Positions 1 through 59,149 of a stretch of 59,149 nt of DNA are shown piece after piece. The number at the start of each line of letters is the position of its first letter. Position 1 is the first letter of the stretch. Both the position numbers and the translations under genes were made by a program. The notes under the pieces were generated by a model, which did no database searches, had not been told where the DNA came from, and saw only the letters and a list, made by a program, of their open reading frames with translations. Source of the DNA: a virus; IMG/VR virus record IMGVR_UViG_3300024518_001350, positions 1 through 59,149 of that record. One strand, written 5' to 3'.

Positions 1-32
1 TAATATATGCATATGGTAACTAATGACATAGA

Positions 33-150
33 GACTGTCATATTATATGGATCTATTGACACTAACACTGTCAAAACCATATGAGTTATCGCATCGACAC
101 TGTTAAAACCATATGAGTTTGTGCATTGACACTGTTAAAACCATATGGTC
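33..150. repeat. Direct repeats with 32-bp spacing around CATATG
   Basis: Three near-identical copies of ACACTGTyAAAACCATATG begin at 65, 97 and 129, exactly 32 bp apart. A degenerate copy (ACTGTCA...TATATGG) starts near 34. The CATATG cores lie at 78, 110 and 142. Two more CATATG sites follow at 211 and 229. The spacing is about three helical turns, so all copies face the same side of the DNA. That suits an array of protein-binding sites (repressor, activator or iteron). The bound protein is unknown. TTGACA words overlap copies 1 and 3, so binding could also affect a promoter. Confidence 0.75.
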
Positions 151-432
151 TGGAATACCCTAACCCATCCGATCCGTTAACCCTAGGGATTTGCTATGGG
201 GTTGCTTCCCCATATGGGAAGACACACACATATGGAAATTCGACGATGATGCCACCCCCCCTTGGACAGCCGAAGGCTGGCTCAAGGTTACACTCGGAGT
301 TCACAGCCATCATTTAAGTAAAAAATAGTAAAGTTCCCCAATATTTCTCTCTCTCTAACCCACCTACACTCTTCCACACAAATTATTTTGCAAAAAATTC
401 AAATAACTGAGATAGGGAGCCTAAAAAAGCCC
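151..432. other. Non-coding stretch of the left control region
   Basis: I see no convincing gene here. The only open frame (126-317, TTG start, no ribosome site) overlaps the repeats and looks accidental. The stretch contains two isolated CATATG sites (211, 229), the first flanked by an imperfect CTTCCC/GGGAAG dyad, and a short CT-dinucleotide run near 346-356. No terminator or clear promoter was recognised before the TTGACA at 433. Confidence 0.5.
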
Positions 433-459
433 TTGACACGAAGCCAAATGTGCTACTCT
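433..459 (+). promoter_or_regulatory. Candidate promoter for a small RNA
   Basis: A perfect -35 TTGACA lies at 433-438. An extended -10 of the form TGnTACTCT lies at 451-459 with a 15-bp spacer, which is short. The initiation site would be near 466, just before a structured non-coding stretch that ends in a strong terminator. The -35 and the TG extension support it; the weak -10 hexamer argues against it. Confidence 0.45.
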
Positions 460-465
460 ATGTCT

Positions 466-699
466 GAAAGAGGATAAAAGGTAGTAATATTACTAGGGAG
501 ATCCCTGTAGGGCCTCCCTGACCGTTACAAAGGGGTCTCCCTACTTAGCATCCTCTGTTCAAACTGGAAAATGTTACATGGCTCGCCCTTTTTGGGGCTC
601 GCTGTAGGGTAAATCAAGCCATACCGGTAAGGATAAATCAAGCCGTCTCCTGAGTACCGGCATTAGAAGGAACCAATTAGCCTTGGTTCCTATTTTTTT
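466..699 (+). ncRNA. Candidate structured non-coding RNA
   Basis: There is no credible reading frame, but many helices can form. AGAGGAT at 469-475 pairs with ATCCTCT at 550-556. TAGGGAGA at 494-501 pairs perfectly with TCTCCCTA at 536-543. A 14-bp palindrome lies at 482-495 and competes with it. CCGGTA at 624-629 pairs with TACCGG at 655-660. A direct repeat TAAATCAAGCC lies at 610-620 and 634-644. The 3' end is a strong intrinsic terminator (668-699) and a promoter-like sequence sits just upstream. I do not recognise the RNA class. It could be an independent small RNA or an untranslated regulatory transcript of the left control region. Confidence 0.5.
668..699 (+). terminator. Intrinsic terminator, 9-bp perfect stem plus T7
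   Basis: AGGAACCAA (668-676) pairs perfectly with TTGGTTCCT (683-691) around a 6-nt loop, followed by A and seven T (693-699). It faces rightward and lies upstream of the first protein gene, so it ends a transcript made inside the control region and insulates the lysis/late operon promoter just after it. Confidence 0.9.
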
Positions 700-709
700 G
701 CCAAAAATA

Positions 710-761
710 TGACTTGAATGTAAAAACTGAGCTATAATTTGAGTAAAGGGGGGGGGGTACA
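710..761 (+). promoter_or_regulatory. TATAAT promoter and poly-G leader of the rightward operon
   Basis: A consensus -10 TATAAT lies at 733-738, with only a weak TGACTT-like -35 about 17 bp upstream. Initiation would fall near 745, giving a leader of about 17 nt. That leader consists mostly of AAA plus ten consecutive G (748-757), then TACA and the ATG at 762. The G run must serve as, or contain, the ribosome-binding site. Slippage in it would alter the distance between ribosome site and start. Confidence 0.6.
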
Positions 762-1103
762 ATGCAAGTAGTAAGATTTATAGATGTAGCAGTTAGCTTT
801 ATTTGTGCATGTGTGGCATGGCAAATCATGTTCGGGTCTAACATTCCAGTTGAGTCCGCAGTGTCTGCACTAATTTTGTTTCCAGTGTTGGGTTTCTTAG
901 GTGTTCTCTTTGAGTTATTTAAGATTGTTTCATTCTTTGTAATATTCCTAAGCACAATGTTTGTTTTTGAGCAGCTAATCCTAATAATGAGATCCATAGG
1001 CTATGAGTATAATCATAAGATGAACCCTGGCTATTACAAAGTCCTAGATCTTAGTGATTTTCCAGAGGATGAACCCGCAAGCAGCGAAAAGGAAGATAAT
1101 TAG
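762..1103 (+). CDS. Small membrane protein, candidate holin
   Basis: A 113-residue protein with three hydrophobic segments, near residues 8-24, 33-52 and 54-75, and a very acidic C-terminal tail. This is the build of a class I holin, although holins are too diverse to name by sequence alone. It is the first gene of the operon that also carries a spanin-like pair and an endolysin, which supports a lysis role by context. The start follows the ten-G leader. The next gene begins directly after its TAG. It could instead be another inner-membrane protein acting early on the host. Confidence 0.5.
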   Translation: MQVVRFIDVAVSFICACVAWQIMFGSNIPVESAVSALILFPVLGFLGVLFELFKIVSFFVIFLSTMFVFEQLILIMRSIGYEYNHKMNPGYYKVLDLSDFPEDEPASSEKEDN

Positions 1104-1280
1104 ATGGGCAAGAGCCGTAAGCGTGAAGAAGATTTCATTGATGAGGAAATATCTGAAGATAAACTGGATGATCGTGAACTTAAGAAGAACAGGGTGAAGA
1201 ATAGAAGAAAGCAACTCAATAGAGCTATAGAAGAGAGCATTCTTCTTGGCATAGAACTAGATTCCTTCTATGAGAGTTGA
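1104..1280 (+). CDS. Small charged hypothetical protein (58 aa)
   Basis: The ATG lies directly after the TAG of the upstream gene, and the frame runs 58 codons to TGA at 1278-1280. The product is highly charged, acidic in the first half (EED, DEE, EDK, DDRE) and basic in the middle (KKNRVKNRRK), and lacks membrane segments. The next gene starts inside its last codons. The tight packing, with translational coupling at both ends, is the main evidence that it is real. I recognise no domain. Confidence 0.6.
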   Translation: MGKSRKREEDFIDEEISEDKLDDRELKKNRVKNRRKQLNRAIEESILLGIELDSFYES

Positions 1281-1461
1281 AGTAAATAGCATTGAAGACC
1301 TAGTTGACCTGTCTGTTGATGGAGTTGTTGACCTAACTGACCCAGAGACCGGGAGAGTTATTGTTAAAGGGGTACCTATCTCTATGACAATAGACAACAT
1401 GTCAATAGCCTCCTATGTCTGGGACTATTTAGACACTGATAACCTAATGGAGATAGAATGA
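1270..1461 (+). CDS. Small acidic hypothetical protein (63 aa)
   Basis: A soluble, acidic 63-residue protein with a beta-rich look (VVDLTDPETGRVIVKGVPI) and an acidic C-terminus. It overlaps the end of the previous gene by 11 bases and is followed after one base by the next ATG. No domain recognised. Its position inside the lysis operon suggests co-expression with the lysis genes, but nothing in the protein points to a lysis function. Confidence 0.55.
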   Translation: MRVEVNSIEDLVDLSVDGVVDLTDPETGRVIVKGVPISMTIDNMSIASYVWDYLDTDNLMEIE

Positions 1462-1462
1462 C

Positions 1463-1675
1463 ATGGAGTCAGTACTGATTCTAGTAGGTGTCCTTGTTGG
1501 ATTGATAATTTTAGTGAGATCTATAGGTAAATATGCACACATTGGGGGTAGGGGTGAAGCAAATGCAGAAAACAACGCACATGATGTCAAAATTATCAAC
1601 AGGGTCATGTCTAAGCTCCAGGGCAAGGTACCTAATATCTCTGATATTGCTAATCGTTGGCGTAATAGGATGTAG
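1463..1675 (+). CDS. Candidate inner-membrane spanin (i-spanin)
   Basis: A 70-residue protein with one N-terminal membrane segment (about residues 4-19, VLILVGVLVGLIILV) and a basic/polar periplasmic tail of about 50 residues. A lipoprotein gene starts inside it in another frame, which is the classic nested Rz/Rz1 arrangement, and an M15 endolysin follows. The tail is short for an i-spanin and the coiled coil is not obvious, so the call rests largely on gene arrangement. The last codons overlap the lipobox cysteine codon of the partner gene. Confidence 0.55.
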   Translation: MESVLILVGVLVGLIILVRSIGKYAHIGGRGEANAENNAHDVKIINRVMSKLQGKVPNISDIANRWRNRM

Positions 1676-1838
1676 TCATGGTCGAGGAGCCGTGGTTGTG
1701 GCTCCGTGCCCAGTTCCATCAGCTTTAGCCTACTCCGAGCTAGGAACAATGAATGAATGTTGCCCTGGGATGGTAGAATACCTGGGTAGAGTTGAATTAT
1801 TGTGTGATGCACTAGGAGAGATGAGAAATGAGCGATGA
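1584..1838 (+). CDS. Candidate outer-membrane lipoprotein spanin (o-spanin)
   Basis: From the ATG at 1584 (another ATG precedes at 1581) the protein is 84 residues. A basic N-terminus is followed by a hydrophobic core (LISLILLIVGVIG) and a lipobox cysteine at residue 30, typical of signal peptidase II processing. The mature part of about 54 residues is cysteine- and proline-containing (APCPVPSAL). The first third lies within the i-spanin frame, as in Rz/Rz1 pairs, but the gene extends well past it. Its end overlaps the start of the endolysin. An in-frame ATG at 1533 would add residues before the signal peptide and is less likely. Confidence 0.6.
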   Translation: MSKLSTGSCLSSRARYLISLILLIVGVIGCSHGRGAVVVAPCPVPSALAYSELGTMNECCPGMVEYLGRVELLCDALGEMRNER

Positions 1839-2163
1839 CCCAAGGCTACCACTCAGTCCGTGTGAGTTTGACTCCATGTGTAGGAGGTTGGAGAGAGTCT
1901 TTCCTGACCTCTCACAGACTAGCGGCAAGAGGTCTGCTGCTAGAAACCAAAAAGTAGGAGGTAACCCATTATCTAAACACCTGCTTGGTATGGCAAGGGA
2001 TTATGGAACAGATAGTGAGCCAGACAAGGCTATGCAGGACCACTATTCTGCGATAGCTATTTCTCTGGGGCTTTGGCCTCTCTACCATGATAACCACTTG
2101 CATGTCCAAGGGCTACCCCCTGGGGAGATCCCCCGGTGGTGGAGGGAACGGTACTTAGGTTAA
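1828..2163 (+). CDS. Endolysin, M15-family peptidase
   Basis: A 111-residue protein matching the M15 (D-Ala-D-Ala carboxypeptidase / L-Ala-D-Glu endopeptidase) zinc-site pattern: S49-x-H51-xx-G54-x-A56-x-D58, then H90-L-H92. In this family the first His and Asp and the last His bind zinc and cleave peptidoglycan cross-bridge peptides. The length fits a single-domain globular endolysin without a signal peptide, so it would need the holin candidate upstream. The start overlaps the preceding lipoprotein gene. This is the most secure member of the lysis cassette. Confidence 0.8.
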   Translation: MSDDPRLPLSPCEFDSMCRRLERVFPDLSQTSGKRSAARNQKVGGNPLSKHLLGMARDYGTDSEPDKAMQDHYSAIAISLGLWPLYHDNHLHVQGLPPGEIPRWWRERYLG

Positions 2164-2184
2164 GGAGATTATAGAAAAGCCGCT

Positions 2185-2242
2185 AGGGGTAGGGTAGGCT
2201 CTTCGATCCCTCTCCCCTTTAGGAGGGTTTATCCTCCCCTAT
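2185..2242 (+). promoter_or_regulatory. Competing hairpins in the terminase leader
   Basis: Between the endolysin and terminase genes lies a G/C-rich stretch that can fold in mutually exclusive ways. AGGGG/AGGG (2185-2194) pairs with CCCT/CCCCT (2208-2218). CCCTC (2208-2212) pairs with GAGGG (2223-2227). GGAGG (2222-2226) pairs with CCTCC (2233-2237). No T-run follows, so it is not a simple terminator. It could tune expression of the downstream GTG-started terminase gene or mark an RNA-processing site. Confidence 0.35.
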
Positions 2243-2277
2243 CGGTGATATGATGGATGTGTTTGAATTACCAATAG

Positions 2278-3858
2278 GTGTATGGTATACTAATCGAAAT
2301 AGCACCCGAGGGAACTTTGCAAATAGAGATACGCGAAAAGATATATGACAATCTTAAGCACCTCAGTGAGCCTGATGCCAAGCGGGTATTTATACTTCTT
2401 GAGGAACTAGATAAGCGAGAATTTCGTAGCAAGACAGCAAATAGTTTCATAGACTACACGAAGACAATCTGGCCTGAGTTTATATCTGGAACACATCACA
2501 AGATAATGGCGGATGCCTTTGATAGAATAGTTGGTGGTGACCTTAAGAGACTCATTGTCAACATGCCACCTCGTCATACGAAAAGTGAGTTTGCATCATG
2601 GTTACTTCCCTCTTATTTCCTGGGCAAGTACCCTGATAAAAAGTTAATACAAGCATCGCATACAGCAGAGCTGGCACAGAGTTTTGGTCGTCGTGTAAGG
2701 AATCTTATCGACAGTGACGAGTATAAGGATGTATTTCCTGGCGTTCTGCTGAGTAGTGACAGTAAATCAGCGGGTAGATGGAATACAGACAAGGGCGGAA
2801 GCTACTTTGCAATTGGTGTAGGTGGAGCTATAGCGGGTAGAGGTGCTGATCTATTCATAATTGATGATCCGCATTCAGAGCAAGATGCCTATGGTAATGA
2901 CACAAAGTCCTTCGATCTAGTACATGAGTGGTTCACATCAGGACCAAGACAGAGATTGCAGCCAAACGGTGCCATCGTTATTGTGATGACCCGGTGGCAT
3001 AAGAATGATCTAACAGGAAAGATATTAAAAGACTCTCTTGAGAGAGAAGGATCAGATGAGTGGGAGCTAATAGAATTCCCAGCTATCCTTCCTTCGGGGA
3101 GTCCTGTGTGGCCGGAATACTGGTCAGAGGATTTGTTATTATCTTTAAAGGCCGAACTCCCTGTGGGCAAGTGGATGGCGCAGTACATGCAAAATCCATC
3201 AGCAGAAGAGGGGGCCTTGGTGAAGCGGGAGTGGTGGAAGTTATGGGAGGGAGACCCACCACCGGTCAAGTACATCATAATGTCGCTTGACACTGCCTTC
3301 ACCAAAAACACGAAGAATGATCCAACAGCTTGTACAGTGTGGGGCATTTTTGAGGAAGAGAATGCAGAGACTGGAAAAAGTATAGATAGTATAATACTAC
3401 TGGACGCATGGGATGCTTACTTAGAATTCCCAGAGCTGAAGCAGAGAGTCAAGCTAGAGTATACAGAGAAGTGGAAACCAGACCTACTGCTCATAGAGAA
3501 CAGAGGATCTGGTCAGCCATTGATACAGGAGCTAAGGAACGCAGGCATCATGTGTACTGAGTTCACTCCAACCAGAGGCAAGGCTAGTCAGAAGACACCT
3601 GACAAGATAGTAAGAGTTAATAGTATAACTGATATGTTCTCAAGCGGAATCATATATAGGCCCAACAAGAGATGGGCAGAAAAGGTCATGCATCAGTTCG
3701 CAGAGTTCCCAAACGGTGACCATGATGATTATGTGGACAGTGGGACGCAGGCATTGATGAGATTCAGGCAGGGAGGATTCGTAAGGCTAGAGTCTGACGA
3801 TCAGGATGATGACGATGAATTCTATTCTAAGAAGAGGAAACGGAGGAAGTACTACTAA
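2278..3858 (+). CDS. Terminase large subunit
   Basis: A 526-residue DNA-packaging motor. The ATPase Walker A is in the phage form MPPRHTKSE at about residues 96-104, and Walker B is LFIIDD at 192-197. The nuclease domain shows D338 (SLDTAF), E407 (LLIENRGSG) and D484/D487 (HDDYVDSGTQ), the usual metal-binding acids. It cuts and translocates DNA into proheads together with the portal encoded just downstream. An in-frame stop directly precedes the GTG at 2278, so GTG is the first possible start. I did not find a recognisable small-subunit gene upstream. The C-terminus ends in a basic tail (SKKRKRRKYY). Confidence 0.93.
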   Translation: MYGILIEIAPEGTLQIEIREKIYDNLKHLSEPDAKRVFILLEELDKREFRSKTANSFIDYTKTIWPEFISGTHHKIMADAFDRIVGGDLKRLIVNMPPRHTKSEFASWLLPSYFLGKYPDKKLIQASHTAELAQSFGRRVRNLIDSDEYKDVFPGVLLSSDSKSAGRWNTDKGGSYFAIGVGGAIAGRGADLFIIDDPHSEQDAYGNDTKSFDLVHEWFTSGPRQRLQPNGAIVIVMTRWHKNDLTGKILKDSLEREGSDEWELIEFPAILPSGSPVWPEYWSEDLLLSLKAELPVGKWMAQYMQNPSAEEGALVKREWWKLWEGDPPPVKYIIMSLDTAFTKNTKNDPTACTVWGIFEEENAETGKSIDSIILLDAWDAYLEFPELKQRVKLEYTEKWKPDLLLIENRGSGQPLIQELRNAGIMCTEFTPTRGKASQKTPDKIVRVNSITDMFSSGIIYRPNKRWAEKVMHQFAEFPNGDHDDYVDSGTQALMRFRQGGFVRLESDDQDDDDEFYSKKRKRRKYY

Positions 3859-3935
3859 TGGCTAAATGCAAATGTGTAGACTGTGAATGTGTGGAATGTA
3901 AATGCTCCGAAGAATCTGAAGAGGGTAATGACTAG
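3858..3935 (+). CDS. 25-residue cysteine-rich miniprotein
   Basis: The ATG overlaps the terminase stop (TAATG), and the TAG overlaps the portal GTG (TAGTG), so translation is probably coupled on both sides. The product has six cysteines at residues 4, 6, 9, 11, 14 and 16, as alternating CxC and CxxC, followed by an acidic tail (SEESEEGND). Such packing resembles metallothionein-like or zinc/iron-sulfur clusters, but I know of no named family. The exact fit between two essential packaging genes argues that it is a real gene. Confidence 0.65.
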   Translation: MAKCKCVDCECVECKCSEESEEGND

Positions 3936-6451
3936 TGGCTATTGATAAATCAGCAGAACCATTCACCTACGCTCAGGATGTCAACCCTGAACTCATAGTG
4001 GATATTGAGTTTGACTCTGAACTCCAAGTACCATCTATCACTGAAGAGGAGGATGGTGGTGTTCTTATAGATCTAGATGGTGGAACAGACGTTGAATATG
4101 AGGTTGATGAGAGCTTCGGTGCCAATTTAGCGGAGAGTATTGACGAAGATAGGCTTGATCTACTCGCATCTGACATAATTGGTCAGTTTAACGCGGACAT
4201 CAATTCAAGGAAAGATTGGGCAGATACCTACGTTAGAGGGCTAAAATACCTTGGATTTGACGTAAAAGAGAAGAATGATCCATGGGAAGGGGCATGTAGC
4301 GTTATCCATCCCCTCATATCTGAGGCTGTTGTTAGGTTCCAATCTCAGGCTATAACAGAACTTATGCCAGCAGATGGGCCTGTAAAGGTTAAGCTGGTCG
4401 GTATACAGGATGATGAGAAGCTAGGACAGGCCAATAGAGTCAAGGACTATATGAACTATACCTTGACCGAGAGGATCACAGACTACAGGCCAGAGACAGA
4501 GAAGATGCTATTCGGCTTAGGGGTAACTGGATCAGCATTCAAGAAAGTTTACTACGACAGCATCAGGGATATACCAGTATCAGAGTTTGTACCGGCAGAA
4601 GACCTTGTAGTCAATTACGGTGCTAAGAATTTACAAACAGCAGAGAGGATCACTCATGTTGTAAAGGTATATGAAAACGATTTCAAGAAGCATGTTGCGA
4701 GGGGCTTCTACAGAGACGCAGAGATGTCTGACCCTGTTAACTTCCAGTCTGACATTGAAAGAGAGAAGGATAGACTGAACGGTACGACACCTGTGGATTA
4801 CAATGATGGAAGATATACCCTCCTTGAACACCACTGCGAATATGATTTATATGGATATGAAGACAAGGACGAAGAAGGAGAAGAGACTGGTATAGGTCTT
4901 CCTTATGTAGTTACTGTTTGTATGAGTTCCAATAAGGTACTCTCTATCCGAAGGAACTGGGAAGAGGGTGATGAGAAGAAGCTCAAGATTAACCACTTCG
5001 TACAATATGAGTATGTTCCGGGGACTGGGTTCTACGGTTTCGGTCTGACCCATTTGGTTGGCGGGATAGCTGAGTCCTCCACATCCATACTACAGCAGCT
5101 TGTAGATGCAGGGGTTCTATCAAACCTCCCCGGGGGATTGAAGGCTAAGGGTATGCGTATACAGGGTGACGACACTCCTATAGCCCCTGCTGAGTGGAGA
5201 GATGTTGATATTGGTGGCGGGAGTATTCGTGATAATATTTTCCCTCTGCCGTACAAAGAGCCTAGTATGGTGCTGCTAACTCTCCTTAAGGGAATGGTTG
5301 AGGATGGCAGAAGGTTTGCATCTCTAAACGATATACAAGCATCTGAGATGAACAACCAAGCCCCCGTGGGTACTACGTTAGCCATCATAGAACGCACTAT
5401 GAAGGTGATGACAGCTATTTTCGCTAGACTCCATGCATCAGCCAGAAAAGAGTATAACCTCCTTTCTGATGTGATTAGAGACTACGAAGGTCCAGAATAT
5501 CCTTACGACCTTGGGTCTAACACTGATAAGAAGCTTGATGACTTCAGCGCACAGGTTGATGTACTTCCTGTATCTGACCCAAATGCATCGACAATGGCTC
5601 AGAGAATCATGCAAAGCCAGAATGTTCTACAGTTGGTACAGATGAAGCCAGAGATATATGACATAAGGAAGATACACAAGCAGATGCTTACGGCTATGAA
5701 TGTTCCTGATGTAGATGAGTACATCCCTGCCGAGGAGTCCGAGGAACCCAAGGATCCTGCTACTGAGAATATGTACATGATTATGGGCAAACCTACAAAG
5801 GTGTTCATGTGGCAGGACCATGAGGCCCATATAATCACTCATATGACTGCTGCTGAAGATCCTAAGCTGGTGGGTGCATTGAGTATGTCACCTTCTGCAC
5901 CAGCCATGCAGGCAGCATTGGCTGCCCATGTGACTGAGCATGTAGCCTATTTATATAGGAGAACCATAGAGGAGAACATGGGTATACCAATGCCTAGCCC
6001 GGACGAGGAGCTTCCCAAGTCCATTGAGATGGCATTTTCTAAGGTTGTAGCTGAGGCTGCAAAGAAGACTTTACAGAGCAGTATCGCAGAGATACAGAAC
6101 CAGAAGGCAAATGCGGAAGCAGAGGATCCTCTTCTTAAGATGCAGGAGAGGGAGTTGGCTATCAAGGAGATGGATGCTCAGCGTAGGTCATCGGAGTCTC
6201 AGCAAAAGCTACAGCTTGACACCCTGAAGATAGTCTCTGATATAGGCTTCAAGGAGAAAGAATCTGAGATAGGTGAGATAGAAGTTGCTATAAATATCAT
6301 AACGAAGATGCTTGAACAGAATGCAGATAATGCTAATGAACAGGCTAAACTACAGATAGAATCAGCTAAAGCTGGCGTAGAGACCATAAAGATGGTATTA
6401 TCTGGATTTGACAGCATAAAAGATTTAGGGATATTAGGGGAGAATAAATGA
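3935..6451 (+). CDS. Portal protein (large podovirus type)
   Basis: An 838-residue protein directly after the terminase, in the position and size range of large podovirus portals of the P22 gp1 type. It has an acidic N-terminus, a central conserved body (DPWEGACSVIHPLI..., RFQSQAITELMPADGP), and a long alpha-helical C-terminal stretch rich in E, K and Q (residues about 700-825) that resembles a portal barrel or coiled coil. The portal forms the ring through which DNA enters and leaves the head. The start is GTG, overlapping the stop of the miniprotein gene. Confidence 0.85.
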   Translation: MAIDKSAEPFTYAQDVNPELIVDIEFDSELQVPSITEEEDGGVLIDLDGGTDVEYEVDESFGANLAESIDEDRLDLLASDIIGQFNADINSRKDWADTYVRGLKYLGFDVKEKNDPWEGACSVIHPLISEAVVRFQSQAITELMPADGPVKVKLVGIQDDEKLGQANRVKDYMNYTLTERITDYRPETEKMLFGLGVTGSAFKKVYYDSIRDIPVSEFVPAEDLVVNYGAKNLQTAERITHVVKVYENDFKKHVARGFYRDAEMSDPVNFQSDIEREKDRLNGTTPVDYNDGRYTLLEHHCEYDLYGYEDKDEEGEETGIGLPYVVTVCMSSNKVLSIRRNWEEGDEKKLKINHFVQYEYVPGTGFYGFGLTHLVGGIAESSTSILQQLVDAGVLSNLPGGLKAKGMRIQGDDTPIAPAEWRDVDIGGGSIRDNIFPLPYKEPSMVLLTLLKGMVEDGRRFASLNDIQASEMNNQAPVGTTLAIIERTMKVMTAIFARLHASARKEYNLLSDVIRDYEGPEYPYDLGSNTDKKLDDFSAQVDVLPVSDPNASTMAQRIMQSQNVLQLVQMKPEIYDIRKIHKQMLTAMNVPDVDEYIPAEESEEPKDPATENMYMIMGKPTKVFMWQDHEAHIITHMTAAEDPKLVGALSMSPSAPAMQAALAAHVTEHVAYLYRRTIEENMGIPMPSPDEELPKSIEMAFSKVVAEAAKKTLQSSIAEIQNQKANAEAEDPLLKMQERELAIKEMDAQRRSSESQQKLQLDTLKIVSDIGFKEKESEIGEIEVAINIITKMLEQNADNANEQAKLQIESAKAGVETIKMVLSGFDSIKDLGILGENK

Positions 6452-6633
6452 TAGAAGAACTGATTAGAATTGTAGGTAGCCGCAAGGAGTCATTGACTCA
6501 TGGATTGACACATGGAAATGCAAAATCATTTGAGGATTATGCAAAGTTCGTTGGGCAGATAACGACTCTAGAGGATGTAGAGAACACTATAGAGGACTTG
6601 GTTAAGAAAGCAAATGGTGTAGATTTAACATAG
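6448..6633 (+). CDS. Small hypothetical protein between portal and co-chaperonin
   Basis: A 61-residue, helix-rich protein (DYAKFVGQITTLEDVENTIEDLVKKAN). Its ATG overlaps the portal stop (ATGA). I recognise no domain. Position within the head operon suggests a minor structural or assembly role. Confidence 0.65.
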   Translation: MIEELIRIVGSRKESLTHGLTHGNAKSFEDYAKFVGQITTLEDVENTIEDLVKKANGVDLT

Positions 6634-6653
6634 TTTTATATAAGGGGGAATTA

Positions 6654-7016
6654 ATGGGAGAGAGCAAGAGAAAGAAGGAAAAAGCAAAGTTATTGCCAGA
6701 CCCAGTGGGCTACAGGCTACTGGTTACACCAATAGAAGTAGAAGAGAAATCTGTTGGTGGCATTTTTATACCCGATGACTTAAGAGATCGTGAATCAATT
6801 GCAACTGTAATCGCAATGGTAATTAAACTTGGACCATCTGCCTACAAGGACTCTGCAAAGTTTCCCGATGGGCCTTGGTGCAAGGAAGGTGATTTTATTC
6901 TTATTCGTCCTTACCAGGGAACTAGAGTCAAGGTAAAGGGTACTGAGTTTAGGATTATCAACGATGATACAGTTGAAGCAGTTGTCCAAGATCCTAGAGG
7001 AGTAGAACGAGCATGA
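6654..7016 (+). CDS. GroES-like co-chaperonin
   Basis: A 120-residue protein with the Cpn10 pattern: PVGYRLLVTPIEVEEKSVGGIFIPD (split here as residues about 17-42), a flexible mobile loop around residues 30-50 containing GGIFIP, and a later GDFILIRPYQGTRVKVKGTEF. Phage GroES homologues such as T4 gp31 dock on host GroEL and allow large capsid proteins to fold. Its place between the portal and scaffold/capsid genes fits that job. It lies on the same transcript as the head genes, 20 bases after the previous stop with a GGGGGAA ribosome site. Confidence 0.85.
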   Translation: MGESKRKKEKAKLLPDPVGYRLLVTPIEVEEKSVGGIFIPDDLRDRESIATVIAMVIKLGPSAYKDSAKFPDGPWCKEGDFILIRPYQGTRVKVKGTEFRIINDDTVEAVVQDPRGVERA

Positions 7017-7975
7017 GTGAGCAAGCAGAGCAAGCAAACGATGATCTATTTGGTAACAAAAGAAATGAAGTAATCATTAACAGCGGTGCTGAAGGTGAAG
7101 GTGGAGAAGAAGTTGAGTTTGAAATCTTCGATGCCAGACCGGAAGAAGATCAAGTCGCTCCAAGAGTAGGGCCAGACCCCTCAGAGAGTGAGTTTGATTC
7201 AGAGATAGAAGGTGTTGATGCAAAGGTTAAGAAGCGAATCAATAGACTAAGATATGAATTCCATGAACAACGTAGAGCTAAAGATACTGCTGAGAGAGAA
7301 CGCGATGAAGCTGTCGTGTACGCACAATCTCTACAGAATATAGTAAAAAAAGGTGAAGAAGTTCTATTAGGTCAGCTTAAGGCTAAGAACTCAATAGAAC
7401 TAGAGAACGCTAGGAAAGAAGCTAAGGTAGCATTTGAAGAAGGTGATGCTGAAGGCTTTACCAAGGCACAGGAAAACTTAAATAGAGTAAACTATGAGGG
7501 GATGGTTGCCAATTCATATATTCCTAATAGTGGTCAAGAGCAGTTTGAAGGACAACAACAATCTCAGCAAGTACAGCAAGAACAACCAGTAGTTGATGAG
7601 TATGCTCTACAATGGAAAAACAATAACCCTTGGTACGGCAAGGATCCTGCATTGACAGGATATGCGTTAAGTGTACATAATGAACTTATTAATGGTGGTG
7701 TAGATCCTGTCTCAAATAGAGACGAATACTATGGAACAATTAACAGTAAGGTTAGGGATCAGTTCCCTGACAAGTTTGGAGATGTCTCACAAAGCCCACC
7801 GGGGGCAACCGCAAGACAATCCAAGCAATCCGTCGTTGCACCAGCTAGGAGAACTTCTGCTGGTACTCGACGCAAAGTGCGGTTAACCGAGGATCAAGTC
7901 AACCTCGCGAAAAGACTTGGCGTCCCACTAGAAGAATATGCTAGGCAAATGAACCTGCTGCAAGGAGACAACTAA
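7013..7975 (+). CDS. Capsid scaffolding protein
   Basis: A 320-residue, highly charged, low-complexity protein with an acidic N-terminus, a helical/coiled-coil middle (residues about 60-165), a Q-rich linker and a basic C-terminal helix (RRTSAGTRRKVRLTEDQ). This build and its position just before the capsid genes are typical of internal scaffolds, whose basic C-terminus contacts the capsid shell. The ATG overlaps the stop of the co-chaperonin gene. Confidence 0.75.
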   Translation: MSEQAEQANDDLFGNKRNEVIINSGAEGEGGEEVEFEIFDARPEEDQVAPRVGPDPSESEFDSEIEGVDAKVKKRINRLRYEFHEQRRAKDTAERERDEAVVYAQSLQNIVKKGEEVLLGQLKAKNSIELENARKEAKVAFEEGDAEGFTKAQENLNRVNYEGMVANSYIPNSGQEQFEGQQQSQQVQQEQPVVDEYALQWKNNNPWYGKDPALTGYALSVHNELINGGVDPVSNRDEYYGTINSKVRDQFPDKFGDVSQSPPGATARQSKQSVVAPARRTSAGTRRKVRLTEDQVNLAKRLGVPLEEYARQMNLLQGDN

Positions 7976-8431
7976 ATGGTAGAAGAAAATCGTGTAAAAA
8001 GAAAGACCGAGACGAGAGAAGTAGAACAACGTGATCAACCTTGGACTCCACCCAAATTACTTCCTAGCCCAGATCCGCAGGAAGGCTATGTCTTCCGATG
8101 GGTAAGGAGTGCTACTAGAGGAAGTCTTGATAATAAGAATGTCTCACAGAAGCTTAGAAGTGGATGGGTTCCATGCAAGGCTGAAGATCATGATGAGCTT
8201 ATGGTTATGTCCGATCTGAACTCAAACTTTGAAGGAAACATAGAAGTGGGAGGAATGCTTCTATGTAAGAGAACAGTTGAGGAGTCTCAGAGAGAAAGAG
8301 ACTACGTTTCCAGAGTTAATCAAGCACAGAACGAAGGTGTTGATCGAAACTTCATGAAGGAAGAAAACGAGGCTATGCCTCTCTACTCGGAGAAAAGAAC
8401 AGAGGTGACATTTGGTGGTGGACGCAAGTAG
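7976..8431 (+). CDS. Hypothetical head-region protein (151 aa)
   Basis: A charged, soluble protein with a motif-like segment EGYVFRWVRSATRG and NKNVSQKLRSGWVPCK in the middle. It begins one base after the scaffold stop. I do not recognise a named family. The conserved-looking tryptophans and location between scaffold and capsid suggest a minor head or assembly protein. Confidence 0.65.
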   Translation: MVEENRVKRKTETREVEQRDQPWTPPKLLPSPDPQEGYVFRWVRSATRGSLDNKNVSQKLRSGWVPCKAEDHDELMVMSDLNSNFEGNIEVGGMLLCKRTVEESQRERDYVSRVNQAQNEGVDRNFMKEENEAMPLYSEKRTEVTFGGGRK

Positions 8432-8474
8432 AGATACTACTTGGCTATCACCAATTAAATAAGGAGATAGTCAA

Positions 8475-9083
8475 ATGGCAGGATATGGATTAAGACCTGT
8501 TGGCAAAGGTGGGACTACAATAACAGACTACGATAGTGGTGGTTTCTGGGAGTATCCCATTGCTGATGGTTCAACTATTAAGTTCTACAATGGTGATACC
8601 GTAGAGTTGGGTACTGATGGATATGCTATCAGGGCTGGTGGGGCTGCTGGTCAGAGCCCAACTAGTGTCGATGGGTTTCGACCCATTGGTGTAGCTGTTG
8701 GTTTTAAGTATACCAATTCTAGTAGTACTCCAGTTTGGAGTCAATGGTATGATGGTAATGCAGCTAACACCAATATTAGTGTAATGTGTGCAGACGACCC
8801 TAATCAGATATTTATGATTAGGTCATCTGGTGATACCACGTTTGCAGATGTTGGGTTCAATGCACAGTTAGCTACAACTAATGTGACTGATGCTAATGAT
8901 ATAACTGGTGTATCTGGTATAACATTGAATGATGCTACGATTGCGGCTACGGCGACTTTTGGTCTTAGGATTGTTGGCAATGCTAATCAGGAAGCAACTA
9001 CAGCTACGACACGGGATGTACTCGTTCGTTTTAATCATGGTACACATGCTACCACTAACCCCACTGGGACAACGGCAGAATAG
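8475..9083 (+). CDS. Likely head decoration protein (202 aa)
   Basis: The protein is rich in G, T, N and A with many short beta strands and no charged helices, as in decoration or fibre-like head proteins. It starts after a clear AAGGAG ribosome site and directly precedes the capsid gene, the usual place for a decoration protein. Family not recognised. Confidence 0.55.
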   Translation: MAGYGLRPVGKGGTTITDYDSGGFWEYPIADGSTIKFYNGDTVELGTDGYAIRAGGAAGQSPTSVDGFRPIGVAVGFKYTNSSSTPVWSQWYDGNAANTNISVMCADDPNQIFMIRSSGDTTFADVGFNAQLATTNVTDANDITGVSGITLNDATIAATATFGLRIVGNANQEATTATTRDVLVRFNHGTHATTNPTGTTAE

Positions 9084-9102
9084 CCTAAGGAAGGAGTAAA
9101 TC

Positions 9103-10023
9103 ATGGCAGCAATTTCTAGAGCGCAAATGATGAAAGAACTTGTTCCTGGCTTGAACGCATTGTTCGGGTTGGAGTATAATAAGTACGAAGAACAGCACAC
9201 GGAGATCTATGAGATGGAGTCATCTGATAGAGCTTTCGAGGAAGAGGTCAAGCTTTCCGGGTTCAATCAAGCACCCGTTAAGAATGAGGGTGCAGCTATC
9301 ACTTATGATACTGCACAGGAGACCTTCACTGCTCGATACACGCATGAGACGATTGCTATGGGATTCTCTATCACAGAAGAAGCTGTGGAAGATAATCTTT
9401 ATGCAACTCTTTCTGCACGATACACGAAGGCACTTGCTAGAGCTATGAGTCATACTAAGCAGACCAAGGCGGTTTTCCCTCTTGTTAATGCTTACACCCA
9501 GGCAAACTTTGCCGCTGGTGATGGCTTGCAGCTTTGCATAGGAGATGGCAGCAGATTAGGTACTGGAGGTCAGCCGATTAATAATGCTCTGGCTGTATCC
9601 GCAGACCTTGCTGAAGCTTCTCTTGAGCAAGCTTGTATCGACATTGGTAACTTCACAGACGAACGTGGACTTATCATTGCAGCCAAACCAGTCAAGTTGA
9701 TTATTCCATCAGAACTTCAGTTCGATGCTACCGTTATACTGGAGTCCGCTCAGCGGCCCGGTACTGCGGACAACGATGTGAATGCTCTTAAGAGCAACGG
9801 AATGATCCCACAGGGGTATAGCGTAAACAACTTCCTTACGGATGCCCAGAACTGGTTTATCATCACCGACGTGCCTAATGGCATGAAGGGCTTCACCCGT
9901 GCCCCACTTACGACTGGCATGGACGGAGACTTTGATACTGGTAATGTTCGCTATAAGGCGCGGGAACGATATTCCTTCGGCGTTAGTGACTACCTCGGTA
10001 TCTTTGGTAGTGGTGACATCTAG
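9103..10023 (+). CDS. Major capsid protein
   Basis: A 306-residue protein with features of HK97-fold capsid proteins of the Mu gpT-like group: an N-terminal arm (GLNALFGLEYNKYEEQ), a segment ETIAMGFSITEEAVEDNLY and the long helix ATLSARYTKALARAMSHTK, followed by a beta-rich domain. It follows scaffold and decoration genes and is followed at once by a strong terminator, consistent with a highly expressed gene. Codons here are less AT-rich than in neighbours, as often seen for capsid genes. Confidence 0.85.
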   Translation: MAAISRAQMMKELVPGLNALFGLEYNKYEEQHTEIYEMESSDRAFEEEVKLSGFNQAPVKNEGAAITYDTAQETFTARYTHETIAMGFSITEEAVEDNLYATLSARYTKALARAMSHTKQTKAVFPLVNAYTQANFAAGDGLQLCIGDGSRLGTGGQPINNALAVSADLAEASLEQACIDIGNFTDERGLIIAAKPVKLIIPSELQFDATVILESAQRPGTADNDVNALKSNGMIPQGYSVNNFLTDAQNWFIITDVPNGMKGFTRAPLTTGMDGDFDTGNVRYKARERYSFGVSDYLGIFGSGDI

Positions 10024-10037
10024 ACATTAATGTCCCA

Positions 10038-10063
10038 GGGGGGTGAAAAGCCCCCCATCTTTT
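10038..10063 (+). terminator. Intrinsic terminator after the capsid gene
   Basis: GGGGGG (10038-10043) pairs with CCCCCC (10051-10056) around a TGAAAAG loop, then ATCTTTTAT. The T-run is interrupted, so read-through to the downstream structural genes is likely. It probably sets a step in expression after the capsid gene. Confidence 0.8.
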
Positions 10064-10071
10064 ATACCAGA

Positions 10072-10121
10072 CTCGTCAGACTTAATCAGACAGCACACGG
10101 ACTGGCGAGCTAATTGTGTGC
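10072..10121 (+). promoter_or_regulatory. Candidate H-type pseudoknot in a 5' leader
   Basis: CTCGTCAG (10072-10079) pairs with CTGGCGAG (10102-10109), using one G-U pair. GCACAC (10093-10098), which lies inside that loop, pairs with GTGTGC (10116-10121) outside it. The two helices cross, giving a pseudoknot, or else they are alternatives. The second helix ends four bases before the GAGGTG ribosome site of the gene at 10138, so the fold could control its translation or protect a processed 5' end after the capsid terminator. Confidence 0.45.
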
Positions 10122-10137
10122 AATGAGGTGAAATATT

Positions 10138-10617
10138 ATGGCTACAACTAGTTTTCAAGGTGTTACTAGATCCTATGGTGGTGGTAAGAAGAAGAACGTA
10201 TCTCCCGGTGTATTAACGATGTCGGTTGTTGCTTCTTATCTTGCAAGTTCAACTGATGCAACTGTTGAAACCGCGAATCTGAGGATTGGAACGTCTGCGA
10301 CCGTTGGTGAGTTCTTTGTTCTTCCCAAAGGAGCAATTCCTATCTCGGTAATGCCTGTTAATGCCGATGTTACAGGAGCGAGTCCAACCACTGACATAGG
10401 TTCAGCAGTTGATCCAGATGGATTCTTTAACGAAGTTGCCGCTGCTAGTAAGGGCGTCATAAAGGGTGCTGACGGTGCATTAGTAACTGAGTTAGGTATA
10501 CTTCTTGATACCCAAGTAACGGCAGTAATGGGTGCTAATCCCACAGGAGGTGGCACAGGTACCGTAGTAATTACTTACACAGTTGCGGACAACGGAAAAG
10601 ACGGATCTATTCAATAA
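10138..10617 (+). CDS. Hypothetical virion protein (159 aa)
   Basis: A beta-rich, G/T/V/A-rich soluble protein after the capsid gene with its own leader. Composition resembles head decoration or cement proteins (SYLASSTDATVETANLR, GTVVITYTVADNG). No named family recognised. High expression is suggested by the strong ribosome site GAGGTG and the hairpins on both sides of the gene. Confidence 0.6.
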   Translation: MATTSFQGVTRSYGGGKKKNVSPGVLTMSVVASYLASSTDATVETANLRIGTSATVGEFFVLPKGAIPISVMPVNADVTGASPTTDIGSAVDPDGFFNEVAAASKGVIKGADGALVTELGILLDTQVTAVMGANPTGGGTGTVVITYTVADNGKDGSIQ

Positions 10618-10623
10618 TTAAAC

Positions 10624-10659
10624 ATTGGAGGGGTTCCATTAGTTTGGAGCCCCTTCAAT
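10624..10659 (+). terminator. 15-bp hairpin between two structural genes
   Basis: Bases 10624-10638 pair with 10645-10659 without interruption (two G-U pairs) around a TTAGTT loop. It carries no downstream T-run, so it is a weak terminator at best. More likely it is a 3' stabilising structure or a double-strand RNase processing site that uncouples the levels of the flanking genes. Confidence 0.6.
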
Positions 10660-10685
10660 GGCTATCTCATAACGGAGAATAAAAT

Positions 10686-11084
10686 ATGGCAGATGATGCT
10701 GGGACTAGAGGACTTACCATTGGAGTTGACAGGAACTCTAAACAGACAGGTGTCAGAGCAGGTAAAGAGTGTTACTTTGCTTTTAATAATGCTACTCCTG
10801 CGACATCAGTCAACTCTAAAGTTTTTGAAGTGAATTGCAATAAGGCAAACGTATATACTGCTGGGATGAAAGCTGATGCAACTAATACTGCCGGTGCTGG
10901 CTCGTTCTGGAAGGTTGTTGGTGACAGTAATACTGCGACACAAGAAAACAGTGAAGAAATTCATACGTTTGCACTTGGTACTCCAACCAACTTCACACTA
11001 AGCAGAGGAAGATGGTGGATAGAAATTACAACTGCGGGTTCAAGTTCTGTTGATAACATAATCCAAATAGCTGGTTCTAATTAA
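10686..11084 (+). CDS. Hypothetical virion protein (132 aa)
   Basis: A soluble beta-rich protein (ECYFAFNNATPATSVNSKVFEVN, split by short loops; RGRWWIEITTAGSSS near the C-terminus). It is similar in composition to the previous gene product but not obviously a duplicate. It follows a GGAG ribosome site. Probably a minor head or head-surface protein by position. Confidence 0.55.
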   Translation: MADDAGTRGLTIGVDRNSKQTGVRAGKECYFAFNNATPATSVNSKVFEVNCNKANVYTAGMKADATNTAGAGSFWKVVGDSNTATQENSEEIHTFALGTPTNFTLSRGRWWIEITTAGSSSVDNIIQIAGSN

Positions 11085-11092
11085 TAACTAAA

Positions 11093-11362
11093 TTGGATAA
11101 TCATAAGGTGCCTGAAGGTAACGGAACACAGAGGGAAATAGGTGCTAGGTTTCAGGAAATAGCAGAGCTTAGGCACGATTTCAGAAACATGAGGCAGACT
11201 ATTACTCTTCTGGAGAATTTATTTAGAGAGAATGAGAAACAATTATTTTCTTTAAAATCAGAAATCATGCAAGTTAAGACAAGGATAATGACAGCAGCAG
11301 GGTTCGCAGTAGCATTCATCTCAGTATTAGCATGGGCAGTAGAGTGGCACTTTAAAAAGTAA
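11093..11362 (+). CDS. XhlA-like coiled-coil protein with C-terminal membrane anchor
   Basis: An 89-residue protein: a charged helical region (residues about 15-65, heptad-like LRHDFRNMRQTITLLENLF) followed by a single C-terminal membrane segment (about 68-85) and a short basic end. This resembles the XhlA hemolysin-type or small holin-like phage proteins. The start is TTG at 11093; a GTG five codons on is an alternative. It might act with the next small membrane protein. Confidence 0.5.
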   Translation: MDNHKVPEGNGTQREIGARFQEIAELRHDFRNMRQTITLLENLFRENEKQLFSLKSEIMQVKTRIMTAAGFAVAFISVLAWAVEWHFKK

Positions 11363-11374
11363 GGGAGATCATAG

Positions 11375-11605
11375 ATGGAAATTGAAGCGATGTTATCTGC
11401 GTTGCACCTTTCGGGTGTGAATTCAGAATTAATTGGGTACATAGGTATAGCATTCATAGCTGCAAAGTTGATTCTCAAGGTAGTATCTGCCATTGACTCA
11501 AATGGTAAGGCAGGTAATACTGCGAGGAGCATTGATGGGGCTATTGGTATGAAGACAGTTAAGAGTGTTGGTTCAAGTATAAAGAAGATTAAGGAGAAGA
11601 AATAA
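11375..11605 (+). CDS. Small membrane protein (76 aa)
   Basis: A single hydrophobic segment near residues 18-37 (ELIGYIGIAFIAAKLILKVV), then a basic, glycine-containing tail ending KKIKEKK. It lies between another membrane-anchored protein and a signal-peptide protein, so these three genes may form an envelope-acting module (secondary holin or superinfection exclusion). No family recognised. Confidence 0.5.
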   Translation: MEIEAMLSALHLSGVNSELIGYIGIAFIAAKLILKVVSAIDSNGKAGNTARSIDGAIGMKTVKSVGSSIKKIKEKK

Positions 11606-11940
11606 TGTTTAGATATTTAACTTTGTTTGTTATGTTATCATTGTTAGTTCCGAGCTTACTGCTGGCACAGGAGGTTGGAGTTGAACCTACTGCCGAGGTA
11701 GAGGTTCTTAAGCTTGACACCCCTATCACTAATCCAATATTTAGTGATGGGACTATTGACCTCAGAGTACTTACCTTAGGAAAGAAGACATCTGTTGACA
11801 TAGTAGTTGCTGGTATAGGATTCAGAGTAGACCCAGAGAATTGGGCACAGATTGATTTCGATCCCACCTTTGTAGATGTAGGACTTATACTTTGTACTAC
11901 TCCTTACTTCAATACGGTCTTCCAGACGAATTGCGATTAG
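11605..11940 (+). CDS. Secreted protein with cleavable signal peptide (111 aa)
   Basis: A clear signal peptide (basic N-terminus, hydrophobic core, cleavage after LLLA-Q near residue 21) followed by a beta-rich domain of about 90 residues. Two cysteines near the C-terminus could form a disulfide in the periplasm. Its ATG overlaps the previous stop. A periplasmic protein among structural genes is unusual; exclusion of rival phages or envelope modification are possible roles, but no family is recognised. Confidence 0.6.
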   Translation: MFRYLTLFVMLSLLVPSLLLAQEVGVEPTAEVEVLKLDTPITNPIFSDGTIDLRVLTLGKKTSVDIVVAGIGFRVDPENWAQIDFDPTFVDVGLILCTTPYFNTVFQTNCD

Positions 11941-11946
11941 TCTACT

Positions 11947-12726
11947 ATGGCTATATCTTCAACTCATAATTTCAATCTAGATGTAGGAGACCTGATAGAG
12001 GATGCATCAGCCATAGCTGGGTTTGATGCAACCGCAGGGTTTGACGTTCGTTCTGCAAGGAGATGTTTGAATCTTCTTCAGCTAGAATGGTCTAACCTTG
12101 GGATCAACCTATGGCAGATGGAAGAGGTTAAATGGTCAGATCCTGATGATCCATTGGTGGATACCCTTACCTCTGGAGTGTCATCATATGGGTTAGCAGA
12201 TAACACTATATCACTACTTGATATGTCTCTCAGAATGGATGATGGTACTGCTAACCAAGTAGACTATGCTATGGATAGGATATCACAACCTACATATTCA
12301 AACATAACTTCTAAGGTACAGACAGGTAGGCCATTGCAATTTCTGTTTGAGAGAATAGAGATAAAAGATTACAGGACTCCTTCTGTATTAGTCGTTCCTA
12401 ATGTAAGGGCAGATAGACGTAGTGTTATTAGACTATGGCCTGTTCCTGACTTGGACCTTACCTACAAGCTGGTGTACTGGAGAATCGCTAGGATGGCAGA
12501 TGCTGACGGTAGCCTTTCTACTAACATAGAGGTACCAGACAGATTCCTTCCTGCATTAGTACATGGACTTGCGTTCAATATGGCTAAGAGAAGCAAGATT
12601 GGAAACATAAGGACAGGGGCACCTATACTGTACTCAGAGTACGATAGGCTCTTACAGATGGCATTAGATGAAGACAGGGTAAAGACTAGTCTTATACTGT
12701 CACCTAGGAGACACAGGAGTGTCTAA
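11947..12726 (+). CDS. Head-tail adaptor (P22 gp4 / tail tubular A-like)
   Basis: A 259-residue protein with the layout of podovirus head-tail connectors: an N-terminal helical region (LIEDASAIAGFDATAGFD... RRCLNLLQLEWSNLGINLW), a central beta domain, and a C-terminal helix after LPALVHGLAFNMAKRSK. Such proteins close the portal after packaging and attach the tail. The next gene overlaps its end. The assignment is by pattern and position rather than a specific motif. Confidence 0.7.
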   Translation: MAISSTHNFNLDVGDLIEDASAIAGFDATAGFDVRSARRCLNLLQLEWSNLGINLWQMEEVKWSDPDDPLVDTLTSGVSSYGLADNTISLLDMSLRMDDGTANQVDYAMDRISQPTYSNITSKVQTGRPLQFLFERIEIKDYRTPSVLVVPNVRADRRSVIRLWPVPDLDLTYKLVYWRIARMADADGSLSTNIEVPDRFLPALVHGLAFNMAKRSKIGNIRTGAPILYSEYDRLLQMALDEDRVKTSLILSPRRHRSV

Positions 12727-13000
12727 TAGATACGCATCAGGACCGAAAGCATTAGGTATATGCGACAGATGTGGTCGTACATACTTGTTGAATGAGCTTA
12801 AATTTGAAACTAAAAACTATAAAAGAGACAATATACGGGTTTGCCCAAGTTGTTTTGATATCCAGAATCCTCAGGATCTACCAGATCTATTCGACGGGGG
12901 GGATACACAGGCGTTAAAAGACCCGAGACCGGATACTGGCTTAGAGGCCAGCAGAACTGTAGACTTGTCAGCTTGGAATGAAAAGTATGGAGGTAGCTAG
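12719..13000 (+). CDS. Zinc-ribbon protein next to the adaptor gene (93 aa)
   Basis: Two knuckles, CDRC (residues 15-18) and CPSC (about 42-45), spaced as in a zinc ribbon, followed by an acidic/polar tail. The start is a GTG overlapping the adaptor gene by 8 bases. Small zinc-ribbon proteins next to adaptor genes occur in podovirus-like phages; the role is unknown, perhaps structural. Confidence 0.65.
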   Translation: MSNRYASGPKALGICDRCGRTYLLNELKFETKNYKRDNIRVCPSCFDIQNPQDLPDLFDGGDTQALKDPRPDTGLEASRTVDLSAWNEKYGGS

Positions 13001-13276
13001 ATGCCAGACGTAGGCGGAAAAAGTTTTGGGTATACACCTGAAGAAATACGTAAGGCCAAGGCATATGGTTTGGAGACAGGTCAGGAAGTTAAGTACAAGG
13101 AAGGGTATGCCCATGGGGGATCAGTTGGCTTATCCCATAATCAGAGTATGCCTGACAAAAAAGAGAAGTGGCTGCCTAAGGGAACTAAGCTAGCAATAGG
13201 TGCTGACCCAGAGTATGCTAACCGTGGATGTGGTACTAGTGGCATGGTAGGTTCTAGTAAAAAGGGTGTAGTCTAA
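13001..13276 (+). CDS. Hypothetical protein (91 aa)
   Basis: A soluble, lysine- and glycine-rich protein with a GYAHGGSV segment, a pattern also seen in larger phage internal or tail proteins. It begins one base after the preceding stop and ends in the start of the next gene. No domain recognised. Confidence 0.55.
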   Translation: MPDVGGKSFGYTPEEIRKAKAYGLETGQEVKYKEGYAHGGSVGLSHNQSMPDKKEKWLPKGTKLAIGADPEYANRGCGTSGMVGSSKKGVV

Positions 13277-14073
13277 TGTCATTCCCAATTATATCATCGA
13301 CTAGTAACCCAATAGATCTTGATGACTTTAAGAACCTTGTTAAGAACTTTTTAGAGAACAACGAAAGCTCATTCTCTACCAATCTTGATCTATTAATAAG
13401 AGTTGCTGAAGACTTTATATGGGGAAGTATTGGTGGTTTCAGGACAAGATTCAAGACAGATGGAACAGATAAATTAGTAGCATCACAAGGATACTTTGAT
13501 GCAAAGGCAGCAGTAATTACTGGGTCAGTTGGTCCACCTGTAATCCCTGATAAACCTACAGGTAATATAAAGGATATTCTTTCAATTGATGTAAGTAGTG
13601 AATATGCAACGGCAGGTATAAACTGGAGTCCACTACAGCTTAGAGACTATGACTTTGTAACTCAAGCATATCCCTCATCTGCTGAGACTGGACTGCCTAG
13701 GTACTACTCTGCTGATCCACTACAGAGTGTAACTGACCCAGATGAAAATCAAAATACAATAAGTATTGCAATATCCCCAGCTCCTACCGAGACTTATTTC
13801 ATCAGATACTCATACACCAAATTCCCACTATCCCTTGTAGATGTCACCGCAGGAGAGGGTACTTGGATTAGTAGGAACTACATAAGTGCTTTGTTGTATG
13901 GAGTTCTGTACCATGGATACCTATATGAGAAGGGTGACATTCAGTTACTAGAGCAGTACTCAGGTCTATTCAAAGAGTCTATTATGTTAGCAGGTAAAGA
14001 TGTCCAAGAGCAAGATACAAGTCAATATGAAAAGGGTACAGGCCCAGGAGATGGTGGCAATGAAATCACATAA
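13276..14073 (+). CDS. Second adaptor / tail-completion-like structural protein
   Basis: A 265-residue protein. The N-terminal helix region (DLDDFKNLVKNFLENN), central beta region and C-terminal helical region (NYISALLYGVLYHGYLYEKGD) resemble phage adaptor or gp6-like connector proteins. Its place between the first adaptor and the fibres supports a neck or tail role. The function assignment is by position. Confidence 0.55.
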   Translation: MSFPIISSTSNPIDLDDFKNLVKNFLENNESSFSTNLDLLIRVAEDFIWGSIGGFRTRFKTDGTDKLVASQGYFDAKAAVITGSVGPPVIPDKPTGNIKDILSIDVSSEYATAGINWSPLQLRDYDFVTQAYPSSAETGLPRYYSADPLQSVTDPDENQNTISIAISPAPTETYFIRYSYTKFPLSLVDVTAGEGTWISRNYISALLYGVLYHGYLYEKGDIQLLEQYSGLFKESIMLAGKDVQEQDTSQYEKGTGPGDGGNEIT

Positions 14074-14084
14074 AGGGAGATTAG

Positions 14085-16751
14085 ATGGCATCCACCTATA
14101 AAAGCAACTTATACTCAGTAGAGGAAATCGGAATCGGAGAGGCCGATGGGATATGGGGAACTCTAACTAATGATAACTGGGAAGTTATTCAACGTGCCAT
14201 TGGCTACAGTGTTGAGCTTGATGTCGATAATATATCTGGTAGTACTTCATACTCAAATCCAGAACTGAACTGGATAATTCCTGATGACACAAACGTAGCT
14301 AGTCTTAATGATGACGCCAAGGCAAGGTCTTCGTGTGTTACGGTTAAGGGTACTGGAGGGTCTCCTCTTGTAATCAACTTCAGGATTTGTGGGCTAGACA
14401 CAACAACTTCAGTTGATAGAATATATTTTGTAAGGAATGCGCTTACTGATACTAGTGAGCCAAGGACTATACTTAGAGTATATAATGCTGATGGAACAGA
14501 ATATGTAGATATAAACCAAGGTAGCACTGGAATAGTATCTCTGACATCTGATGTAGCAGGCGCTGGAAAGATAGTAAATTTAACTTCCCAGATACAGGTT
14601 GGTAAGATTGACTTCTCAGCGACTAGCAGTGCTGAAATTCTATTGGAGAACGATTCTAGTACAGCATTGCAGATCAAGCAGATACAGGATGATTTTACAT
14701 CAAGGATAGTTGCTTCAATAAGCACTTCCACGGGGTTGCAACCAACTGGTACAGTTGCCAATGTTGGTGGTGAACTCACTAACGGAGAATTTGACGCTGT
14801 ATTAAGTGGGGGCTCACCATCGTCAGCGTTGGATACTACCCAGATAAGCTTCACTGTTTCAGGAAATGAACTCTCAGCCATTAATGTTCTAGCCCCAGGG
14901 GTTGGATGGACAGCCCCACCGGTTCTATCGTTTGAAAAAGCTATTGGAGTTTTTAGCTTAGGAGTATCTACCACAGGTTCAGGATATGTCACCGATGGCA
15001 CATATCCTGTTGTGTTCAGTGTTGGGGGAGAAGTTGTACCTGCAACTGCCACGTTTGTAGTGACTGCCGGAGCAGTCTCTGGTGTAAACCTTACTAGTTC
15101 AGGACAGTACACTGGTACACCCACGGCTACATTTAATGATGGTCTGGCCGACCCAGGAACTACCTTCGGAACAGGTAATGTGGTTGTAAGTACACCTCCC
15201 ACTGGGACAGTTGAACTTGGCCCATCTTCAGCTATAGATCTGTCAGAATCATTCTCACAGCTAGGAGCTACCGAGCTATCAGGTAGCCTTCTCGGAAGGG
15301 TAAGGGCTTCAACTGGACCGTTTGTATCAGCAACACCTATCACTCTAGCAAACATAGCATCACCTCTTGTCTCCGGTGGAAACCTATTCATCACTGGTGG
15401 TACTGCCGATATAACAAATTTCTCAGGTGGAACCATAGGACAGACTATAACTATTATCTCTGCCTTTGCGACTTCTATCAAGGAAGGTTCTATTCTACTT
15501 GATGCGTCAACTAATTACAATATGGGGATCAATGACTCCCTAACGGTTGCCCTTAGGTCTGACAACAAATGGCATGAGACTGCTCGCATGAGTAGGACTG
15601 GTTCAACTGGAAACTCACTTAGTAGCCTGTCAGATGTGACACTAGTTGCGCCTATAGAAAACGAACAAGTACTTGCATACGACTCAGGCACAACTCTTTG
15701 GACTAACTCAGAGATAGTTATTCCCCCTGGTAGTCCTCAAGGCCCCAACGATGGCAACCTTGCACCCACTAACACATCCCTTGGTGTTCTTGCTATGAAT
15801 GATTCCGATGGTGTAGACAATACTGCAATAGGTAATGAAGCAGGGATAAGCACTATTCGTGATCATAATACATTCTTAGGAGCAGATGCTGGTAAACAAA
15901 ATAACTTTAATGGGTTTCCATTATGGCAACCTGGGACAGTTTACTCTATTGGAGACGAAGTTAGAGACTTACAAACACCACAGAATGTGTGGAAGGCTCA
16001 AAGCTCTGGAACCTCAGGATCCACTGCTCTGGTTGGTACGAATTACAATGAGCAGGGGCCTGCTGGATTACCAACCTATAGTGACTGGGAGTCTGGCTTT
16101 GACTATGTAGACGTTGGACCAAACGCTGATTTCTATCCACTTGTTATAGGAGCAGGGGGTGACATTTATTACACGATACCCGCTAATAATAGTGGACTAT
16201 CAGGGAGTACTATCCCTTCTGTTTTTGACACAAGTGCTGGAACTAGCGATGGGAATATAATTTGGTATCCCAGGGCTTTCAAGTGGAAACCAAACACTAG
16301 TTATAATATATCCGCACTAGGAGTAGCATACGTGGGTATGTTTTGGAACGAGAGCGACGGTTCATGGTGGAACGATGGAACCAGCCCTGACAATGTTTTC
16401 ACCACTGGTACAGTAGCTCCCAATGCACCATCTTACCCAACTCCACTTGCCCCCTGGTGGAGTCCAACCGAATATGGATCTGAACCCACGTTCTCTAATG
16501 CTGCTAACGGAGGTACAGGAGCTGTCACATTTGAATGGCAGGACAACCGCAGAGATTATGTACCTCCTTTTGACGATGGAGGTGTCACTTGGTATGTAAG
16601 CGCACTTGGATGGCAAGCTAATAGAGGGTACGGTGGATACATGATGCCTGGGAGACTTCTGGCTGATACTGATACTAAAGGTGGATCAATATGGTCTGGA
16701 AATCCAGATGTTGCTGGTGGTGGTGAAGGTGGTGGTGGTGGTGAACCTTGA
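14085..16751 (+). CDS. Tail fibre-like protein 1 (888 aa)
   Basis: The N-terminal ~430 residues are homologous to the protein encoded at 18997 (shared MASTYxSN, GExDGxWGxLTNDNW, SVDRxYF, TxLRVYN and repeated GYxxxGTYP beta modules), which suggests a common attachment domain. The distal part has the NTAIGNEAG-type beta-roll motif and then W-rich modules such as PGTVYSIGDEVRD and KPNTSYNISALGV that look like carbohydrate-binding modules (CBM5/12-like Y-x-x-GD-x-V). It ends in a glycine run. Probably a receptor-binding protein. The next gene carries further beta-roll repeats and may be a split continuation. Confidence 0.7.
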   Translation: MASTYKSNLYSVEEIGIGEADGIWGTLTNDNWEVIQRAIGYSVELDVDNISGSTSYSNPELNWIIPDDTNVASLNDDAKARSSCVTVKGTGGSPLVINFRICGLDTTTSVDRIYFVRNALTDTSEPRTILRVYNADGTEYVDINQGSTGIVSLTSDVAGAGKIVNLTSQIQVGKIDFSATSSAEILLENDSSTALQIKQIQDDFTSRIVASISTSTGLQPTGTVANVGGELTNGEFDAVLSGGSPSSALDTTQISFTVSGNELSAINVLAPGVGWTAPPVLSFEKAIGVFSLGVSTTGSGYVTDGTYPVVFSVGGEVVPATATFVVTAGAVSGVNLTSSGQYTGTPTATFNDGLADPGTTFGTGNVVVSTPPTGTVELGPSSAIDLSESFSQLGATELSGSLLGRVRASTGPFVSATPITLANIASPLVSGGNLFITGGTADITNFSGGTIGQTITIISAFATSIKEGSILLDASTNYNMGINDSLTVALRSDNKWHETARMSRTGSTGNSLSSLSDVTLVAPIENEQVLAYDSGTTLWTNSEIVIPPGSPQGPNDGNLAPTNTSLGVLAMNDSDGVDNTAIGNEAGISTIRDHNTFLGADAGKQNNFNGFPLWQPGTVYSIGDEVRDLQTPQNVWKAQSSGTSGSTALVGTNYNEQGPAGLPTYSDWESGFDYVDVGPNADFYPLVIGAGGDIYYTIPANNSGLSGSTIPSVFDTSAGTSDGNIIWYPRAFKWKPNTSYNISALGVAYVGMFWNESDGSWWNDGTSPDNVFTTGTVAPNAPSYPTPLAPWWSPTEYGSEPTFSNAANGGTGAVTFEWQDNRRDYVPPFDDGGVTWYVSALGWQANRGYGGYMMPGRLLADTDTKGGSIWSGNPDVAGGGEGGGGGEP

Positions 16752-16753
16752 TA

Positions 16754-16774
16754 CCCGATTACTGTATTATCGGG
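16754..16774 (+). other. Small hairpin between fibre genes
   Basis: CCCGAT (16754-16759) pairs with ATCGGG (16769-16774). There is no T-run, so it is not a terminator. It lies just before the ribosome site of the second fibre gene and could be a stabilising or processing structure. Confidence 0.35.
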
Positions 16775-16801
16775 AGAGTAATGATGATTAGGAGTAAATA
16801 G

Positions 16802-18979
16802 ATGGCTGGTAATGTTTACGCATACCGACAAGATTGGATAACGGATACTAATGAACCAGATCAGGGAGTCCCTCCAGGGCAGCCACCTGTTATTGGTTAC
16901 GACCGTGATCCATTCTTTATCACGGTAGGTATACACGAGAATGATATATCCTTGCCAGGGAGTTTTAATACCGCTGTAGGGTCACAGGCTGGTGCAGTAC
17001 GTACAACTGGTGATAGGAACATAGACATTGGATACCAGTCAGGTCCAGCGGTTGACTTTGATGGAAGTGATAATATATCTATAGGCTACCTAGCCGGTTC
17101 AGCGAAGACCGCTGGAGATGACAATATATACATAGTGAATGATGGATCTTCCCTCACTACAGAAAGCGATACAATACGTATTGGCACCGTAGGGACACAC
17201 TCAAATACATATATTGCTGGTGATTCAATCACATTTGCAGATGGCAGTGTAACTCTTACTTCAACTGAAACCTTCTTGCAAGGTAATGTGAACATAGATG
17301 GTTTTAAGTACATTAAAAGCTTTGAAAGAGGACAAAATCGCGATACTAACTTATCCATTGGTAAAAACTCTATGGATGAAGATAGTAGCGCTGGCGTGCC
17401 TTCCGGCCCAGCCACAACCGTCATGGTTGGACCCAGTGCAGGATTTTTTATAACAGATGGTCAGCGTAACACAGGACTTGGACACAGTGCGATGTTTAAT
17501 GCTTCGTCCTTTACTCAGGATAATACTTGCATTGGGGCTAGTTCAGGTTTTAGTCTCGTCAGCGGTAATAGTAATACAGTGATCGGCGCTCTAGCTAATG
17601 CTCTTGGTAGCGATTCTGTTGTCATAGGTAAAAGCGCAGGGTCTAATAATTCTGGAGGTGATTCAAATATATATATAGGATCTTCAGGCCCAGCTTCTAC
17701 CTCCATAGAAAGCGATACAATACGTATTGGCACCCCGGGGACGCACACAGATTCATTTATTGCTGGCGATATTCTTGCAATTGGTAACCCTGCGTCCACC
17801 ACATCCACCGAGATTAGAACAGGACTCGCGGCACAGACTACCAATATTGGTATAGGTGCGGGAGGTACAAAGACCGGACTTAATAGTGTACACATTGGCT
17901 ACGCATGTGGTGGATGGGGGACTGGGGGATCGGAGAATGTATACGTTGGAGCGTTATGCGGAGCGCAACATAATGGTGGAGGTACTGGCAATGTACTCAT
18001 TGGCTACAACGCCGGATATGGGAATGGAGCGGGTTTTGACGGAAGGGATAACACTATCTGCATAGGCAAAAATGCAGGGAATCAAATGGGGTTTAACAGG
18101 GATAATTGTATATTCATAGGACACGGTGGTGGTCCATCGAATCCGGGTGGAGATGGTATAGTTAGGATAGGCGAAGTGAGTCTGATTCAGGATACGTATC
18201 TAGCTGGCACTTTACATATCCTGCCGGGTGTGGGAAACACTGAATCAGAATTAGAACTCACTAAGCCTGACACCACTACAAACATAGTAACGATGACAGA
18301 CTATGACACATTGTCAACCCAGCTTGGAGACAACGGAGTTTTTAATGTTCCTCTTAGCCAGAATCCTGTTGATGTTGGCGAACTAGGTTCATTTTACATA
18401 CTGAACCCATCAACAACAACTATTAATTCAGTATTTTCCGATGCTGGTAGTATCACTGCTGGAACATTACCTGATGGCATGAGATTTACAATAGGTAGTA
18501 ATGGAAATACAAAGGTTGTACATAATCTAGCTGGATCTAGTGGTTTCAAGCTTAAGGGTCAAAAAGACTTCAATATGTTACCTGGAGACAAAATAGATTT
18601 TGTATTTACAGGCAATGTGGCATATGAAACAGGCAGGACATTATATGCTGTACGTTCCATTGAGGATTTGCCAGATGGAAATGCTACACCTGATTTGGAC
18701 ACTGAAACTGATCAGGTTGTATACAGAACCGCTAATACTGGACCTACTACTTACACTGGATTCTACCAAAGTCCAAACTTTTCACCTACTGGTCGTAGTA
18801 TAATGATTGTAATTAACGATAACTTATCTACATTCGACTTCTCAGGGGTAAATCTGAAGGGCAATGCTGGTGTTTCATGGAGTCCAACCGTTGGGGATCA
18901 TTTAAAAGCAACATACTCAATGGAGTCTGCTCCAACTGCCTCCCTCGGGGTATGGTACTGTGATGTTAGCGAAAACTAG
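16802..18979 (+). CDS. Beta-roll fibre protein (725 aa)
   Basis: It is dominated by repeats of the type NTAVGSQAG / NISIGYLAG / NVLIGYNAG, a beta-roll motif known from trimeric adhesin heads and phage fibres. A longer module ESDTIRIGTxGTH occurs near residues 121 and 303, encoded by almost identical DNA (from about 17162 and 17708), and a degenerate third copy follows near 460. The N-terminus lacks the attachment domain of its neighbours, so it may bind the distal end of fibre 1. The C-terminal ~220 residues are a different beta-rich domain. Confidence 0.7.
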   Translation: MAGNVYAYRQDWITDTNEPDQGVPPGQPPVIGYDRDPFFITVGIHENDISLPGSFNTAVGSQAGAVRTTGDRNIDIGYQSGPAVDFDGSDNISIGYLAGSAKTAGDDNIYIVNDGSSLTTESDTIRIGTVGTHSNTYIAGDSITFADGSVTLTSTETFLQGNVNIDGFKYIKSFERGQNRDTNLSIGKNSMDEDSSAGVPSGPATTVMVGPSAGFFITDGQRNTGLGHSAMFNASSFTQDNTCIGASSGFSLVSGNSNTVIGALANALGSDSVVIGKSAGSNNSGGDSNIYIGSSGPASTSIESDTIRIGTPGTHTDSFIAGDILAIGNPASTTSTEIRTGLAAQTTNIGIGAGGTKTGLNSVHIGYACGGWGTGGSENVYVGALCGAQHNGGGTGNVLIGYNAGYGNGAGFDGRDNTICIGKNAGNQMGFNRDNCIFIGHGGGPSNPGGDGIVRIGEVSLIQDTYLAGTLHILPGVGNTESELELTKPDTTTNIVTMTDYDTLSTQLGDNGVFNVPLSQNPVDVGELGSFYILNPSTTTINSVFSDAGSITAGTLPDGMRFTIGSNGNTKVVHNLAGSSGFKLKGQKDFNMLPGDKIDFVFTGNVAYETGRTLYAVRSIEDLPDGNATPDLDTETDQVVYRTANTGPTTYTGFYQSPNFSPTGRSIMIVINDNLSTFDFSGVNLKGNAGVSWSPTVGDHLKATYSMESAPTASLGVWYCDVSEN

Positions 18980-18996
18980 CAACAGGGGAATAATTA

Positions 18997-21402
18997 ATGG
19001 CATCAACTTATAATAGTAACTATTTCTCCATAGAGAAGATGACCACAGGGGAGAAGGATGGTACGTGGGGAGAACTCACAAATGACAATTGGATTGCCAT
19101 ACAGCAGGCCATTGGTGCCAACAGTGTAATAAACACAGAAACTGTAACTGGCAGTAGTACCTACAGCTTGGTTCCAGGTACACCTCTTTATGGTGATCTA
19201 ACCTTATTACTACCAGATGCTACCAACTCCTCAGCTACAACCACTGATGCTAAGTCTAGATGTTCCTTCATGACCATAACTGGTACCGGGCTAGGGAGTG
19301 GTGGCGTAGTACCTTACCCTGATTTTGTTAGATTAAATGTGTGTGGAATTACTTCTACAACGGCTGTTGATAGAATGTATTTCATAAAGAACGAACTTAC
19401 TCCTGGCTTGATACAGCCAAATACTGTATTAAGAGTCTACAATGGTGATGCTACTTTCACTGGCAGTTATGTAGAAATAAACAATGGAAGTACTGCGTTA
19501 GTGTCGTTCATCTCAGACCCTAAATCGGTTACCGATGCAACTCAGCAGCTAAAGATAAAAACTATAGACATGGACAATACGCAGGGTGGTAAGATACTGC
19601 TAAGAAATCAATTAGCCAGTAGCCTAGCGATAGTTCAAGTTGATGATCTTAATGCTGAAGTTGCAGTTGCATCAATAAATACTACTAAGGGTGTTACTGA
19701 TGTGAGCATAGACCCAGGTGGAAATGGAACTGGATACGTAGAAGGTCTTAACGAGTTAACATTTTCAGGAGGGATTCCCCTTACTGGAACAGGAGTAACA
19801 GCAGGAACATTTACAGTTGTAAACGGGGCGCTAACAGATACCACTATCACCCATCGTGGTCAGAACTGGACAACTGCACCAAATGTAGGATTTGATAAGG
19901 GTGTACAGGTAAGGGATATAACTCTCAATGCACAGGGTACATTGTACACCCCAGGGACATATCCTATTACCTTTACGGGTGGTAGCCCTGATGTACCAGC
20001 CAATGGAACATTCACAGTTGCTACTAGCGGTGATACTGTTACAACAGTGAACCTAGTATATGGTGGTCGTGGTTACCAGTCAGTTCCTACAGCTACATGC
20101 GTTCAATCGGGAGCAAGTGGCGGAAATGCAACTGTTTTAATTAGCTCTAATGCAGCAGCAACAGCTACTCTTGGCGATACCTCAACAGTAGATTTATCTG
20201 CATCTAGTTCCATAATTAGAAATGCAGTAATAGAAGAGTCAAGTATTGGTTTAGTTGATCCTCAGCCTGGAAAATTCACAACGCTTGAATCGTCATCGAG
20301 TACCGTGTTAGGTGGGGATGCTAATGATATTATAAATATAACTGGCCTCATAGATGGTCCAATAAAGTTCTCGGTGGATAACGACACTACTCCTAATAAT
20401 GTACTAGGAACAGATACGTCTAGGATTACTTCCTTAGTTTCTAGGGATATAACTATAAACAAAGGAGATGACGAACAGATACTTCTTTTCAAGGGAGGGG
20501 GTACCGAAGCTGCGGGGGCTGGGGTAAATACGACACAGGTAGGGAGAATAATAACAGACTTCACAGATGAAACTATCTCTATGGAGTCTGCTTCTGATTG
20601 GGCTGCCACTGGTGGAATAAGGATTATACTAGACAATACAGACAGGAAAGCATACATATCGACTAACCCAGGGTTGAGTGGTATAGGGAGTATAACCTTG
20701 ACCGGAGGAGGATCAGGATACCCTAATGGGTTTAATCAAGCATATAGCCTGACTAATGTTACAAACACTTCTCTTTGTAATGTTCTTTATGATGTAGAGT
20801 ATGGTATTGTTACAGCAATGAGGATCAACTACCAAGGCCAGGGATACACAGATGTTGGTCCAGCCCCTAATATTGCTCCCGACAACACTACTGATCCAGT
20901 ACCGGGAGGAGGGTCTGGTTGCACCTTTACTACAGTGGTTGGTGGTCCTACAACGAACACACTTATCGGTGGTGCCTCTCAAGAAAGAGTTGTACCAGAT
21001 CCAAATACAAGCCTTACGTCCATTGGCAACTACCAAGAATTCACATTCAACAGTAATAGTGCTAATATGACAGGGGCTATGTTCGACCAATCTCATGGTC
21101 GAAATACTCCCCCTATCATGATAAGTGGACTTTACAGGATAACCAGTACTGCTGGGTATGGTCTTTCAATTGGTGATGAGATTCATGCAGACAGGGGTTC
21201 TGGTAGGTTCAGTGGTGGTGCAACTGGTTCTTTTGGTGTAAACATTATTGCCAATGCCAGCAGATTTTATTGGCGTGGCGGGAGGAGTGGTAACGCTGGT
21301 TCCAATGTATATTACCAACCAATAGGTACCCCTAGTAGTGGTGGAAACACCCTAGGCCAGATTCAAGGAGATTTTGATTTCGTGACAAGGTGTTGGTGGT
21401 GA
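18997..21402 (+). CDS. Tail fibre-like protein 2 (801 aa)
   Basis: Paralogue of the protein encoded at 14085 over roughly the first 430 residues, including the start MASTYNSNYFS, GEKDGTWGELTNDNW and the GTYP beta modules. The C-terminal half is unrelated to fibre 1 and contains GGGSGYPNG and QGQGYTDVGPAP-type modules and a compact terminal domain. Two fibres with a shared base and different tips suggest duplication followed by change of receptor range. Confidence 0.7.
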   Translation: MASTYNSNYFSIEKMTTGEKDGTWGELTNDNWIAIQQAIGANSVINTETVTGSSTYSLVPGTPLYGDLTLLLPDATNSSATTTDAKSRCSFMTITGTGLGSGGVVPYPDFVRLNVCGITSTTAVDRMYFIKNELTPGLIQPNTVLRVYNGDATFTGSYVEINNGSTALVSFISDPKSVTDATQQLKIKTIDMDNTQGGKILLRNQLASSLAIVQVDDLNAEVAVASINTTKGVTDVSIDPGGNGTGYVEGLNELTFSGGIPLTGTGVTAGTFTVVNGALTDTTITHRGQNWTTAPNVGFDKGVQVRDITLNAQGTLYTPGTYPITFTGGSPDVPANGTFTVATSGDTVTTVNLVYGGRGYQSVPTATCVQSGASGGNATVLISSNAAATATLGDTSTVDLSASSSIIRNAVIEESSIGLVDPQPGKFTTLESSSSTVLGGDANDIINITGLIDGPIKFSVDNDTTPNNVLGTDTSRITSLVSRDITINKGDDEQILLFKGGGTEAAGAGVNTTQVGRIITDFTDETISMESASDWAATGGIRIILDNTDRKAYISTNPGLSGIGSITLTGGGSGYPNGFNQAYSLTNVTNTSLCNVLYDVEYGIVTAMRINYQGQGYTDVGPAPNIAPDNTTDPVPGGGSGCTFTTVVGGPTTNTLIGGASQERVVPDPNTSLTSIGNYQEFTFNSNSANMTGAMFDQSHGRNTPPIMISGLYRITSTAGYGLSIGDEIHADRGSGRFSGGATGSFGVNIIANASRFYWRGGRSGNAGSNVYYQPIGTPSSGGNTLGQIQGDFDFVTRCWW

Positions 21403-21443
21403 TAAAATAAATGATGTCACAAAGTTTGGAGAATAATAACTGA

Positions 21444-23978
21444 ATGTATATTAAACCACAAATAGAACCAGGGATGAGTAGGGATGGATCCCAGTATGAA
21501 GCTATGAATACATGGTTTAATGGCAACAATGTAAGGTTTAAGCTTGGTAAGCCTCAGTCTGTAGGTGGATGGGAAGAGAAGCTTTACCAAGACTTTGACG
21601 ATTTGCCTAGAGATCTAAAAGGTATAGCAAGGTCTGTATTTCAATGGGTGTCAGGTAATGGGAGCTATTACACATTAGTAGGAACTACATGGAAAGTATA
21701 TCTTATACATGTAAATACTGTATATGATGTAACTCCACTCAAGTCTGATAATCTTAAAATAGTATCCCCAGTTCTCCCTGAGACCAACGACTACAGCTTC
21801 CCTGCATTTGAGTATAATGCTACAAATAAGACTGAAATATGGGTTAGGAAAACAGTCTCAAGCACCCCAGGTAATTTTGCAAGAGTTAAAACTGAGTGCA
21901 AAGGTAATGACGTAGTTAATTACAACAACGGTTTTTGTATGATAAAGGATTTATTGTTCACTGAGCCAGGGCTTGATGTATTGCCCGAGGATTTTAATTC
22001 TGGATACAAGGGATCAACCCAGCAAGGGAAACCCAGTAACGATGATGGATGGCATCTATTCAAGAAGGATAACTTTGACTATTTTAAAATAGATGCAGAG
22101 ATCGGTGAGATGGCCGCATTCACAACTGCTACACTTGATGTTGCTAACAAAATCAGTCAAGGTCAAACAACCAACATAACAATAAAGACTGACCCCGTTT
22201 TCAAGCCAAGGGAGGGAGATGTTGTACTAATTAGTGTACTTTATGGTTTTGAGCTAATACAACTAGGAACTGATGTGTCTACTACTAACAACGTAACATT
22301 GTATGGCGATGCTACAACACCTTGTGAGAGGGGTATGTTTGGAACTACTGATAGTGAATGGATCCCTGACTTGACGCTCGGCTACCCAATAAATATGCAG
22401 ATGTATGAAAGGAAATTGAATCTCCAGCCTAATGATAATACTGCTAAGATATGGTACAACATAAACCCTGGGTTAGACAGAGAAATATCAGTAGTGGCTA
22501 CATCATCCTGGGGTATTGGTAGCTGGGGCAATGGGCTATGGGGAGGAGCTGGCCTTATACCAGCAACTGCTGAAACTAGTCTAAGGTTCTGGAGCTTCTG
22601 TGCTAATGGTGATGATATAGTAATGAGTCCAACAAATGGAGAGATATACTATCTATCACTAAAGAATATAACTGGATCGGCAGACACTGTTCCTGATACC
22701 GAGGATGTTAATACTAGGAGAGTAAGGACACTTGGAGAACAGGGTGAGTTCAACGGTGTAACACCAGTGAAAATACCTACCGTAAATGGTGACATATTGC
22801 TAACCACACTTAGTGGGCATTTAATATCTTTCTCCACACAACATTTCTCTGGTGGCAGCCAGACTGAGGTTAGCCCCATACTTGTAAGGTGGTCTGATAA
22901 TGACTTGAATGATCTTAACATATTCGATTGGGGCCTAAGGTCAACCAATACCTCTGGAGGGTTGGTACTCAATAGCGGATCAACCATTAATGGTATGTTA
23001 GAAACTAATAGAGAAGTTCTTATATGGACAGACGTTTCTATGTATAGTCTAAGATACGTTGGTCCTCCTTCCGTGTTCACGCTTACATTGATATCAAGTA
23101 ACGTAAATCTTATAGCAAGGCATGCATCAGTAGTAGTTGGTGGTGAAGTATTCTTTATGGGGATAGACTCATTTTACAGTTACAAGGGACAGCTATCAAT
23201 GATCCCATGTACTGTTTCTAACTTTGTCTTTGACAATATAAACACATCGCAGAAGGATAAGATATATGCATTCCAGAATGAAAGATTCTCTGAGATAAGC
23301 TGGTGTTATCCGTCTGCTAATTCTTTTGAAGTAGATCTGTATGTTACATATAACTACCTAGACAAGGTTTGGTATACTGGAAGTTTTGATATGATTCCTG
23401 TAGAGGTATCAGGGGTTCAAGGTGGAGCTGTCACTGGATACAATAGAACATCATGGATTGATGCTAACCTTGAGGAGACTCCAGTTTCAACCTACATAAA
23501 GACATTCGACTTACAATCACAGCCACAAAATCTAACGACAGGTATAGTGGCTCATGATACTGGTTATGCAATGGTTTACCAAGGAGTAAGTCCAGAACCA
23601 CTAGAGGCATTCATAGAGAGTGGAGATGTTGGGCTGGACGATAGTGGAACTGTATTCTTCATGAGGAGATTCTTGCCAGATATATACTGGACAGGCTCTG
23701 CTCCTAACATAGAGGGAGATGGGATAGACATGGTATTTTCGTCAAAGAAGTACCCAGACTCCTTTGCTCCTACGTCAATTAGTGATGCTAAGGTGTTTGA
23801 GCCAACTGAGTACACAAGTACAGTTGGTACTGGTAACCCTGTACCAAGGGATGGTAAATATGACATAAGGGGTCGTGGTACTACATTCTCCATAAAGCTA
23901 ACATCTTCTAGCCAGAACTATGGATGGAGAGTTGGTGACGTTTCTGTTGATATAAAGCCTGATGGGAAGAGATCATAG
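21444..23978 (+). CDS. Tail nozzle / hub protein (tail tubular B or P22 gp10-like)
   Basis: An 844-residue, beta-rich protein with N-terminal IEPGMSRDGSQYEAMNTWFNG-type sequence (shown in part) and repeating beta blades (SWGIGSWGNGLWGG; EVFFMGIDSFYSYKG), as in podovirus tail nozzle proteins. With the adaptor at 11947 it would form the tail tube end. It ends at TAG, overlapping the GTG of the next gene. Size and pattern fit; exact family is not certain. Confidence 0.7.
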   Translation: MYIKPQIEPGMSRDGSQYEAMNTWFNGNNVRFKLGKPQSVGGWEEKLYQDFDDLPRDLKGIARSVFQWVSGNGSYYTLVGTTWKVYLIHVNTVYDVTPLKSDNLKIVSPVLPETNDYSFPAFEYNATNKTEIWVRKTVSSTPGNFARVKTECKGNDVVNYNNGFCMIKDLLFTEPGLDVLPEDFNSGYKGSTQQGKPSNDDGWHLFKKDNFDYFKIDAEIGEMAAFTTATLDVANKISQGQTTNITIKTDPVFKPREGDVVLISVLYGFELIQLGTDVSTTNNVTLYGDATTPCERGMFGTTDSEWIPDLTLGYPINMQMYERKLNLQPNDNTAKIWYNINPGLDREISVVATSSWGIGSWGNGLWGGAGLIPATAETSLRFWSFCANGDDIVMSPTNGEIYYLSLKNITGSADTVPDTEDVNTRRVRTLGEQGEFNGVTPVKIPTVNGDILLTTLSGHLISFSTQHFSGGSQTEVSPILVRWSDNDLNDLNIFDWGLRSTNTSGGLVLNSGSTINGMLETNREVLIWTDVSMYSLRYVGPPSVFTLTLISSNVNLIARHASVVVGGEVFFMGIDSFYSYKGQLSMIPCTVSNFVFDNINTSQKDKIYAFQNERFSEISWCYPSANSFEVDLYVTYNYLDKVWYTGSFDMIPVEVSGVQGGAVTGYNRTSWIDANLEETPVSTYIKTFDLQSQPQNLTTGIVAHDTGYAMVYQGVSPEPLEAFIESGDVGLDDSGTVFFMRRFLPDIYWTGSAPNIEGDGIDMVFSSKKYPDSFAPTSISDAKVFEPTEYTSTVGTGNPVPRDGKYDIRGRGTTFSIKLTSSSQNYGWRVGDVSVDIKPDGKRS

Positions 23979-24889
23979 TGGGTGTTACTGGAGTCGAGAA
24001 TCTATCTTCTGCCTCGGAAGAATATGACAAGGCCAATGAAGATGAATTTAGATTCATGCTTCAGCAGATTGTTGATAGACTAGATAGTAAACTTTCCTCT
24101 GTAGCATCAGGTGTAGGGGAAGAGTCATTAAGTTCCAATTCAAGATTATCACATGTCAGACCTAGCGTAGGAATAAAAACATATCCTGACCAGAGCGGTG
24201 GTTCAGCTCCTGTAGTCCTAGAAGACAACAACTTCTTCTTTGGAAATTGGGAAAGTTTCAACATAACCAAGTCTATACCATTGGGTAATCTGGTTCCACA
24301 ATGGTTTGAGAAGGTAGAATTCTCTGCACGGCAAACAACGACACCAGTTACATGGGCTCAGGAAATAGTTGCACCAAAGGTGATTCCAGTGAATCAAACA
24401 CCTCCAGCAGCAGCTTTAGGATTCGGCAGTGAATTTAAATATCAGGGAGCTTTCCCTGAGAGTGGAGAGAAGTATTTTTTAGTCAACTGGAGTCTTGGTC
24501 TAGTGGGTTACTCCTATATAAAAGGGAATCTTGTAATTGCCGGTTTGACCATGGACACTACTCCAACCTATAACGGTCCGGTTAGGGTTGATACACATGC
24601 TGACCTACCTGGGACTTATCAGATATCGCAAGGTTTGGGTTCTGGTTATGAATACTACGGTGGGGTCTTTTACCTTGGTTCTCAAACATGCTCTGGAACT
24701 GCTATAGTAAAGATAAAGAACAACGTGCTGAACGGAACTCAGTCTGGTATAGTGGACAGACTTGGGTTTCAATGGGGAATGATGAATAATACTCAAGTTG
24801 ATGCAGCACCTAACCCATACACTGTCACAGCCCTTTTACCATATGCTGATGGCTTTCAAATTTCAATAGTACCCCTGGGGAATGGATAA
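23978..24889 (+). CDS. Tail-associated protein (303 aa)
   Basis: The N-terminal ~60 residues are helical (LSSASEEYDKANEDEFRFMLQQIVDRLDSK, in part), and the rest is beta-rich with many aromatic residues. The GTG start overlaps the previous stop (TAGTG). Composition and position suggest a tail spike cap or a tail-tip component. No family recognised. Confidence 0.55.
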   Translation: MGVTGVENLSSASEEYDKANEDEFRFMLQQIVDRLDSKLSSVASGVGEESLSSNSRLSHVRPSVGIKTYPDQSGGSAPVVLEDNNFFFGNWESFNITKSIPLGNLVPQWFEKVEFSARQTTTPVTWAQEIVAPKVIPVNQTPPAAALGFGSEFKYQGAFPESGEKYFLVNWSLGLVGYSYIKGNLVIAGLTMDTTPTYNGPVRVDTHADLPGTYQISQGLGSGYEYYGGVFYLGSQTCSGTAIVKIKNNVLNGTQSGIVDRLGFQWGMMNNTQVDAAPNPYTVTALLPYADGFQISIVPLGNG

Positions 24890-24895
24890 TATAAA

Positions 24896-25162
24896 ATGGC
24901 TAAAAGTTTATTAGATATTATGATGATACAGTATGTGGAAAACATCATTCAGTCCTCCATGCATGGGGACTTTATAACAGAATCTCAACTTATTAAACAG
25001 AATTATATAGAATCTGTATTAATTGATATTGGTAAACCTACTCTAGATGAAGTATTAGATGCTAGTGAATTAGAAGTAAAGAGAATGCTCAATGATGGTA
25101 TTGAATTTAGTGGGATACGGCTGGAACTACCTAAAGAAAAATCTAAAATGGACACTAAATAG
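24896..25162 (+). CDS. Hypothetical protein (88 aa)
   Basis: A soluble alpha-helical, acidic protein (LDIMMIQYVENIIQSS; DEVLDASELEVKRMLNDG). It starts six bases after the previous stop and is followed immediately by the next ATG. No domain recognised; probably a minor tail or assembly protein by context. Confidence 0.55.
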   Translation: MAKSLLDIMMIQYVENIIQSSMHGDFITESQLIKQNYIESVLIDIGKPTLDEVLDASELEVKRMLNDGIEFSGIRLELPKEKSKMDTK

Positions 25163-25573
25163 ATGGATAGGTATAAAGTACTAGGTAAGGTGAACCTAAC
25201 AACACCTAGCTCTTCACTATTGTACACAGTACCGTTACCTACGGTATTTGAGAATACAGATGTAGGGCCAAGGACAGATGCTACAGTTCTATATACTATA
25301 GTAAGCTCTATTATAATATCTAATCAACTTTTTACTAATAGTCACTTCAGTATAGCTGTACTGGACGATAGTTCAGTAGTAACTCCAGTAGCTGCTGATT
25401 ATATATTTAAAAGTATATTATTAGAATCATGGGTTACAATGGTTGTAAGCCCAGGTATAACATTGCCATCTATCCCGCAGGGAGCAGATTTATTACATGG
25501 GGCAGCTCTATGGGTAAAATGCGATACGGGAAATATAACAGTTCAAGCTTATGGAGCAGAAGTAACTCAATGA
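25163..25573 (+). CDS. Hypothetical beta-rich protein (136 aa)
   Basis: Short beta-rich protein with the pattern of a virion surface domain (LYTVPLPTVFENTDVG; HFSIAVLDDSSVVTPVAADY, in part; ALWVKCDTGNITVQAYG). The sequence resembles small phage beta-sandwich proteins, but no family is certain. Directly adjacent to the upstream gene. Confidence 0.55.
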   Translation: MDRYKVLGKVNLTTPSSSLLYTVPLPTVFENTDVGPRTDATVLYTIVSSIIISNQLFTNSHFSIAVLDDSSVVTPVAADYIFKSILLESWVTMVVSPGITLPSIPQGADLLHGAALWVKCDTGNITVQAYGAEVTQ

Positions 25574-25588
25574 AAGGTATAGATTGAT

Positions 25589-26953
25589 ATGATAGAATGG
25601 GAAAAGTACGCACCTAAGAATAAGAGCAGTACTTCTAAGTTTAGGAATGAATTTCCTAACAAGAAAGAAGCTGAGGACATAGCTAAGAAGGGTCGCTTCG
25701 GTGACACTATGATTATGCATGTCAACCCAGCAGAGGTTGAGCTTCTTGCACAGTTTGCCCCCGGTGGGATAACTATCAACCCAGAGACAGGTCAGCCAGA
25801 GGCATTCTTGCCATTACTGGCTGGGATTGTACCCATGATAACTGGTGCCTTATCATCTATAGGGCCTGCATTGATGGCTGGTATTGGAGCTATAGGTAGC
25901 GGCTTAGGTGCCGTTGGTGGTATGATAGGTACTGGACTAGGTGCCGTTGGTAGTGCAGCAAGTTCCGTTCTTGGGTCTGTAGGTATTGGAGGAGGAGCAG
26001 GAGCAGCAGCAGCTCCTTCAACTGTGCTAGCAACTGTGCCAACTGCTACTGCTGAAGCTGCGCTTGCTTCTGCTGGTACTACTGCTGCACAGGGTGCTGC
26101 TAGCATACCAGCATGGATGTCTGGTTCAGGCACTCCTTTTATGTCTGCCCTCGGAGTGGATGCGACAGGTGCAGCATTACCGGGATCATTTAGTACTCTT
26201 GGGAGTGGAGGTGCTGCCTTTACTCCAGCAGCCTTGCCGGGAGCAATTCCGACAGGCATCATAAACCCTGCGTTAATGGGTGGTCAGGTTCCAATGAATA
26301 CTGGTAGTATGCTAGCACAAACAGGGAGTCAAATGACACCTGAGATGTTTACTGCATTACAGAATGCACAAGGAGCAGTTGTACCACCTGTAACTCCACC
26401 TGTTGTAGCACCTGTAGCTCCACCCGTTACACCCGTTACACCAACTTGGGCAGGCTCTCCATTGAACCCTGCTAATATGGGAGCTAACCCTGCTTTCCCA
26501 CCCACTACTGGCCCATGGAATCCAGCTCCCGCTTTCAATGCTACGGCTCCTATCCAGAATATACCTGCCAGTGCATTCCCTGGTGCCCCTCAGGCCACCA
26601 ACTCGATTAGTCAAGCCTACTCGGCGATGCCGGGTGGAGCAAATAGTACTCCGATAGCCGGGGTGGAACTACCTGCCAACCTAGGCGAGCCACTCACTAT
26701 AGGTGAAAGTATAGCTGGAATGAGTGATAGTAGTAAGTTAATGGCTCTATTTGGAGCAGGTTCACTTATAGACTCTCTGGCAAGCGATGACTTTGGAAGT
26801 GAAGAAGAGGAATATGTGAATAGTTATGGTGCAGAATACCGTCCAAGCTGGAAAGAGAATCCATATTCTAGAAAAACTAGAAGACTAGCAGTAGGCCCAG
26901 GTGGTAGCCCCGATAACATAAACCCAAGATATTATGGTAGTGGAATAGGATGA
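25589..26953 (+). CDS. Internal virion protein with glycine-zipper segment (454 aa)
   Basis: The N-terminal basic region is followed (residues about 75-140) by a long hydrophobic, glycine-rich stretch with GxxxG spacing (MAGIGAIGSGLGAVGG, then MIGTGLGAVGSAASSV), then Ala/Pro-rich low-complexity sequence (TPPVVAPVAPPVTPVTP). Glycine zippers pack membrane helices, and podovirus ejection proteins of this type insert in the host envelope during DNA entry. The cluster of similar low-complexity proteins downstream supports an ejection role. Confidence 0.6.
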   Translation: MIEWEKYAPKNKSSTSKFRNEFPNKKEAEDIAKKGRFGDTMIMHVNPAEVELLAQFAPGGITINPETGQPEAFLPLLAGIVPMITGALSSIGPALMAGIGAIGSGLGAVGGMIGTGLGAVGSAASSVLGSVGIGGGAGAAAAPSTVLATVPTATAEAALASAGTTAAQGAASIPAWMSGSGTPFMSALGVDATGAALPGSFSTLGSGGAAFTPAALPGAIPTGIINPALMGGQVPMNTGSMLAQTGSQMTPEMFTALQNAQGAVVPPVTPPVVAPVAPPVTPVTPTWAGSPLNPANMGANPAFPPTTGPWNPAPAFNATAPIQNIPASAFPGAPQATNSISQAYSAMPGGANSTPIAGVELPANLGEPLTIGESIAGMSDSSKLMALFGAGSLIDSLASDDFGSEEEEYVNSYGAEYRPSWKENPYSRKTRRLAVGPGGSPDNINPRYYGSGIG

Positions 26954-26964
26954 AGGGAATATAA

Positions 26965-27900
26965 ATGGAATCAGGTAATAACTCGTCAGATCCAGGCAAT
27001 GTATACTTTGATGTACCTGGGGGTATATCAAGTCAGTTCCAAGTTAATAATCAACTAAACCCTTACAGCTATGCACCTGTGCATTCTAGTTTCGGAATAG
27101 GGTCATTAACTGGAGGTGGTAATGATAGGGTGGCAACTGACTATGAGACATTGCGTGGAGTAGGAGATTCTACTCCCTACAATTATGATCAGTATTTGAG
27201 TTGGGGGTTAGGCGGATATGCTACTGAGATAGTTACTGGCTACGATAGTTTCGGGAATCCAATCATAGTTAGACCCGGTAGCTCAGTCCCTATGGAGGGA
27301 TATGATAATGTAGAAGGATATAATTGGGATCTGCTTCCTGAACATGGACCTTCATTCACTGACTCACCACTTGTAAGCCCACAAAGAGATGCTCCTTCAC
27401 AGGAGTTCTATGATAGTGGTGTAGCTAATGTAGACAGGGGAATACCTGGGGTTCTACTAGGTTCACAAAGTGCTGGATTCCAACCAGACTACGGTTACGC
27501 AATGACTAGCGACGGTCCTCGGATGCCTTCAAATCGTGATCAATATACATCAGTAAATGGTTACATACCCGCATTGATAGGTGGTGGTAGCTGGGTGTGG
27601 AACCCTGAGCTTACGAGAATGGGTTACGCGACAAATTCACCAAAGGGTGCCAGGGGAGGAGAACGGGGAGAACTCGAGAATCTTAGAGGAAATTGGTCAT
27701 ACGTTGGCAGAAATGGACAATGGGTCAAATCAACTGAATTGAGTGATGAACAGATAGCAACTAGGCCAACCTTGGATGATGCGAGGGAACAGGGGTATGT
27801 GAGTAGGAATACCGGATATGGTGGTTCAGGAACACCGGTCCAAGGCTACATCCCTCCAGGCAGAGACACGTACGTTGACTACGGTTTTAGAATATACTAA
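26965..27900 (+). CDS. Hypothetical internal virion / tail protein (311 aa)
   Basis: A G/Y/S/P-rich soluble protein of low complexity, without recognisable domains (SYAPVHSSFGIGSLTGG; PEHGPSFTDSPLVSP). It lies in the internal-virion gene cluster 12 bases after the previous stop. Its unusual tyrosine- and glycine-rich composition suggests an unfolded or refolding protein such as one passing through the portal. Confidence 0.5.
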   Translation: MESGNNSSDPGNVYFDVPGGISSQFQVNNQLNPYSYAPVHSSFGIGSLTGGGNDRVATDYETLRGVGDSTPYNYDQYLSWGLGGYATEIVTGYDSFGNPIIVRPGSSVPMEGYDNVEGYNWDLLPEHGPSFTDSPLVSPQRDAPSQEFYDSGVANVDRGIPGVLLGSQSAGFQPDYGYAMTSDGPRMPSNRDQYTSVNGYIPALIGGGSWVWNPELTRMGYATNSPKGARGGERGELENLRGNWSYVGRNGQWVKSTELSDEQIATRPTLDDAREQGYVSRNTGYGGSGTPVQGYIPPGRDTYVDYGFRIY

Positions 27901-27917
27901 AGGAAGGTGACATCAAC

Positions 27918-28445
27918 ATGATAAATGAACAGAATGATAGGTTTGACTTTGATAGAAATCAATCAGAGTTCGATAATGGAAGTACGCAGTTTAATCAAGG
28001 AGATATGGAAGATGTTATGCTTGCCCTTGAAGCTGCCTTAATAGGAGAGCTTCCTCAGGCAGAGGCTGCTCAAGTTATAGATCAGTTCATAGCCGTCTTT
28101 GGTGAAGAGGAATTCAGAAGGGCCAGCCAAGCTATCCTTGAAGGTGGTCAAGGTATGGATGTTCCCATGGGGCCTGATTCAGGATTGGTTGAAGGCCCAG
28201 GTACTGGGACTAGTGATAGTGTGGATGCTATAATAATGCCTAATGCACAGCCTGGGTATGCTATGGGTGGCAATGTTGACCTAAGTAAGCACCCAGGTGG
28301 TGGTGGTCCTGAGCCTGTTAAGCTCTCTGCTGGGGAGTACATACTTCCACACGATGCAGTTAGGAAGATAGGTGGAGGGGATCATGGGCTAGGCACACTC
28401 AAGCTAGACAAGATGCTAGGGAAGGAGATTGTAAGGAATGGGTAA
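27918..28445 (+). CDS. Hypothetical protein with GEYILP motif (175 aa)
   Basis: The N-terminal half is acidic and helical (MEDVMLALEAALIGELPQAE). The C-terminal half has glycine-rich MGGNVDLSKHPGGGGPEPV followed by KLSAGEYILPHDAVRKIGGGDHGLG (in part), a pattern that recurs near the ends of many phage tape-measure or ejection-associated proteins. Its stop overlaps the start of the next gene. Role unknown. Confidence 0.55.
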   Translation: MINEQNDRFDFDRNQSEFDNGSTQFNQGDMEDVMLALEAALIGELPQAEAAQVIDQFIAVFGEEEFRRASQAILEGGQGMDVPMGPDSGLVEGPGTGTSDSVDAIIMPNAQPGYAMGGNVDLSKHPGGGGPEPVKLSAGEYILPHDAVRKIGGGDHGLGTLKLDKMLGKEIVRNG

Positions 28446-29559
28446 AAAAGGAGGAGGAGGAAACCCGGACTCTACTCAGACTGTGATCAATGAACTGCCT
28501 AGCTATGCAAGACCATACTATGATCAAGTAATGGCTATGTCGTCTGAGAATCTAGACAACACGGTAGGCTGGGATCAGTATAAAGAGACTGGAAGGACAG
28601 ACGTAAACGGAGATCCTATCCTGGGAGGGTACCTAGAACCCGGCGATGAAGGATATGGAGGAACAGGAATACCTACCTATATGGGAGGGAGACCTGAGGC
28701 TAGAATAGCAGCAACGGCACCAGAAATTGTAGCTGCTGGTCAAGCTAGGAAAGAGTTATTCGATAATCCGAATAGAATGTACGAACAGTTCAGCAATGAT
28801 CAAATGAATTTTGCTGCTAATGCTAATGCAAACATGGAAGCTCAATCTGCTGGTGGTAATTTCTACGACTTAGATGAGAATGGGATTTCAAATGCACAGA
28901 AATATATGAATCCCTATCAACAGCTTGTAACAGATAATGCAACAAGGGCAGCCACTACAAGCTATGAACAGCAGAGAGATAGAAGAGCAGCTCAGACTGC
29001 TGCTTCTGGTGGCAGAGGGGGTTATAGGGATAGTATAATGGACTCTATAGGTCAAAGTTCACTAGCAGGTGAGCTTGGTAATATAGTAGGTGACTTCGGA
29101 TCACAGGGGTACATGAATGCCCAAGATCAGTTCAATAGAGACAGGGATGTTTCTATGGGTGCTGTTAATAACAGAAACGCAATGAGACAAGCTCAGGCTG
29201 GCATAGCTTCTGGACTTGCTGGAGACAGTAGAGGGTTCGGACAACAGGACTACAACCAAAGGCTAAGAGAGATTGCTGGTATGGAATCTGTTGGGTACAG
29301 AGCTATGGGCGAAGAGCAGCAGAAGAAGGATCTAATGTATTCTGACTGGGTAAACGAAGATAACTACCTACAGAATCAGATGGCTAACCAAATGGGTATG
29401 CTCAGTGGTATGCCTATGAGCAATAACTCGTACCAAACTAATGCATCAGCAGTTCCTGGGGCTGCTCAGCAACTTTTTGCTACTGGAATTGGCATTGCAG
29501 GAATGGACCAAGCCTTTAATGGCGGTGGTGGTGGTAAGGGAATATTCGATCTTCTTTAA
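28438..29559 (+). CDS. Internal virion protein (373 aa)
   Basis: Starts with a KKGGGG segment and continues with a largely helical, Q/N/M-rich sequence (QLVTDNATRAATTSYEQQRDRR; GMESVGYRAMGEEQQKKD, both in part) typical of proteins that are packed in the head and ejected. The overlap with the previous gene is 8 bases. Location next to a giant polyvalent gene supports an ejection role. Confidence 0.55.
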   Translation: MGKKGGGGNPDSTQTVINELPSYARPYYDQVMAMSSENLDNTVGWDQYKETGRTDVNGDPILGGYLEPGDEGYGGTGIPTYMGGRPEARIAATAPEIVAAGQARKELFDNPNRMYEQFSNDQMNFAANANANMEAQSAGGNFYDLDENGISNAQKYMNPYQQLVTDNATRAATTSYEQQRDRRAAQTAASGGRGGYRDSIMDSIGQSSLAGELGNIVGDFGSQGYMNAQDQFNRDRDVSMGAVNNRNAMRQAQAGIASGLAGDSRGFGQQDYNQRLREIAGMESVGYRAMGEEQQKKDLMYSDWVNEDNYLQNQMANQMGMLSGMPMSNNSYQTNASAVPGAAQQLFATGIGIAGMDQAFNGGGGGKGIFDLL

Positions 29560-29583
29560 GATAAACATTTGAAGGGAAATTAG

Positions 29584-31683
29584 ATGGCATACAATAACGC
29601 AGGAATATCTGGCTTGACCGGACCTGATAGTCATGAGTCACCAGACATACTCCAAAGGCTGGATATGTACAGAGGCTACCCAAGTGAAAAGCTTGGGCCA
29701 ATTGCATCCAATGGAGATCTTGCAGCCGTTAGTGTGCTTGCTGACAGAAAGGATCAGGAGAGAAGACAGAAAGAAAATGCAGCTAAGAACCCAACAACCA
29801 CTGCTATAGAAGATTTGATTGCAAGGAATAACTTTCCAGTGGGTAGTAATAGTCTTCCTCAGATGCCTCAAGGTAGACCCGGTATGCAGGGAGCAGACAC
29901 TGCTATGCCTAATATGGGAAGCCCCCCAGGGGCAGGCATGATAGGCGCATCATCCTCTCCGGGGATGGGACTTGCAAGCCAAGGTCCACCCACAGGCTCT
30001 CAGATGCCCCCTGCTGGATTTAATCAACAGCAGGTACCTGGACAGCCCCCTGTCATGGGAGCCAAGGACGGGGGTCTGGTGGACAGATTCAGAAGATCTG
30101 GTGTGAGAGGGTTTAGTGGGGAATATGGCAAGTCTGGATCCTTGATGACTCCAAGTCAGAGAGACGCACTTGATGCCTATAACCGATGGGGTGTTCCTCT
30201 CCCCCCAGGACATCCAAGTTATGATACTGGTCTAGAAGTCTATGCACAGGAGTCACACGCTGATAGATATCGTGCTGAGCAGGAAGCTAGTGGAATGAAG
30301 GTGGGTAGATATAGGGACTTGCCTATACCTCGTAGCGAAATTTCATACAGGTTACCCTTTAGAAGAGATGAACTAGGTGGAGAATACGGACCAGGGCAAG
30401 CTCCTCATGTACCTGCTAGCGATCTCATGCCTCCTGTGCAGGGCATGAAATATAACTTTAATACAGAACCTAGGGAGACGTTCGATACAGGGGCAGACGT
30501 ACCCGGTCAGAAATTTGGTAGGTTTTTAAAGGCTATGAGTAAGATTGATATTCCCGATGTACTCCGTTGGGATCCTGACCACCCATCACTGCACACTAAT
30601 GATGATTGGACTAGTAATAGCGAGTACTACAAAGGTAAAGGCAAGCATGTTAGAGATATTATTGGAGATAAGATAGGTGGAGCCTATAATGCTTTCAAGG
30701 GTGGGATTGATAATAACCCACTTGGAAGGACGGGTAGTGAGTCAGGACATCCTCCGGGTGTATCATTGTTCGTTGATCAGCCATGGATGAAAAGAGTAAG
30801 AGAGAATGTAGCTCAAGGAGAGCCTGATCAAGATCGTATAGCAGCTATGGAAGGTTGGAACTGGTTCGGAGGAATGTTTGATTCTGATGATGTTGGATAT
30901 CAAAACAGAAAGAAAGCAGGAGGGCAAGCCTCTGAAGAGAAAGGAGTTGGAGGTGGCGGTGGCGGTCCTAAAGAAGGTGTAGAAGGTAGACCTAGACCAC
31001 CACTCCTAGAGGCTGGTAAGGTAGATGTTACTGCTATGGATATGTTCATGGATAAGATTGAGGAAATGCAGAGGGGTAAGAGGGGGATGGCCTTACTAGC
31101 GATGGCAGCAGAGATGGGCAAATATCATAAGGGAGGATTCCTTCCATCAGCAGTTGCTGGTATGAATGCTGCTGGTCAATCTGCAAGGGATACTGACACT
31201 CAGACTTTGAAGGGCTATGGTTTAGGAGCAGAGCTGCAACTTCAGAAAGAAAAAATTGCCAATGATTATGCAGTAGGAATGGGTAGAAATGCTTCATACG
31301 CAAGTAATGCCAATGAAAAGGCATATAAAGCCCTAACAAAGGAACAGCGAAGTCTTGTAAATGACCGTATGAAGGCATTCGATACGTCAGCAGATGGTCC
31401 AAGGGCATTAGAAGCTCTCATGCTTGGACGCATGGGATCAAGGGACGACTACAGATATCTTCAATACGCTTTCTATGGTGGAAATGAAATTGATTCAACC
31501 TTGAGTGGTGCAGGTGATTGGGGTCAAGTATCTCCTAGGGATCGTACTGAAGCCAGATCGATAGTTATGCAAGCATTAGTTGCTGATGTTCAGATGCAAT
31601 TAGACATCGGGGGATCTGGTGGGGGTGGTCAAATAAACATAGCTTCTCTGGGTGGTAAACCTATAACTGCGAGTAGATTCTAG
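29584..31683 (+). CDS. Internal virion protein (699 aa)
   Basis: Proline/glycine/methionine-rich N-terminal half (MPQGRPGMQG, PGMGLASQGPP) and a more globular helical C-terminal half (MDKIEEMQRGKRGMALLAM; AMNAAGQSARDTDTQ-like segments). This alternation of unstructured and helical parts is common in podovirus internal proteins. The last TAG overlaps the GTG of the giant gene, so the two are translationally coupled. No catalytic motif seen. Confidence 0.55.
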   Translation: MAYNNAGISGLTGPDSHESPDILQRLDMYRGYPSEKLGPIASNGDLAAVSVLADRKDQERRQKENAAKNPTTTAIEDLIARNNFPVGSNSLPQMPQGRPGMQGADTAMPNMGSPPGAGMIGASSSPGMGLASQGPPTGSQMPPAGFNQQQVPGQPPVMGAKDGGLVDRFRRSGVRGFSGEYGKSGSLMTPSQRDALDAYNRWGVPLPPGHPSYDTGLEVYAQESHADRYRAEQEASGMKVGRYRDLPIPRSEISYRLPFRRDELGGEYGPGQAPHVPASDLMPPVQGMKYNFNTEPRETFDTGADVPGQKFGRFLKAMSKIDIPDVLRWDPDHPSLHTNDDWTSNSEYYKGKGKHVRDIIGDKIGGAYNAFKGGIDNNPLGRTGSESGHPPGVSLFVDQPWMKRVRENVAQGEPDQDRIAAMEGWNWFGGMFDSDDVGYQNRKKAGGQASEEKGVGGGGGGPKEGVEGRPRPPLLEAGKVDVTAMDMFMDKIEEMQRGKRGMALLAMAAEMGKYHKGGFLPSAVAGMNAAGQSARDTDTQTLKGYGLGAELQLQKEKIANDYAVGMGRNASYASNANEKAYKALTKEQRSLVNDRMKAFDTSADGPRALEALMLGRMGSRDDYRYLQYAFYGGNEIDSTLSGAGDWGQVSPRDRTEARSIVMQALVADVQMQLDIGGSGGGGQINIASLGGKPITASRF

Positions 31684-34600
31684 TGGGAACATATAAATAC
31701 TTCTTTCCAACTGGAGGGTACTATCCTGTAGAAGATGATGTATCTATGGAAGATGCAGGCAATCAATTACAGGAATTGTATCCTGCTGGGTTCTATCAAA
31801 ATTTTAGTCCTATGCAGAGAGAAGAAGATATTCGTCAACGTGAGGCTGACAATCAAGGATTCTTTATGGATGTAGTTGGCGAGCCCATTCTTACTGGATT
31901 GGAACGTCATCTCACAACCCTTCCTTTAGCCGGTAGGTTGGCTCATGATTTTGCTACTGCAACTAAAGAGCAGATGAATGACCCTAGGCATCTACAGCAA
32001 TATCGAGATGATTTTGCAGCGATGTCACAGGAGAAGCAAAAGCATACCTTCAGGCAAGCATCTGAACTTATAGCAAGAGGTGAGTTTACAGACTCTGCCA
32101 AGGAGCTTGGCATGTCAGGGCTAGAGAATTTCTTTGGCATGTTGGCCCACTGGGCACCAACGATTGCTTCAAGCAAGCTTGGAGCTGCTGCTGGTACCGC
32201 CATAGCACCCGGTCCTGGCACTCTCGCTGGTGGTATGATTGGGTATTCTGCTATGTCTGCCGATCAGTTTCTAGCAGAGAATCTGATGGAGTCGATTCAG
32301 AGCAACCCAGACATAACCCTTAATGATATAGCAGATAGATTCCCACATTTATTACTTGCCACTGCTGGTCAGGTAGCAACTGAAGCTGTTGCCTTTAAGG
32401 TGTTGGGATTGTTCAGCAACAAGTTACTTGGCAGCATACCTAAGAATGCACCTATAAAAAGGGAACTTGTAAATTCAACTCAGAGAAAAATAGCAAGTAT
32501 AACTGGACCTAGATCTACGGTTCCTAGAAATATAGCACAAGGTGCAGTCGGAGAGGGTGGAGCAGAAGTACTCCAACACATCATGACCAAGTGGCAGGCT
32601 AATGTTCCGATAGATTACGCCGAAGAAGACCACATGTGGGAGTTGATGGAGAACTTCTGGGGTGGATTGAGTGGTGGTGCAGGTATTGGTGCAATGACTA
32701 GTCTGATTGATGGACGTAATCCACAGACTAGCAAGAGAGACAAAGATCTGCAAGATGAAAAGATTAAGAGTTGGGCACATGCTAGAGCAAGAACTGCACA
32801 GCTAGAGACCCAAAGACTTGAAGCAGAGAATAGAGATAAGCAAGCACAAGCAGCAGAAAACTCCCAACTTGAAGCTGAACTAATCAACGAGCAGATAGAT
32901 GTGGATAGGAATGAAGGTAGGTCTGTAGTCTCAGAAGAAGACATACATGCTGCTGCTCTTGAGAGGAATATAAACTCAAGAGATGGAGGGTTCATTGACT
33001 TTGTTAGGAGAACATTCCCTAGTCATGAAGGTCAAATAGATAGCCTGTCAGATCTCAGTTTACAAGAGAAGAACATCCTCTACCAGAATCTTAAAAGATT
33101 CCAGAGGCAAGGAGCAACTGGAACTGGAGAGTCACAACCCGTAAGCTTCAGGGCACACTCAGATAGTGACATTGAGAAAGTAACTGATTCTATAGCTAAG
33201 AGGTTTAAGAGACATAAGAATAAGGCTAAGTTATTCACAGTTGAAGATGTCAAGAAAATACTTGGTGATGCCAGTGATGAGAGAGCCAAATCTTTGATCG
33301 AAGAGTTGCGTGTGAACGGTGTAGTAGAAAACGAAGGGGTAACAGAAACATTAGAACGACTAACGAAGAAACATAGAGAAGATTCAGTAGATTATGATAA
33401 TGATTTCGAGCCAGACTATACAGCACAACAACTTTCTGACCTGTCAGAGGAAGCCTCTAATTGGAATGAAGGTGACAACATCTCACCAGAATTAGGTAGA
33501 TTAATATTAGATAATTCTGGATACGTACTAAACGATGCACAGGTAGATCCAAATACAAGAGCTATATTAGATATAGCGAGAGAGACAACTACATTTCCAA
33601 CATGGGAAGAGATACAGAGGCGCACTAAGGGCAGTAGCCAAGCAGAAACAGTTTTAAAAAGCCAGTATGATGAGGTTGTAGAAAAATTAAAAGCGGATGG
33701 TTCATTACAAACCAATGCAGATGGTGAACTTTTCTTGGCAAGCAGGTATGAACAGGGTGTAGTAGGGAGACAGTATAGAGGAGTAGAGAGAGGAAAGTTC
33801 GTAGTCAGGGCATTGGATGGTTCGATAATATCAGTACATGATACTATCGAAGGTGCTAAGCAGTCAGCACATGAAGCCAATGAAGACAAAGGTGGAGGAG
33901 GCTACGACCTAACAGATGACTTCGGCAACACCACTAGGATAACTGGACGTAAATCTAAAGAGAGAGCCTTAGCATTCATAAGACAGCATAAGAATAGTAA
34001 ATATAAAATATATGTTGATGGCGTAGAAGCAGAGTCAAATCTTAGTAAGACTAAGGCTGAGAAGCTTTCAAGGTGGATGAGAAGTACTAATGGACTGACT
34101 GGTCAAGAGGGGAGAAGAAGAATCACAGTAGGTAGAGATGAATCTAGCTTCCAGTTTAGATCAACTCCAGATTCATATCTGAATAAGCTACCAGATGTTA
34201 TATCTGCTGGAAACACTAAAGAGAATTTATTCGTTGTCGAGGAAACAAAGCTAGGTGAACAGGGGAGATACTTAGGAAGCAAGCTAATAGGATTAGCAGA
34301 CACATTAGCTGATGCAGAGTCTAAGGCTAACAACTTTAGAGATCTTAGGAGAAAATCATTTGACTCAGTAGGTGGCAAGATAGTAGAAGAAGATGCTGAT
34401 CTAGCAGACTTGAGGAATGATCCAATAGGTCATGCGACGAGGAGGGTCAGGGAGGAATCACCACACTTATCCGAACCTATAACTCCATCAGAATCTAAGA
34501 TATACAAAGCAGAGATGACAGAGTATGGGAAGAGGCTGGAGAAATACTTCAATAGAGCCAAGCTAGGTCATTATGGAATCGGTTTACAATTCGTTCATAA

Positions 34601-37600
34601 TATGCAGGACTTGGCATCTTCATTAAAGAATGGAGAAGATGGTTGGTTTAGTACACAGACTGGGATGATAACCTTACTTGATAGATTAGAATATTCACGC
34701 ATAGATGCTAACTCTTCAGATGAGGAAGTGTATCAAGTATTGCTCCCAATCCTGGGTCATGAGATGATGCACGCCTATGAGACACTTGGTTTAATAAAGC
34801 CTTCCGAGAAGAGAAGGATCCTGAAGAGGATGGAAAAGATAAAGAATGCAAATGGTCAGACCTTGGCAGATGAGGTGCGAGAACGGTATAGACATTTAGA
34901 GGGACCAGAATTAGAATCAGAGATGCTTGCTGTAGCGTTAGAGGTATATATAAAAGAGAGGGGATGGTCTTTAACTGATAAGCAGAAAGCATCTAAGAAA
35001 AAGGATATAACAGGTGCAGATGCAAGTGTGATGAGTAGAATTGGTACATGGCTCAGAGGTCTAGGGTCGTATGTCAATAGTAGTGAATGGACTGGAAGAG
35101 ATGAGAAGTTAATGAGTAAGTTTGTGCCAGGGGAGGAGAGGGACAGTCTTACTGTTAGGTCTGCTCGATCTGGCTTCAGACCATTTGATTCTATGGAGGG
35201 AACCATCAGGCCAGAGAGATACACCGATGGTGAGAAGATCGTATGGGATGGAGATGTAAATTCAAGAGGGGACAAGTGGTTAACTATCGTTGAAGTCAAG
35301 GATATACATAACTTGGCAGATGCTAAGGGTGTACCTTGGGATAACGATGAAGAATTTATGCAGAAAACTATGAGGCTAACTGGTAAATCTAACCATTTAG
35401 ATGAACTCAACCCAAGACAAAGGAGGCTTGTATACCTTGACCTAGCAGACATGCAAGATCCCTACAACATAACTGAAACTCAAAGAACTGTTATCCCTAA
35501 AGAAGAAAAGCCTAGAGCCTCAGCAGCCGATGAAGAAGGAGTTGATAACGAACCTTATACTTACGAAGAAGAGTATCCGGATGAAGCCTATGCTTATGAT
35601 GACGAATACGGTATGGGCAGCAGACCCATAGAAGAAGCTAGGAAACATATGAAAGAAAATGCAAATGTTTCCGTCAATATAGAAAGAATGTATGAGCAAG
35701 AGAATGTAGGTATATGGGATGAAAAGCAGCAAGAGATTATCCTTAGGGAGCTTATACAGAATGCATGGGATGCTGTTAAGGGTGCATACCGGAATGGCAT
35801 TATAGATGAGGGGTCTGGTGTTATAAACGTAGAGATAGAAAGTCCAAATGACTATACAATTTTGGAGCCCGAAGGCAAGGTTCAATCTAAGAAGACAATG
35901 GACTATGATGATCTTGAATCTTTATTTGATGGGATGGATGGCGATGTAGAATTAGTACTCTCCAACATGCGTAAGATGGGAAGCATAGAAGAAAATAATA
36001 CTTTTACCTACAGTGGATCAATGGAAGTTCAGGATAGTGGAACTGGTATGTCACCTGAAGATATAACATACCATTTCCTTAACATCAAGGGATCCTCTAA
36101 GCCCAGCACTGAAGCTTCTGAGACAAGCGGAGGATGGGGTGACGCCAAAATGAGGTTCCTCTTTAATCCAAGCCTTATAGTAGTTGAGTCAACCCAGAAC
36201 GGATTAACTACTAGAATCGTATCTGACAGTCGTACTCTCATAGAAAGCTCAACGGACGTAAACATCGTGCTACCTCACAGTGTTGAGCAAGCATGGAACT
36301 ATGGTACGAGTATGGGTCCGACATGGAGTGATGGACGATTTGACTCAGGAACAAGTGTAAAAGTTTTTCTACCAGTAGACATGCCTGTAAAACACGTAAA
36401 TAGTAAACAACGCAAGGATGTCAAGTGGACCAACCACCCAAGGTTCATGAGCTTTCCTCTAATAGGAGATGTCAAAGTAGATCTCATAGTGGATGGCGTT
36501 AGGACTGATCCAAAGGAAGACTATGATGCACCTGGGAATAGAGAAATCCCAGGAATGGGTAAGGACTTAGACATAGGTGGTAAGTACGAGGAGCCAGTTA
36601 GGTACAACGCAGATTGGGGATACATTGATGTTTACAAAGGGCCTTTTGTAACCAGACAGGTGGAGCCCGGTGATAACTTTTCAACTGCTCCAGTATACGT
36701 GTTCTCATCAGGGCTTTACCAGTTTGACACTAGAGGCCCTCAGAGATCTGGAGACACTGAGTTCTCTGGAAGGGTTGACAAAGCATTCCGATTTGATGCT
36801 TCACATGTGATTGGCAGGCTTCTAAATCGAGAGATTCTATTAGATGTACATTCAAATGTCAGACCAGGGGAGGGGGACTACCCATTCCCTAAGTCAAGAG
36901 ATTCATTGATGGAGGAGGCCAAGGAACTCACTACTATCATAGCTAGGGACATTGTAGGGGAAAGAAGAGATCTGGATAGGAAGGACTTTACCGTTAAGAT
37001 GGGTGACGCCACTTACATGAATAGAACAAATGATCCTGTTCAACAAGGGTTCGTCCACATGGATGATGAAGGGAATGCAATCGAACCTTCTGATGATACC
37101 CTCAACAATGATTTGCCATTACTATATAACTTCAGCACCATCGACAACGAAGATATAACTAATAAACAGATGGAGTTCATCGGAGGGTTGGGCAATATCT
37201 TTCGTGATTTCATAGTTGATATAGACGAGAAGGATATACAAGAGCTAGGTTCTCATAGGAAGACTATGGAATATCCTATGAGAAAGCGAGAGAAGATTGG
37301 TAATTGGTCTACTGCTATTGCTATAGCTCCGAAGAGTGACTGGGCTGGACTGAACATGTTCAAAACATTTTCAGACTCCAGTCTTGATCCAGACTCTTCA
37401 GATTTTAAGGGCTTCAGCGGTATTATGCTAATAGACCCATTCAAGTATAACTTCACCAAGTATCTAGAACAGTACATATCTAAAAACCAAGATATAATAG
37501 ATATGAACTCACATGCAACAACGGCGCAGCAGCTATCTCTAGTTAGCCTTTTACAGAAAACTAATCTTGAGACCTACGCAACAACCTGGGCAAACGCAAT

Positions 37601-40600
37601 CTATTCCACGATGGCACATGAAGCCCTTCATGTTAATCACAGGAGTCATAGTCCCGAAAGATTTATTATAGCCTTGGAAAAGTTTATTTCTGAAGGTGTT
37701 CCTTTGCACAATTTACAAGTCCACATAGACAGCCTATCTGAGCTGTTTACCCAAAACCTAAACGAGTATATAGAATTAAAGGAGATGTATGACGGAGCCA
37801 ATGCGAAATCTGATATCGGCATTCTGGAAGGGACAGAGCTACCAAAGCAAAAGCCCATTCTCAACCAAGATGATAGGGGTCTTAATACCACTAGAGACAC
37901 ACGGTCTGCTGAGCGGACAGGAGGGAGACAAAGAACTGGAGAGTCAGTTCCTCTCGGCGAAAGAGGAAGTAGAAGCAATGAGCGAAGGGGAGTTTCTAGA
38001 CTTCGTAAAGGAATAGTTGGTGAGAAGGGTAAAGCTAGTCGTAACAATACCTCGGCAGGAGGTTCAAGCTGGAGAAACCCTGCTCATGTAGGACAACCAG
38101 ATCTTATTAATAATCCAATAAGCACAAAGGATGGAAATAGGAAAATAGATATAGACAAGAAAGGCTTTCATCTACCTACTTACTTAAGGAGTGTTATTGA
38201 ATCAGTTGTACAGCATTATGCTTTATCTCGAAAGGATGAATATAATAATACTTATGGTAAGCAGAGGTTTACACCAGAAAGAGAACAATCTCTGATAGGA
38301 CAGTATAATAACATAAGCATCGAGCCATCACGGGATGACCATCCTCGTTTTCAACAGCATGATCCAAAGGATGGATATACAACTAATACTGAGATATTCA
38401 AAGAATACGTTAGTAAATATATTGCAGATGTAATAGCCTCAGACCTTGGTATACAAACTGCTGGTACTGATTTCGTCAATGACGAAAATCTAGGTGCTGC
38501 AATTGATGAAGTGATACATGAACATCATGTTAACATGATTGCTATGGGGATTAAGGATTCTAGATTCAGGCTTGACAATGGGTATGGATTGGGATCTACG
38601 CAAGCAGAATGGGATGCAGCCACGTCCATTGAAAAAGAATTAATCATTGAGGAAATTATCGAACTGCAAGTTGAGAGTATTGCTGATGAAGAATTCGGAA
38701 CAGGTGATAAAGCTATTCCTATAACGATTGATCAGGTTCGGGATGCAGTATTCAAAATACAAACCGGAAGGAAGTGGCGTAAAGGTCAGGACTCGGATAG
38801 ACCTATCAGGAATTCAGTTATAGAAAAATTTCGGATCCGAAATGATAAAGACGGAGGAAGATTAAAGGTTATAGAGAAATCTTTCGTAAGATTTACTGGA
38901 CAGGGTAGATATGAGGAGAAAGGTAAAGCTAGTAGGGGAAACCAAGGGGTGGTGGTTACTCCTGATGATGTTTCAATGCTTAGTGAGCTTACTTTGTTTC
39001 ATGGAGGAGACTCTGTACTGAAGAGTCTCAGGAGTGGGAGTGAAGGTGGGTCACTAGGCAGTGGGATTTACCTCACTCCTACAAGGGAAAAGGCTGAAGG
39101 TTACGGAAAGAATCTCTATTCCGTCAATGTAAAGATTGACAATCCTCTTATCATAAGTTCATCCCGAGACGTCACTGCCAAAGCTACCCAACCCCTTAAC
39201 TGGGCCGGAAGCAACACTGCTCCCCGGTGGCTTAATCCTGCTGAACACCTATTGATAAAGCTTGGGGTGCCGAGTGAGAAGGCTCATTCCATAGTCGAAA
39301 AAGAGGAAGAAGAGTACGGTTACGTAAGAAACCGAATCCGTTCTCTGGCGAGAAGACAGGGTTACGATGGTATACTACAGTTTATAGATGGTGAGCTAAT
39401 GGAGGTTGTTGCATTCAGCAAAGGTCAGGTTTCCAATGTAGCCGACGCCATTGGTGAAGAGAAAGGTATGGCTAATATACCAAAGAGGGAAAGGGAAAGA
39501 CTAGAACGTGATAGGCTTGAGGCTATAGAGCAACTACCCCCTGATGAGAGAAGGAGAGTTAAAGAGAGGGATAGGATAGCAAAGGCTAATTCTCTAGCCA
39601 CTAAGGCCAGGAGAAAGGAAGAGGCTGCTGCTAAGAAGGTAGTAGATGACGAGAGAGAACTCCTTGAGAGGGACATAGATACTACTATGTCAAGAGGTAG
39701 GGATCTTGGTAACATGCCAGTACAAATCTTAACCCTCAAGCATACTCCAACAGGGACAAGCATTGATATACACAAGTATCCGAAGGCTAGTGATACACTT
39801 CCATCAATAGTGGGTGTGGATATACCAGTACGCAGTGAGGGATTAGGAAGTGCTGCGATACTCATGGATTATGCTAGGGATATATATCCAGACATCAGAG
39901 TAGAACTAGGTACAGGTGACGCAACAGTACCTAATGCTAAGCGTGTTACATTGATCAGGGATCTAAGTACTGATCAAATACGGAAGCTTATCGAGGTCAA
40001 TGAAATGTTGAAAGAGCGATCCCCTAACAACACTTCTAATTACGAATCAGAAGAATACATACAGGTATTAGCTAACAGGGGAGAAAGAGGTAAAGCTTCT
40101 AGGGGGTTCGATACCACCTTACCTGATCAATTCAGGGCGAAGAAGTTAACATTTAATAAGAACACTCTCGACATGATGGTGAAGGAAGCTAAGTCTATAG
40201 CTATCAACAAGATAAAATCTAGATCCTATCCTGATCTGAAAGGTACCGAGAAGGACAGAAGGATTAAGGATATGGTTAGTAGGCAGCAACGATACTACAA
40301 TGACATCATAAGAGATGACAACATAGCGATGAAGGTAGACGTAGTATCTAAGCTTAGCAATCTATACTCTTCCAATCAGTCAGCCACTAACCATGGAGTT
40401 AACAGCTCTGATCTGTATCAGTTCCTTAAGGAGCTATCAGATGCCGGTGTTTCTAGTAATAGAGTCTTTAAGATAAAGAATGATATGTACGATAGCATGG
40501 GTATGGAAACTAGGAAGATAAAGATAAACGATCTAGAAAGAAATTTATTAGATGACGTATCTAAGATACAGTTCTCTCAAGAATTACTAGAGACTAAGAC

Positions 40601-43600
40601 TCCATTCTCTTCAATCCAGCAGTTGATGGATGACTTTAAAGAAAGAAGTCTTACTACCACACCTCGGACTCAGAATATAAATGGGAGTACGGCTTACTTC
40701 ATTGGAAACGAGCTTGGGTTCACTGAGCCGATTGCTATATTCATGAAGCCTTCCGGGTTCAGGGATATGTCTATAGTTGAGATTGTATCCAACGCCGAGT
40801 ATGGGTCTAGGAATATAGAGTATGCGGGTGAAGGGTCACCTCCACTCCATGGTGCTGAAGCGACAGTAAGAACAGCAATGATTATGCTTGATCCAAGCCT
40901 AGGCAGCAAGGTTGCACAATCAACAGAGAAAGGAAGAGCAAGCCTAGGGTATAACTCAACAGTGCATAGTACTGAAGAGCAAGCGATAATGGCTAAGGTT
41001 CATGCACCTGTAAAGCATAGTATATTCAACCAACTAAAAATGTTCTTTGCCGATGACAGCTTCCGAGAGCAGAAGCTATTGGATACAAGGGAAGGATTGG
41101 TGTTCAAGTATGATCCCATAGAGAAGACTTCTGATGAGGTGAGAAGAAGAGCCTTGGATAGGGATCCTGAAAACCCTGTGCTACTGTCCGACACTGGACT
41201 TGGAGATGTTATTCTGGCACAGAAGGGTAATGGTTTACTAGCTGCTTCGTTGAAGTATGGTGTACCAATCTTTGATAAGGTAGCTGGGCTAACTCAAGCT
41301 AAGCTAGGTAGCTTCAAGCTACAGAACATTGAAGGACTACCACCCATATATGAAAAAGAATTTGGTGGCATGATAGACATACTTGGGCCTGCCATAAGTG
41401 ACTATGGTATCAGGGAAGACCTAATGAGGAAGGTCCATGTAGTTCTGTTAGCAACCAGAGGAAGGAGATTTATAAAGGAGAAAAAATTAATACCAGAGGG
41501 TATTAATCCAGAATACCTAGCACTAGCTGATAAGTTCTTGAAGACAAACCCAGAGATTCAAGCCATAGTACACAACTATCAGAGATGGAATGAAGCAATG
41601 ATAGACCATGGGGTTGCTACTGAGTACCTATCCGAGGAGCAGGGTGCAGCATTAAAGAAAAATATGGATTACGTTTCGTTCAAGAGACAATCAATGAACA
41701 TGGAAGACCAACTCTTAGATCATGATTCACTCTTCAATCAGGAACTTCAAGAAGGACTTAAGGGTGACCTCCAAGATCTTAAGCAACCACCCAGGTACAA
41801 GGGTAGCAGGTATGGATTGATAGAAGGCTTCCTAGAGGGAGCTAGCCTTAATGCGTTTACTATGATCCAGAGGGGTCTGAATAATCGGGCAAGTAAGTCT
41901 GTAATAAATGATCAGAAGATTATATTCCCCGATCAGGTTAGGCGTGCAGGTGAGGGCAAAGATGCTAATGGAGTAGATAACAATAAGCTTAGGGATATGA
42001 ATGGTGAGCTACCCACCATGATAGTGAGGGAGAATGGTGAAGAGGTAACATATGTAATAGCTGATGCTCGTGTGGCGAATGCAATGAAGGGATCAATAGG
42101 TATTAGGGATCCATTTGTGGATGGAGTAATGGCTAGGTTCTCTGCTGTGCTGAGGAAGGGTGTCACCATAGCACCAGAGTTTATATACAGAAACACACTA
42201 AAAGATCCAATGGTAAATGCTCTGATCGGTGGTCAATTCAAGGGCTGGAAGGCTCTTACATTGCCATTCGTTGTAGCGGGCAATGCAGTGTCTCACCTTG
42301 CAGGTGGGTCAAGCTACTACACTAAGGAGTTCCTTGAGCTTGAGTCCGTTGGTGGTGCTAGTGGTATCTATAATGATGCACTGTATGCACCAACCCCCGA
42401 GGGATTCAACAACATGCTGGGAGATCAGAAGAGGGGCAAGATAGGATTGAATCCAAAGAAGACATTCTTCGCTATATGGGATGGGCTTGGTGTTGCAAGT
42501 ACCAAATCTGAAACTGCAACTAGGGAGAGAGTTTATGATTCAGTATTGAATGAAACTGGTAGCCTTAAAGAAGCTTTGATACAAGGCATTGAAGTTATGA
42601 ACTATGACAGGAGAGGTGGTAACCAGAACTTTGCTAGGTACGCTTCGATGGCAACCTTCTTGAGTGCCAGTATAAACGGTTGGGACATAGCAGACAGGAC
42701 ATTAAGAAAGGGTACATATAGTATTGATGCCAATCAGAACAACAACGAAGCAAGGAAGAGAGCATGGTACAGGGTAGGTGCGATGGCTGCATTATCTGTC
42801 GGCTATGCCCTAGCATGGGCAGGTGGAGATGATGATGAATGGAGATCATTCGGAGATGAGGTTAGATATAGTAACTGGTTAGTTCCATTCTTTGGTAGTG
42901 CTATCGCAGTCGGGTTGCCATTTGAGTTAGGTGTACTAACTAAGGTGATACCAGAGCTAGCGGTAAGGACGATGCTAAAGGGTATGGATCCATCTGAAGC
43001 AGCCATGATACTGCTAGGTCAAGTTTGGGGTGCAGCTCCAAACATAGCTATGCCTACAGCCTTAGCTGGCATGATCAACATAGGCGGGAGTCCTTGGTCA
43101 GAATCAAGAGGGTGGAATCCCTTCCTTAAGTCTCCTATAATCCCTGACCATATGCCAGTTGGTCCAATGGCTTACGATAATAAGACTAGCCTAACTGCAA
43201 GAGGCTTAGCTACTATGCTTCCGGGTGGTAGTAGTCCTAAGAAATGGGAACATCTTGTCTCTATGTATGGTGGCACCATGGCTGTCAATATCCTAGCTAT
43301 AGCTGATACACTCGTTGATCAACTGATGCCTGGGTTTGCAGCTACCCCCTACACTGAAGCATTTGAAAATATACCTACAGTGAGAGCTATACTCAAACAC
43401 CCGGATGGTGCATCACATATAAATAAATTCCATAAATGGTTCAAGCAGGTAGAGGATCTTACTCATGAGGTTAGAGTTCTGAGTATAGAGAATCCAGCGA
43501 AGGGAAGAAAATTAAAAGAGGCAAACCGTACTACATTGAAGTATGCTCCGATGGCTCAGTCAGTTAAGTCTAGACTTCAAAAGCTTGATAGAAAAGCAAG

Positions 43601-43754
43601 GATAATCAGAGCAAATAAGCATATGGGTAGTAGCGAAAGAACAAAAGCGTTAGAGAGAATAAGGCTAATGAAATTAACTGAGGTTCAGAGGTTTAACAAA
43701 AAGATAGAGGGTAAAGATTACAAGCACATGTCTTATAGTGGTAGAACGTACTGA
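31683..43754 (+). CDS. Giant polyvalent protein (4023 aa): two HExxH sites, GHKL ATPase, ART-like domain, LPD38-like C-terminus
   Basis: Domains in order: an N-terminal glycine-zipper membrane-like stretch (residues ~150-195); winged-helix-like segments (~510-690); a zinc-peptidase-like HEMMH at 1026-1030; a GHKL (HSP90/MutL-type) ATPase with E1356, N1360, D1363, then DSGTG at 1451-1455 and GGWGDA at 1483-1488; a second HExxH, HEALH at 1979-1983; an ADP-ribosyltransferase-like domain with H2440, Y2463 and E2574 in the polyvalent-ART layout; a coiled, charged stretch (~2600-2670); a GNAT-like segment (~2730); and a C-terminal region with hydrophobic helices resembling large polyvalent protein-associated domain 38. 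EKGKASR-like motifs separate the later modules. Such proteins are thought to be packed or injected and act on host targets at entry. The GTG start overlaps the previous stop. Domain calls are by motif; ATPase and ART are the firmest. Confidence 0.8.
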   Translation: MGTYKYFFPTGGYYPVEDDVSMEDAGNQLQELYPAGFYQNFSPMQREEDIRQREADNQGFFMDVVGEPILTGLERHLTTLPLAGRLAHDFATATKEQMNDPRHLQQYRDDFAAMSQEKQKHTFRQASELIARGEFTDSAKELGMSGLENFFGMLAHWAPTIASSKLGAAAGTAIAPGPGTLAGGMIGYSAMSADQFLAENLMESIQSNPDITLNDIADRFPHLLLATAGQVATEAVAFKVLGLFSNKLLGSIPKNAPIKRELVNSTQRKIASITGPRSTVPRNIAQGAVGEGGAEVLQHIMTKWQANVPIDYAEEDHMWELMENFWGGLSGGAGIGAMTSLIDGRNPQTSKRDKDLQDEKIKSWAHARARTAQLETQRLEAENRDKQAQAAENSQLEAELINEQIDVDRNEGRSVVSEEDIHAAALERNINSRDGGFIDFVRRTFPSHEGQIDSLSDLSLQEKNILYQNLKRFQRQGATGTGESQPVSFRAHSDSDIEKVTDSIAKRFKRHKNKAKLFTVEDVKKILGDASDERAKSLIEELRVNGVVENEGVTETLERLTKKHREDSVDYDNDFEPDYTAQQLSDLSEEASNWNEGDNISPELGRLILDNSGYVLNDAQVDPNTRAILDIARETTTFPTWEEIQRRTKGSSQAETVLKSQYDEVVEKLKADGSLQTNADGELFLASRYEQGVVGRQYRGVERGKFVVRALDGSIISVHDTIEGAKQSAHEANEDKGGGGYDLTDDFGNTTRITGRKSKERALAFIRQHKNSKYKIYVDGVEAESNLSKTKAEKLSRWMRSTNGLTGQEGRRRITVGRDESSFQFRSTPDSYLNKLPDVISAGNTKENLFVVEETKLGEQGRYLGSKLIGLADTLADAESKANNFRDLRRKSFDSVGGKIVEEDADLADLRNDPIGHATRRVREESPHLSEPITPSESKIYKAEMTEYGKRLEKYFNRAKLGHYGIGLQFVHNMQDLASSLKNGEDGWFSTQTGMITLLDRLEYSRIDANSSDEEVYQVLLPILGHEMMHAYETLGLIKPSEKRRILKRMEKIKNANGQTLADEVRERYRHLEGPELESEMLAVALEVYIKERGWSLTDKQKASKKKDITGADASVMSRIGTWLRGLGSYVNSSEWTGRDEKLMSKFVPGEERDSLTVRSARSGFRPFDSMEGTIRPERYTDGEKIVWDGDVNSRGDKWLTIVEVKDIHNLADAKGVPWDNDEEFMQKTMRLTGKSNHLDELNPRQRRLVYLDLADMQDPYNITETQRTVIPKEEKPRASAADEEGVDNEPYTYEEEYPDEAYAYDDEYGMGSRPIEEARKHMKENANVSVNIERMYEQENVGIWDEKQQEIILRELIQNAWDAVKGAYRNGIIDEGSGVINVEIESPNDYTILEPEGKVQSKKTMDYDDLESLFDGMDGDVELVLSNMRKMGSIEENNTFTYSGSMEVQDSGTGMSPEDITYHFLNIKGSSKPSTEASETSGGWGDAKMRFLFNPSLIVVESTQNGLTTRIVSDSRTLIESSTDVNIVLPHSVEQAWNYGTSMGPTWSDGRFDSGTSVKVFLPVDMPVKHVNSKQRKDVKWTNHPRFMSFPLIGDVKVDLIVDGVRTDPKEDYDAPGNREIPGMGKDLDIGGKYEEPVRYNADWGYIDVYKGPFVTRQVEPGDNFSTAPVYVFSSGLYQFDTRGPQRSGDTEFSGRVDKAFRFDASHVIGRLLNREILLDVHSNVRPGEGDYPFPKSRDSLMEEAKELTTIIARDIVGERRDLDRKDFTVKMGDATYMNRTNDPVQQGFVHMDDEGNAIEPSDDTLNNDLPLLYNFSTIDNEDITNKQMEFIGGLGNIFRDFIVDIDEKDIQELGSHRKTMEYPMRKREKIGNWSTAIAIAPKSDWAGLNMFKTFSDSSLDPDSSDFKGFSGIMLIDPFKYNFTKYLEQYISKNQDIIDMNSHATTAQQLSLVSLLQKTNLETYATTWANAIYSTMAHEALHVNHRSHSPERFIIALEKFISEGVPLHNLQVHIDSLSELFTQNLNEYIELKEMYDGANAKSDIGILEGTELPKQKPILNQDDRGLNTTRDTRSAERTGGRQRTGESVPLGERGSRSNERRGVSRLRKGIVGEKGKASRNNTSAGGSSWRNPAHVGQPDLINNPISTKDGNRKIDIDKKGFHLPTYLRSVIESVVQHYALSRKDEYNNTYGKQRFTPEREQSLIGQYNNISIEPSRDDHPRFQQHDPKDGYTTNTEIFKEYVSKYIADVIASDLGIQTAGTDFVNDENLGAAIDEVIHEHHVNMIAMGIKDSRFRLDNGYGLGSTQAEWDAATSIEKELIIEEIIELQVESIADEEFGTGDKAIPITIDQVRDAVFKIQTGRKWRKGQDSDRPIRNSVIEKFRIRNDKDGGRLKVIEKSFVRFTGQGRYEEKGKASRGNQGVVVTPDDVSMLSELTLFHGGDSVLKSLRSGSEGGSLGSGIYLTPTREKAEGYGKNLYSVNVKIDNPLIISSSRDVTAKATQPLNWAGSNTAPRWLNPAEHLLIKLGVPSEKAHSIVEKEEEEYGYVRNRIRSLARRQGYDGILQFIDGELMEVVAFSKGQVSNVADAIGEEKGMANIPKRERERLERDRLEAIEQLPPDERRRVKERDRIAKANSLATKARRKEEAAAKKVVDDERELLERDIDTTMSRGRDLGNMPVQILTLKHTPTGTSIDIHKYPKASDTLPSIVGVDIPVRSEGLGSAAILMDYARDIYPDIRVELGTGDATVPNAKRVTLIRDLSTDQIRKLIEVNEMLKERSPNNTSNYESEEYIQVLANRGERGKASRGFDTTLPDQFRAKKLTFNKNTLDMMVKEAKSIAINKIKSRSYPDLKGTEKDRRIKDMVSRQQRYYNDIIRDDNIAMKVDVVSKLSNLYSSNQSATNHGVNSSDLYQFLKELSDAGVSSNRVFKIKNDMYDSMGMETRKIKINDLERNLLDDVSKIQFSQELLETKTPFSSIQQLMDDFKERSLTTTPRTQNINGSTAYFIGNELGFTEPIAIFMKPSGFRDMSIVEIVSNAEYGSRNIEYAGEGSPPLHGAEATVRTAMIMLDPSLGSKVAQSTEKGRASLGYNSTVHSTEEQAIMAKVHAPVKHSIFNQLKMFFADDSFREQKLLDTREGLVFKYDPIEKTSDEVRRRALDRDPENPVLLSDTGLGDVILAQKGNGLLAASLKYGVPIFDKVAGLTQAKLGSFKLQNIEGLPPIYEKEFGGMIDILGPAISDYGIREDLMRKVHVVLLATRGRRFIKEKKLIPEGINPEYLALADKFLKTNPEIQAIVHNYQRWNEAMIDHGVATEYLSEEQGAALKKNMDYVSFKRQSMNMEDQLLDHDSLFNQELQEGLKGDLQDLKQPPRYKGSRYGLIEGFLEGASLNAFTMIQRGLNNRASKSVINDQKIIFPDQVRRAGEGKDANGVDNNKLRDMNGELPTMIVRENGEEVTYVIADARVANAMKGSIGIRDPFVDGVMARFSAVLRKGVTIAPEFIYRNTLKDPMVNALIGGQFKGWKALTLPFVVAGNAVSHLAGGSSYYTKEFLELESVGGASGIYNDALYAPTPEGFNNMLGDQKRGKIGLNPKKTFFAIWDGLGVASTKSETATRERVYDSVLNETGSLKEALIQGIEVMNYDRRGGNQNFARYASMATFLSASINGWDIADRTLRKGTYSIDANQNNNEARKRAWYRVGAMAALSVGYALAWAGGDDDEWRSFGDEVRYSNWLVPFFGSAIAVGLPFELGVLTKVIPELAVRTMLKGMDPSEAAMILLGQVWGAAPNIAMPTALAGMINIGGSPWSESRGWNPFLKSPIIPDHMPVGPMAYDNKTSLTARGLATMLPGGSSPKKWEHLVSMYGGTMAVNILAIADTLVDQLMPGFAATPYTEAFENIPTVRAILKHPDGASHINKFHKWFKQVEDLTHEVRVLSIENPAKGRKLKEANRTTLKYAPMAQSVKSRLQKLDRKARIIRANKHMGSSERTKALERIRLMKLTEVQRFNKKIEGKDYKHMSYSGRTY

Positions 43755-43784
43755 TATTTAACTTAAAAGAATAGGAGATTTTCT

Positions 43785-44540
43785 TTGGGGAGAAAAAAGC
43801 ATCTCGTTATAGGGGACAGTCATTCAAAGCCAGGGATCAGTAATGCTAGGTACACATGGTTAGGAAGGATGATCGCAGCAGAGAAGCCTGATGTCATTAT
43901 AGACATAGGTGATTTCTATGACATGGAATCATTATGTGGGTGGGACAAGGGCAAGAGAGCATTCCAAGGAAGAGAATATAAAAAAGATATTGAACACGGG
44001 TTAGATGCACAGGACAGGATAGAGGCAGAGCTAAAGAAAGTTAAGGGGTACAAGCCTAAGAAGATTAGATGCTTAGGTAACCATGAGAATAGAATATCTA
44101 GAGTGGTCGAGGACCAAGCAGAGTTCTATGGAACCTTAACTCGTAGTCATTTCCAGAGTGAAGAGTATGGCTGGGAAGAGCATGACTATCTTGAGCCAGT
44201 CAAGGTTGATGGCATAGCATACTGCCACAGCTTTGCCTCTGGTATAATGGGACGACCAATCAGTGGTGAAAACCCAGCAGCATCACTACTTAATAAAAAG
44301 AAAATGAGTTGTATAATTGGTCACAACCATGTGCTAGACTTTGCAACAAGAAACGATGCAATGGGAAAGAAGATGAGTGCAGTTTCAGTTGGTTGTTTCT
44401 TTGAACATGATGAAGCTTATGCTGGTCCACAAGTAAATAGGATGTGGGATAGGGGCATAGTAATTCTTAATGATGTTCAGGCTGGTGAGTTTGACTTTGA
44501 GTGGTGGTCAATGAGAAGAATAAAGGGGAAATATTCATGA
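43785..44540 (+). CDS. Calcineurin-like metallophosphoesterase (251 aa)
   Basis: The two-metal phosphoesterase pattern is complete: D11-x-H13 (GDSHS), D43 (IDIGDFYD), N99-H100-E101 (CLGNHENR), and later CHS and GHNH. Such enzymes hydrolyse phosphomono- or diesters; the phage substrate is unknown (nucleotides, nucleic acid ends or protein). The start is TTG after AGGAG. The next gene starts within its stop (ATGA), so the two are coupled. Confidence 0.85.
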   Translation: MGRKKHLVIGDSHSKPGISNARYTWLGRMIAAEKPDVIIDIGDFYDMESLCGWDKGKRAFQGREYKKDIEHGLDAQDRIEAELKKVKGYKPKKIRCLGNHENRISRVVEDQAEFYGTLTRSHFQSEEYGWEEHDYLEPVKVDGIAYCHSFASGIMGRPISGENPAASLLNKKKMSCIIGHNHVLDFATRNDAMGKKMSAVSVGCFFEHDEAYAGPQVNRMWDRGIVILNDVQAGEFDFEWWSMRRIKGKYS

Positions 44541-45133
44541 GTATTTTAAGTGAACCAGAAACAAAACTAAACCTACCAGCTCCTGAGCTGACACACATAG
44601 TTGATATGGGTGTAGACATAACAAATAGAACAATCTACTTCGATGACTTTGAAGAAGAAAGTGGACAGTGGTTTCTACAGGTCATGAAGTATTTTGAAGG
44701 TCAAGATGTTGAGGATGTAGATCTGTTTTTAAACTCTCCAGGCGGGGATGTTATCAGTATGTTTGCGATCCATGATATAATGAGAAACTCTCCTATAAAT
44801 GTGAGAGTTACAGGGTATGGTCAGGTTTGCAGCGCAGGTGTACTGATACTGGCAGCAGGCAATGAGAGGAATGTAACTGAATCATGTAGCTGGATGTCAC
44901 ATGAACCCACTAGTGGTGGTGATCCAGACCTAGGCTTAAGAGCAGCTAAGTCTAGACGTAAGTGGGAAGACTGGAGCCATGTACACTGGTGCAGTTTAAT
45001 GGCTAGATACACACCTAACTCATCAGACTGGTGGGAAAAGCATACAGAAAAACAGGCAGAGTATTGGCTGTTGGGTGGGAAAGAAATTGTCGAAGCAGGA
45101 TTAGCGGACAGGGTAGTGAAAGGAAATGTATAA
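44537..45133 (+). CDS. ClpP-like serine protease (198 aa)
   Basis: ClpP/crotonase-type fold markers: LFLNSPGGDV (residues 63-72), nucleophile S99 in YGQVCSAGV, and H122 in WMSHEPTSG, matching the Ser and His of ClpP. The ATG at 44537 overlaps the previous stop and is preferred over an upstream in-frame ATG at 44501. Phage ClpP homologues often process prohead proteins, but this one sits at the far end of the operon, directly after the giant polyvalent protein and a phosphoesterase, so processing of an ejected or internal protein is possible. Confidence 0.85.
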   Translation: MSILSEPETKLNLPAPELTHIVDMGVDITNRTIYFDDFEEESGQWFLQVMKYFEGQDVEDVDLFLNSPGGDVISMFAIHDIMRNSPINVRVTGYGQVCSAGVLILAAGNERNVTESCSWMSHEPTSGGDPDLGLRAAKSRRKWEDWSHVHWCSLMARYTPNSSDWWEKHTEKQAEYWLLGGKEIVEAGLADRVVKGNV

Positions 45134-45287
45134 ATTTATATTGATAGTTGTGTCCTTGGGTTTTCTTGGGTGTGCTATGGATAGCTGGGAGGTAGAATTA
45201 ATAGGGCCTAGTGGCAGAATTGAGCATGATTCTGGTAGAGATAATCACTCCTGTGAGAAAAAGAAAGAAGACACAATCTCCTTATGA
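45126..45287 (+). CDS. Small lipoprotein (53 aa)
   Basis: A signal MYKFILIVVSLGFLGC with the lipobox cysteine at residue 16, then a 37-residue charged domain with one more cysteine. The ATG overlaps the protease stop. It could be a second o-spanin-like or an envelope exclusion lipoprotein. Its last bases overlap the end of a leftward gene (45282-45479), the convergence point of the two genome arms. Confidence 0.65.
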   Translation: MYKFILIVVSLGFLGCAMDSWEVELIGPSGRIEHDSGRDNHSCEKKKEDTISL

Positions 45288-45479
45288 TCCCTGAACAGCA
45301 GGCTCTAAGTCACTACACGACTCAAAGTAGCCGCAGTTGCTAGTACAGACTAGCTTACACTTCTGATTTCTCATAAGACTCCCACAGTTCACGCATATAA
45401 GCCTAGCTCTATTTACCCCTACCTCTGCCCCAGTAGAAAGATCGTCGCTTACAGGGCTTCTCAGAGCTTCATCACTCAT
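45282..45479 (-). CDS. Small zinc-ribbon protein (65 aa)
   Basis: The sequence has CVNCG (about residues 29-33), then CKLVC, CGYFESC, i.e. a treble-clef or zinc-ribbon pair at the C-terminal half, after a flexible N-terminus. It ends against the small lipoprotein gene from the other strand with a 6-base overlap. Such proteins are common in phage early regions; role unknown. Confidence 0.65.
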   Translation of the reverse strand: MSDEALRSPVSDDLSTGAEVGVNRARLICVNCGSLMRNQKCKLVCTSNCGYFESCSDLEPAVQGS

Positions 45480-45693
45480 TGTTCTTAATGAACCTATTCA
45501 TATAGAACTGAGCCTTTTTCAAATCTATAATGGGATCTATCCCCTCGTCATACTTCCTCTGATACCTAGAGATGTACTTAATAACCTGACCCAAATGATA
45601 AGGAAGATTCCAGTCTTCAATTACAGATAAGGGCTCATGGTCTCTACCTTTTACGTAATGGTCAGGTCTATTAACTATATCATTACTACTCAT
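45472..45693 (-). CDS. DUF3310-family protein
   Basis: A 73-residue protein with the full DUF3310 pattern: VNRPDHYVKG near the N-terminus, then IEDWNLPYHLGQVIKYISRY (in part) and a final DLKKAQFYMNRFI. The family is common in phage genomes, often annotated as a nucleotide-kinase-like or SaV protein; its reaction is not known. Its end overlaps the next gene by 8 bases. Confidence 0.8.
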   Translation of the reverse strand: MSSNDIVNRPDHYVKGRDHEPLSVIEDWNLPYHLGQVIKYISRYQRKYDEGIDPIIDLKKAQFYMNRFIKNNE

Positions 45694-46234
45694 TATGTCC
45701 TTTCTTTGTATCGACTATGCCCAGAATAGGCTGCACAACATTGTCTTCTTGAGGCTCATCCTTAAAGAACTTTATCTTCTTCTTCCCAAGATTCATACGT
45801 TTGATATACATAGTTTTTTCATATCCCTTGCTTGATGCATAATCTGAAAGCTTCTCAGATGATGTCCAGATCTCTATGCCAGAGCAGTAATTCCTCCGTG
45901 CTACTAGCTTAGCAATTTCATTGAAGCCATCAGCTACCGTGGGATCCTTTGCCACTGACCAAGCTATGAGGAGTTGAAGAGTCTTCTGTCTACGATAGGG
46001 ACAAGTATCTATTCTAGTTATACAGAATACATCACCCACGGGGTAGTCAGAGTAACCCCATATGTTGGCTGACCCAAGGCTACACATTGAGAAAACATCT
46101 TCAGGTCTTAGTGTTTGCCATTCAGGATCGCTTGTCAGTATAGACTCTACTCCTCCCCTAATCTCATCCCATACTATCCTGACATCATATTCATAAAATT
46201 CTCCTAGCCTATTAACTATACCTGCTTGCATCAC
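45686..46234 (-). CDS. GNAT-like protein, resembling podovirus gp13-type
   Basis: A 182-residue protein with a GNAT-like ending: a strand FCITRID, helix RRQKTLQLLIAW, then WTSSEKLSDYASSKGYEKTMYIKRM, in part, as in N-acetyltransferases. Podoviruses carry similar acetyltransferase-like virion-associated proteins. Substrate and activity unknown. It overlaps the neighbours on both sides by a few bases. Confidence 0.6.
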   Translation of the reverse strand: MMQAGIVNRLGEFYEYDVRIVWDEIRGGVESILTSDPEWQTLRPEDVFSMCSLGSANIWGYSDYPVGDVFCITRIDTCPYRRQKTLQLLIAWSVAKDPTVADGFNEIAKLVARRNYCSGIEIWTSSEKLSDYASSKGYEKTMYIKRMNLGKKKIKFFKDEPQEDNVVQPILGIVDTKKGHNE

Positions 46235-46410
46235 TCCCCCTTATACTTATTGCTAATGATGTTATTACCCTGCTCAAGTCTGAATAAGATAGAATACATC
46301 TCATCAAAAAAATCCTCTGGAAGATCTGTTCTTAATGACAACTGTTCAAGTCTCAGCCTAATGCTATTTATATTTACATAAATACTTTCTATATTATTCC
46401 GTGCTGTCAT
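46231..46410 (-). CDS. Small helical protein (59 aa)
   Basis: A soluble helical protein (IYVNINSIRLRLEQLSLR; FFDEMYSILFRLEQGNN). I use the ATG at 46410, which overlaps the upstream gene by 17 bases; an earlier in-frame ATG at 46440 would extend that overlap. No domain recognised. Confidence 0.55.
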   Translation of the reverse strand: MTARNNIESIYVNINSIRLRLEQLSLRTDLPEDFFDEMYSILFRLEQGNNIISNKYKGE

Positions 46411-46702
46411 CCTCCTCCTCTTTATCTGGATCTGTTTCAATCCACCAATTCATCAGGAGATCGGAGAACTCTACGTTAGAAAACTCAGGGATAAAGACCT
46501 TGTCACCTAGGTTTGAATTTGCAAACTGTATTGATTGGTTAATAATCTGAGCTATCGACATGTCTAGTTTGCTATAAGATATAGCAGCAAGACTTTCGAT
46601 TACTTCAAGAGAATCCTTTTGCTTGTCATGCTTCTCCACTCTCGCCAACTCAATTGCATCTAGTCTATTGTCCAATGTTATTCCCACCCTTATGCTCATC
46701 AA
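46394..46702 (-). CDS. Hypothetical acidic protein (102 aa)
   Basis: A helical protein with a strongly acidic end (DPDKEEEDDSTE). The ATG at 46702 gives a 38-base overlap with the upstream gene; a TTG at 46675, preceded by AAGGGTGGG, would give a shorter overlap and is a credible alternative start. The TGA/ATG packing suggests one operon. No family recognised. Confidence 0.55.
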   Translation of the reverse strand: MMSIRVGITLDNRLDAIELARVEKHDKQKDSLEVIESLAAISYSKLDMSIAQIINQSIQFANSNLGDKVFIPEFSNVEFSDLLMNWWIETDPDKEEEDDSTE

Positions 46703-46985
46703 TTATAAATATTGACGCATCTATAGAATTTCTTTTAACTAAGTTAACTATGTAGTTTGCTATGCTAATTGTTTTAAGGTCTTCTGATTCAGAGTAATCA
46801 AATTCTAATAGCATTTCATTTATACATTCTTCGTGCATTAGTATTGTATCTAAAGTAATAACATCATCATCTAGCCTATCTAGTTCGTTCCATACCAAGT
46901 ATGTATTTGAATAATCTTCAACTACTGTCTTGCATTTGTGACATGTGAGTACTGGATCTAAATCTTTACTCAAACCTAGGGACAT
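46665..46985 (-). CDS. Hypothetical zinc-knuckle protein (106 aa)
   Basis: Near the N-terminus CHKC (about residues 15-18), then HEEC (about 51-54), a likely zinc-binding pair, followed by a helical C-terminus. It is preceded on its own strand by an RNA structure (46999-47066), with a GGGAGAG ribosome site next to its ATG. Function unknown. Confidence 0.55.
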   Translation of the reverse strand: MSLGLSKDLDPVLTCHKCKTVVEDYSNTYLVWNELDRLDDDVITLDTILMHEECINEMLLEFDYSESEDLKTISIANYIVNLVKRNSIDASIFIIDEHKGGNNIGQ

Positions 46986-46998
46986 TTCTCTCCCGCCT

Positions 46999-47067
46999 AA
47001 AGGCTGAGCCTGACCCCAATGGCACAGAATCTCTGTGCTGGAACCAAAGGAATCAAGCTCAGCCTAA
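46999..47067 (-). ncRNA. Structured leader element, 17-bp stem with apical hairpin
   Basis: AGGCTGAGC (47001-47009 on the given strand) pairs with GCTCAGCCT (47057-47065). On the leftward transcript the helix continues inward for eight more pairs, including G-U pairs, giving about 17 bp. Its tip has a perfect 7-bp hairpin GCACAGA/TCTGTGC with a 3-nt loop, and an asymmetric internal loop separates the two. There is no T-run on either strand, so it is not a terminator. It lies between the SSB-like gene and the zinc-knuckle gene, so it may be a processing site, a riboswitch-like leader, or an independent RNA. Confidence 0.55.
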
Positions 47068-47086
47068 GAGTGTTAGTTAACAGCGA

Positions 47087-47407
47087 TTAGAAAGGAGGTA
47101 TGTCCTCTACGTCTAGTTGCTTAGGCACATGTTGAGCTTGAGTGTCAATTTTATTCTCTTCAAGCTTATACTCATCCACTTGAATACTATAGCTAACGAA
47201 GTTGTTACCTTTCTTACTTGTCTTATTCCATCCAGCAATTTTCAGAGGTACTTCTTTAATGCCAGCATCTATATGCTTTTGTACACTGGCAAGAAACTCT
47301 TTGTTGACATCTCCGAATCCTGTAAAGTCAGGCTGATTAGGACGTTCCTTTCTTGTGTTAGCAAAAGAAGCACAGCTTAGACGGGCTATATTATTTTCGT
47401 AAGACAT
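47087..47407 (-). CDS. SSB-like single-stranded DNA-binding protein
   Basis: A 106-residue protein with a beta-rich core (EVPLKIAGWNKTSKKGNNF, SYSIQVDEY) and the acidic C-terminal tip VEDIPPF, like the DDIPF tail with which SSBs recruit partners. It lies directly after the annealing-protein gene of the recombination module. The OB fold is inferred from context and the tail, not shown. Confidence 0.65.
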   Translation of the reverse strand: MSYENNIARLSCASFANTRKERPNQPDFTGFGDVNKEFLASVQKHIDAGIKEVPLKIAGWNKTSKKGNNFVSYSIQVDEYKLEENKIDTQAQHVPKQLDVEDIPPF

Positions 47408-48097
47408 TTATTTCTCCTCTGTTTTTGCTGTTAGTGTAGCTGCACGATCTGTGAATACTTCAGTGATAGATTTCCTGTCATCCATCTTGTTGATAGATGC
47501 TGCGTTATTCTTCCAATATTCTCTCAGGTCAGATATGTTATCAATTGCCATGATACTATCCTTCAGCACAATCGTAGTGGCTCTGTCCTTTTTACTTTGA
47601 AGCTTCTCATCATAAGCATCTTGCATTTTCTCATTGTGATTTGGATCATCGTTCTTCTTGTGGATAGGTATAGGCTTAAGCGTTGGCTTCCTTTGCTTGA
47701 CCTGTTTCACTGGGTCAGCCTCTGGAAGATCTTCACCTGCATATATGTAATGACCCAACCCGAATAGTCCTATACACTTGGTAAGAACTCTCATCCTTGT
47801 TGAGTTTATGTTCCAAGAGTTAGGATTTTGAATGGGCTTGTTCCTGAAGTCGAGTACTGGTAGCCACATCCTTCTCTTGCAATCACCTATTACTATCTCT
47901 ACATTGCAGAGGACACTACCATCTGGCATGACTTCCTCGTCAAGCATGTTAATCTCTGCATCAGGAAAGTGCTTCATAAGCATTCCCCATGCCCATGCCC
48001 AGCTAAGGTAGGTCAATCCATTCTTAGATTCTACATGATCTGAACAATTTACTTTACTAAGTGTATCCCATATTGATTTGTATGTTGCTTGTGCCAT
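47408..48097 (-). CDS. Sak-type single-strand annealing protein
   Basis: A 229-residue protein matching SSAP_Sak (formerly DUF1071): N-terminal WDTLSKVNCSDHVESKNGLTYLSWAWAWG (in part), WLPVLDFRNKPIQNPNSW and STRMRVLTKCIGLFGLGHYIYAGEDLP (in part). These proteins anneal complementary strands during phage recombination and pair with an exonuclease, here the next gene upstream on the same strand. The C-terminal tail is charged and flexible. Confidence 0.85.
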   Translation of the reverse strand: MAQATYKSIWDTLSKVNCSDHVESKNGLTYLSWAWAWGMLMKHFPDAEINMLDEEVMPDGSVLCNVEIVIGDCKRRMWLPVLDFRNKPIQNPNSWNINSTRMRVLTKCIGLFGLGHYIYAGEDLPEADPVKQVKQRKPTLKPIPIHKKNDDPNHNEKMQDAYDEKLQSKKDRATTIVLKDSIMAIDNISDLREYWKNNAASINKMDDRKSITEVFTDRAATLTAKTEEK

Positions 48098-48108
48098 TTT
48101 TTTATCCT

Positions 48109-48996
48109 TTAGTTTTCAATTATTTGTTTGTATTGTGAACAGTATTCCTTAAAGTCACACCAAGATTCGCATCTTGTATTCTTTCCCATCCTTTCTTCTA
48201 TAACGTAAGCATCACCCTTTCCCTTTCCAAATGTTAGTGCTTCATCGGCAGTGTCAAAAACTCTTGTTGCCCTTTTTCTTTGTGACCCGTTCGCTATGAA
48301 ATTATATACAGCATATGTTTTATCTTTCGCCCATCTCTCCTCCTTTGTACAATCAGGCAGCAATGATTCATCATCTATACCCTCAACCATTGAGTGCTTG
48401 AGAACCCTTGATCGTATGAAGTCCATCCTTTCTTGAGCATCCCACAGGATCATCTCTACTAGAACAACAGGTGCTTCAGGGTAACCCTCTTTTCTACCAG
48501 CCTGTACCTTTGACCAGTCCCTTATAATAGCCCAGACACCTACTCCATTCACCTTCCTGCCTGTCGATTCTTCAACTAAAGTTGCATAGATATTGAGTTG
48601 CTCTTCCCATTCTCTCTTGCCATCAGGATTATATGTTAGAGTACTGGCACTGGTTGTTTTGTAATCATGTACTAGGTATCCCTCTCCATTTTTAATTTGA
48701 AGATCTATCTGCCCAGACAAAACAAAACCGTCTACATTCATGTACAGACGTTCCTCTGCAATATCATCTCCATCTCTATTTTGTTCAAGGATATGATGTA
48801 TCGCAGTACCTAGTAGCGGGAAGATAGAGTCATAGTAATCTTTCTCTATCTTGTCTTTGTATATATGTTTCATCCTTGAGATACGTGGGCTATCAATTAT
48901 TTCTGTAGCAGAGAAGTCGGCTTCGCCTTTAGTGTAGCCATCATTCTCTATCGCCTTAAGAAAAGGCTTGGGTAGATTATATTTGTTACTGCTCAT
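48109..48996 (-). CDS. PD-(D/E)XK exonuclease, Cas4/RecB-like
   Basis: A 295-residue protein from the preferred ATG at 48996. Motifs: GTAIHHI (H67/H68), D98 in GQIDLQI, the D111-x-K113 pair in VHDYKTT, and Q133 in EEQLNIYA. Cysteines near the C-terminus (RCESWCDFKEYC) match the iron-sulfur cluster end of Cas4/AddB-type nucleases. It would resect DNA ends for the neighbouring annealing protein. The longer ATG at 49011 overlaps the upstream gene more and is less likely. Confidence 0.85.
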   Translation of the reverse strand: MSSNKYNLPKPFLKAIENDGYTKGEADFSATEIIDSPRISRMKHIYKDKIEKDYYDSIFPLLGTAIHHILEQNRDGDDIAEERLYMNVDGFVLSGQIDLQIKNGEGYLVHDYKTTSASTLTYNPDGKREWEEQLNIYATLVEESTGRKVNGVGVWAIIRDWSKVQAGRKEGYPEAPVVLVEMILWDAQERMDFIRSRVLKHSMVEGIDDESLLPDCTKEERWAKDKTYAVYNFIANGSQRKRATRVFDTADEALTFGKGKGDAYVIEERMGKNTRCESWCDFKEYCSQYKQIIEN

Positions 48997-49273
48997 TAAC
49001 CCTTGCTCCAAGTATGTTTATAAGAAGGTTACTATCGTTAGTCTTTTCTCTGTACGATACCCTTCTCTTCTCAGATATCAGTTCCCTATTATCTTCGTAA
49101 TATTTTCTACTGTATGCTTGACATTTCTCCTTGTTGTTATGGTAGTAAGACTTAACCTTACCAAGGTGACACTCCCTACATTCTGATCTGTATCCTGACT
49201 TAGCATTCTTGTTCTTATAGAAAAGCTTTTCATCTTTCATCTCCTTACAAAGTGAGCATGTTCTAGCTTGCAT
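48986..49273 (-). CDS. HNH / endonuclease VII-like zinc-finger protein (95 aa)
   Basis: An N-terminal zinc-finger pair (CSLCKEM ... CRECHLGK) followed by a basic helical region (SYYHNNKEKCQAYSRKYYEDN), a pattern of phage HNH or recombination-endonuclease-like proteins. The classic catalytic histidine motif is not obvious. Its end overlaps the nuclease gene start by 11 bases, so it is likely part of the same operon. Confidence 0.55.
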   Translation of the reverse strand: MQARTCSLCKEMKDEKLFYKNKNAKSGYRSECRECHLGKVKSYYHNNKEKCQAYSRKYYEDNRELISEKRRVSYREKTNDSNLLINILGARVNEQ

Positions 49274-49292
49274 GTCTACCTCCCTGTGCTAT

Positions 49293-49317
49293 TGTTTTTG
49301 GATTGACGAGTGTACAA
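49293..49317 (+). promoter_or_regulatory. Candidate promoter of the RusA operon
   Basis: TACAAT at 49312-49317 is a good -10, preceded by TG (49310-49311). The -35 region (TTGTTT near 49293) is weak and the spacing short. It lies in the divergent gap of 71 bp between the leftward zinc-finger gene and the rightward RusA gene. Confidence 0.35.
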
Positions 49318-49344
49318 TCTTCTCGCGGTAAGTCAAGGAGAATT

Positions 49345-49755
49345 GTGGAAAAAATAAAAGAAAAATGTCCGATCATCTGGCAGGGTACTATTATCGGTGA
49401 GCCAGCAAGTAAGTCCAACTCTCGTAGGATAATAAGCAGAGGGAAAAATAGCAGAATAATAAAATCAAAAAAGGCTTTAGACTATTCTTCTTCAATGGAG
49501 CAACAACTTTCTATACTATGTAAAGATGTTGATATGTTAGAAGGTTTGTTGTCAATATACTTTGATGTTTGGTACGCCTCTAGAAGGCCAGACCTAGACG
49601 TTGAATTGCTAAAGGATGTGATGCAAGGATGGGTATACAAGAACGACCGACAAGTAAGAGAGCAGCACGCAAGATGGCATCTAGATACGGAAGCCCCAAG
49701 ATGTTTGATAAGAGTGCTAATGTACGAAGAAGGAGAGATGACCCTGAAGATATAG
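49345..49755 (+). CDS. RusA-like Holliday-junction resolvase
   Basis: A 136-residue protein with RusA markers: D83 and D85 in RRPDLDVE, K90, and D101 in VYKNDRQV, the acidic metal site. The GTG at 49345 is preferred because AAGGAG lies 4 bases upstream; a TTG at 49303 has no ribosome site. It would resolve branched DNA made by the recombination module on the other strand. Its end overlaps the next gene in another frame by up to 127 bases. Confidence 0.8.
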   Translation: MEKIKEKCPIIWQGTIIGEPASKSNSRRIISRGKNSRIIKSKKALDYSSSMEQQLSILCKDVDMLEGLLSIYFDVWYASRRPDLDVELLKDVMQGWVYKNDRQVREQHARWHLDTEAPRCLIRVLMYEEGEMTLKI

Positions 49756-50078
49756 AATCAATATTATCCAAGGAGGCATTCGATGACTGTGATGTTAATA
49801 ATATTTGTGATCTCTTTACTGTTGATGATTCGATACGCATCAGCAGATTAGTAATATGTAATGCAATAAATGATCTGGCAGTAGACCCTGAGGATAATTT
49901 ATTAAAAACGTGGACATCATCACCTCCATTTGAATACCATTGCATTGCTGCATTATGGGATAGCGGTTGGGTCAAAAGAATATTTGATTCATTGATGCTG
50001 ATACCAGAAGAGGATTTATATAAAGCCTGCCAGTACACTGTCAATAGGCTCATGAAGAGTTCTTATGATTACTACTAG
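49629..50078 (+). CDS. Hypothetical protein overlapping RusA (149 aa)
   Basis: A mostly helical protein, basic at the N-terminus and acidic after that (DDPEDIESILSKEAFDD; CDLFTVDDSIRISRLVI). The ATG at 49629 lies deep inside the RusA frame; ATGs at 49674 or 49701 would shorten the overlap. Coding quality is best after 49755. No family recognised. It overlaps a leftward gene by 29 bases at its end. Confidence 0.55.
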   Translation: MGIQERPTSKRAARKMASRYGSPKMFDKSANVRRRRDDPEDIESILSKEAFDDCDVNNICDLFTVDDSIRISRLVICNAINDLAVDPEDNLLKTWTSSPPFEYHCIAALWDSGWVKRIFDSLMLIPEEDLYKACQYTVNRLMKSSYDYY

Positions 50079-50499
50079 TGCTTGCTATTATAGATTTATC
50101 CCATGAATCCTTATCAATTGTAAAGCCTATAGGGTTAAAGGCCCTACCAAGATTAAACTCTGGAGTCCTATAAGATTTTGGATAAGCCTGTATAGTTTCA
50201 AATTCTAGCAGATAACCAGTGTTAGTATAATATATATTCTCAATGTGTTCTCTCTCCATATTAACATGCTCATTATATATCTCCCTATTAGCACTGTCAG
50301 CTATAATCCCACAGCTACATTGAAAGACTAACTCTCTAGTCTTAACATCTCTAGGTGTAAGACCTCTGCTGATGTATTCTTCTTCAAGTTTCCTAGTGTA
50401 TCCACTAAGGTATACCATATCCCTTGGATGGTCACCACAGAACTCGCATCCTACATCAAGCAACAGAAACCTCCTCTTTTCTAGTGCAGTATACATCAT
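50050..50499 (-). CDS. Hypothetical zinc-binding protein (149 aa)
   Basis: Cysteine pairs CEFCG (about residues 18-22) and CSCG (about 61-64) suggest one zinc site; the remainder is a charged mixed fold. It overlaps the rightward gene by 29 bases at its end, and its start is close to the tRNA gene at 50502. Function unknown. Confidence 0.6.
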   Translation of the reverse strand: MMYTALEKRRFLLLDVGCEFCGDHPRDMVYLSGYTRKLEEEYISRGLTPRDVKTRELVFQCSCGIIADSANREIYNEHVNMEREHIENIYYTNTGYLLEFETIQAYPKSYRTPEFNLGRAFNPIGFTIDKDSWDKSIIASTSSNHKNSS

Positions 50500-50501
50500 A
50501 A

Positions 50502-50577
50502 TGGTAGGGGTGGAGGGAGTCGAACCCTCACTGTAAGGATTTTAAGTCCTCTTTCTCTGCCATTGGAATACACCCCC
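50502..50577 (-). tRNA. tRNA-Leu(UAA)-like, short variable loop, CCA encoded
   Basis: The acceptor GGGGGTG pairs with CACCCCT, the discriminator is A73, and CCA is encoded. The anticodon stem GAGGA/TCCTT closes a loop CTTAAAA, giving anticodon UAA (Leu, TTA codons). The T arm GAGGG-TTCGACT-CCCTC is perfect. The D stem is imperfect (TTCC/GAGA). The variable loop has only 5 bases (ACAGT), whereas bacterial tRNA-Leu normally has a long variable arm. So it is a class I-shaped tRNA with a Leu anticodon. Confidence 0.85.
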
Positions 50578-50584
50578 ATAGCTT

Positions 50585-50707
50585 CTAATAAATATGTTGA
50601 AGACAGTACATCTTGGAGAAACCCATATCCATACATAGATCCCATTGATAGTACTGATAACCCACTGCAACACTTACCATAAAGACAACTATCATTATCT
50701 TAACCAT
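50585..50707 (-). CDS. Small membrane protein between two tRNA genes (40 aa)
   Basis: A 40-codon frame with an AGGAG ribosome site (50716-50720 on the given strand) 8 bases before the ATG. The N-terminal 17 residues (MVKIMIVVFMVSVAVGY) form a membrane or signal segment; the rest contains aromatic residues and two cysteines. It occupies almost the whole space between the Leu and Arg tRNA genes. No family recognised. Confidence 0.5.
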   Translation of the reverse strand: MVKIMIVVFMVSVAVGYQYYQWDLCMDMGFSKMYCLQHIY

Positions 50708-50728
50708 TGATTCATCTCCTATTGTTAA

Positions 50729-50804
50729 TGGTACTCTGGGTAGGGGTCGAACCTACAACCTGTTGGTTAGAAGCCAACTGCTCTATCCATTGAGCTACCA
50801 GAGC
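50729..50804 (-). tRNA. tRNA-Arg(UCU), CCA encoded
   Basis: The acceptor GCTCTGG/CCAGAGT (G1-U72 wobble), D arm AGCTCAATGGATAGAGC, anticodon stem GTTGG/CCAAC with loop CTTCTAA (anticodon UCU, AGA codons), T arm GTAGG-TTCGACC-CCTAC, discriminator A73 and encoded CCA are all complete. Its 5' end directly abuts the stop of the deoxyribosyltransferase-like gene. Confidence 0.95.
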
Positions 50805-51209
50805 TTATTCACAAGGCTCACATTCCTCATTAAGAAATCTATGTACTAACTCTGATACATTTCCTATCTGTAGTACTGCATCAAAGAGTACTGGTATCCT
50901 ATTTCTAACAGCAAATTCATATTCCTTCATAGCACCTGAACCATTCTCATAGCCAGGACACATGAATATAAAGTCACACTTCTTTATAACAGCAAAGTCA
51001 TTAGACAAAGCATCATCATAGCTAAGAGATCCATTATCATATGCCCACATATCATTCTCTATAGGGTTGATAGTCGCACATCCTAATGCCATAAATCTAA
51101 GAGAATATTCTTGCATCTTTAATCTATTAAGTTCTCTAGTGGTTGCTTCTAATCGGTTACCATCAGAGTAACATCCAGCTATGTACACTACAGGTTTATG
51201 TCTTCTCAT
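50805..51209 (-). CDS. DUF4406 / nucleoside 2-deoxyribosyltransferase-like protein
   Basis: A 134-residue protein with the family's N-terminal VVYIAGCYSDG, middle NPIENDMWAYDN and D...CDFIFMCPGYENGSGAMKEYEFA (in part), matching the DUF4406/NDT-like Rossmann fold. Such proteins may process modified nucleotides or deoxyribose transfer. It is preceded by a short coupled gene and followed without spacing by the Arg tRNA. Confidence 0.75.
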   Translation of the reverse strand: MRRHKPVVYIAGCYSDGNRLEATTRELNRLKMQEYSLRFMALGCATINPIENDMWAYDNGSLSYDDALSNDFAVIKKCDFIFMCPGYENGSGAMKEYEFAVRNRIPVLFDAVLQIGNVSELVHRFLNEECEPCE

Positions 51210-51352
51210 TGCCTCTCAACTCCCATGAAGTCAAGGAAGTCTTCTCTAGTTTCATCCTCACCTACATAATGATACATATCAGTGGCGAAGGTAGGAGTTA
51301 AAAAGTTAAAATTATCTTCCATTAGACTATTGAAATCTTCTTTACTTATCAT
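51206..51352 (-). CDS. Small acidic protein (48 aa)
   Basis: A 48-codon frame from ATG at 51352 to TGA at 51206-51208, where it overlaps the next ATG (CAATGAG). The product is acidic with aromatic residues (NFNFLTPTFATDMYHYV; EDFLDFMGV). Three SD-like AACAAGGA repeats precede its start. No family recognised; coupling to the deoxyribosyltransferase-like gene supports it as real. Confidence 0.55.
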   Translation of the reverse strand: MISKEDFNSLMEDNFNFLTPTFATDMYHYVGEDETREDFLDFMGVERQ

Positions 51353-51360
51353 CTTGTCTT

Positions 51361-51396
51361 CTCCTTGTTACTCTTCCTTGTTGACTCTTCCTTGTT
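51361..51396 (-). promoter_or_regulatory. Three tandem Shine-Dalgarno-like repeats
   Basis: On the leftward strand, AACAAGGA(A)G occurs three times, with starts 13-14 bases apart (given-strand copies at 51361-51369, 51374-51382 and 51388-51396). The copy nearest the ATG at 51352 is the functional ribosome site; the others may be standby sites or products of local duplication. Confidence 0.5.
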
Positions 51397-51405
51397 ACTA
51401 TTACT

Positions 51406-51473
51406 AGCAATCTCTTTGGGAGATTGCTGTACTGTTCTCTGGTACTAACATTACATACCGACGTAGTCGGTAT
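51406..51473. other. Two perfect hairpins upstream of the leftward tRNA/NDT operon
   Basis: AGCAATCTC (51406-51414) pairs with GAGATTGCT (51420-51428). ATACCGAC (51455-51462) pairs with GTCGGTAT (51466-51473) around a triloop. Neither has a T-run on either strand. They lie between divergent genes and could be operators or 5'-leader structures. Confidence 0.45.
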
Positions 51474-51477
51474 CAAA

Positions 51478-51519
51478 GAACTAGGGGATTTCCATATGGG
51501 AAACCCAAGTTCCTTTTTT
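51478..51519 (+). terminator. Rightward intrinsic terminator without an obvious gene before it
   Basis: GAACT...GGG...TTTCC (51478-51492) pairs with GGGAAA...CCC...AGTTC (51498-51512), followed by C and six T (51514-51519). A CATATG core, as in the left-end repeats, sits in the tip. All protein genes immediately upstream run leftward, so it must end an antisense or non-coding transcript, or block read-through from 50078. Confidence 0.65.
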
Positions 51520-51530
51520 GTTCTATTTTT

Positions 51531-51656
51531 TGTTCGGTGTTGCGCTGGCTTGCTTGCTGGGGTAGGCTCGCTGACGCTGGTTCCCGGCGGGGAATCGGCA
51601 GGGTACCACGCCCGGAGGGTTGGGGCAACCGGAAATTTGGGGAGGGAAAACGGCTA
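51531..51656. other. GC-rich island A before the primase-helicase gene
   Basis: About 65% G+C over 110 bases, against roughly 40% in the surroundings. Small perfect hairpins occur (TTCCC/GGGAA at 51581-51594, GGTTG/CAACC at 51618-51630). Open frames exist, but no ribosome site or recognisable protein was found. The blocks GCTGGGGT (51556), GCTCG (51566) and CGGCAGGGTACCA (51596-51608) recur in the same order in a second island at 58033-58094. This could be an origin, a structured leader RNA or imported DNA. Between here and the gene lies a weak TTGATA-like promoter (51657). Confidence 0.5.
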
Positions 51657-51718
51657 TTGATATACCATAAATGCTGTGCTAAGCTAGAAGTTTTACATTC
51701 ACATTTAGGGGAAGTTTC

Positions 51719-53512
51719 ATGATGGAGGATGGAAGTCTTTCAATCATAAGAGATTCTATTGTTCAATATGGAACTAGTAGATCTAACTGGAGGGACACTT
51801 GTCCTTATTGTTCCCATGAGAGGAAGAAGAGTAAAGAAAAAACATTATCAATAACTATCAAGGATAACATTGGGTTATTTTTTTGCCACCATTGTGAAGA
51901 GTCAGGAAGTATAGATTATATGTCAACATCAGGGATGCCAACAGTGCCATTAGAAACCCAATCAACTATACCAGATAGTATCAGTTACAGCATGAAGGTT
52001 GGTAAGAAACAGAGAGATTATTTAGACTCAAGGAAAATTAATGGAACCTCTGAAGGTAAACATATAGTTTCAGGTAAGAAATATTTCTTCGACAAAAATG
52101 GTGGTGGCTCCAGCCAAGAAGCTATTGGATTTAGATACGTTAACCTTGATGGTAGTGAGGCTGTCAAGTGGAGATGTTTAGACTTCAAAGGATTCACTCA
52201 AGATGGTGCAGCTAGATCTCTATGGGGGATAGAGAATTTTAAGTCTGGGAATATAATTATTACAGAAGGAGAGATTGATTGTCTATCCTTCAGGGAAGCA
52301 GGGTTCACTGAAGATAATGGATGGACTGTAGTATCAGTACCTAATGGGGCACCCAGTTCAGTATCAACCAATGATAACTCAAGAAAGTATTCATACCTAT
52401 GGGATGCTAAGGATGCACTAGCTAAAGCAGAAAAGATAATCATAGCGTCAGACAACGATAAGCCGGGTGACTCATTAGCTGAAGAGATAACCCGAAGGAT
52501 AGGTAGACATAAGTGTTGGAGATTAAAGTATCCAGAGGGTACTAAGGACGCCAACGAAGTACTAGTAAAGTATGGTAAAGATGTTGTTAAGGATATGCTG
52601 GACAGTGCTATACCCTGGCCGATACAGGGATTAAGATCAGTACTAGAGTACGAAGGACACGTACTTAAGTACCACAATGAAGGCCCAGTAATTGGTACAG
52701 GTACAGGAGTTAAGCCAGTAGATGAATTGTTTAACGCATGTCCCGGCTCATTCGTTGTTGTTACAGGTATACCGGGATCAGGTAAATCTACATGGTTAAG
52801 CTGGCTGCTCATTAAGCTTGGCTCAAGAGATGACCAGAAGTTTGCTGTATGGTCTGCCGAGATGCCACCTACCATGCTAGTATCAAATCTATGTGCCACG
52901 TACAAAGAGAAAGCCTTTAGAGGATCCAATGGTATGAGTCCTGAAGAGGTTAAAGAATCTATTGGATGGATAGACGATCACATTGTTATCATTGAGACTA
53001 ATGACACTGACATAGATACTATATGTGAGGGAGCAATAGCATCTATACTGAGGAAGGGTATCACTGGCTTAGTGGTTGACCCATATAACATGATCACTCG
53101 TAGTGGTGGACACAGTGAAGAGGCTAGCTTAACTAACATAAGATACATCCTAAAGAAATTAAAGTCATTGGCCCTTGAGTATAGTATCACAGTATATCTT
53201 ATAGCTCATCCAAGGAAAATGATACAAGAGGTTGGTAGAGCATGCGTTCCAACCGGTTATGATGTTAGTGGCAGTGCAGACTTTTATAATATTGCAGACA
53301 TTGGGATAACAATATCAAGAGTTGAAGATGGTCAATCTCTTATGACTAATTGGAAGAGTAGATTTCCGCACTTCGGGAAGACAGGTAGTAACATAATAGA
53401 TTTTGATCTGGCAACAGGATCATATAGTGACCCACTATCAGGGCATCAAGGTAGCTTAGGTTCTGGAAGTAGTTGGAGTGATGTTGAAGATAAGGTTGAT
53501 GAATATTTTTAG
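51719..53512 (+). CDS. Primase-helicase (T7 gp4 / Twinkle-like)
   Basis: A 597-residue protein. The N-terminal zinc finger has C28, C31, C56 and C59 (CPYC ... CHHC). The TOPRIM primase domain has IIITEGEIDCLSF (E183) and IIASDNDKPGD. The helicase has Walker A GIPGSGKST at 350-358, followed by VWSAEMP and LVVDPYNM, as in DnaB-type hexamers. It would unwind DNA and prime lagging strands. It is transcribed rightward from the GC-rich region, with a GGGGAAG ribosome site. With no DNA polymerase in view, it probably loads a host enzyme. Confidence 0.92.
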   Translation: MMEDGSLSIIRDSIVQYGTSRSNWRDTCPYCSHERKKSKEKTLSITIKDNIGLFFCHHCEESGSIDYMSTSGMPTVPLETQSTIPDSISYSMKVGKKQRDYLDSRKINGTSEGKHIVSGKKYFFDKNGGGSSQEAIGFRYVNLDGSEAVKWRCLDFKGFTQDGAARSLWGIENFKSGNIIITEGEIDCLSFREAGFTEDNGWTVVSVPNGAPSSVSTNDNSRKYSYLWDAKDALAKAEKIIIASDNDKPGDSLAEEITRRIGRHKCWRLKYPEGTKDANEVLVKYGKDVVKDMLDSAIPWPIQGLRSVLEYEGHVLKYHNEGPVIGTGTGVKPVDELFNACPGSFVVVTGIPGSGKSTWLSWLLIKLGSRDDQKFAVWSAEMPPTMLVSNLCATYKEKAFRGSNGMSPEEVKESIGWIDDHIVIIETNDTDIDTICEGAIASILRKGITGLVVDPYNMITRSGGHSEEASLTNIRYILKKLKSLALEYSITVYLIAHPRKMIQEVGRACVPTGYDVSGSADFYNIADIGITISRVEDGQSLMTNWKSRFPHFGKTGSNIIDFDLATGSYSDPLSGHQGSLGSGSSWSDVEDKVDEYF

Positions 53513-53685
53513 AGCTGCCATTTCTTATCACTCACTAGGTCTATAATAACTTTCTTAGGAACACTGAATTCCTTAGCCAACCTTTCTATACCTATACCTC
53601 CATCTCTATATCTCTTTAATATATATATGATCTCTTGTTTAGTTAGTGGTGGAATCACTAATGATTTCGGTAGGTTATCAGGCAT
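53509..53685 (-). CDS. Small helix-turn-helix protein (58 aa)
   Basis: A 58-codon frame with a homeodomain-like HTH: LTKQEIIYILKRYRDGG, then IGIERLAKEFSVPKKVIIDL and a final WQL. The layout matches the HTH protein encoded at 58224 (LAxxFxVSxxxIxxI...W), so both may be copies of a DNA-binding module typical of phage homing or regulatory proteins. The TAA overlaps the helicase TAG by 3 bases. Confidence 0.7.
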   Translation of the reverse strand: MPDNLPKSLVIPPLTKQEIIYILKRYRDGGIGIERLAKEFSVPKKVIIDLVSDKKWQL

Positions 53686-53744
53686 GAATAGATAATTATT
53701 CCTATTGCTTTATAATAAAAAATGTAGAACAAAATATTAAATAT

Positions 53745-53783
53745 AAAAGGGGGACCACCCAGTGTACAGGTGGCCCCCCTTTT
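53745..53783. terminator. Bidirectional terminator
   Basis: AAAAGGGGG-A-CCACC (53745-53759) pairs with GGTGG-C-CCCCCTTTT (53769-53783), one mismatch, around a 9-nt loop, with A/T-rich tracts on both sides. Leftward it ends the MoxR/VWA operon; rightward it could end the primase-helicase transcript. Confidence 0.85.
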
Positions 53784-53788
53784 ATTAT

Positions 53789-55129
53789 TTACGGCTCTAT
53801 TTCAACGACCCTACCAAACGGTGGGACATTGGTATATGTAGGATAAGCCACGGCGGGGTAGGAAGAGGCCCACATAACAGGATACTTAGGCTTGTCACCA
53901 TAATCTTTACTACCTAGATCGGTAAAGATTATCACCATGTCAGGTGACTTCTTCTTCTTGTTAAAATATTCAAACACTGGCCTAAACCTAGTACCACCCC
54001 ACCCACTAAACTTCTTAGGCATCTTCTCACCCTTAAGAACATTAACAATATTCTTTTTGTTTACTGTCGTGGTGAAGGGAACTATCTCTATGTTCTTAAT
54101 ATTATTTCCCTTCCTTATATCCTCCATCGCTGCAATCAGTAGATTCAAACTGTCAACATCCATGCTGGAACTAACATCCAAACCTATACCCAAATTAATT
54201 TCTTGTTTCTTTTTTGGTGAAGGATAGTATATATTATTCCTTAGTCTCTGCCTACAAAATTTCAATGGATTAGTACCGTCGCGCTTACCCTTCTTACCTA
54301 CAAACCTTGAGATATCTACCTTCCAATTTATCTTAGGTGTAGTGATCTTAGTTATATGTCTATCAGCTTCACCTGCACCCTCATATCCGCAAGCTACTGA
54401 CACTGCTCTAGTGTTATTAAGAAACTCTTTGTGAGCCTCCATCTTTTCCTTCATCTCTTCAGGCTTTAGAGCCTCACCTTTAGGCCCTGAGGCTTCAATG
54501 AATTGCCCCTGTTGAGCATTCTCCCAGTCTTTAGGGTCTTGCTCATTCGGTGGAGAATCTCCCGGTGTAGGCTTATCGCTCTTACCTTGTCCCCCATCTC
54601 CATCTCCATCTTCAGGAGGTTTTTCTTTATCCTTATTGAGTATATCATATACTGCTTCAAAGCTCATCCTTGAAAGCTTCTCATCCCATAGCCATCCCCA
54701 TTCCACTATCTGGGGATACCTATCAAGCATGATACCATTAACAGAATAATCTGCTGCTACGTTTGCAAGCTTATGCTTTCTTTTTCCTACTCTGAATGGG
54801 TGAAGCAATCCAACGTGCCAAGTTTCATGTTCAACTGTAGCCTGTGTCTCAATGAATATAGATTCCTTCAGATGTTGAGGAGCAAAGACTATAACTTCAC
54901 CATCAGTAGCAGCAGTTTTAATCTCCTTCCCTTTGTATACATCAGAAATGATATAGTCCATTGCCATTGATACGGTACCAGCGAATGGTTCCTGTTGTAT
55001 GATATTAGATCTAGCCTTTCTTATCACATCAAAGTATTCTCTATAAAGATATATCTCATTCAAAGGAAAGTCCTTTGAATAGACACACTCAAGTGTCTTA
55101 CTGCTCATTCTAGCAGAAATATCTAGCAT
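53789..55129 (-). CDS. Metallopeptidase-like plus VWA protein (DUF2201-like)
   Basis: A 446-residue protein. The N-terminal half has H101-E-T-W-H105 (HExxH) followed by GLLHPFRVG and NVAADYSVNGIML, as in DUF2201_N. A disordered acidic/proline linker spans about 165-235. The C-terminal VWA-like domain has a full MIDAS: D318-x-S320-x-S322, T380 in GWGGT, D404 in FTDLG. VWA proteins work with MoxR AAA+ partners, which is encoded two genes upstream. Target unknown; metal insertion, complex remodelling or proteolysis are possible. ATG preceded by AGGAG. Confidence 0.85.
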   Translation of the reverse strand: MLDISARMSSKTLECVYSKDFPLNEIYLYREYFDVIRKARSNIIQQEPFAGTVSMAMDYIISDVYKGKEIKTAATDGEVIVFAPQHLKESIFIETQATVEHETWHVGLLHPFRVGKRKHKLANVAADYSVNGIMLDRYPQIVEWGWLWDEKLSRMSFEAVYDILNKDKEKPPEDGDGDGGQGKSDKPTPGDSPPNEQDPKDWENAQQGQFIEASGPKGEALKPEEMKEKMEAHKEFLNNTRAVSVACGYEGAGEADRHITKITTPKINWKVDISRFVGKKGKRDGTNPLKFCRQRLRNNIYYPSPKKKQEINLGIGLDVSSSMDVDSLNLLIAAMEDIRKGNNIKNIEIVPFTTTVNKKNIVNVLKGEKMPKKFSGWGGTRFRPVFEYFNKKKKSPDMVIIFTDLGSKDYGDKPKYPVMWASSYPAVAYPTYTNVPPFGRVVEIEP

Positions 55130-55141
55130 TTATATTTTCTC

Positions 55142-56023
55142 CTATGATCTCATCATGCCTGACAAACCTGAAAGTATATGCTTAGCATCTGTTGCTATAA
55201 GCTCTCGCTTATCTTCATCCTCTCGCAATTCTGAGGGATGATACCTAGTGAGTCGAGTCACCATCTCATATCTCATAGCCTCAATCTTAGGGTTATTATT
55301 TATATTCATGTAACCAATAACCTTTGAAAGATCTTCGACGTTACTGATAAGGCTATCCCTGAACATGTTCCTTACTTTACCATCCTCCTCAATGGTATAT
55401 GACTCAAGCCTCTCAGCCACCCTACCTACAACGGTAGCAACCTTCTCATTTATTTCATCTACAATTATATCAAGATTTCTTTGAAGCTTCTGCTCCATCC
55501 TCTCTTTGAACCTACGCTCTACCTCTAGGGATCCAAAGGTTACAGAGGCACTTGGGTCTGGCGCTGTAGCTGCACCCACTATCATATAGAAATTAGACTT
55601 AAGCTCATCCCTATCAGGGTAATCCCCTCTATCATATAGAGTTCCAAGGTTAGCCTCAGCATACTTGAGTACCTCCTCATAATCACGTACAAAAGTCACC
55701 ACCTTACTACCTATGGCGGCCTCAGCCTCCATGACTAGAGGCTCTATCTCATTGAGCCACATCTCTTTGGTAGCAATGCGTTCACCTGAACCCTTACCCC
55801 AAGGGGAAGACTTATCATATATCAAACCCCTATACTTACTGATGGTTGCCACTGCATCCTTATATGATGGATGTCTTGCCCACTTCTCTTTAGTGACATT
55901 GATACACTTGATTTCAGCATTAGTTCTATCTGCAAGATCCATCTTCTCTTGCTTAATGCTCATGTTATTGCCGGGTACTTTAGATTCAACTGTAAAGACT
56001 ACATAACTATCTGGATTAAACAT
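55142..56023 (-). CDS. DUF3150-like middle protein of MoxR-VWA cassette
   Basis: A 293-residue, mostly helical, charged protein (SSPWGKGSGERIATKEMWLNEI, in part; VERRFKERMEQKLQRNLD). I associate it with DUF3150 because that family often lies between MoxR AAA+ and VWA genes, but the sequence has no unmistakable motif. It may be the adaptor linking the ATPase to the VWA protein or the client protein of both. It is 12 bases from the VWA gene and 20 from the MoxR gene, so the three are surely one operon. Confidence 0.6.
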   Translation of the reverse strand: MFNPDSYVVFTVESKVPGNNMSIKQEKMDLADRTNAEIKCINVTKEKWARHPSYKDAVATISKYRGLIYDKSSPWGKGSGERIATKEMWLNEIEPLVMEAEAAIGSKVVTFVRDYEEVLKYAEANLGTLYDRGDYPDRDELKSNFYMIVGAATAPDPSASVTFGSLEVERRFKERMEQKLQRNLDIIVDEINEKVATVVGRVAERLESYTIEEDGKVRNMFRDSLISNVEDLSKVIGYMNINNNPKIEAMRYEMVTRLTRYHPSELREDEDKRELIATDAKHILSGLSGMMRS

Positions 56024-56043
56024 TCGTTCTCCTATTATTTTGT

Positions 56044-57177
56044 TTAGTATTTGTTGGGTGTTCCGGTGTATTCAGTGATAAGCTCTGTGAAACTTGCACT
56101 GTCACGCACTTGATCAGATACCTTAGCTATAGCGTGTACTGCCATACCAATAAACTCTGAAGGCATCCTCTTAAGATACTTACATATATTCACTACCTCA
56201 TAATCTTCTACCGTTTTCCCTTCCCTGTAAAGATAACGAAGCTCTGAAGTTATATTAGCAATGACTCCAAACTGCTCACCCATACCATCGGGAAGCTTAG
56301 CACCATCAGGTGCAGAGGTTATAGATGCAAAGCTTGGTAGCTTATCAGCCAAACTGACAAAGGCTTTATACTTCTCATACTCAGCCGTACCTACTGAACC
56401 ACTACCCATATTATCAGCAACTTTGTTGTTCTTAATTAGTCTCATGTAACTGGTTGAAGGTTCTTCCATCATCAGTATCTTATGTCCAGCATTAAGCTTA
56501 TCCCACCCACGGCATGTAGGCTGAGCATCATCCATACTGCTAGCATCAAACTTGTATAGAGATTCTTTCTGCCATTCGATATAGCTAACGATGTATGGGT
56601 TGATCTCGTTAGGTATAGCGAAGTTGTTTATCCATTCCTTACTATCAGGATAGTGATTGATAGTAAGTAGTCTACCCTCAAGCATTGCCCTACTAAGATC
56701 TATAGAATTACAACCATCCTCTGATCCATTGCCTGCTGCCACGAACATGATGTTATCACCAATCTTACACCCCTCTATCACCCTGGATTGAAAGGCACTC
56801 TGTACAGCAGCATGTACATCTGGTTCAGCATTAGTTATTTCATCAAACAATAGAAGCTTAGGTTTCTTTGAATCACCTCCTGTGATTCTCTTTAGAGGGT
56901 AATGTTCCAGCATCTTAGTACCATGATTAGGAACAAACAATCCTTGAAGTTCTACAGCAGAGTATCTTGACAATATAATCTCATCATAATCCCAATCAAA
57001 CATCATAGCAATCTGTTTAATCATATCTGTTTTACCAGTAGCCGGTGGACCCTTAACGAATGGAACTATAGGTGCCATGCCATACAGTTGAGTCTTAAGG
57101 CACGCTAGTACTGTCTGTTGAGTAGTGTTAAAATCGTTGATGCTCTTACCTTCAGGAAATACTATTTTATTATTCAT
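56044..57177 (-). CDS. MoxR-type AAA+ ATPase
   Basis: A 377-residue protein from the preferred ATG at 57177, which has an AGAGGA ribosome site; an earlier ATG at 57219 gives 14 more residues. Walker A is GPPATGKT at 43-50, Walker B KLLLFDEITNA, and the MoxR-typical SRYSAVELQGLF and FVAAGNGSEDGCNS segments are present. MoxR proteins remodel or activate partners together with VWA proteins. Sometimes annotated as CobS in phages. It heads the three-gene cassette. Confidence 0.88.
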   Translation of the reverse strand: MNNKIVFPEGKSINDFNTTQQTVLACLKTQLYGMAPIVPFVKGPPATGKTDMIKQIAMMFDWDYDEIILSRYSAVELQGLFVPNHGTKMLEHYPLKRITGGDSKKPKLLLFDEITNAEPDVHAAVQSAFQSRVIEGCKIGDNIMFVAAGNGSEDGCNSIDLSRAMLEGRLLTINHYPDSKEWINNFAIPNEINPYIVSYIEWQKESLYKFDASSMDDAQPTCRGWDKLNAGHKILMMEEPSTSYMRLIKNNKVADNMGSGSVGTAEYEKYKAFVSLADKLPSFASITSAPDGAKLPDGMGEQFGVIANITSELRYLYREGKTVEDYEVVNICKYLKRMPSEFIGMAVHAIAKVSDQVRDSASFTELITEYTGTPNKY

Positions 57178-57217
57178 TTGTTCCTCTTGTTTTATTAGTT
57201 TTAATATAAGAACAATC

Positions 57218-57249
57218 AAGGGGGGAGAATATCTCTACCCTCCCCCCTT
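57218..57249 (-). terminator. Terminator-like hairpin before the MoxR gene
   Basis: AAGGGGGGAG (57218-57227) pairs perfectly with CTCCCCCCTT (57240-57249). On the leftward strand it follows the stop of the gene at 57260 and is followed by TTGATTGTTC, a broken T-run. It probably attenuates rather than stops transcription into the MoxR cassette. Confidence 0.6.
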
Positions 57250-57259
57250 ATCTTACTGC

Positions 57260-57535
57260 TTAGAACCGCTCATGGTTGTCGAGAGTGTCATTAAAGGTTG
57301 CGTAGACACAATTGCCACGAGTGACAACAGTAAAGTCAGCGCTCCACTTCTTCCTGATATTAGAAGCTGAAGTCAAGGCACTGGAAGCAGAGGAATACTG
57401 CTTAATGCGTGCAGACTTACCGGGTGAACTTCTCAGTGCATCCTGTGTCTGTGTATGCCAATGGTTCCTTGAGTCAGTCCTATCGGGGATCTCTTCCCAT
57501 ACGAATGTATTATCAGCCTTGTTTCGAGTTGTCAT
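57260..57535 (-). CDS. Hypothetical protein (91 aa)
   Basis: A soluble, basic, S/T-rich protein (SSPGKSARIKQYSSASSAL). The ATG follows AAAGGAAAC. No domain recognised. Situated at the early end of the leftward operon, so perhaps a small host-takeover protein. Confidence 0.6.
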   Translation of the reverse strand: MTTRNKADNTFVWEEIPDRTDSRNHWHTQTQDALRSSPGKSARIKQYSSASSALTSASNIRKKWSADFTVVTRGNCVYATFNDTLDNHERF

Positions 57536-57547
57536 TTTGTTTCCTTT

Positions 57548-57889
57548 TTAGTTTATGAATGAACTTTCACTTAGAGTAGAGTTTATTTCTTCTATTGTTA
57601 TTACTTCTGTTTGCTTTATATCATCTATCATTTCATAAAGCAAGTTGACCAACGCTCTTACTGATTCTTTATCTTCTCCTTCCTTGTCATATATTATAGT
57701 AGTAGAGTCTATGCTTAAATCAGGTGCATCATTGACTGCCATGATAAGGTTATCATCATATTCCTTACCTATTACCTTATAGTGTTCAACACCCATTTCT
57801 TGTTGATCACTATTGTTTTCATCTAGATAAAATACTTGTGCAACATAATACAAGTCACCATCCTTGACTACCTTATACTTCCATATCAT
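57548..57889 (-). CDS. Hypothetical acidic protein (113 aa)
   Basis: An acidic mixed alpha-beta protein (IWKYKVVKDGDLYYVAQVF; EVITIEEINSTLSE). It starts shortly after a tRNA gene and precedes the 91-residue gene by 12 bases. No family recognised. Confidence 0.6.
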   Translation of the reverse strand: MIWKYKVVKDGDLYYVAQVFYLDENNSDQQEMGVEHYKVIGKEYDDNLIMAVNDAPDLSIDSTTIIYDKEGEDKESVRALVNLLYEMIDDIKQTEVITIEEINSTLSESSFIN

Positions 57890-57914
57890 ACAACATACTC
57901 CTTAACTACTAAAG

Positions 57915-57990
57915 TGGTGGACCCTCTCAGATTTGAACTGAGAACCATCCAGTTATGAGCCGGGTGCTCTAACCATTGAGCTAAGGGTCC
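57915..57990 (-). tRNA. tRNA with CAU anticodon, probably tRNA-Ile2, CCA encoded
   Basis: The acceptor GGACCCT/AGGGTCC is perfect, the discriminator is A73, and CCA is encoded. D arm AGCTCAATGGTTAGAGC, anticodon stem with loop CTCATAA (anticodon CAU), T arm TCTCA-GTTCAAA-TCTGA. C4-G69 and C5-G68, and general likeness to the bacterial AUA-reading tRNA-Ile2 (recalled from E. coli), point to Ile2, which needs lysidine modification by host TilS, rather than elongator Met. It is not an initiator tRNA since pair 1-72 is G-C. ATA codons are very common in this genome. Confidence 0.9.
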
Positions 57991-58014
57991 GTAAGTCATT
58001 GTTTTATATAACCT

Positions 58015-58236
58015 TTAAGGTTTCTGTGATCCGCTGGGGTGGTCGCTCGACGAGCCTAGCACACTCGCCGGACGAGTGCAAACGGCGGGTACCAGTTGGA
58101 ATTGTGACCATGTAACCATACAGTTACTACATACTAGCTGTTCATCAAACTTATGTTTATGTTTATTAGTATGGCAATCACATTTGTTTACAAACTTAAT
58201 TTTACCGGGTGTACTATGTCTGCTTATCTCTTCCAT
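58015..58236 (-). CDS. Small zinc-knuckle protein (73 aa) with GC-rich tail
   Basis: Cysteines CDC and CSNC with a histidine-rich spacer (HTNKHKHKF) suggest zinc binding, followed by VTWSQFQLV. The last ~20 residues are encoded by the GC-rich island at 58033-58094 and differ in composition (SSSDHPSGSQKP), as if the island had been added to the gene end. The ATG overlaps the upstream stop by 13 bases and has an AAGGAACC ribosome site. Confidence 0.55.
   Translation of the reverse strand: MEEISRHSTPGKIKFVNKCDCHTNKHKHKFDEQLVCSNCMVTWSQFQLVPAVCTRPASVLGSSSDHPSGSQKP
58033..58094. repeat. GC-rich island B, related to island A
   Basis: GCTGGGGT (58033-58040), GCTCG (58045-58049) and CGGCGGGTACCA (58083-58094) appear in the same order as in the island at 51556-51608, with a different hairpin-containing stretch between. 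Here the central hairpins are GCTCG-A-CGAGC and CACTCG/CGAGTG (58062-58078). This looks like a duplicated structured element with covarying or replaced stems. Confidence 0.5.
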
Positions 58237-58442
58237 GCTTGGTTCCTTATGATCCTTGAGATTGCCTGTTGACTTACGTTAAAATGTTTAGCTAGGTATG
58301 CCTGAGTTACACCTCCCTTATTATATCTAGCAATTATAACCTTGACCTCTGCCTCAGTAAGTTTACTCTTACCATTACCTTCACCCCTTAGGTTAGGCTG
58401 TGGCTTTACGTCATGGCTTAGTCTGTAAATAGATTTCTTCAT
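58224..58442 (-). CDS. Helix-turn-helix protein (72 aa)
   Basis: The ATG at 58442 follows AGGAGA; a longer frame would run over the neighbouring gene. After a basic N-terminus comes a homeodomain/resolvase-like HTH: LTEAEVKVIIARYNKGG, then QAYLAKHFNVSQQAISRII and a final W. It resembles the 58-residue protein encoded at 53509. Probably a DNA-binding early regulator, or the DNA-binding half of a homing-type module. Confidence 0.7.
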   Translation of the reverse strand: MKKSIYRLSHDVKPQPNLRGEGNGKSKLTEAEVKVIIARYNKGGVTQAYLAKHFNVSQQAISRIIRNQAWKR

Positions 58443-58443
58443 G

Positions 58444-58620
58444 CTATCTCCTATGCTTTGAAGTTTTATTAGTGTAGGTTTCTTTATATAACTTGCCAAC
58501 CTTTCTTGCAAAGTTATAATCATAACAGATCGCAACAATAAACCACGTTCCGCTGGTCCCATTGCATTCCACAATGTATCCATTGAAGTCATCTATTTCT
58601 TTTTTGATTCTGGTTTTCAT
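58444..58620 (-). CDS. Hypothetical protein (58 aa)
   Basis: A small mixed protein (KEIDDFNGYIVECN; TSGTWFIVAICYDYNFARKV, in part). The ATG at 58620 just after the upstream stop is preferred; a longer frame from 58677 would overlap it by 44 bases. Ribosome site is weak, so translation may be coupled. No domain recognised. Confidence 0.5.
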   Translation of the reverse strand: MKTRIKKEIDDFNGYIVECNGTSGTWFIVAICYDYNFARKVGKLYKETYTNKTSKHRR

Positions 58621-58633
58621 AATATTACTTACA

Positions 58634-58993
58634 TTATGCTTTGAAATGTTCTTCATGTATAGTTTCGTATCCATCATGATCAGTTATATAAGATACCATT
58701 AGTATCCTTGCTGGTATTGTGATAATTTTCAGGTCAGCATGGAGTCCAGATGCTTTCTTTTCACCATAACTTTCAATGCATTCAATAAGAAACCTATGAC
58801 TCCTCATCATAACTGAACTGCAATCAGCAAAATCATCTACTGCACCAAAATGATTATAGTCCCAGTACCATCTAGCATCTGGATCACTGGTATTGGAGTT
58901 AGTCTTACAATGCATATAGTCCATGAAATTATTACTGAGGGCATAGCCTCCGTATCCCTTATTCAAAACTATCTTACATTTTCTCTCAGTCAT
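58634..58993 (-). CDS. Hypothetical protein, first leftward gene (119 aa)
   Basis: A soluble alpha-beta protein with aromatic residues (DARWYWDYNHFGAVDDFADC; in part). AGGAGAAACGAA precedes its ATG at 58993. It is the first gene after the right control region and likely an early protein. No family recognised. Confidence 0.6.
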   Translation of the reverse strand: MTERKCKIVLNKGYGGYALSNNFMDYMHCKTNSNTSDPDARWYWDYNHFGAVDDFADCSSVMMRSHRFLIECIESYGEKKASGLHADLKIITIPARILMVSYITDHDGYETIHEEHFKA

Positions 58994-59018
58994 TTCGTTT
59001 CTCCTACTCTGTAGATTA

Positions 59019-59072
59019 GTACCCTATATGACGCTATACTGGTACATATTAACTACCCCTGGGGTACTCATT
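59019..59072. promoter_or_regulatory. Divergent control region with operator-like palindrome
   Basis: Between the leftward gene at 58993 and a rightward frame at 59073 lies TACCCC-T-GGGGTA (59054-59066, 6-bp arms) and GTACC...GGTAC (near 59019-59043). Such palindromes suit a dimeric repressor. No clear sigma-70 promoter was resolved. Confidence 0.4.
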
Positions 59073-59149
59073 TTGGCAGCTAAAAATGGTGAAGATTTTA
59101 CATTAAAGTCTCCTTCAGATCTCATTAAAATTGATGTTAAAGATTTTAA
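59073..59149 (+). CDS. Possible partial gene running off the right end
   Basis: A TTG start after GGGGTA opens a frame of 25 codons (LAAKNGEDFTLKSPSD, beginning) to the window end without a stop. If the molecule were circular in this order, it would continue only seven codons into position 19. So it is either a cut-off longer gene or a very short peptide. Confidence 0.35.
   Translation, partial: MAAKNGEDFTLKSPSDLIKIDVKDF

Follow-up and report, generated by a model that had tools for sequence, protein, structure and literature searches.

A candidate terminated leader RNA ahead of the late genes of an environmental phage

The window, that is, the whole stretch of 59,149 nucleotides of viral DNA analysed here, carries on its plus strand a promoter-like site, a predicted folded RNA and an intrinsic terminator, which stand one after the other directly ahead of the lysis and terminase genes. 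Judging from these elements and from their fate in a related contig, positions 466-699 very probably constitute a transcription unit ending at 699. We give roughly even chances to the more specific reading that its product is a terminated late leader RNA and that late transcription is gated by this terminator. The arrangement is of a known kind and the sequence is new. For a lineage of environmental phages with genomes of roughly 60 kb, the region offers a concrete candidate for a late-gene switch that can be put to the test. If the 466-699 RNA exists, it would carry the terminated-leader strategy of lambda, or a put-like RNA, over to a phage in which no Q protein has been recognised. The features on which this proposal is built are the following:

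390 to 417, plus strand: conserved upstream element GCAAAAAATTCAAATAACTGAGATAGGG, within a block (363-432) identical at 70 of 70 positions in contig L002; a degenerate form occurs in contig L005
433 to 459, plus strand: promoter-like site, with TTGACA at 433-438, TG at 451-452 and the -10 hexamer TACTCT at 454-459
466 to 699, plus strand: predicted terminated RNA, ~234 nt here and ~297 nt in L002
466 to 560, plus strand: conserved 5' domain of 95 nt, with helices, a hairpin at 482-495 and a competing local hairpin 495-500/514-519
574 to 612, plus strand: middle hairpin in which a symmetrical UC/UC internal loop lies between an inner stem (585-589/594-598) and an outer one (578-582/601-605)
624 to 660, plus strand: third hairpin, CCGGTAAGGA / TCCT-TACCGG; the sequence 635-665 is partly conserved
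668 to 699, plus strand: intrinsic terminator, a 9-bp stem and T7; L002 has an unrelated 11-bp stem and T7
733 to 738, plus strand: TATAAT, a possible separate late promoter that lacks a good -35 and lies 23 nt ahead of the first late ORF
762 to 2163, plus strand: lysis cassette (holin candidate, two small ORFs, Rz/Rz1-like spanin ORFs, endolysin)
2278 to 3858, plus strand: gene for the terminase large subunit, terL (phrog_38, 2e-97)

Genome setting and comparison with known late regions

No terminal repeats were detected in the 59149-base record. Rightward genes occupy a 44-kb block from 762 to about 45.3 kb that comprises lysis, terminase, portal and other virion genes, and from ~45.3 kb to 58993 the genes are mostly leftward (recombination, replication and small ORFs), so that, provided the two ends of the genome join, positions 1-760 are a divergent control region. 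The initial annotation had placed its candidate RNA in a master control region, and in fact the plus-strand promoter-RNA-terminator unit lies within this divergent region, ahead of the lysis, terminase and virion genes. In the lysis cassette, the ORF at 762-1103 encodes a small membrane protein that is a holin candidate by its size and membrane features, and the overlapping ORFs at 1463-1675 and 1533-1838 are Rz/Rz1-like by size, membrane/lipoprotein features and overlap (no profile match in either case); 1828-2163 encodes an M15-type peptidase endolysin (Pfam, 4.7e-06). The best relatives of TerL in phage records are those of 023Pt_psg01, HTVC027P and DSL-LC04 (51-53% identity), and its relatives include the Pelagibacter phages HTVC027P and HTVC023P.

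In phage lambda the late region is ordered as pR', 6S RNA, tR', lysis genes and terminase, and the 6S leader ends at tR' as long as Q does not antiterminate. The window shows the same kind of layout as far as sequence can tell: a promoter and a strong intrinsic terminator ~200 nt apart, enclosing a terminated RNA of about that length, and then lysis, terminase and virion genes, all in one direction. Because of this gene order, we ranked a late leader first, followed by a trans-acting small RNA, control at the DNA level and a put-like RNA. The mechanism of lambda Q antitermination has been described (PMC7171158). In contrast to lambda, no Q-family protein was found here: PF03589, PF06530 and PF06323 had no match in the genome, in a search that is uninformative because the PF06323 control was silent, and the record may be incomplete and the Q families are divergent. 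Lambda-type late leaders also have a Q-binding DNA element and a sigma-dependent promoter-proximal pause; the -10-like TAATAT inside the palindrome 482-495 is not evidence for these here. The phage described here also differs from lambda in having a strong structured 5' domain and a further -10 after the terminator.

Two other phage RNAs are worth comparing. The putRNA of HK022 is ~70 nt long, folds in two stem-loops, binds the polymerase and suppresses termination alone, and putL follows closely on its promoter (PMC9378689). The likeness is one of layout only, in that a phage promoter is directly followed by a structured RNA and then by terminators, and the put sites differ in their short two-stem-loop form and in their position at early promoters. 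The IsrK RNA of Gifsy-1 is reported to have a short terminated form and a read-through form, beside an antiterminator gene (PMC4825925); terminated and read-through forms are also what we would predict for the window, although neither an antQ neighbour nor a target ORF was identified here.

Promoter, terminator and fold

The sequence TGCTACTCT contains a TTGACA box and an extended -10 (TGnTAnnnT at 451-459) separated by a short spacer of 15 nt, a combination that occurs a single time in the 59 kb, considering both strands, and whose position sets the predicted start at ~466. The initial annotation had pointed to the TTGACA, which is indeed present and now has an extended -10 to go with it; however, the -10 hexamer TACTCT is poor, and for this reason the automatic sigma-70 scan omits the promoter at 433. 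The same scan gave a count of promoter-like sites around 433 not clearly above chance. In L002 the -10 at the matching place is TATCCT, nearer to the consensus. The upstream element at 390-417 could be an activator site or an UP-type site.

The terminator is formed by AGGAACCAA-TTAGCC-TTGGTTCCT followed by A and T7; its stem (668-691) is a perfect 9 bp, as first annotated, and its loop has 6 nt. A scan of both strands of the whole 59 kb for T6 behind a perfect stem of 6 bp or more gave 668-699 as the sole site; relaxed criteria added only weaker sites with weaker T tracts. In L002 a different 11-bp stem, AGGGTTTGATC-TTTT-GATCAGGCCCT, precedes the same T7-GCCAAAAAT context. As the L002 hairpin is unrelated and yet ends at the same T7, termination itself appears to be selected, and the maintenance of a terminator through the change of nearly its whole stem is the best evidence that termination at the RNA level matters here. 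Under the strict criteria, neither the relatives at 55-58% in TerL nor the annotated phages show a comparable terminator at this place; the few sites detected there look unrelated, with the possible exception of one at 5000-5017 of L073.

With regard to the fold, the long-range helices that had been proposed do exist as predictions, namely a 7-bp helix at 469-475/550-556, a long helix at 494-506/531-543 with 12 of 13 positions paired, and the hairpin at 482-495, which is a perfect 14-bp palindrome at the DNA level and invariant in L002, but their thermodynamic support is only moderate. For 466-699 the minimum free energy comes to -77.7 kcal/mol, with a z of -2.7 against dinucleotide shuffles (3 of 200 shuffles were as good), and the best 100-nt window of the region ranks 62nd among the 2362 strand-windows of a genome-wide scan. 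The fold is therefore good and not exceptional, better than shuffles only moderately. The 5' domain taken alone reaches a z of about -3.2 both in the window (-3.25) and in L002, and the full L002 homologue reaches -4.8, compared with about -2.6 to -2.7 for 466-699 of the window. The 5' arm AGGGAG has alternative partners, either CTCCCT at 514-519 or 531-543 through the long helix, which might speculatively leave room for a switch. The middle hairpin with the UC/UC loop is present in one copy here and in two copies with altered outer stems in L002.

We considered an RNA from the minus strand, given that the UC/UC loop reads there as tandem GA/GA and that the fold of this strand is of similar quality (z -3.0). 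This possibility is disfavoured, since the terminator fits only the plus strand and the G-U pairs of the middle hairpin and of the L002 terminator become A-C mismatches on the other, which favours a plus-strand RNA. A coding explanation was rejected as well: the window and the homologous region of L002 share no reading frame, in agreement with the earlier view that the stretch holds no gene.

Conservation in related contigs

In four late genes, 39 of 295 fourfold sites (13%) are different between the window and L002. At that divergence, the complete identity of the block 363-432 has a binomial chance of ~5e-5, and the promoter plus 5' domain, identical at 120 of 128 positions (94%, 8 differences), one of ~0.009; these differences are 2 mismatches in 433-465 and 5 mismatches and one gap in 466-560. 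In contrast with the conserved 5' part, 561-761 is heavily rearranged in L002, including the middle of the RNA. Covariation, which the initial annotation had named as a check, could be followed in two distinct sequences, too few for formal covariation in the 5' domain. RNAalifold gave 31 consensus pairs, all of which stay intact despite the six changes, and in no pair have both sides changed. When the fold of the window alone is taken instead, 4 of the 6 changes fall in unpaired positions (P ~0.05) and two pairs no longer form.

The RNA sequence appears to be new and restricted to the window, the near-identical contig L001, L002, and L003, which shares its 3' edge only, the contig starting there. 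A covariance model of the 5' domain, run on 41 sources, gave convincing matches only in the window, L001 and L002, and in viral contigs the patterns made for the upstream element and for the 5' domain recovered only L001, L002 and, through the upstream element alone, L005. Genome contigs had no match to a pattern for the 5' domain core, lysin and holin searches gave no additional contig with this region, phage and plasmid records had no DNA similar to it, and Rfam had no match at curated score (only a chance miRNA match, E = 3). L005, with late genes of ~67% DNA identity to the window over the aligned part, keeps the upstream element (GCAAAAAAWTCWAAWAACTSAGATAGGG) and the late gene order, and has no recognisable RNA or terminator there; the element is therefore older than this form of the RNA. 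A hairpin at 264-295 followed by GGTTACACTCSGA is also common to L005 (~1463-1490), upstream of the conserved promoter element.

Role of the RNA and alternative explanations

According to our favoured reading, the region would be the start of the rightward late transcription unit, where the host RNA polymerase would start near 466, probably with a phage activator at the conserved 390-417 element, make a folded leader of ~230 nt and stop at 699. Later in infection, an antitermination factor or the leader's own structure would allow read-through, and transcription would then enter the lysis, terminase and structural genes. The promoter-like site, the fold, the terminator, their conservation or replacement in L002 and the gene order can be read from the DNA; we infer that the region is transcribed, that read-through gates the late genes and what any antiterminator would be. 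Several observations speak against a late leader: the Q-family search, uninformative as it is, gave no antiterminator, the -10 at 454-459 is weak, L005 manages without a recognisable copy of the RNA, and the second -10 (TATAAT at 733) comes after the terminator, so that the late genes might not need read-through at all.

This last point is in line with the idea of an independent phage small RNA acting in trans, with its own promoter and terminator, and of late genes served by their own promoter at 733. The unit is indeed self-contained by sequence, a similar GCTACAATATG precedes the L005 homologue, and the conserved unpaired stretch GTTCAAACTGGA at 557-568 could be a seed. However, the two phages, close as they are, differ by rearrangement in the middle and 3' parts of the RNA, an antisense scan of the window gave no convincing target and Rfam had no counterpart, and we regard such a regulator as possible and rather unlikely. 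What endures of the structured small RNA originally proposed is thus a discrete plus-strand promoter-RNA-terminator unit that persists in L002 with a replaced terminator, and the position of this unit fits a terminated late leader at least as well as an independent regulator.

Somewhat less probable is that the region works mainly as DNA, through operators, a promoter and an origin of replication, that its terminator serves as an insulator and that the RNA itself has no function. The best conserved block lies upstream of the RNA, the 482-495 palindrome is unchanged in L002, iteron-like 32-bp repeats are present at 65-160 and both strands fold equally well, but only a plus-strand RNA accounts for the terminator and the G-U pairs, and the hairpins persist while their sequences turn over.

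We consider it improbable that the emerging 5' domain binds the RNA polymerase and confers resistance to termination, the RNA itself being the antiterminator as in HK022. The conserved domain directly follows the predicted start and precedes the terminator, as putL follows its promoter (PMC9378689), and no Q protein was found in the search with the silent PF06323 control; nevertheless, putRNA is unlike the long-helix domain of the window, the comparison is one of layout and Rfam gave nothing. Even more doubtful is a new RNA class in which the leader itself would decide late-gene entry, its 5' domain, in the form of the long helix (494-506/531-543) or of the local hairpin (495-500/514-519), serving as an antiterminator, either protein-free or ligand-driven, for the terminator ~110 nt downstream. 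A relation to phi29 pRNA was dropped, proximity to terminase being its sole support.

Finally, some other features of the genome deserve mention. In L001 the G tract at 749-758, ahead of the first late ATG, has two bases fewer; either the tract varies in length over the ribosome-binding site or the difference is noise of the assembly. The rightward block ends in a single ORF of 4023 aa (31683-43754) for a giant virion-type protein, and the early strand carries three tRNA genes (Leu-TAA 50502-50577, Arg-TCT 50729-50804 and Met-CAT 57915-57990). The 32-bp repeats of the control region are three tandem copies (ACACTGTTAAAACCATATGAG...), operator- or iteron-like, near which a minus-strand TATAAT (~44-49) could serve the leftward early genes. 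A second divergent control region with several strong hairpins lies at 51210-51718, upstream of a primase/helicase gene, and its minus strand contains the strongest fold outlier of the window (51401-51500, z -6.7). Each divergent control region has a CATATG-centred palindrome, at 206-220 (CCCCATATGGG) and 51487-51505 (TTTCCATATGGGAAA), and these are possibly sites of one regulator.

Follow-up and report, generated by a model that had tools for sequence, protein, structure and literature searches.

What is the role of a short charged heptapeptide that recurs between the modules of a giant viral protein? The question arises from a viral stretch of 59,149 nucleotides (IMG/VR record IMGVR_UViG_3300024518_001350, positions 1 to 59,149; hereafter the window), in which a single gene encodes a polyvalent protein of several thousand residues. 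The original prediction, made from the letters alone, held that EKGKASR-like copies mark the boundaries between globular parts of this protein, and that they may form a protease-processing or recognition signal that releases separate effectors, or a docking tag, with a ClpP-like protease encoded shortly after the gene as candidate partner. The features that bear on this question are the following.

31683..43754, + strand: giant LPD38-type polyvalent protein, vehicle plus cargo, 4,023 aa, GTG start (open reading frame; Pfam LPD38)
34143..35132, + strand: carrier zincin region, aa 821-1150, with HEMMH at 34758-34772 (aa 1026) (HMM matches, structural neighbours of the model)
37617..37631, + strand: second HExxH (HEALH, aa 1979), found in the window lineage only
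38022..38042, + strand: boundary tag 1, EKGKASR, aa 2114
38043..38915, + strand: cargo module M1, with a homologue, within the survey set, in L001 only
38916..38936, + strand: boundary tag 2, EKGKASR, aa 2412
38982..39458, + strand: ART-PolyVal domain, aa 2434-2592, the cassette missing from L001 (Pfam, comparison of relatives)
39459..39476, + strand: boundary tag 3, EKGMAN, diverged copy, aa 2593
39477..40082, + strand: cargo module M2
40083..40103, + strand: boundary tag 4, ERGKASR, aa 2801
40104..40925, + strand: cargo module M3
40926..40946, + strand: boundary tag 5 (last), EKGRASL, aa 3082
41208..43691, + strand: conserved C-terminal carrier domain, aa 3176-4003, including LPD38 (42831-43313)
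44501..45133, + strand: ClpP-like protease gene, 1 kb downstream of the giant, in 2/30 related records

The assignment of the giant to the LPD38 type rests on a clear Pfam match (PF18857; E 5e-14, 53.2 bits, cut-off 27). Effector-type domains that are mutually unrelated share its one chain, namely an ART, zincins, and a weak Pfam match to HATPase. The ART-PolyVal match (aa 2436-2591) scores 29.1 bits, slightly below the Pfam cut-off of 31.2, and the homologue of this ART in the relative L003 exceeds the cut-off with 37.3 bits. A PDB sequence search with the window cargo region gave no match, and in three giants with FSR-type tags Pfam named no cargo domain; most domains of phage polyvalent proteins are unnamed. 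The gene forms the end of a structural gene block. The available part of the report on gp69 of phage JC1 records that this protein was found in virions by mass spectrometry (PMC9144972), which shows that virion proteins can include giants with LPD38. By gene-block position and by analogy with gp69, the window giant is probably carried in the virion.

The tag family of the window comprises five EKG[KR]AS[RL]-like heptamers between aa 2114 and 3088. All five copies lie where they had been placed, and the recomputed intervals of 298, 181, 208, and 281 residues agree with those first given. Among six-frame open reading frames of at least 60 aa across the window, the motif occurs in none besides the giant. 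As to placement between globular parts, the support is good for copies 2 and 3, which have the ART between them, copy 3 beginning at the residue right after that domain; the same placement is plausible for copies 1, 4, and 5. When the cargo region was modelled with AlphaFold2, all five copies fell in segments with pLDDT <50; 60% of the model is below 50, so this mostly low-confidence prediction speaks weakly for the boundaries.

Seventy-nine further giants were collected from IMG/VR by profile search with the C-terminal carrier domain, and relatives from phage records were added; one entry (L013) is the window's near relative a second time. A blind self-similarity scan revealed repeated heptamers in many giants, among them D[LIV]PxFSR, [IV]R[FY]SLR, FSR preceded by P[VA], and TGGRxxxSR. 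The tags fall into four dialects, [IVL]PxFS[RK], [IVL][RK][FY]SL, P[VA]FSR, and the window's own GR..AS[RL], with a core common to all that resembles [F/Y/A]-S-[R/L]. Variants of the GR..AS[RL] form, including SGRERASL, TGRRAASR, GRQSLSR, and RSRASM, occur in the window's clade (L001, L003, L016, L019, L024, and L050). The patterns were partly fitted to their own members, GRxASR most of all, which makes the GRxASR counts softer; the PxFSR and RYSL dialects emerged from the blind scan. Within modular regions [ILV]Px[FY]S[RK] was found 48 times versus 0.8 in shuffled sequence, a 60-fold excess, and [FY]SR lies 4.6-fold above the shuffled expectation; the controls [FY]TR and [FY]AR show no excess, being at or below expectation. 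On the carrier tree the dialect labels change 23 times, versus a mean of 49 when shuffled, and the GRxASR label makes up one side of a single branch (support 84). Dialect mixing was absent from the typed giants, all off-diagonal rates being zero. These sequence comparisons establish that dialect tracks the carrier lineage, independently of cargo, and that all tags within one protein belong to a common dialect. A search of other polyvalent proteins for the motif had been suggested as a check; among the giants surveyed, repeated boundary tags are present in many, and their sequence differs by lineage. We regard a real and general boundary tag as very likely; in the open-access literature, searches by tag strings and by LPD38 turned up no previous account of such tags.

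Two relatives show the same cargo with other tags. The giant of L001, ~95% identical to that of the window in the C-terminal third, keeps tags 1, 4, and 5, and in it a single copy, NYEEKGK followed directly by ANIPK, occupies the place that tags 2 and 3 and the ART cassette between them have in the window. In the window this cassette sits between direct repeats, and from L001 it is cleanly missing; alignment of the two thus shows directly that a cassette was either gained or lost at a tag. L003, a 62-kb viral contig with a giant of 4,293 aa, was the only contig matched in the ART alignment scan. Its ART is 53% identical to the window ART and is flanked by its own repeated motif, GTGRAAVRRE and GIGRAAVRRE, and its giant has six tag copies, TGRSAVRRG included. 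Homologous ARTs are therefore bordered according to vehicle, by EKGKASR and EKGMAN in the window, by the two L003 motifs in L003, and by RYSL-type tags in others; as judged from these alignments, the cargo is common to the window and L003, and the tag belongs to the vehicle. Homologues without the motif at the same boundary had been named as grounds for rejecting the original prediction, and read literally the L003 ART, with GTGRAAVRRE, is such a homologue. Since a tag of L003's own, repeated within its giant, still stands at that boundary, the observation is widened and not overturned. The idea that the motif is part of the ART fold was discarded, since the same tag borders unrelated modules and varies between homologous ARTs.

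The tags also have a characteristic place in the chain. Their density per 1,000 aa is 0.17 upstream of the zincin, 0 inside it, 1.75 from the zincin to the C-terminal domain, and 0.06 inside that domain; across the surveyed sequences they are almost confined to the stretch that separates the zincin of the carrier from its C-terminal domain. Other open reading frames of the surveyed loci yield a total of 1 tag match in about 91,000 aa. In all four dialects the commonest distance of the last tag is 80-100 aa upstream of the C-terminal match, and window tag 5, 93 aa upstream of it, shares this position, so that an equivalent site bears each lineage's own dialect. A tag lies within 40 aa downstream of 28/35 ARTs (10% for random positions), upstream of 22/35, and on at least one side of 30/35. 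In two cultured phages, Pseudomonas phage F116 (ORF60) and vB_PaeM_USP_18, the ART is followed by TPDILFSRSG and NRDIRFSRSG respectively, a single tag in each and no repeated dialect. Of 88 points at which close homology breaks off, 43 are no more than 20 aa from a tag versus 12 expected, and comparison of the relatives establishes that module gain and loss are concentrated at the tags.

In our preferred reading EKGKASR represents the dialect, in this protein, of a tag that separates exchangeable cargo modules in LPD38-type phage polyvalent proteins, and it would serve lineage-specific processing in a cargo polyprotein, a reading that we judge almost as likely to be right as wrong. The predicted signal between separable effectors is supported in part, as the best account, given that the tags stand at the module borders of many giants, in one form per protein and in the cargo section only. 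The giant would be a polyprotein, probably virion-borne, with the tags as recognition and cleavage sites, and cleavage during assembly or after ejection would yield free effectors; that the tags are processing sites is an evenly balanced proposition. As a weaker proposal, the likeliest enzyme would be the zincin in the N-terminal part of the carrier, with HEMMH at aa 1026; it might cut its own chain or neighbouring copies, and the dialects peculiar to each lineage might arise as enzyme and tag drift together. When many short sites of one protein change in concert and by lineage, something that reads them all is implied. Because nearly every cargo border has a tag and the parts of the carrier are free of them, cutting is favoured over docking. 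Processing cannot be taken for granted, since the virion RNA polymerase (vRNAP) of phage N4 remains intact despite its HExxH domain, being packaged unprocessed according to the accessible part of Iyer et al. (PMC5512222).

By its sequence, the HExxH region places a putative protease in the same chain as the tags. An HMM seeded with aa 930-1110 of the window giant matched 68 giants, HExxH being present in 66/68, and in the alignment of this region H206, E207, and H210 are nearly invariant. Among 24 giants that have three or more tags, HExxH lies upstream of the first tag in 23, and the remaining giant is truncated. A repeated dialect is present in 40/64 zincin-bearing full-length giants versus 0/9 zincin-less ones (Fisher p 4e-4, uncorrected for kinship) and, by the patterns used, absent from 24/64 of the former; the zincin-less giants belong mostly to one clade of cultured-phage records, so kinship is confounded with the association. 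In the zincin-region model the core pLDDT is >90, and the top rows of its VIA-align search are zincin metallopeptidases, with Z values of at most 5.8 that suggest a modest resemblance in fold only; Foldseek with the same model returned nothing at E<=0.001. Of 41 members, 12 had a weak Pfam match to SprT-like, and tblastn of the L018 zincin region against phage records gave no match. Zincin processing of polyvalent proteins has been proposed by Iyer et al., in the text available to us (PMC5512222). We assign the tags to the carrier zincin only tentatively. The inclusive proposal, of effector polyproteins in a large group of tailed phages that are cut by their own zincin under a drifting lineage code, which new cargo must adopt for release, is conceivable but on balance doubtful.

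Some of these observations could be explained without any reader. Chance likeness of short charged linkers draws on the fact that chance families do arise in self-similarity scans: the repeat family of the window scores 124, and 60 local shuffles average 68.6 and reach up to 117. The strict pattern E[KR]G[KR]AS[RL], although drawn up post hoc from the copies, was found 4 times in the giant versus 0.0003 expected from composition, tags stand at ART borders, and the blind scan found parallels in other lineages; the survey effectively refutes chance. A more substantial alternative is that the tags are recombination seams, short repeats that move with modules and promote or record their exchange, the peptide having no role. 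The clustering of homology breakpoints at tags and the ART cassette, lying between direct repeats and lost or gained cleanly, are as this would predict, and so is codon usage, identical synonymous codons between tag copies numbering 195/388 versus 150 expected overall, a modest excess, and 56/92 versus 24 in L003, a strong one. Such agreement implies that tag repetition is partly DNA copying along with modules. In most giants, however, about half of the synonymous codons differ while the residues are unchanged; the window copies encode one Ser as AGT, TCT, and AGC, and a DNA-level search of the window's own record with the tag pattern gave no match because the copies use different codons. Moreover, homologous ARTs switch tag with vehicle, and the last tag, at its equivalent position, is also in the local dialect. 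Seams as the whole explanation are improbable.

Readings in which the tags are recognized by some other partner retain different weights. The tags could be uncut handles for docking or ejection that bind a partner in capsid, tail, or ejectosome, or threading or refolding signals that position modules. A drifting binding partner would fit the concerted lineage-specific change equally well; P1 DarB has a known capsid targeting signal, a single N-terminal stretch of <30 residues (PMC9024508), and in the N4 vRNAP, as described in the available part of that study, flexible linkers join the domains of a whole chain (PMC12633501). A docking signal is needed once, however, and the tags occur at nearly every cargo border with none in the carrier parts; no other protein of the surveyed loci bears them. 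We consider docking unlikely, though less so than seams. Cleavage at the tags by the ClpP-like protease is very unlikely. The gene product is a genuine ClpP-fold protease similar to head maturation proteases, its gene still adjoins the giant in L001, and the window lineage is distant enough from its sisters for an enzyme of its own to be conceivable. Against this, PF00574 is present in 2/30 related records (several of them fragmentary), namely the window and the near-identical L001, and is lacking in the other 28, including L003, with its six kindred tags; on this distribution ClpP was discarded as a general partner. The head proteins of the window bear no tag, so that a specificity shared with head maturation is not seen. 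Other candidates that were tried and set aside are the S78 prohead protease, found in 0/30 related records, and the A-x-E prohead site, the triplets that end at the tag Glu being VGE, YEE, GEE, RGE, and STE.

With the boundary tags as a sequence rule, cargo effectors and the borders between modules can be located in the polyvalent proteins of phages. Under the processing reading they would also provide the missing candidate sites for the zincin activity proposed by Iyer et al. in the portion of their paper at hand (PMC5512222), turning the idea into precise predictions about bonds to inspect and an active site to mutate. If true, this would be a phage polyprotein strategy in which protease and site code co-evolve, the code also limiting which cargo can be exchanged.

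Among known systems the closest are the polyvalent proteins themselves, whose LPD38 subset, in the accessible part of Iyer et al. 2017 (PMC5512222), resembles the window giant in its many unrelated domains, LPD38, ART-PolyVal, and zincin, and is exemplified by the DarB-like giant gp69 of Burkholderia phage JC1, from the available part of its description (PMC9144972). The portions of this literature available describe no repeated lineage-specific boundary tag and name no processing sites, whereas the window giant has such tags. The N4 virion RNA polymerase gp50 is likewise a giant ejected protein with an N-terminal membrane-active part, an HExxH domain, and flexible interdomain linkers; it was expressed full length and remains a single chain, and the available part of that study reports no repeated tag (PMC12633501). 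Substrates of prohead proteases, as in SPN3US (PMC10052503) and P1, are head proteins that are packaged and cleaved at short motifs particular to a lineage. In SPN3US the cut falls after A-x-E, mostly removes N-terminal propeptides, and has its site in several head proteins (PMC10052503). The window tags, in contrast, have no A-x-E, stand inside the chain, and are found in a single protein. The polyproteins of RNA viruses combine a chain-encoded protease with repeated junction sites, the two drifting together. To these the window giant would be a functional parallel, by analogy and with no relationship, if cleavage takes place as we propose here.

The giant polyvalent protein of the window carries a second HExxH motif, HEALH, which lies 135 residues upstream of the first boundary tag and which, among the surveyed giants, is found only here and in the near relative L001. 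This motif could mark a further, putative processing enzyme or effector. N-terminal to it, a region of the same chain gives a weak match to HATPase_c_3, the ATPase type of HSP90, gyrase and histidine kinases, and has no homologue among the surveyed giants other than that of L001.

36015-36257, plus strand: weak HATPase_c_3 domain match (giant aa 1445-1525)
37617-37631, plus strand: second HExxH, HEALH (giant aa 1979)
43785-44540: calcineurin-like phosphoesterase gene, directly 3' of the giant gene
44501-45133: gene for the ClpP-like protease, the candidate partner named in the original prediction; its start is overlapped by the phosphoesterase gene
50502-50577, minus strand: tRNA-Leu (TAA)
50729-50804, minus strand: tRNA-Arg (TCT)
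57915-57990, minus strand: tRNA-Met (CAT)

The giant of the farther relative L003 bears an N-terminal SLT lytic transglycosylase domain (aa 85-194); Pfam reported no SLT domain in the window giant.

Up to three ART-PolyVal cargo domains occur per chain in the giants of L056, L027 and L067, and RYSL-type tags stand between them. Outside the surveyed set, ART domains followed by a single DI.FSR-like tag are present in three cultured-phage proteins, and the association of ART with tags may therefore extend past the LPD38 giants.

Pseudomonas phage F116 ORF60 (L094), aa 683: ART, then DI.FSR-like tag
USP_18 (L098), aa 3981: ART, then DI.FSR-like tag
Dfl-JY45 (L096), aa 341 and 705: ART, then DI.FSR-like tag

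Follow-up and report, generated by a model that had tools for sequence, protein, structure and literature searches.

For MoxR-VWA pairs, the common mode of action described in the relevant part of PMC7159879 is that the VWA protein captures a peptide, which is followed by ATP-driven remodelling. The pairing of such an ATPase with a peptidase-VWA protein is widespread in phages, being found as gp24/gp25 in N4 and also in jumbo phages. The jumbo-phage pair, a MoxR with a metallopeptidase-vWA protein, has already been described in passages of PMC7824862, while a table in PMC2784036 gives the function of the MoxR-VWA genes of N4-like phages as unknown.

In the window, which is the whole 59,149-nucleotide stretch of viral DNA analysed here, three adjacent genes (53789-57177) encode, in this order, a MoxR ATPase, a DUF3150-like protein, and a metallopeptidase-VWA protein (Table 1). 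An earlier note on this DNA had read them as an AAA+ MoxR ATPase, a helical middle protein, and a protein with both HExxH and a MIDAS VWA domain, and the translations, Pfam matches, and motif conservation all agree with this.

Organization of the cassette

Table 1. Features of the three-gene cassette, with positions in the window
Feature	Position	Strand	Basis
P0001, MoxR-type AAA+ ATPase, 377 aa, N4 gp24 homologue	56044..57177	(-)	Pfam AAA_5, phrog_1297, ATG common to L004
P0002, DUF3150-like protein, 293 aa, largely helical	55142..56023	(-)	hhalign, AlphaFold2, BFVD match
P0003, DUF2201 protein, 446 aa, predicted N-terminal metallopeptidase and C-terminal VWA, N4 gp25 homologue	53789..55129	(-)	Pfam, phrog_1314
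Walker A, GPPATGKT, residues 43-50 of P0001	57028..57051	(-)	translation
HExxH, H101-E102-x-x-H105, residues 101-105 of P0003	54815..54829	(-)	conservation
MIDAS DxSxS, D318-x-S320-x-S322 of P0003	54164..54178	(-)	conservation
Terminator-like hairpin behind the VWA gene	53743..53785	(-)	19 pairs and T-rich tail
Hairpin preceding the MoxR gene	57217..57250	(-)	15 pairs

There are 20 nt between the MoxR and middle genes and 12 nt between the middle and VWA genes. The MoxR gene had been given a TTG start at 57219, which is disfavoured and is replaced here by the ATG at 57177, preceded by AGAGGAAC, as the most likely start. The MoxR frame listed for the related locus L004 opens at the equivalent ATG, and the frames of L008 and L009 (378 aa) also start with ATG. 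All three cassette genes are under purifying selection, with their active-site motifs intact; dN/dS between the window and L004 is 0.059, 0.047, and 0.080 for the three, and 0.085 for the neighbouring primase-helicase.

The cassette had also been credited with its own attenuator and terminator. Behind the VWA gene there is indeed a terminator-like hairpin, with an RNA fold of -32.3 kcal/mol (z -6.0). The hairpin that precedes the MoxR gene has counterparts of altered sequence at the equivalent position in L004, L008, and L009 (z -3.0 to -6.1), and there is no clear T-tail in the L008 and L009 copies, so that an RNA-stability or processing element is as likely here as an attenuator. The promoter-like sites number 14, against 14.0 expected by chance.

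The cassette is on the strand opposite to the structural genes and is adjoined by replication and recombination genes, a gene position which, taken by itself, is compatible with an early gene set. It fits poorly with a virion-assembly chaperone and processing peptidase, in which MoxR-VWA would remodel structural proteins and the HExxH domain would process them, although this is the role proposed in the passages of PMC7824862 that deal with the MoxR and metallopeptidase-vWA partners of group 2.2 jumbo phages, and that cite a MoxR-VWA system of Acidianus two-tailed virus. In N4, gp24/gp25 have the RNA polymerase gene gp16 on one side and the genes of the helicase and the polymerase on the other, and one plasmid triplet adjoins conjugation genes, which argues against a virion-specific client. 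Elsewhere in the window, at 44501-45133, there is a gene resembling a head-maturation protease, and virion processing can therefore do without the cassette peptidase. A virion-assembly role for the cassette is quite improbable.

The MoxR ATPase and the metallopeptidase-VWA protein

P0001 matches Pfam AAA_5 with 30.4 bits (cut-off 22, E 4.5e-7), phrog_1297, which is the N4 gp24 family, at 8.8e-53, and midasin AAA at 2.6e-15 in a PDB search. Across 123 non-redundant MoxR proteins, K49 is kept in 115 (the others being 7 gaps and 1 Met), D112, N150, and R223 in every one, and R169 in 122, while the position of E113 has Glu in 99 and Asp in 24. The roles of the single residues, as parts of Walker A and Walker B, sensor Asn, and Arg finger, are presumably those usual for such positions. 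By its Pfam score and conserved residues P0001 is an AAA_5-type ATPase and a predicted member of the MoxR clade, which PMC7159879 defines by an insert in helix 2; the nearby VWA partner gene that goes with this clade is P0003, the second gene downstream. As regards a chelatase of CobS/CobT type, the match to the CobS-type family is at only 0.0018 (phrog_249, porphyrin biosynthesis).

P0003 passes the Pfam cut-offs for both DUF2201_N (74.6 bits, cut-off 23.2, E 1.3e-20) and DUF2201 (63.6 bits, cut-off 26.4, E 2.4e-17), membership of DUF2201 being defined as PF13203 and PF09967, each above its own cut-off. It matches phrog_1314, the N4 gp25 family, at 5.6e-65. The label of the latter, "HNH endonuclease", was rejected for P0003 because Pfam gives a DUF2201 metallopeptidase-VWA protein without an HNH domain. 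The VWA fold was recovered with Z 13.4 (131 aligned, rmsd 2.5), and T380 and D404 are the remaining MIDAS residues. D318, S320, S322, and D404 are each present in all 133 non-redundant VWA proteins, across which N-x-A-x-D is nearly invariant.

The HExxH histidines H101 and H105 are each found in 131 of these 133 proteins and E102 in 128, which makes P0003 a predicted metallopeptidase. Against a peptidase module, the zinc site of P0003 may be structural, and the cassette would then be a non-proteolytic helper for remodelling or metal insertion, like RavA-ViaA, NorQ-NorD, and the chelatase subunits. Such helpers make up most of the characterised MoxR-VWA pairs listed in the part of PMC7159879 that covers them, and a NorQD chain, as well as the 60 kDa subunit of Mg-chelatase, came up among the weak matches of the P0003 VWA domain. 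However, the glutamate is conserved above the need of a purely structural site, and a helper of this kind is an unlikely identity for the cassette.

The middle protein as a relative of DUF3150

The earlier note had guessed that the middle protein is DUF3150-like. Pfam does not bear this out, as P0002 has no match to PF11348 (DUF3150) at E<=1 and no credible match to any Pfam family, and a PF11348 search of the whole window gave none at E<=10. Other comparisons do bear it out: hhalign of P0002 with a Pfam-positive DUF3150 protein gives a probability of 97.2 (E 3.4e-11), the AlphaFold2 model (pLDDT 88.6) matches a phage "DUF3150 domain-containing protein" in BFVD with TM 0.85, BLASTP matches the DUF3150 protein of phage MinM2 at 1.7e-9, and in the DUF3150 tree a 100/100 branch puts P0002 with the MoxR/VWA-linked proteins. 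As judged by profile, fold, and tree, P0002 is a DUF3150 relative at superfamily level, though below the Pfam gathering score. The earlier reading hung on the middle protein being related to those beside other MoxR-VWA pairs, and this relationship was found.

PF11348 is matched by 3 of the 13 members of an alignment of P0002 relatives, and the Manganitrophus plasmid is the only record above the PF11348 cut-off among 9 searched. P0002 found nothing at E<=1 in 50,697 phage records; the MinM2-type DUF3150 relatives surfaced only with the proteins of loci L052 and L093 as queries (4 and 3 records). The P0002 model had no match to PDB folds at E<=0.001, and VIA-align 2 gave helical-bundle matches only, up to Z 9.6, a range common for helical models. 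Neither function nor fold novelty follows from these fold searches. No publication on DUF3150 was found in an open-access literature search.

Distribution and co-inheritance

From 115 viral loci and 111 genome loci, the best 80 of each were picked by their VWA gene, and the counts therefore cover VWA-bearing loci rather than all DUF3150 genes. In 50 of the 80 bacterial loci the order is MoxR-DUF3150-VWA, as in the window; 21 have the pair, 2 have VWA and DUF3150, and 7 have VWA alone. Of the 80 viral loci, 61 have the pair but no gene recognisable as DUF3150, which would mean that DUF3150 is not always needed, or that it is replaced. In Limnoglobus (L153, L154, L158) MoxR and VWA are separated by another frame, of ~300 aa, which is unmatched by the DUF3150 profile. 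Phage triplets, for which the earlier note had suggested a search, do exist, the isolated cyanophage MinM2 having the identical order.

The bacterial, plasmid, and phage relatives of the three genes travel as one unit. Their pairwise distances correlate across 31 hand-picked triplets (r 0.90-0.95), and for each pair of genes 0 of 2000 permutations gave a correlation as high. DUF3150 is also found beside a second type of AAA ATPase with DUF1257, which fits a role as an AAA partner.

Bacterial relatives that have only the pair adjoin genes for a reverse transcriptase, a DNA methyltransferase, and DUF499/DUF1156 proteins, listed by PADLOC as defence proteins or candidates for them, and this suggests that the family works in conflict settings. 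Such neighbours, and the carriage of the cassette by phages and plasmids, are what would be expected of a counter-defence or host-takeover device against a host immune or transcription complex, along the lines of the earlier note, which had the cassette perhaps inactivating or remodelling some complex of the host. However, the PADLOC models give no convincing match to the three proteins (best 0.0089), and the acidobacterial triplets adjoin Sipho_Gp157 and RNase H genes, with no defence marker noticed around them. There is little likelihood that the cassette is a device of this type.

Phylogeny and phage affiliation

In the DUF3150 tree (38 hand-picked proteins) the MoxR/VWA-linked proteins are split from those beside the other AAA ATPase and DUF1257. 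In the MoxR+VWA tree (67 hand-picked loci, with MinM2 left out) the window clade joins neither the phage-pair group nor the bacterial one. Its branch is very long in both trees, with 2.49 changes per column in the MoxR+VWA tree and 3.98 in the DUF3150 tree, and the function of the cassette may therefore have shifted. By choice, 20 locus ids were dropped from the table of locus labels as repeats or near-repeats, most of which are second copies of included contigs; L005, L029, L032, L065, L074, L091, and L097 are separate records, dropped as redundant without a computed cut-off.

A Schitoviridae origin of the whole phage was rejected, there being no RNA polymerase or N4-type match among 20 proteins tested. 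The window terminase is closest to those of 023Pt_psg01 (52%), HTVC027P (51%), and DSL-LC04 (53%), and the primase-helicase is closest to those of MinM2-type cyanophages (33%). The 4023-aa gene of the window has no PHROG match.

Proposed mechanism

The cassette has about an even chance of being a mobile module of three components, an AAA+ remodelling and metallopeptidase machine with DUF3150 as a putative adaptor. The MoxR protein would form an ATP-driven hexamer, and the VWA domain, via its MIDAS metal, would grip an acidic or extended peptide of the client. The DUF3150 protein could recruit the client or couple the ring to it; ATP turnover would remodel the client, and cleavage, whether of the client or of a regulatory segment, might fall to the fused HExxH domain. 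In this phage the module probably acts at the replication or host-takeover stage and not in virion building, as opposed to the virion assembly favoured by the authors of PMC7824862 in their passages on the jumbo-phage pair.

More tentatively, and at somewhat less than even likelihood, MoxR-DUF3150-metallopeptidase/VWA may be a mobile protease system of three parts, powered by ATP and so far undescribed, which phages, conjugative plasmids, and bacterial genomes have in common, with DUF3150 as a general adaptor of two AAA+ machines that phages carry, MoxR/VWA and the separate AAA ATPase with DUF1257. DUF3150 becomes a candidate AAA+ adaptor family, and the presence of the three-protein set in a named phage, MinM2, means that mutations can be made separately in the ATPase, the adaptor, and the peptidase.

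Comparison with known systems

The Synechococcus phage MinM2 (OQ594354) has genes annotated as MoxR family ATPase, DUF3150 domain-containing, and VWA-like, in the order of the window, with a convergent primase gene next after the VWA gene. BLASTP E-values against the window are 4.5e-18 for MoxR, 1.7e-9 for DUF3150, and 1.9e-16 for VWA. The MinM2 proteins are, however, only 22-25% identical to those of the window, and 1 small ORF lies between MoxR and DUF3150 and 3 between DUF3150 and VWA. The Planktothrix phages Pag-Yong1 and Pra-JY27 have DUF3150 match scores equal to that of MinM2; no literature on these cyanophages was among the matches listed.

In N4, a member of another phage family (Schitoviridae), gp24 and gp25 are side-by-side homologues of the window ATPase and metallopeptidase-VWA protein, but no DUF3150 protein is encoded between them or on either side. 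The jumbo-phage pair of PMC7824862 has the same AAA+ partner and domain fusion as the window, while the passages on it contain no DUF3150 and propose the virion-assembly role. Plasmid triplets, such as those of Cupriavidus necator pBB2, Burkholderia vietnamiensis pMSMB608, and Rhodovastum RHOApb, have MoxR, DUF3150-like, and VWA genes in the same order, and differ in being plasmid-borne and in a middle protein with ~20% identity to that of the window.

The MoxR-vWA ternary conflict systems of PMC7159879 likewise combine MoxR and VWA with a third protein. Their third protein, VMAP, FtsH, or a beta-propeller, is of another family than that of the window, and DUF3150 is mentioned 0 times in that account. 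That the cassette belongs to these published systems is not supported, since P0002 matches no Pfam family of the VMAP, FtsH, or beta-propeller kind and the bpMoxR Pfam match is under threshold (17.7 bits, cut-off 27). What is new in comparison with the known pair is the third partner, which is co-inherited and common to plasmids.

The cassette and its reading frames

The three adjacent leftward genes described in the earlier note are present on the minus strand, separated by 20 and 12 nt. The start of the MoxR gene should probably be taken as the ATG at 57177, since this is the start listed in the related locus L004. The MoxR product, P0001, exceeds the Pfam cut-off for AAA_5 and the VWA protein, P0003, those for both DUF2201 domains; the middle protein, P0002, has no credible match in Pfam. 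By PHROGs, the family of P0001 is phrog_1297 (ATPase) and that of P0003 is phrog_1314. All three genes are under purifying selection, similar to that on the primase-helicase gene.

A terminator and an attenuator had been proposed for the cassette. The downstream hairpin is indeed a strong terminator candidate. The upstream hairpin of the window recurs, its sequence altered, in L004, L008 and L009. Its U-rich tail is not clearly kept, so that it may be an attenuator or, just as probably, an element of RNA stability or processing.

Positions of the cassette features and of other features of the window
Feature	Position	Strand	Remark
P0001	56044-57177	minus	MoxR-type AAA+ ATPase, 377 aa
P0002	55142-56023	minus	middle helical protein, 293 aa
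P0003	53789-55129	minus	metallopeptidase-VWA protein, 446 aa
Upstream hairpin	57217-57250		before the MoxR gene
Downstream hairpin	53743-53785		behind the VWA gene
Three tRNA genes (Leu, Arg, Met)	50502-50577, 50729-50804, 57915-57990	minus	close to the cassette
4023-aa protein	31683-43754		end of the structural genes; no PHROG match

Relation of the middle protein to DUF3150

No relative of P0002 was found at E<=1 in 50,697 phage records. Among 72,556 plasmid records, 31 matched at E<=10 (best 7e-17), several of them annotated DUF3150. Five plasmids were inspected, and in three of these MoxR and VWA genes flank the relative in the window's order. On the Simplicispira plasmid the MoxR gene is several genes upstream, while the Manganitrophus plasmid has a different AAA ATPase with DUF1257 and DUF2997 beside the relative and no VWA within the stretch inspected. 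The Manganitrophus protein itself exceeds the Pfam DUF3150 cut-off, and the window-clade profile matches it with probability 97.2 (E 3.4e-11, 208 columns). The AlphaFold2 model of P0002 (35 sequences, mean pLDDT 88.6, pTM 0.73) resembles a phage protein named DUF3150 domain-containing (TM 0.85, E 5e-17). The DUF3150-like reading of P0002 is therefore borne out, including its relation, found on plasmids, to proteins beside other MoxR-VWA pairs. Since only 3 of 13 aligned relatives match PF11348 directly, the name holds at superfamily level.

Synechococcus phage MinM2 and two Planktothrix phages of equal length were reached with DUF3150 proteins from other viral contigs as queries. MinM2 is annotated with a MoxR family ATPase, a small ORF, a DUF3150 domain-containing protein, three small ORFs and a VWA-like protein, followed further on by a convergent primase gene. 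P0001, P0002 and P0003 match their MinM2 counterparts at E 4.5e-18, 1.7e-9 and 1.9e-16, and the closest relatives of the window's primase-helicase are those of MinM2 and the Planktothrix phages. In three phages whose terminases are among the closest to the window's, no gene within the first 50 kb is annotated as MoxR, DUF3150 or VWA; the wider group therefore does not carry the cassette throughout.

The contig L010 is 99.96% identical to window 51795-59144, runs about 3.5 kb past the right end and from there on aligns to window 222-5 at 89%. The genome may therefore have a circular or permuted form, with a few kilobases possibly missing from the window.

Distribution of triplets and pairs

The neighbourhood search that the earlier note had proposed does recover MoxR-DUF3150-VWA triplets in viruses: the best 80 of 115 viral loci comprise 9 triplets, 61 pairs lacking DUF3150 and 10 VWA genes alone. 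Five triplets have the window's order, one of these (L020) coming from a contig that belongs to the same species as the window (99.96% identity over 7,350 bases, L010); three are DUF3150-MoxR-VWA and one MoxR-VWA-DUF3150. The best 80 of 111 bacterial loci, from a genome scan with a plasmid VWA profile, gave with iterated profiles 50 triplets in the window's order, 21 MoxR-VWA pairs without DUF3150, 2 VWA with DUF3150 and 7 VWA alone, several of the last nine being on short contigs. The 50 belong to Pseudomonadota (29), Acidobacteriota (18), Actinomycetota (1) and unassigned records (2). Acidobacterial triplets (L123-L140), which in many cases have Sipho_Gp157 and RNase H genes after them, appear to reside in phage-like or mobile elements. 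In Limnoglobus roseus, the place of DUF3150 is taken in three MoxR-VWA loci (L153, L154, L158) by a frame of some 300 aa that looks unrelated to it.

In 151 genomes of one class (E<=1e-5), DUF3150 matched in 10 and VWA in 14, about half of the latter weakly. Among the five places with the strongest DUF3150 matches (E <1e-100), four directly adjoin a VWA gene and the fifth is in a genome without a VWA match; the weaker places mostly do not adjoin VWA genes, and three inspected belong to a branch with an AAA ATPase and DUF1257. Both genes are thus sparse, yet often joined.

A tree of 38 DUF3150 proteins, which carries a warning from the tree tool that long branches meet in it, is divided by a 100/100 branch. 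On one side are the proteins linked to MoxR and VWA (the window clade, other viral triplets, MinM2 and 24 bacterial); on the other are those associated with DUF1257 and an AAA ATPase some 500 aa long (L099, L183-L185), together with that of Tunturiibacter phage Tunturi_3, where AAA ATPase and DUF1257 genes lie upstream of DUF3150. This phage copy of the set spans 3177-7831 of L188, its DUF3150 gene being annotated HNH endonuclease. DUF3150 would seem to be a recurrent AAA+ partner. Triplet gene distances correlate strongly (r 0.948, 0.901, 0.915; 0/2000 permutations each), as would be expected of a unit travelling together, with a contribution from the carriers' common ancestry.

Seven bacterial MoxR-VWA pairs without DUF3150 (L160, L164, L167, L169, L170, L176, L177) share a neighbouring gene family, the tested members of which are reverse transcriptases. 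Some also have a DNA methyltransferase, and L176 additionally DUF499, DUF3780 and DUF1156 methyltransferase genes. These loci look like a candidate defence island.

Proposed function and known systems

The HExxH and complete MIDAS noted in P0003 are near-invariant across 133 non-redundant VWA proteins, as are N123, A125, D127 and N131. The VWA domain of its model (pLDDT 82.6) is canonical (best Z 13.4, 131 residues aligned, rmsd 2.5), in a comparison that barely probed the peptidase half. The phrog_1314 family, although named HNH endonuclease, consists of DUF2201 metallopeptidase-VWA proteins. The same name is on this gene in many phage annotations, such as NC_ entries, and on N4 gp25.

Section 8 of PMC7159879 gives as the common mode of MoxR-VWA pairs that a peptide is captured by the VWA protein and the bound protein remodelled by the ATPase. 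Given that the cassette adds to this pair a metallopeptidase with intact motifs and a helical protein inherited along with it, we infer an ATP-powered remodelling peptidase. The families, linkage, conservation and selection of its genes are observed. In the proposal, P0001 would act as a hexamer in complex with its partners, the VWA domain would capture a client peptide and the ATPase remodel the bound client, which the metallopeptidase domain would cleave, with DUF3150 as adaptor; the cassette would act in the replication or host-takeover stage. Virion assembly, proposed in PMC7824862 where the same MoxR and metallopeptidase-vWA pair is described in jumbo phages, is disfavoured by the plasmid copies of the cassette and its placement beside replication genes. 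A role against the host is possible.

The pair itself is a known phage pair, P0003 matching in 107 and P0001 in 461 of the 50,697 phage records by tblastn. In N4, gp24 and gp25 adjoin each other; they are tabulated in PMC2784036 as ATPase and vWFA, function unknown. The triplet is already visible in the public annotation of MinM2, while no paper describing DUF3150 or the triplet was found in an open-access library.
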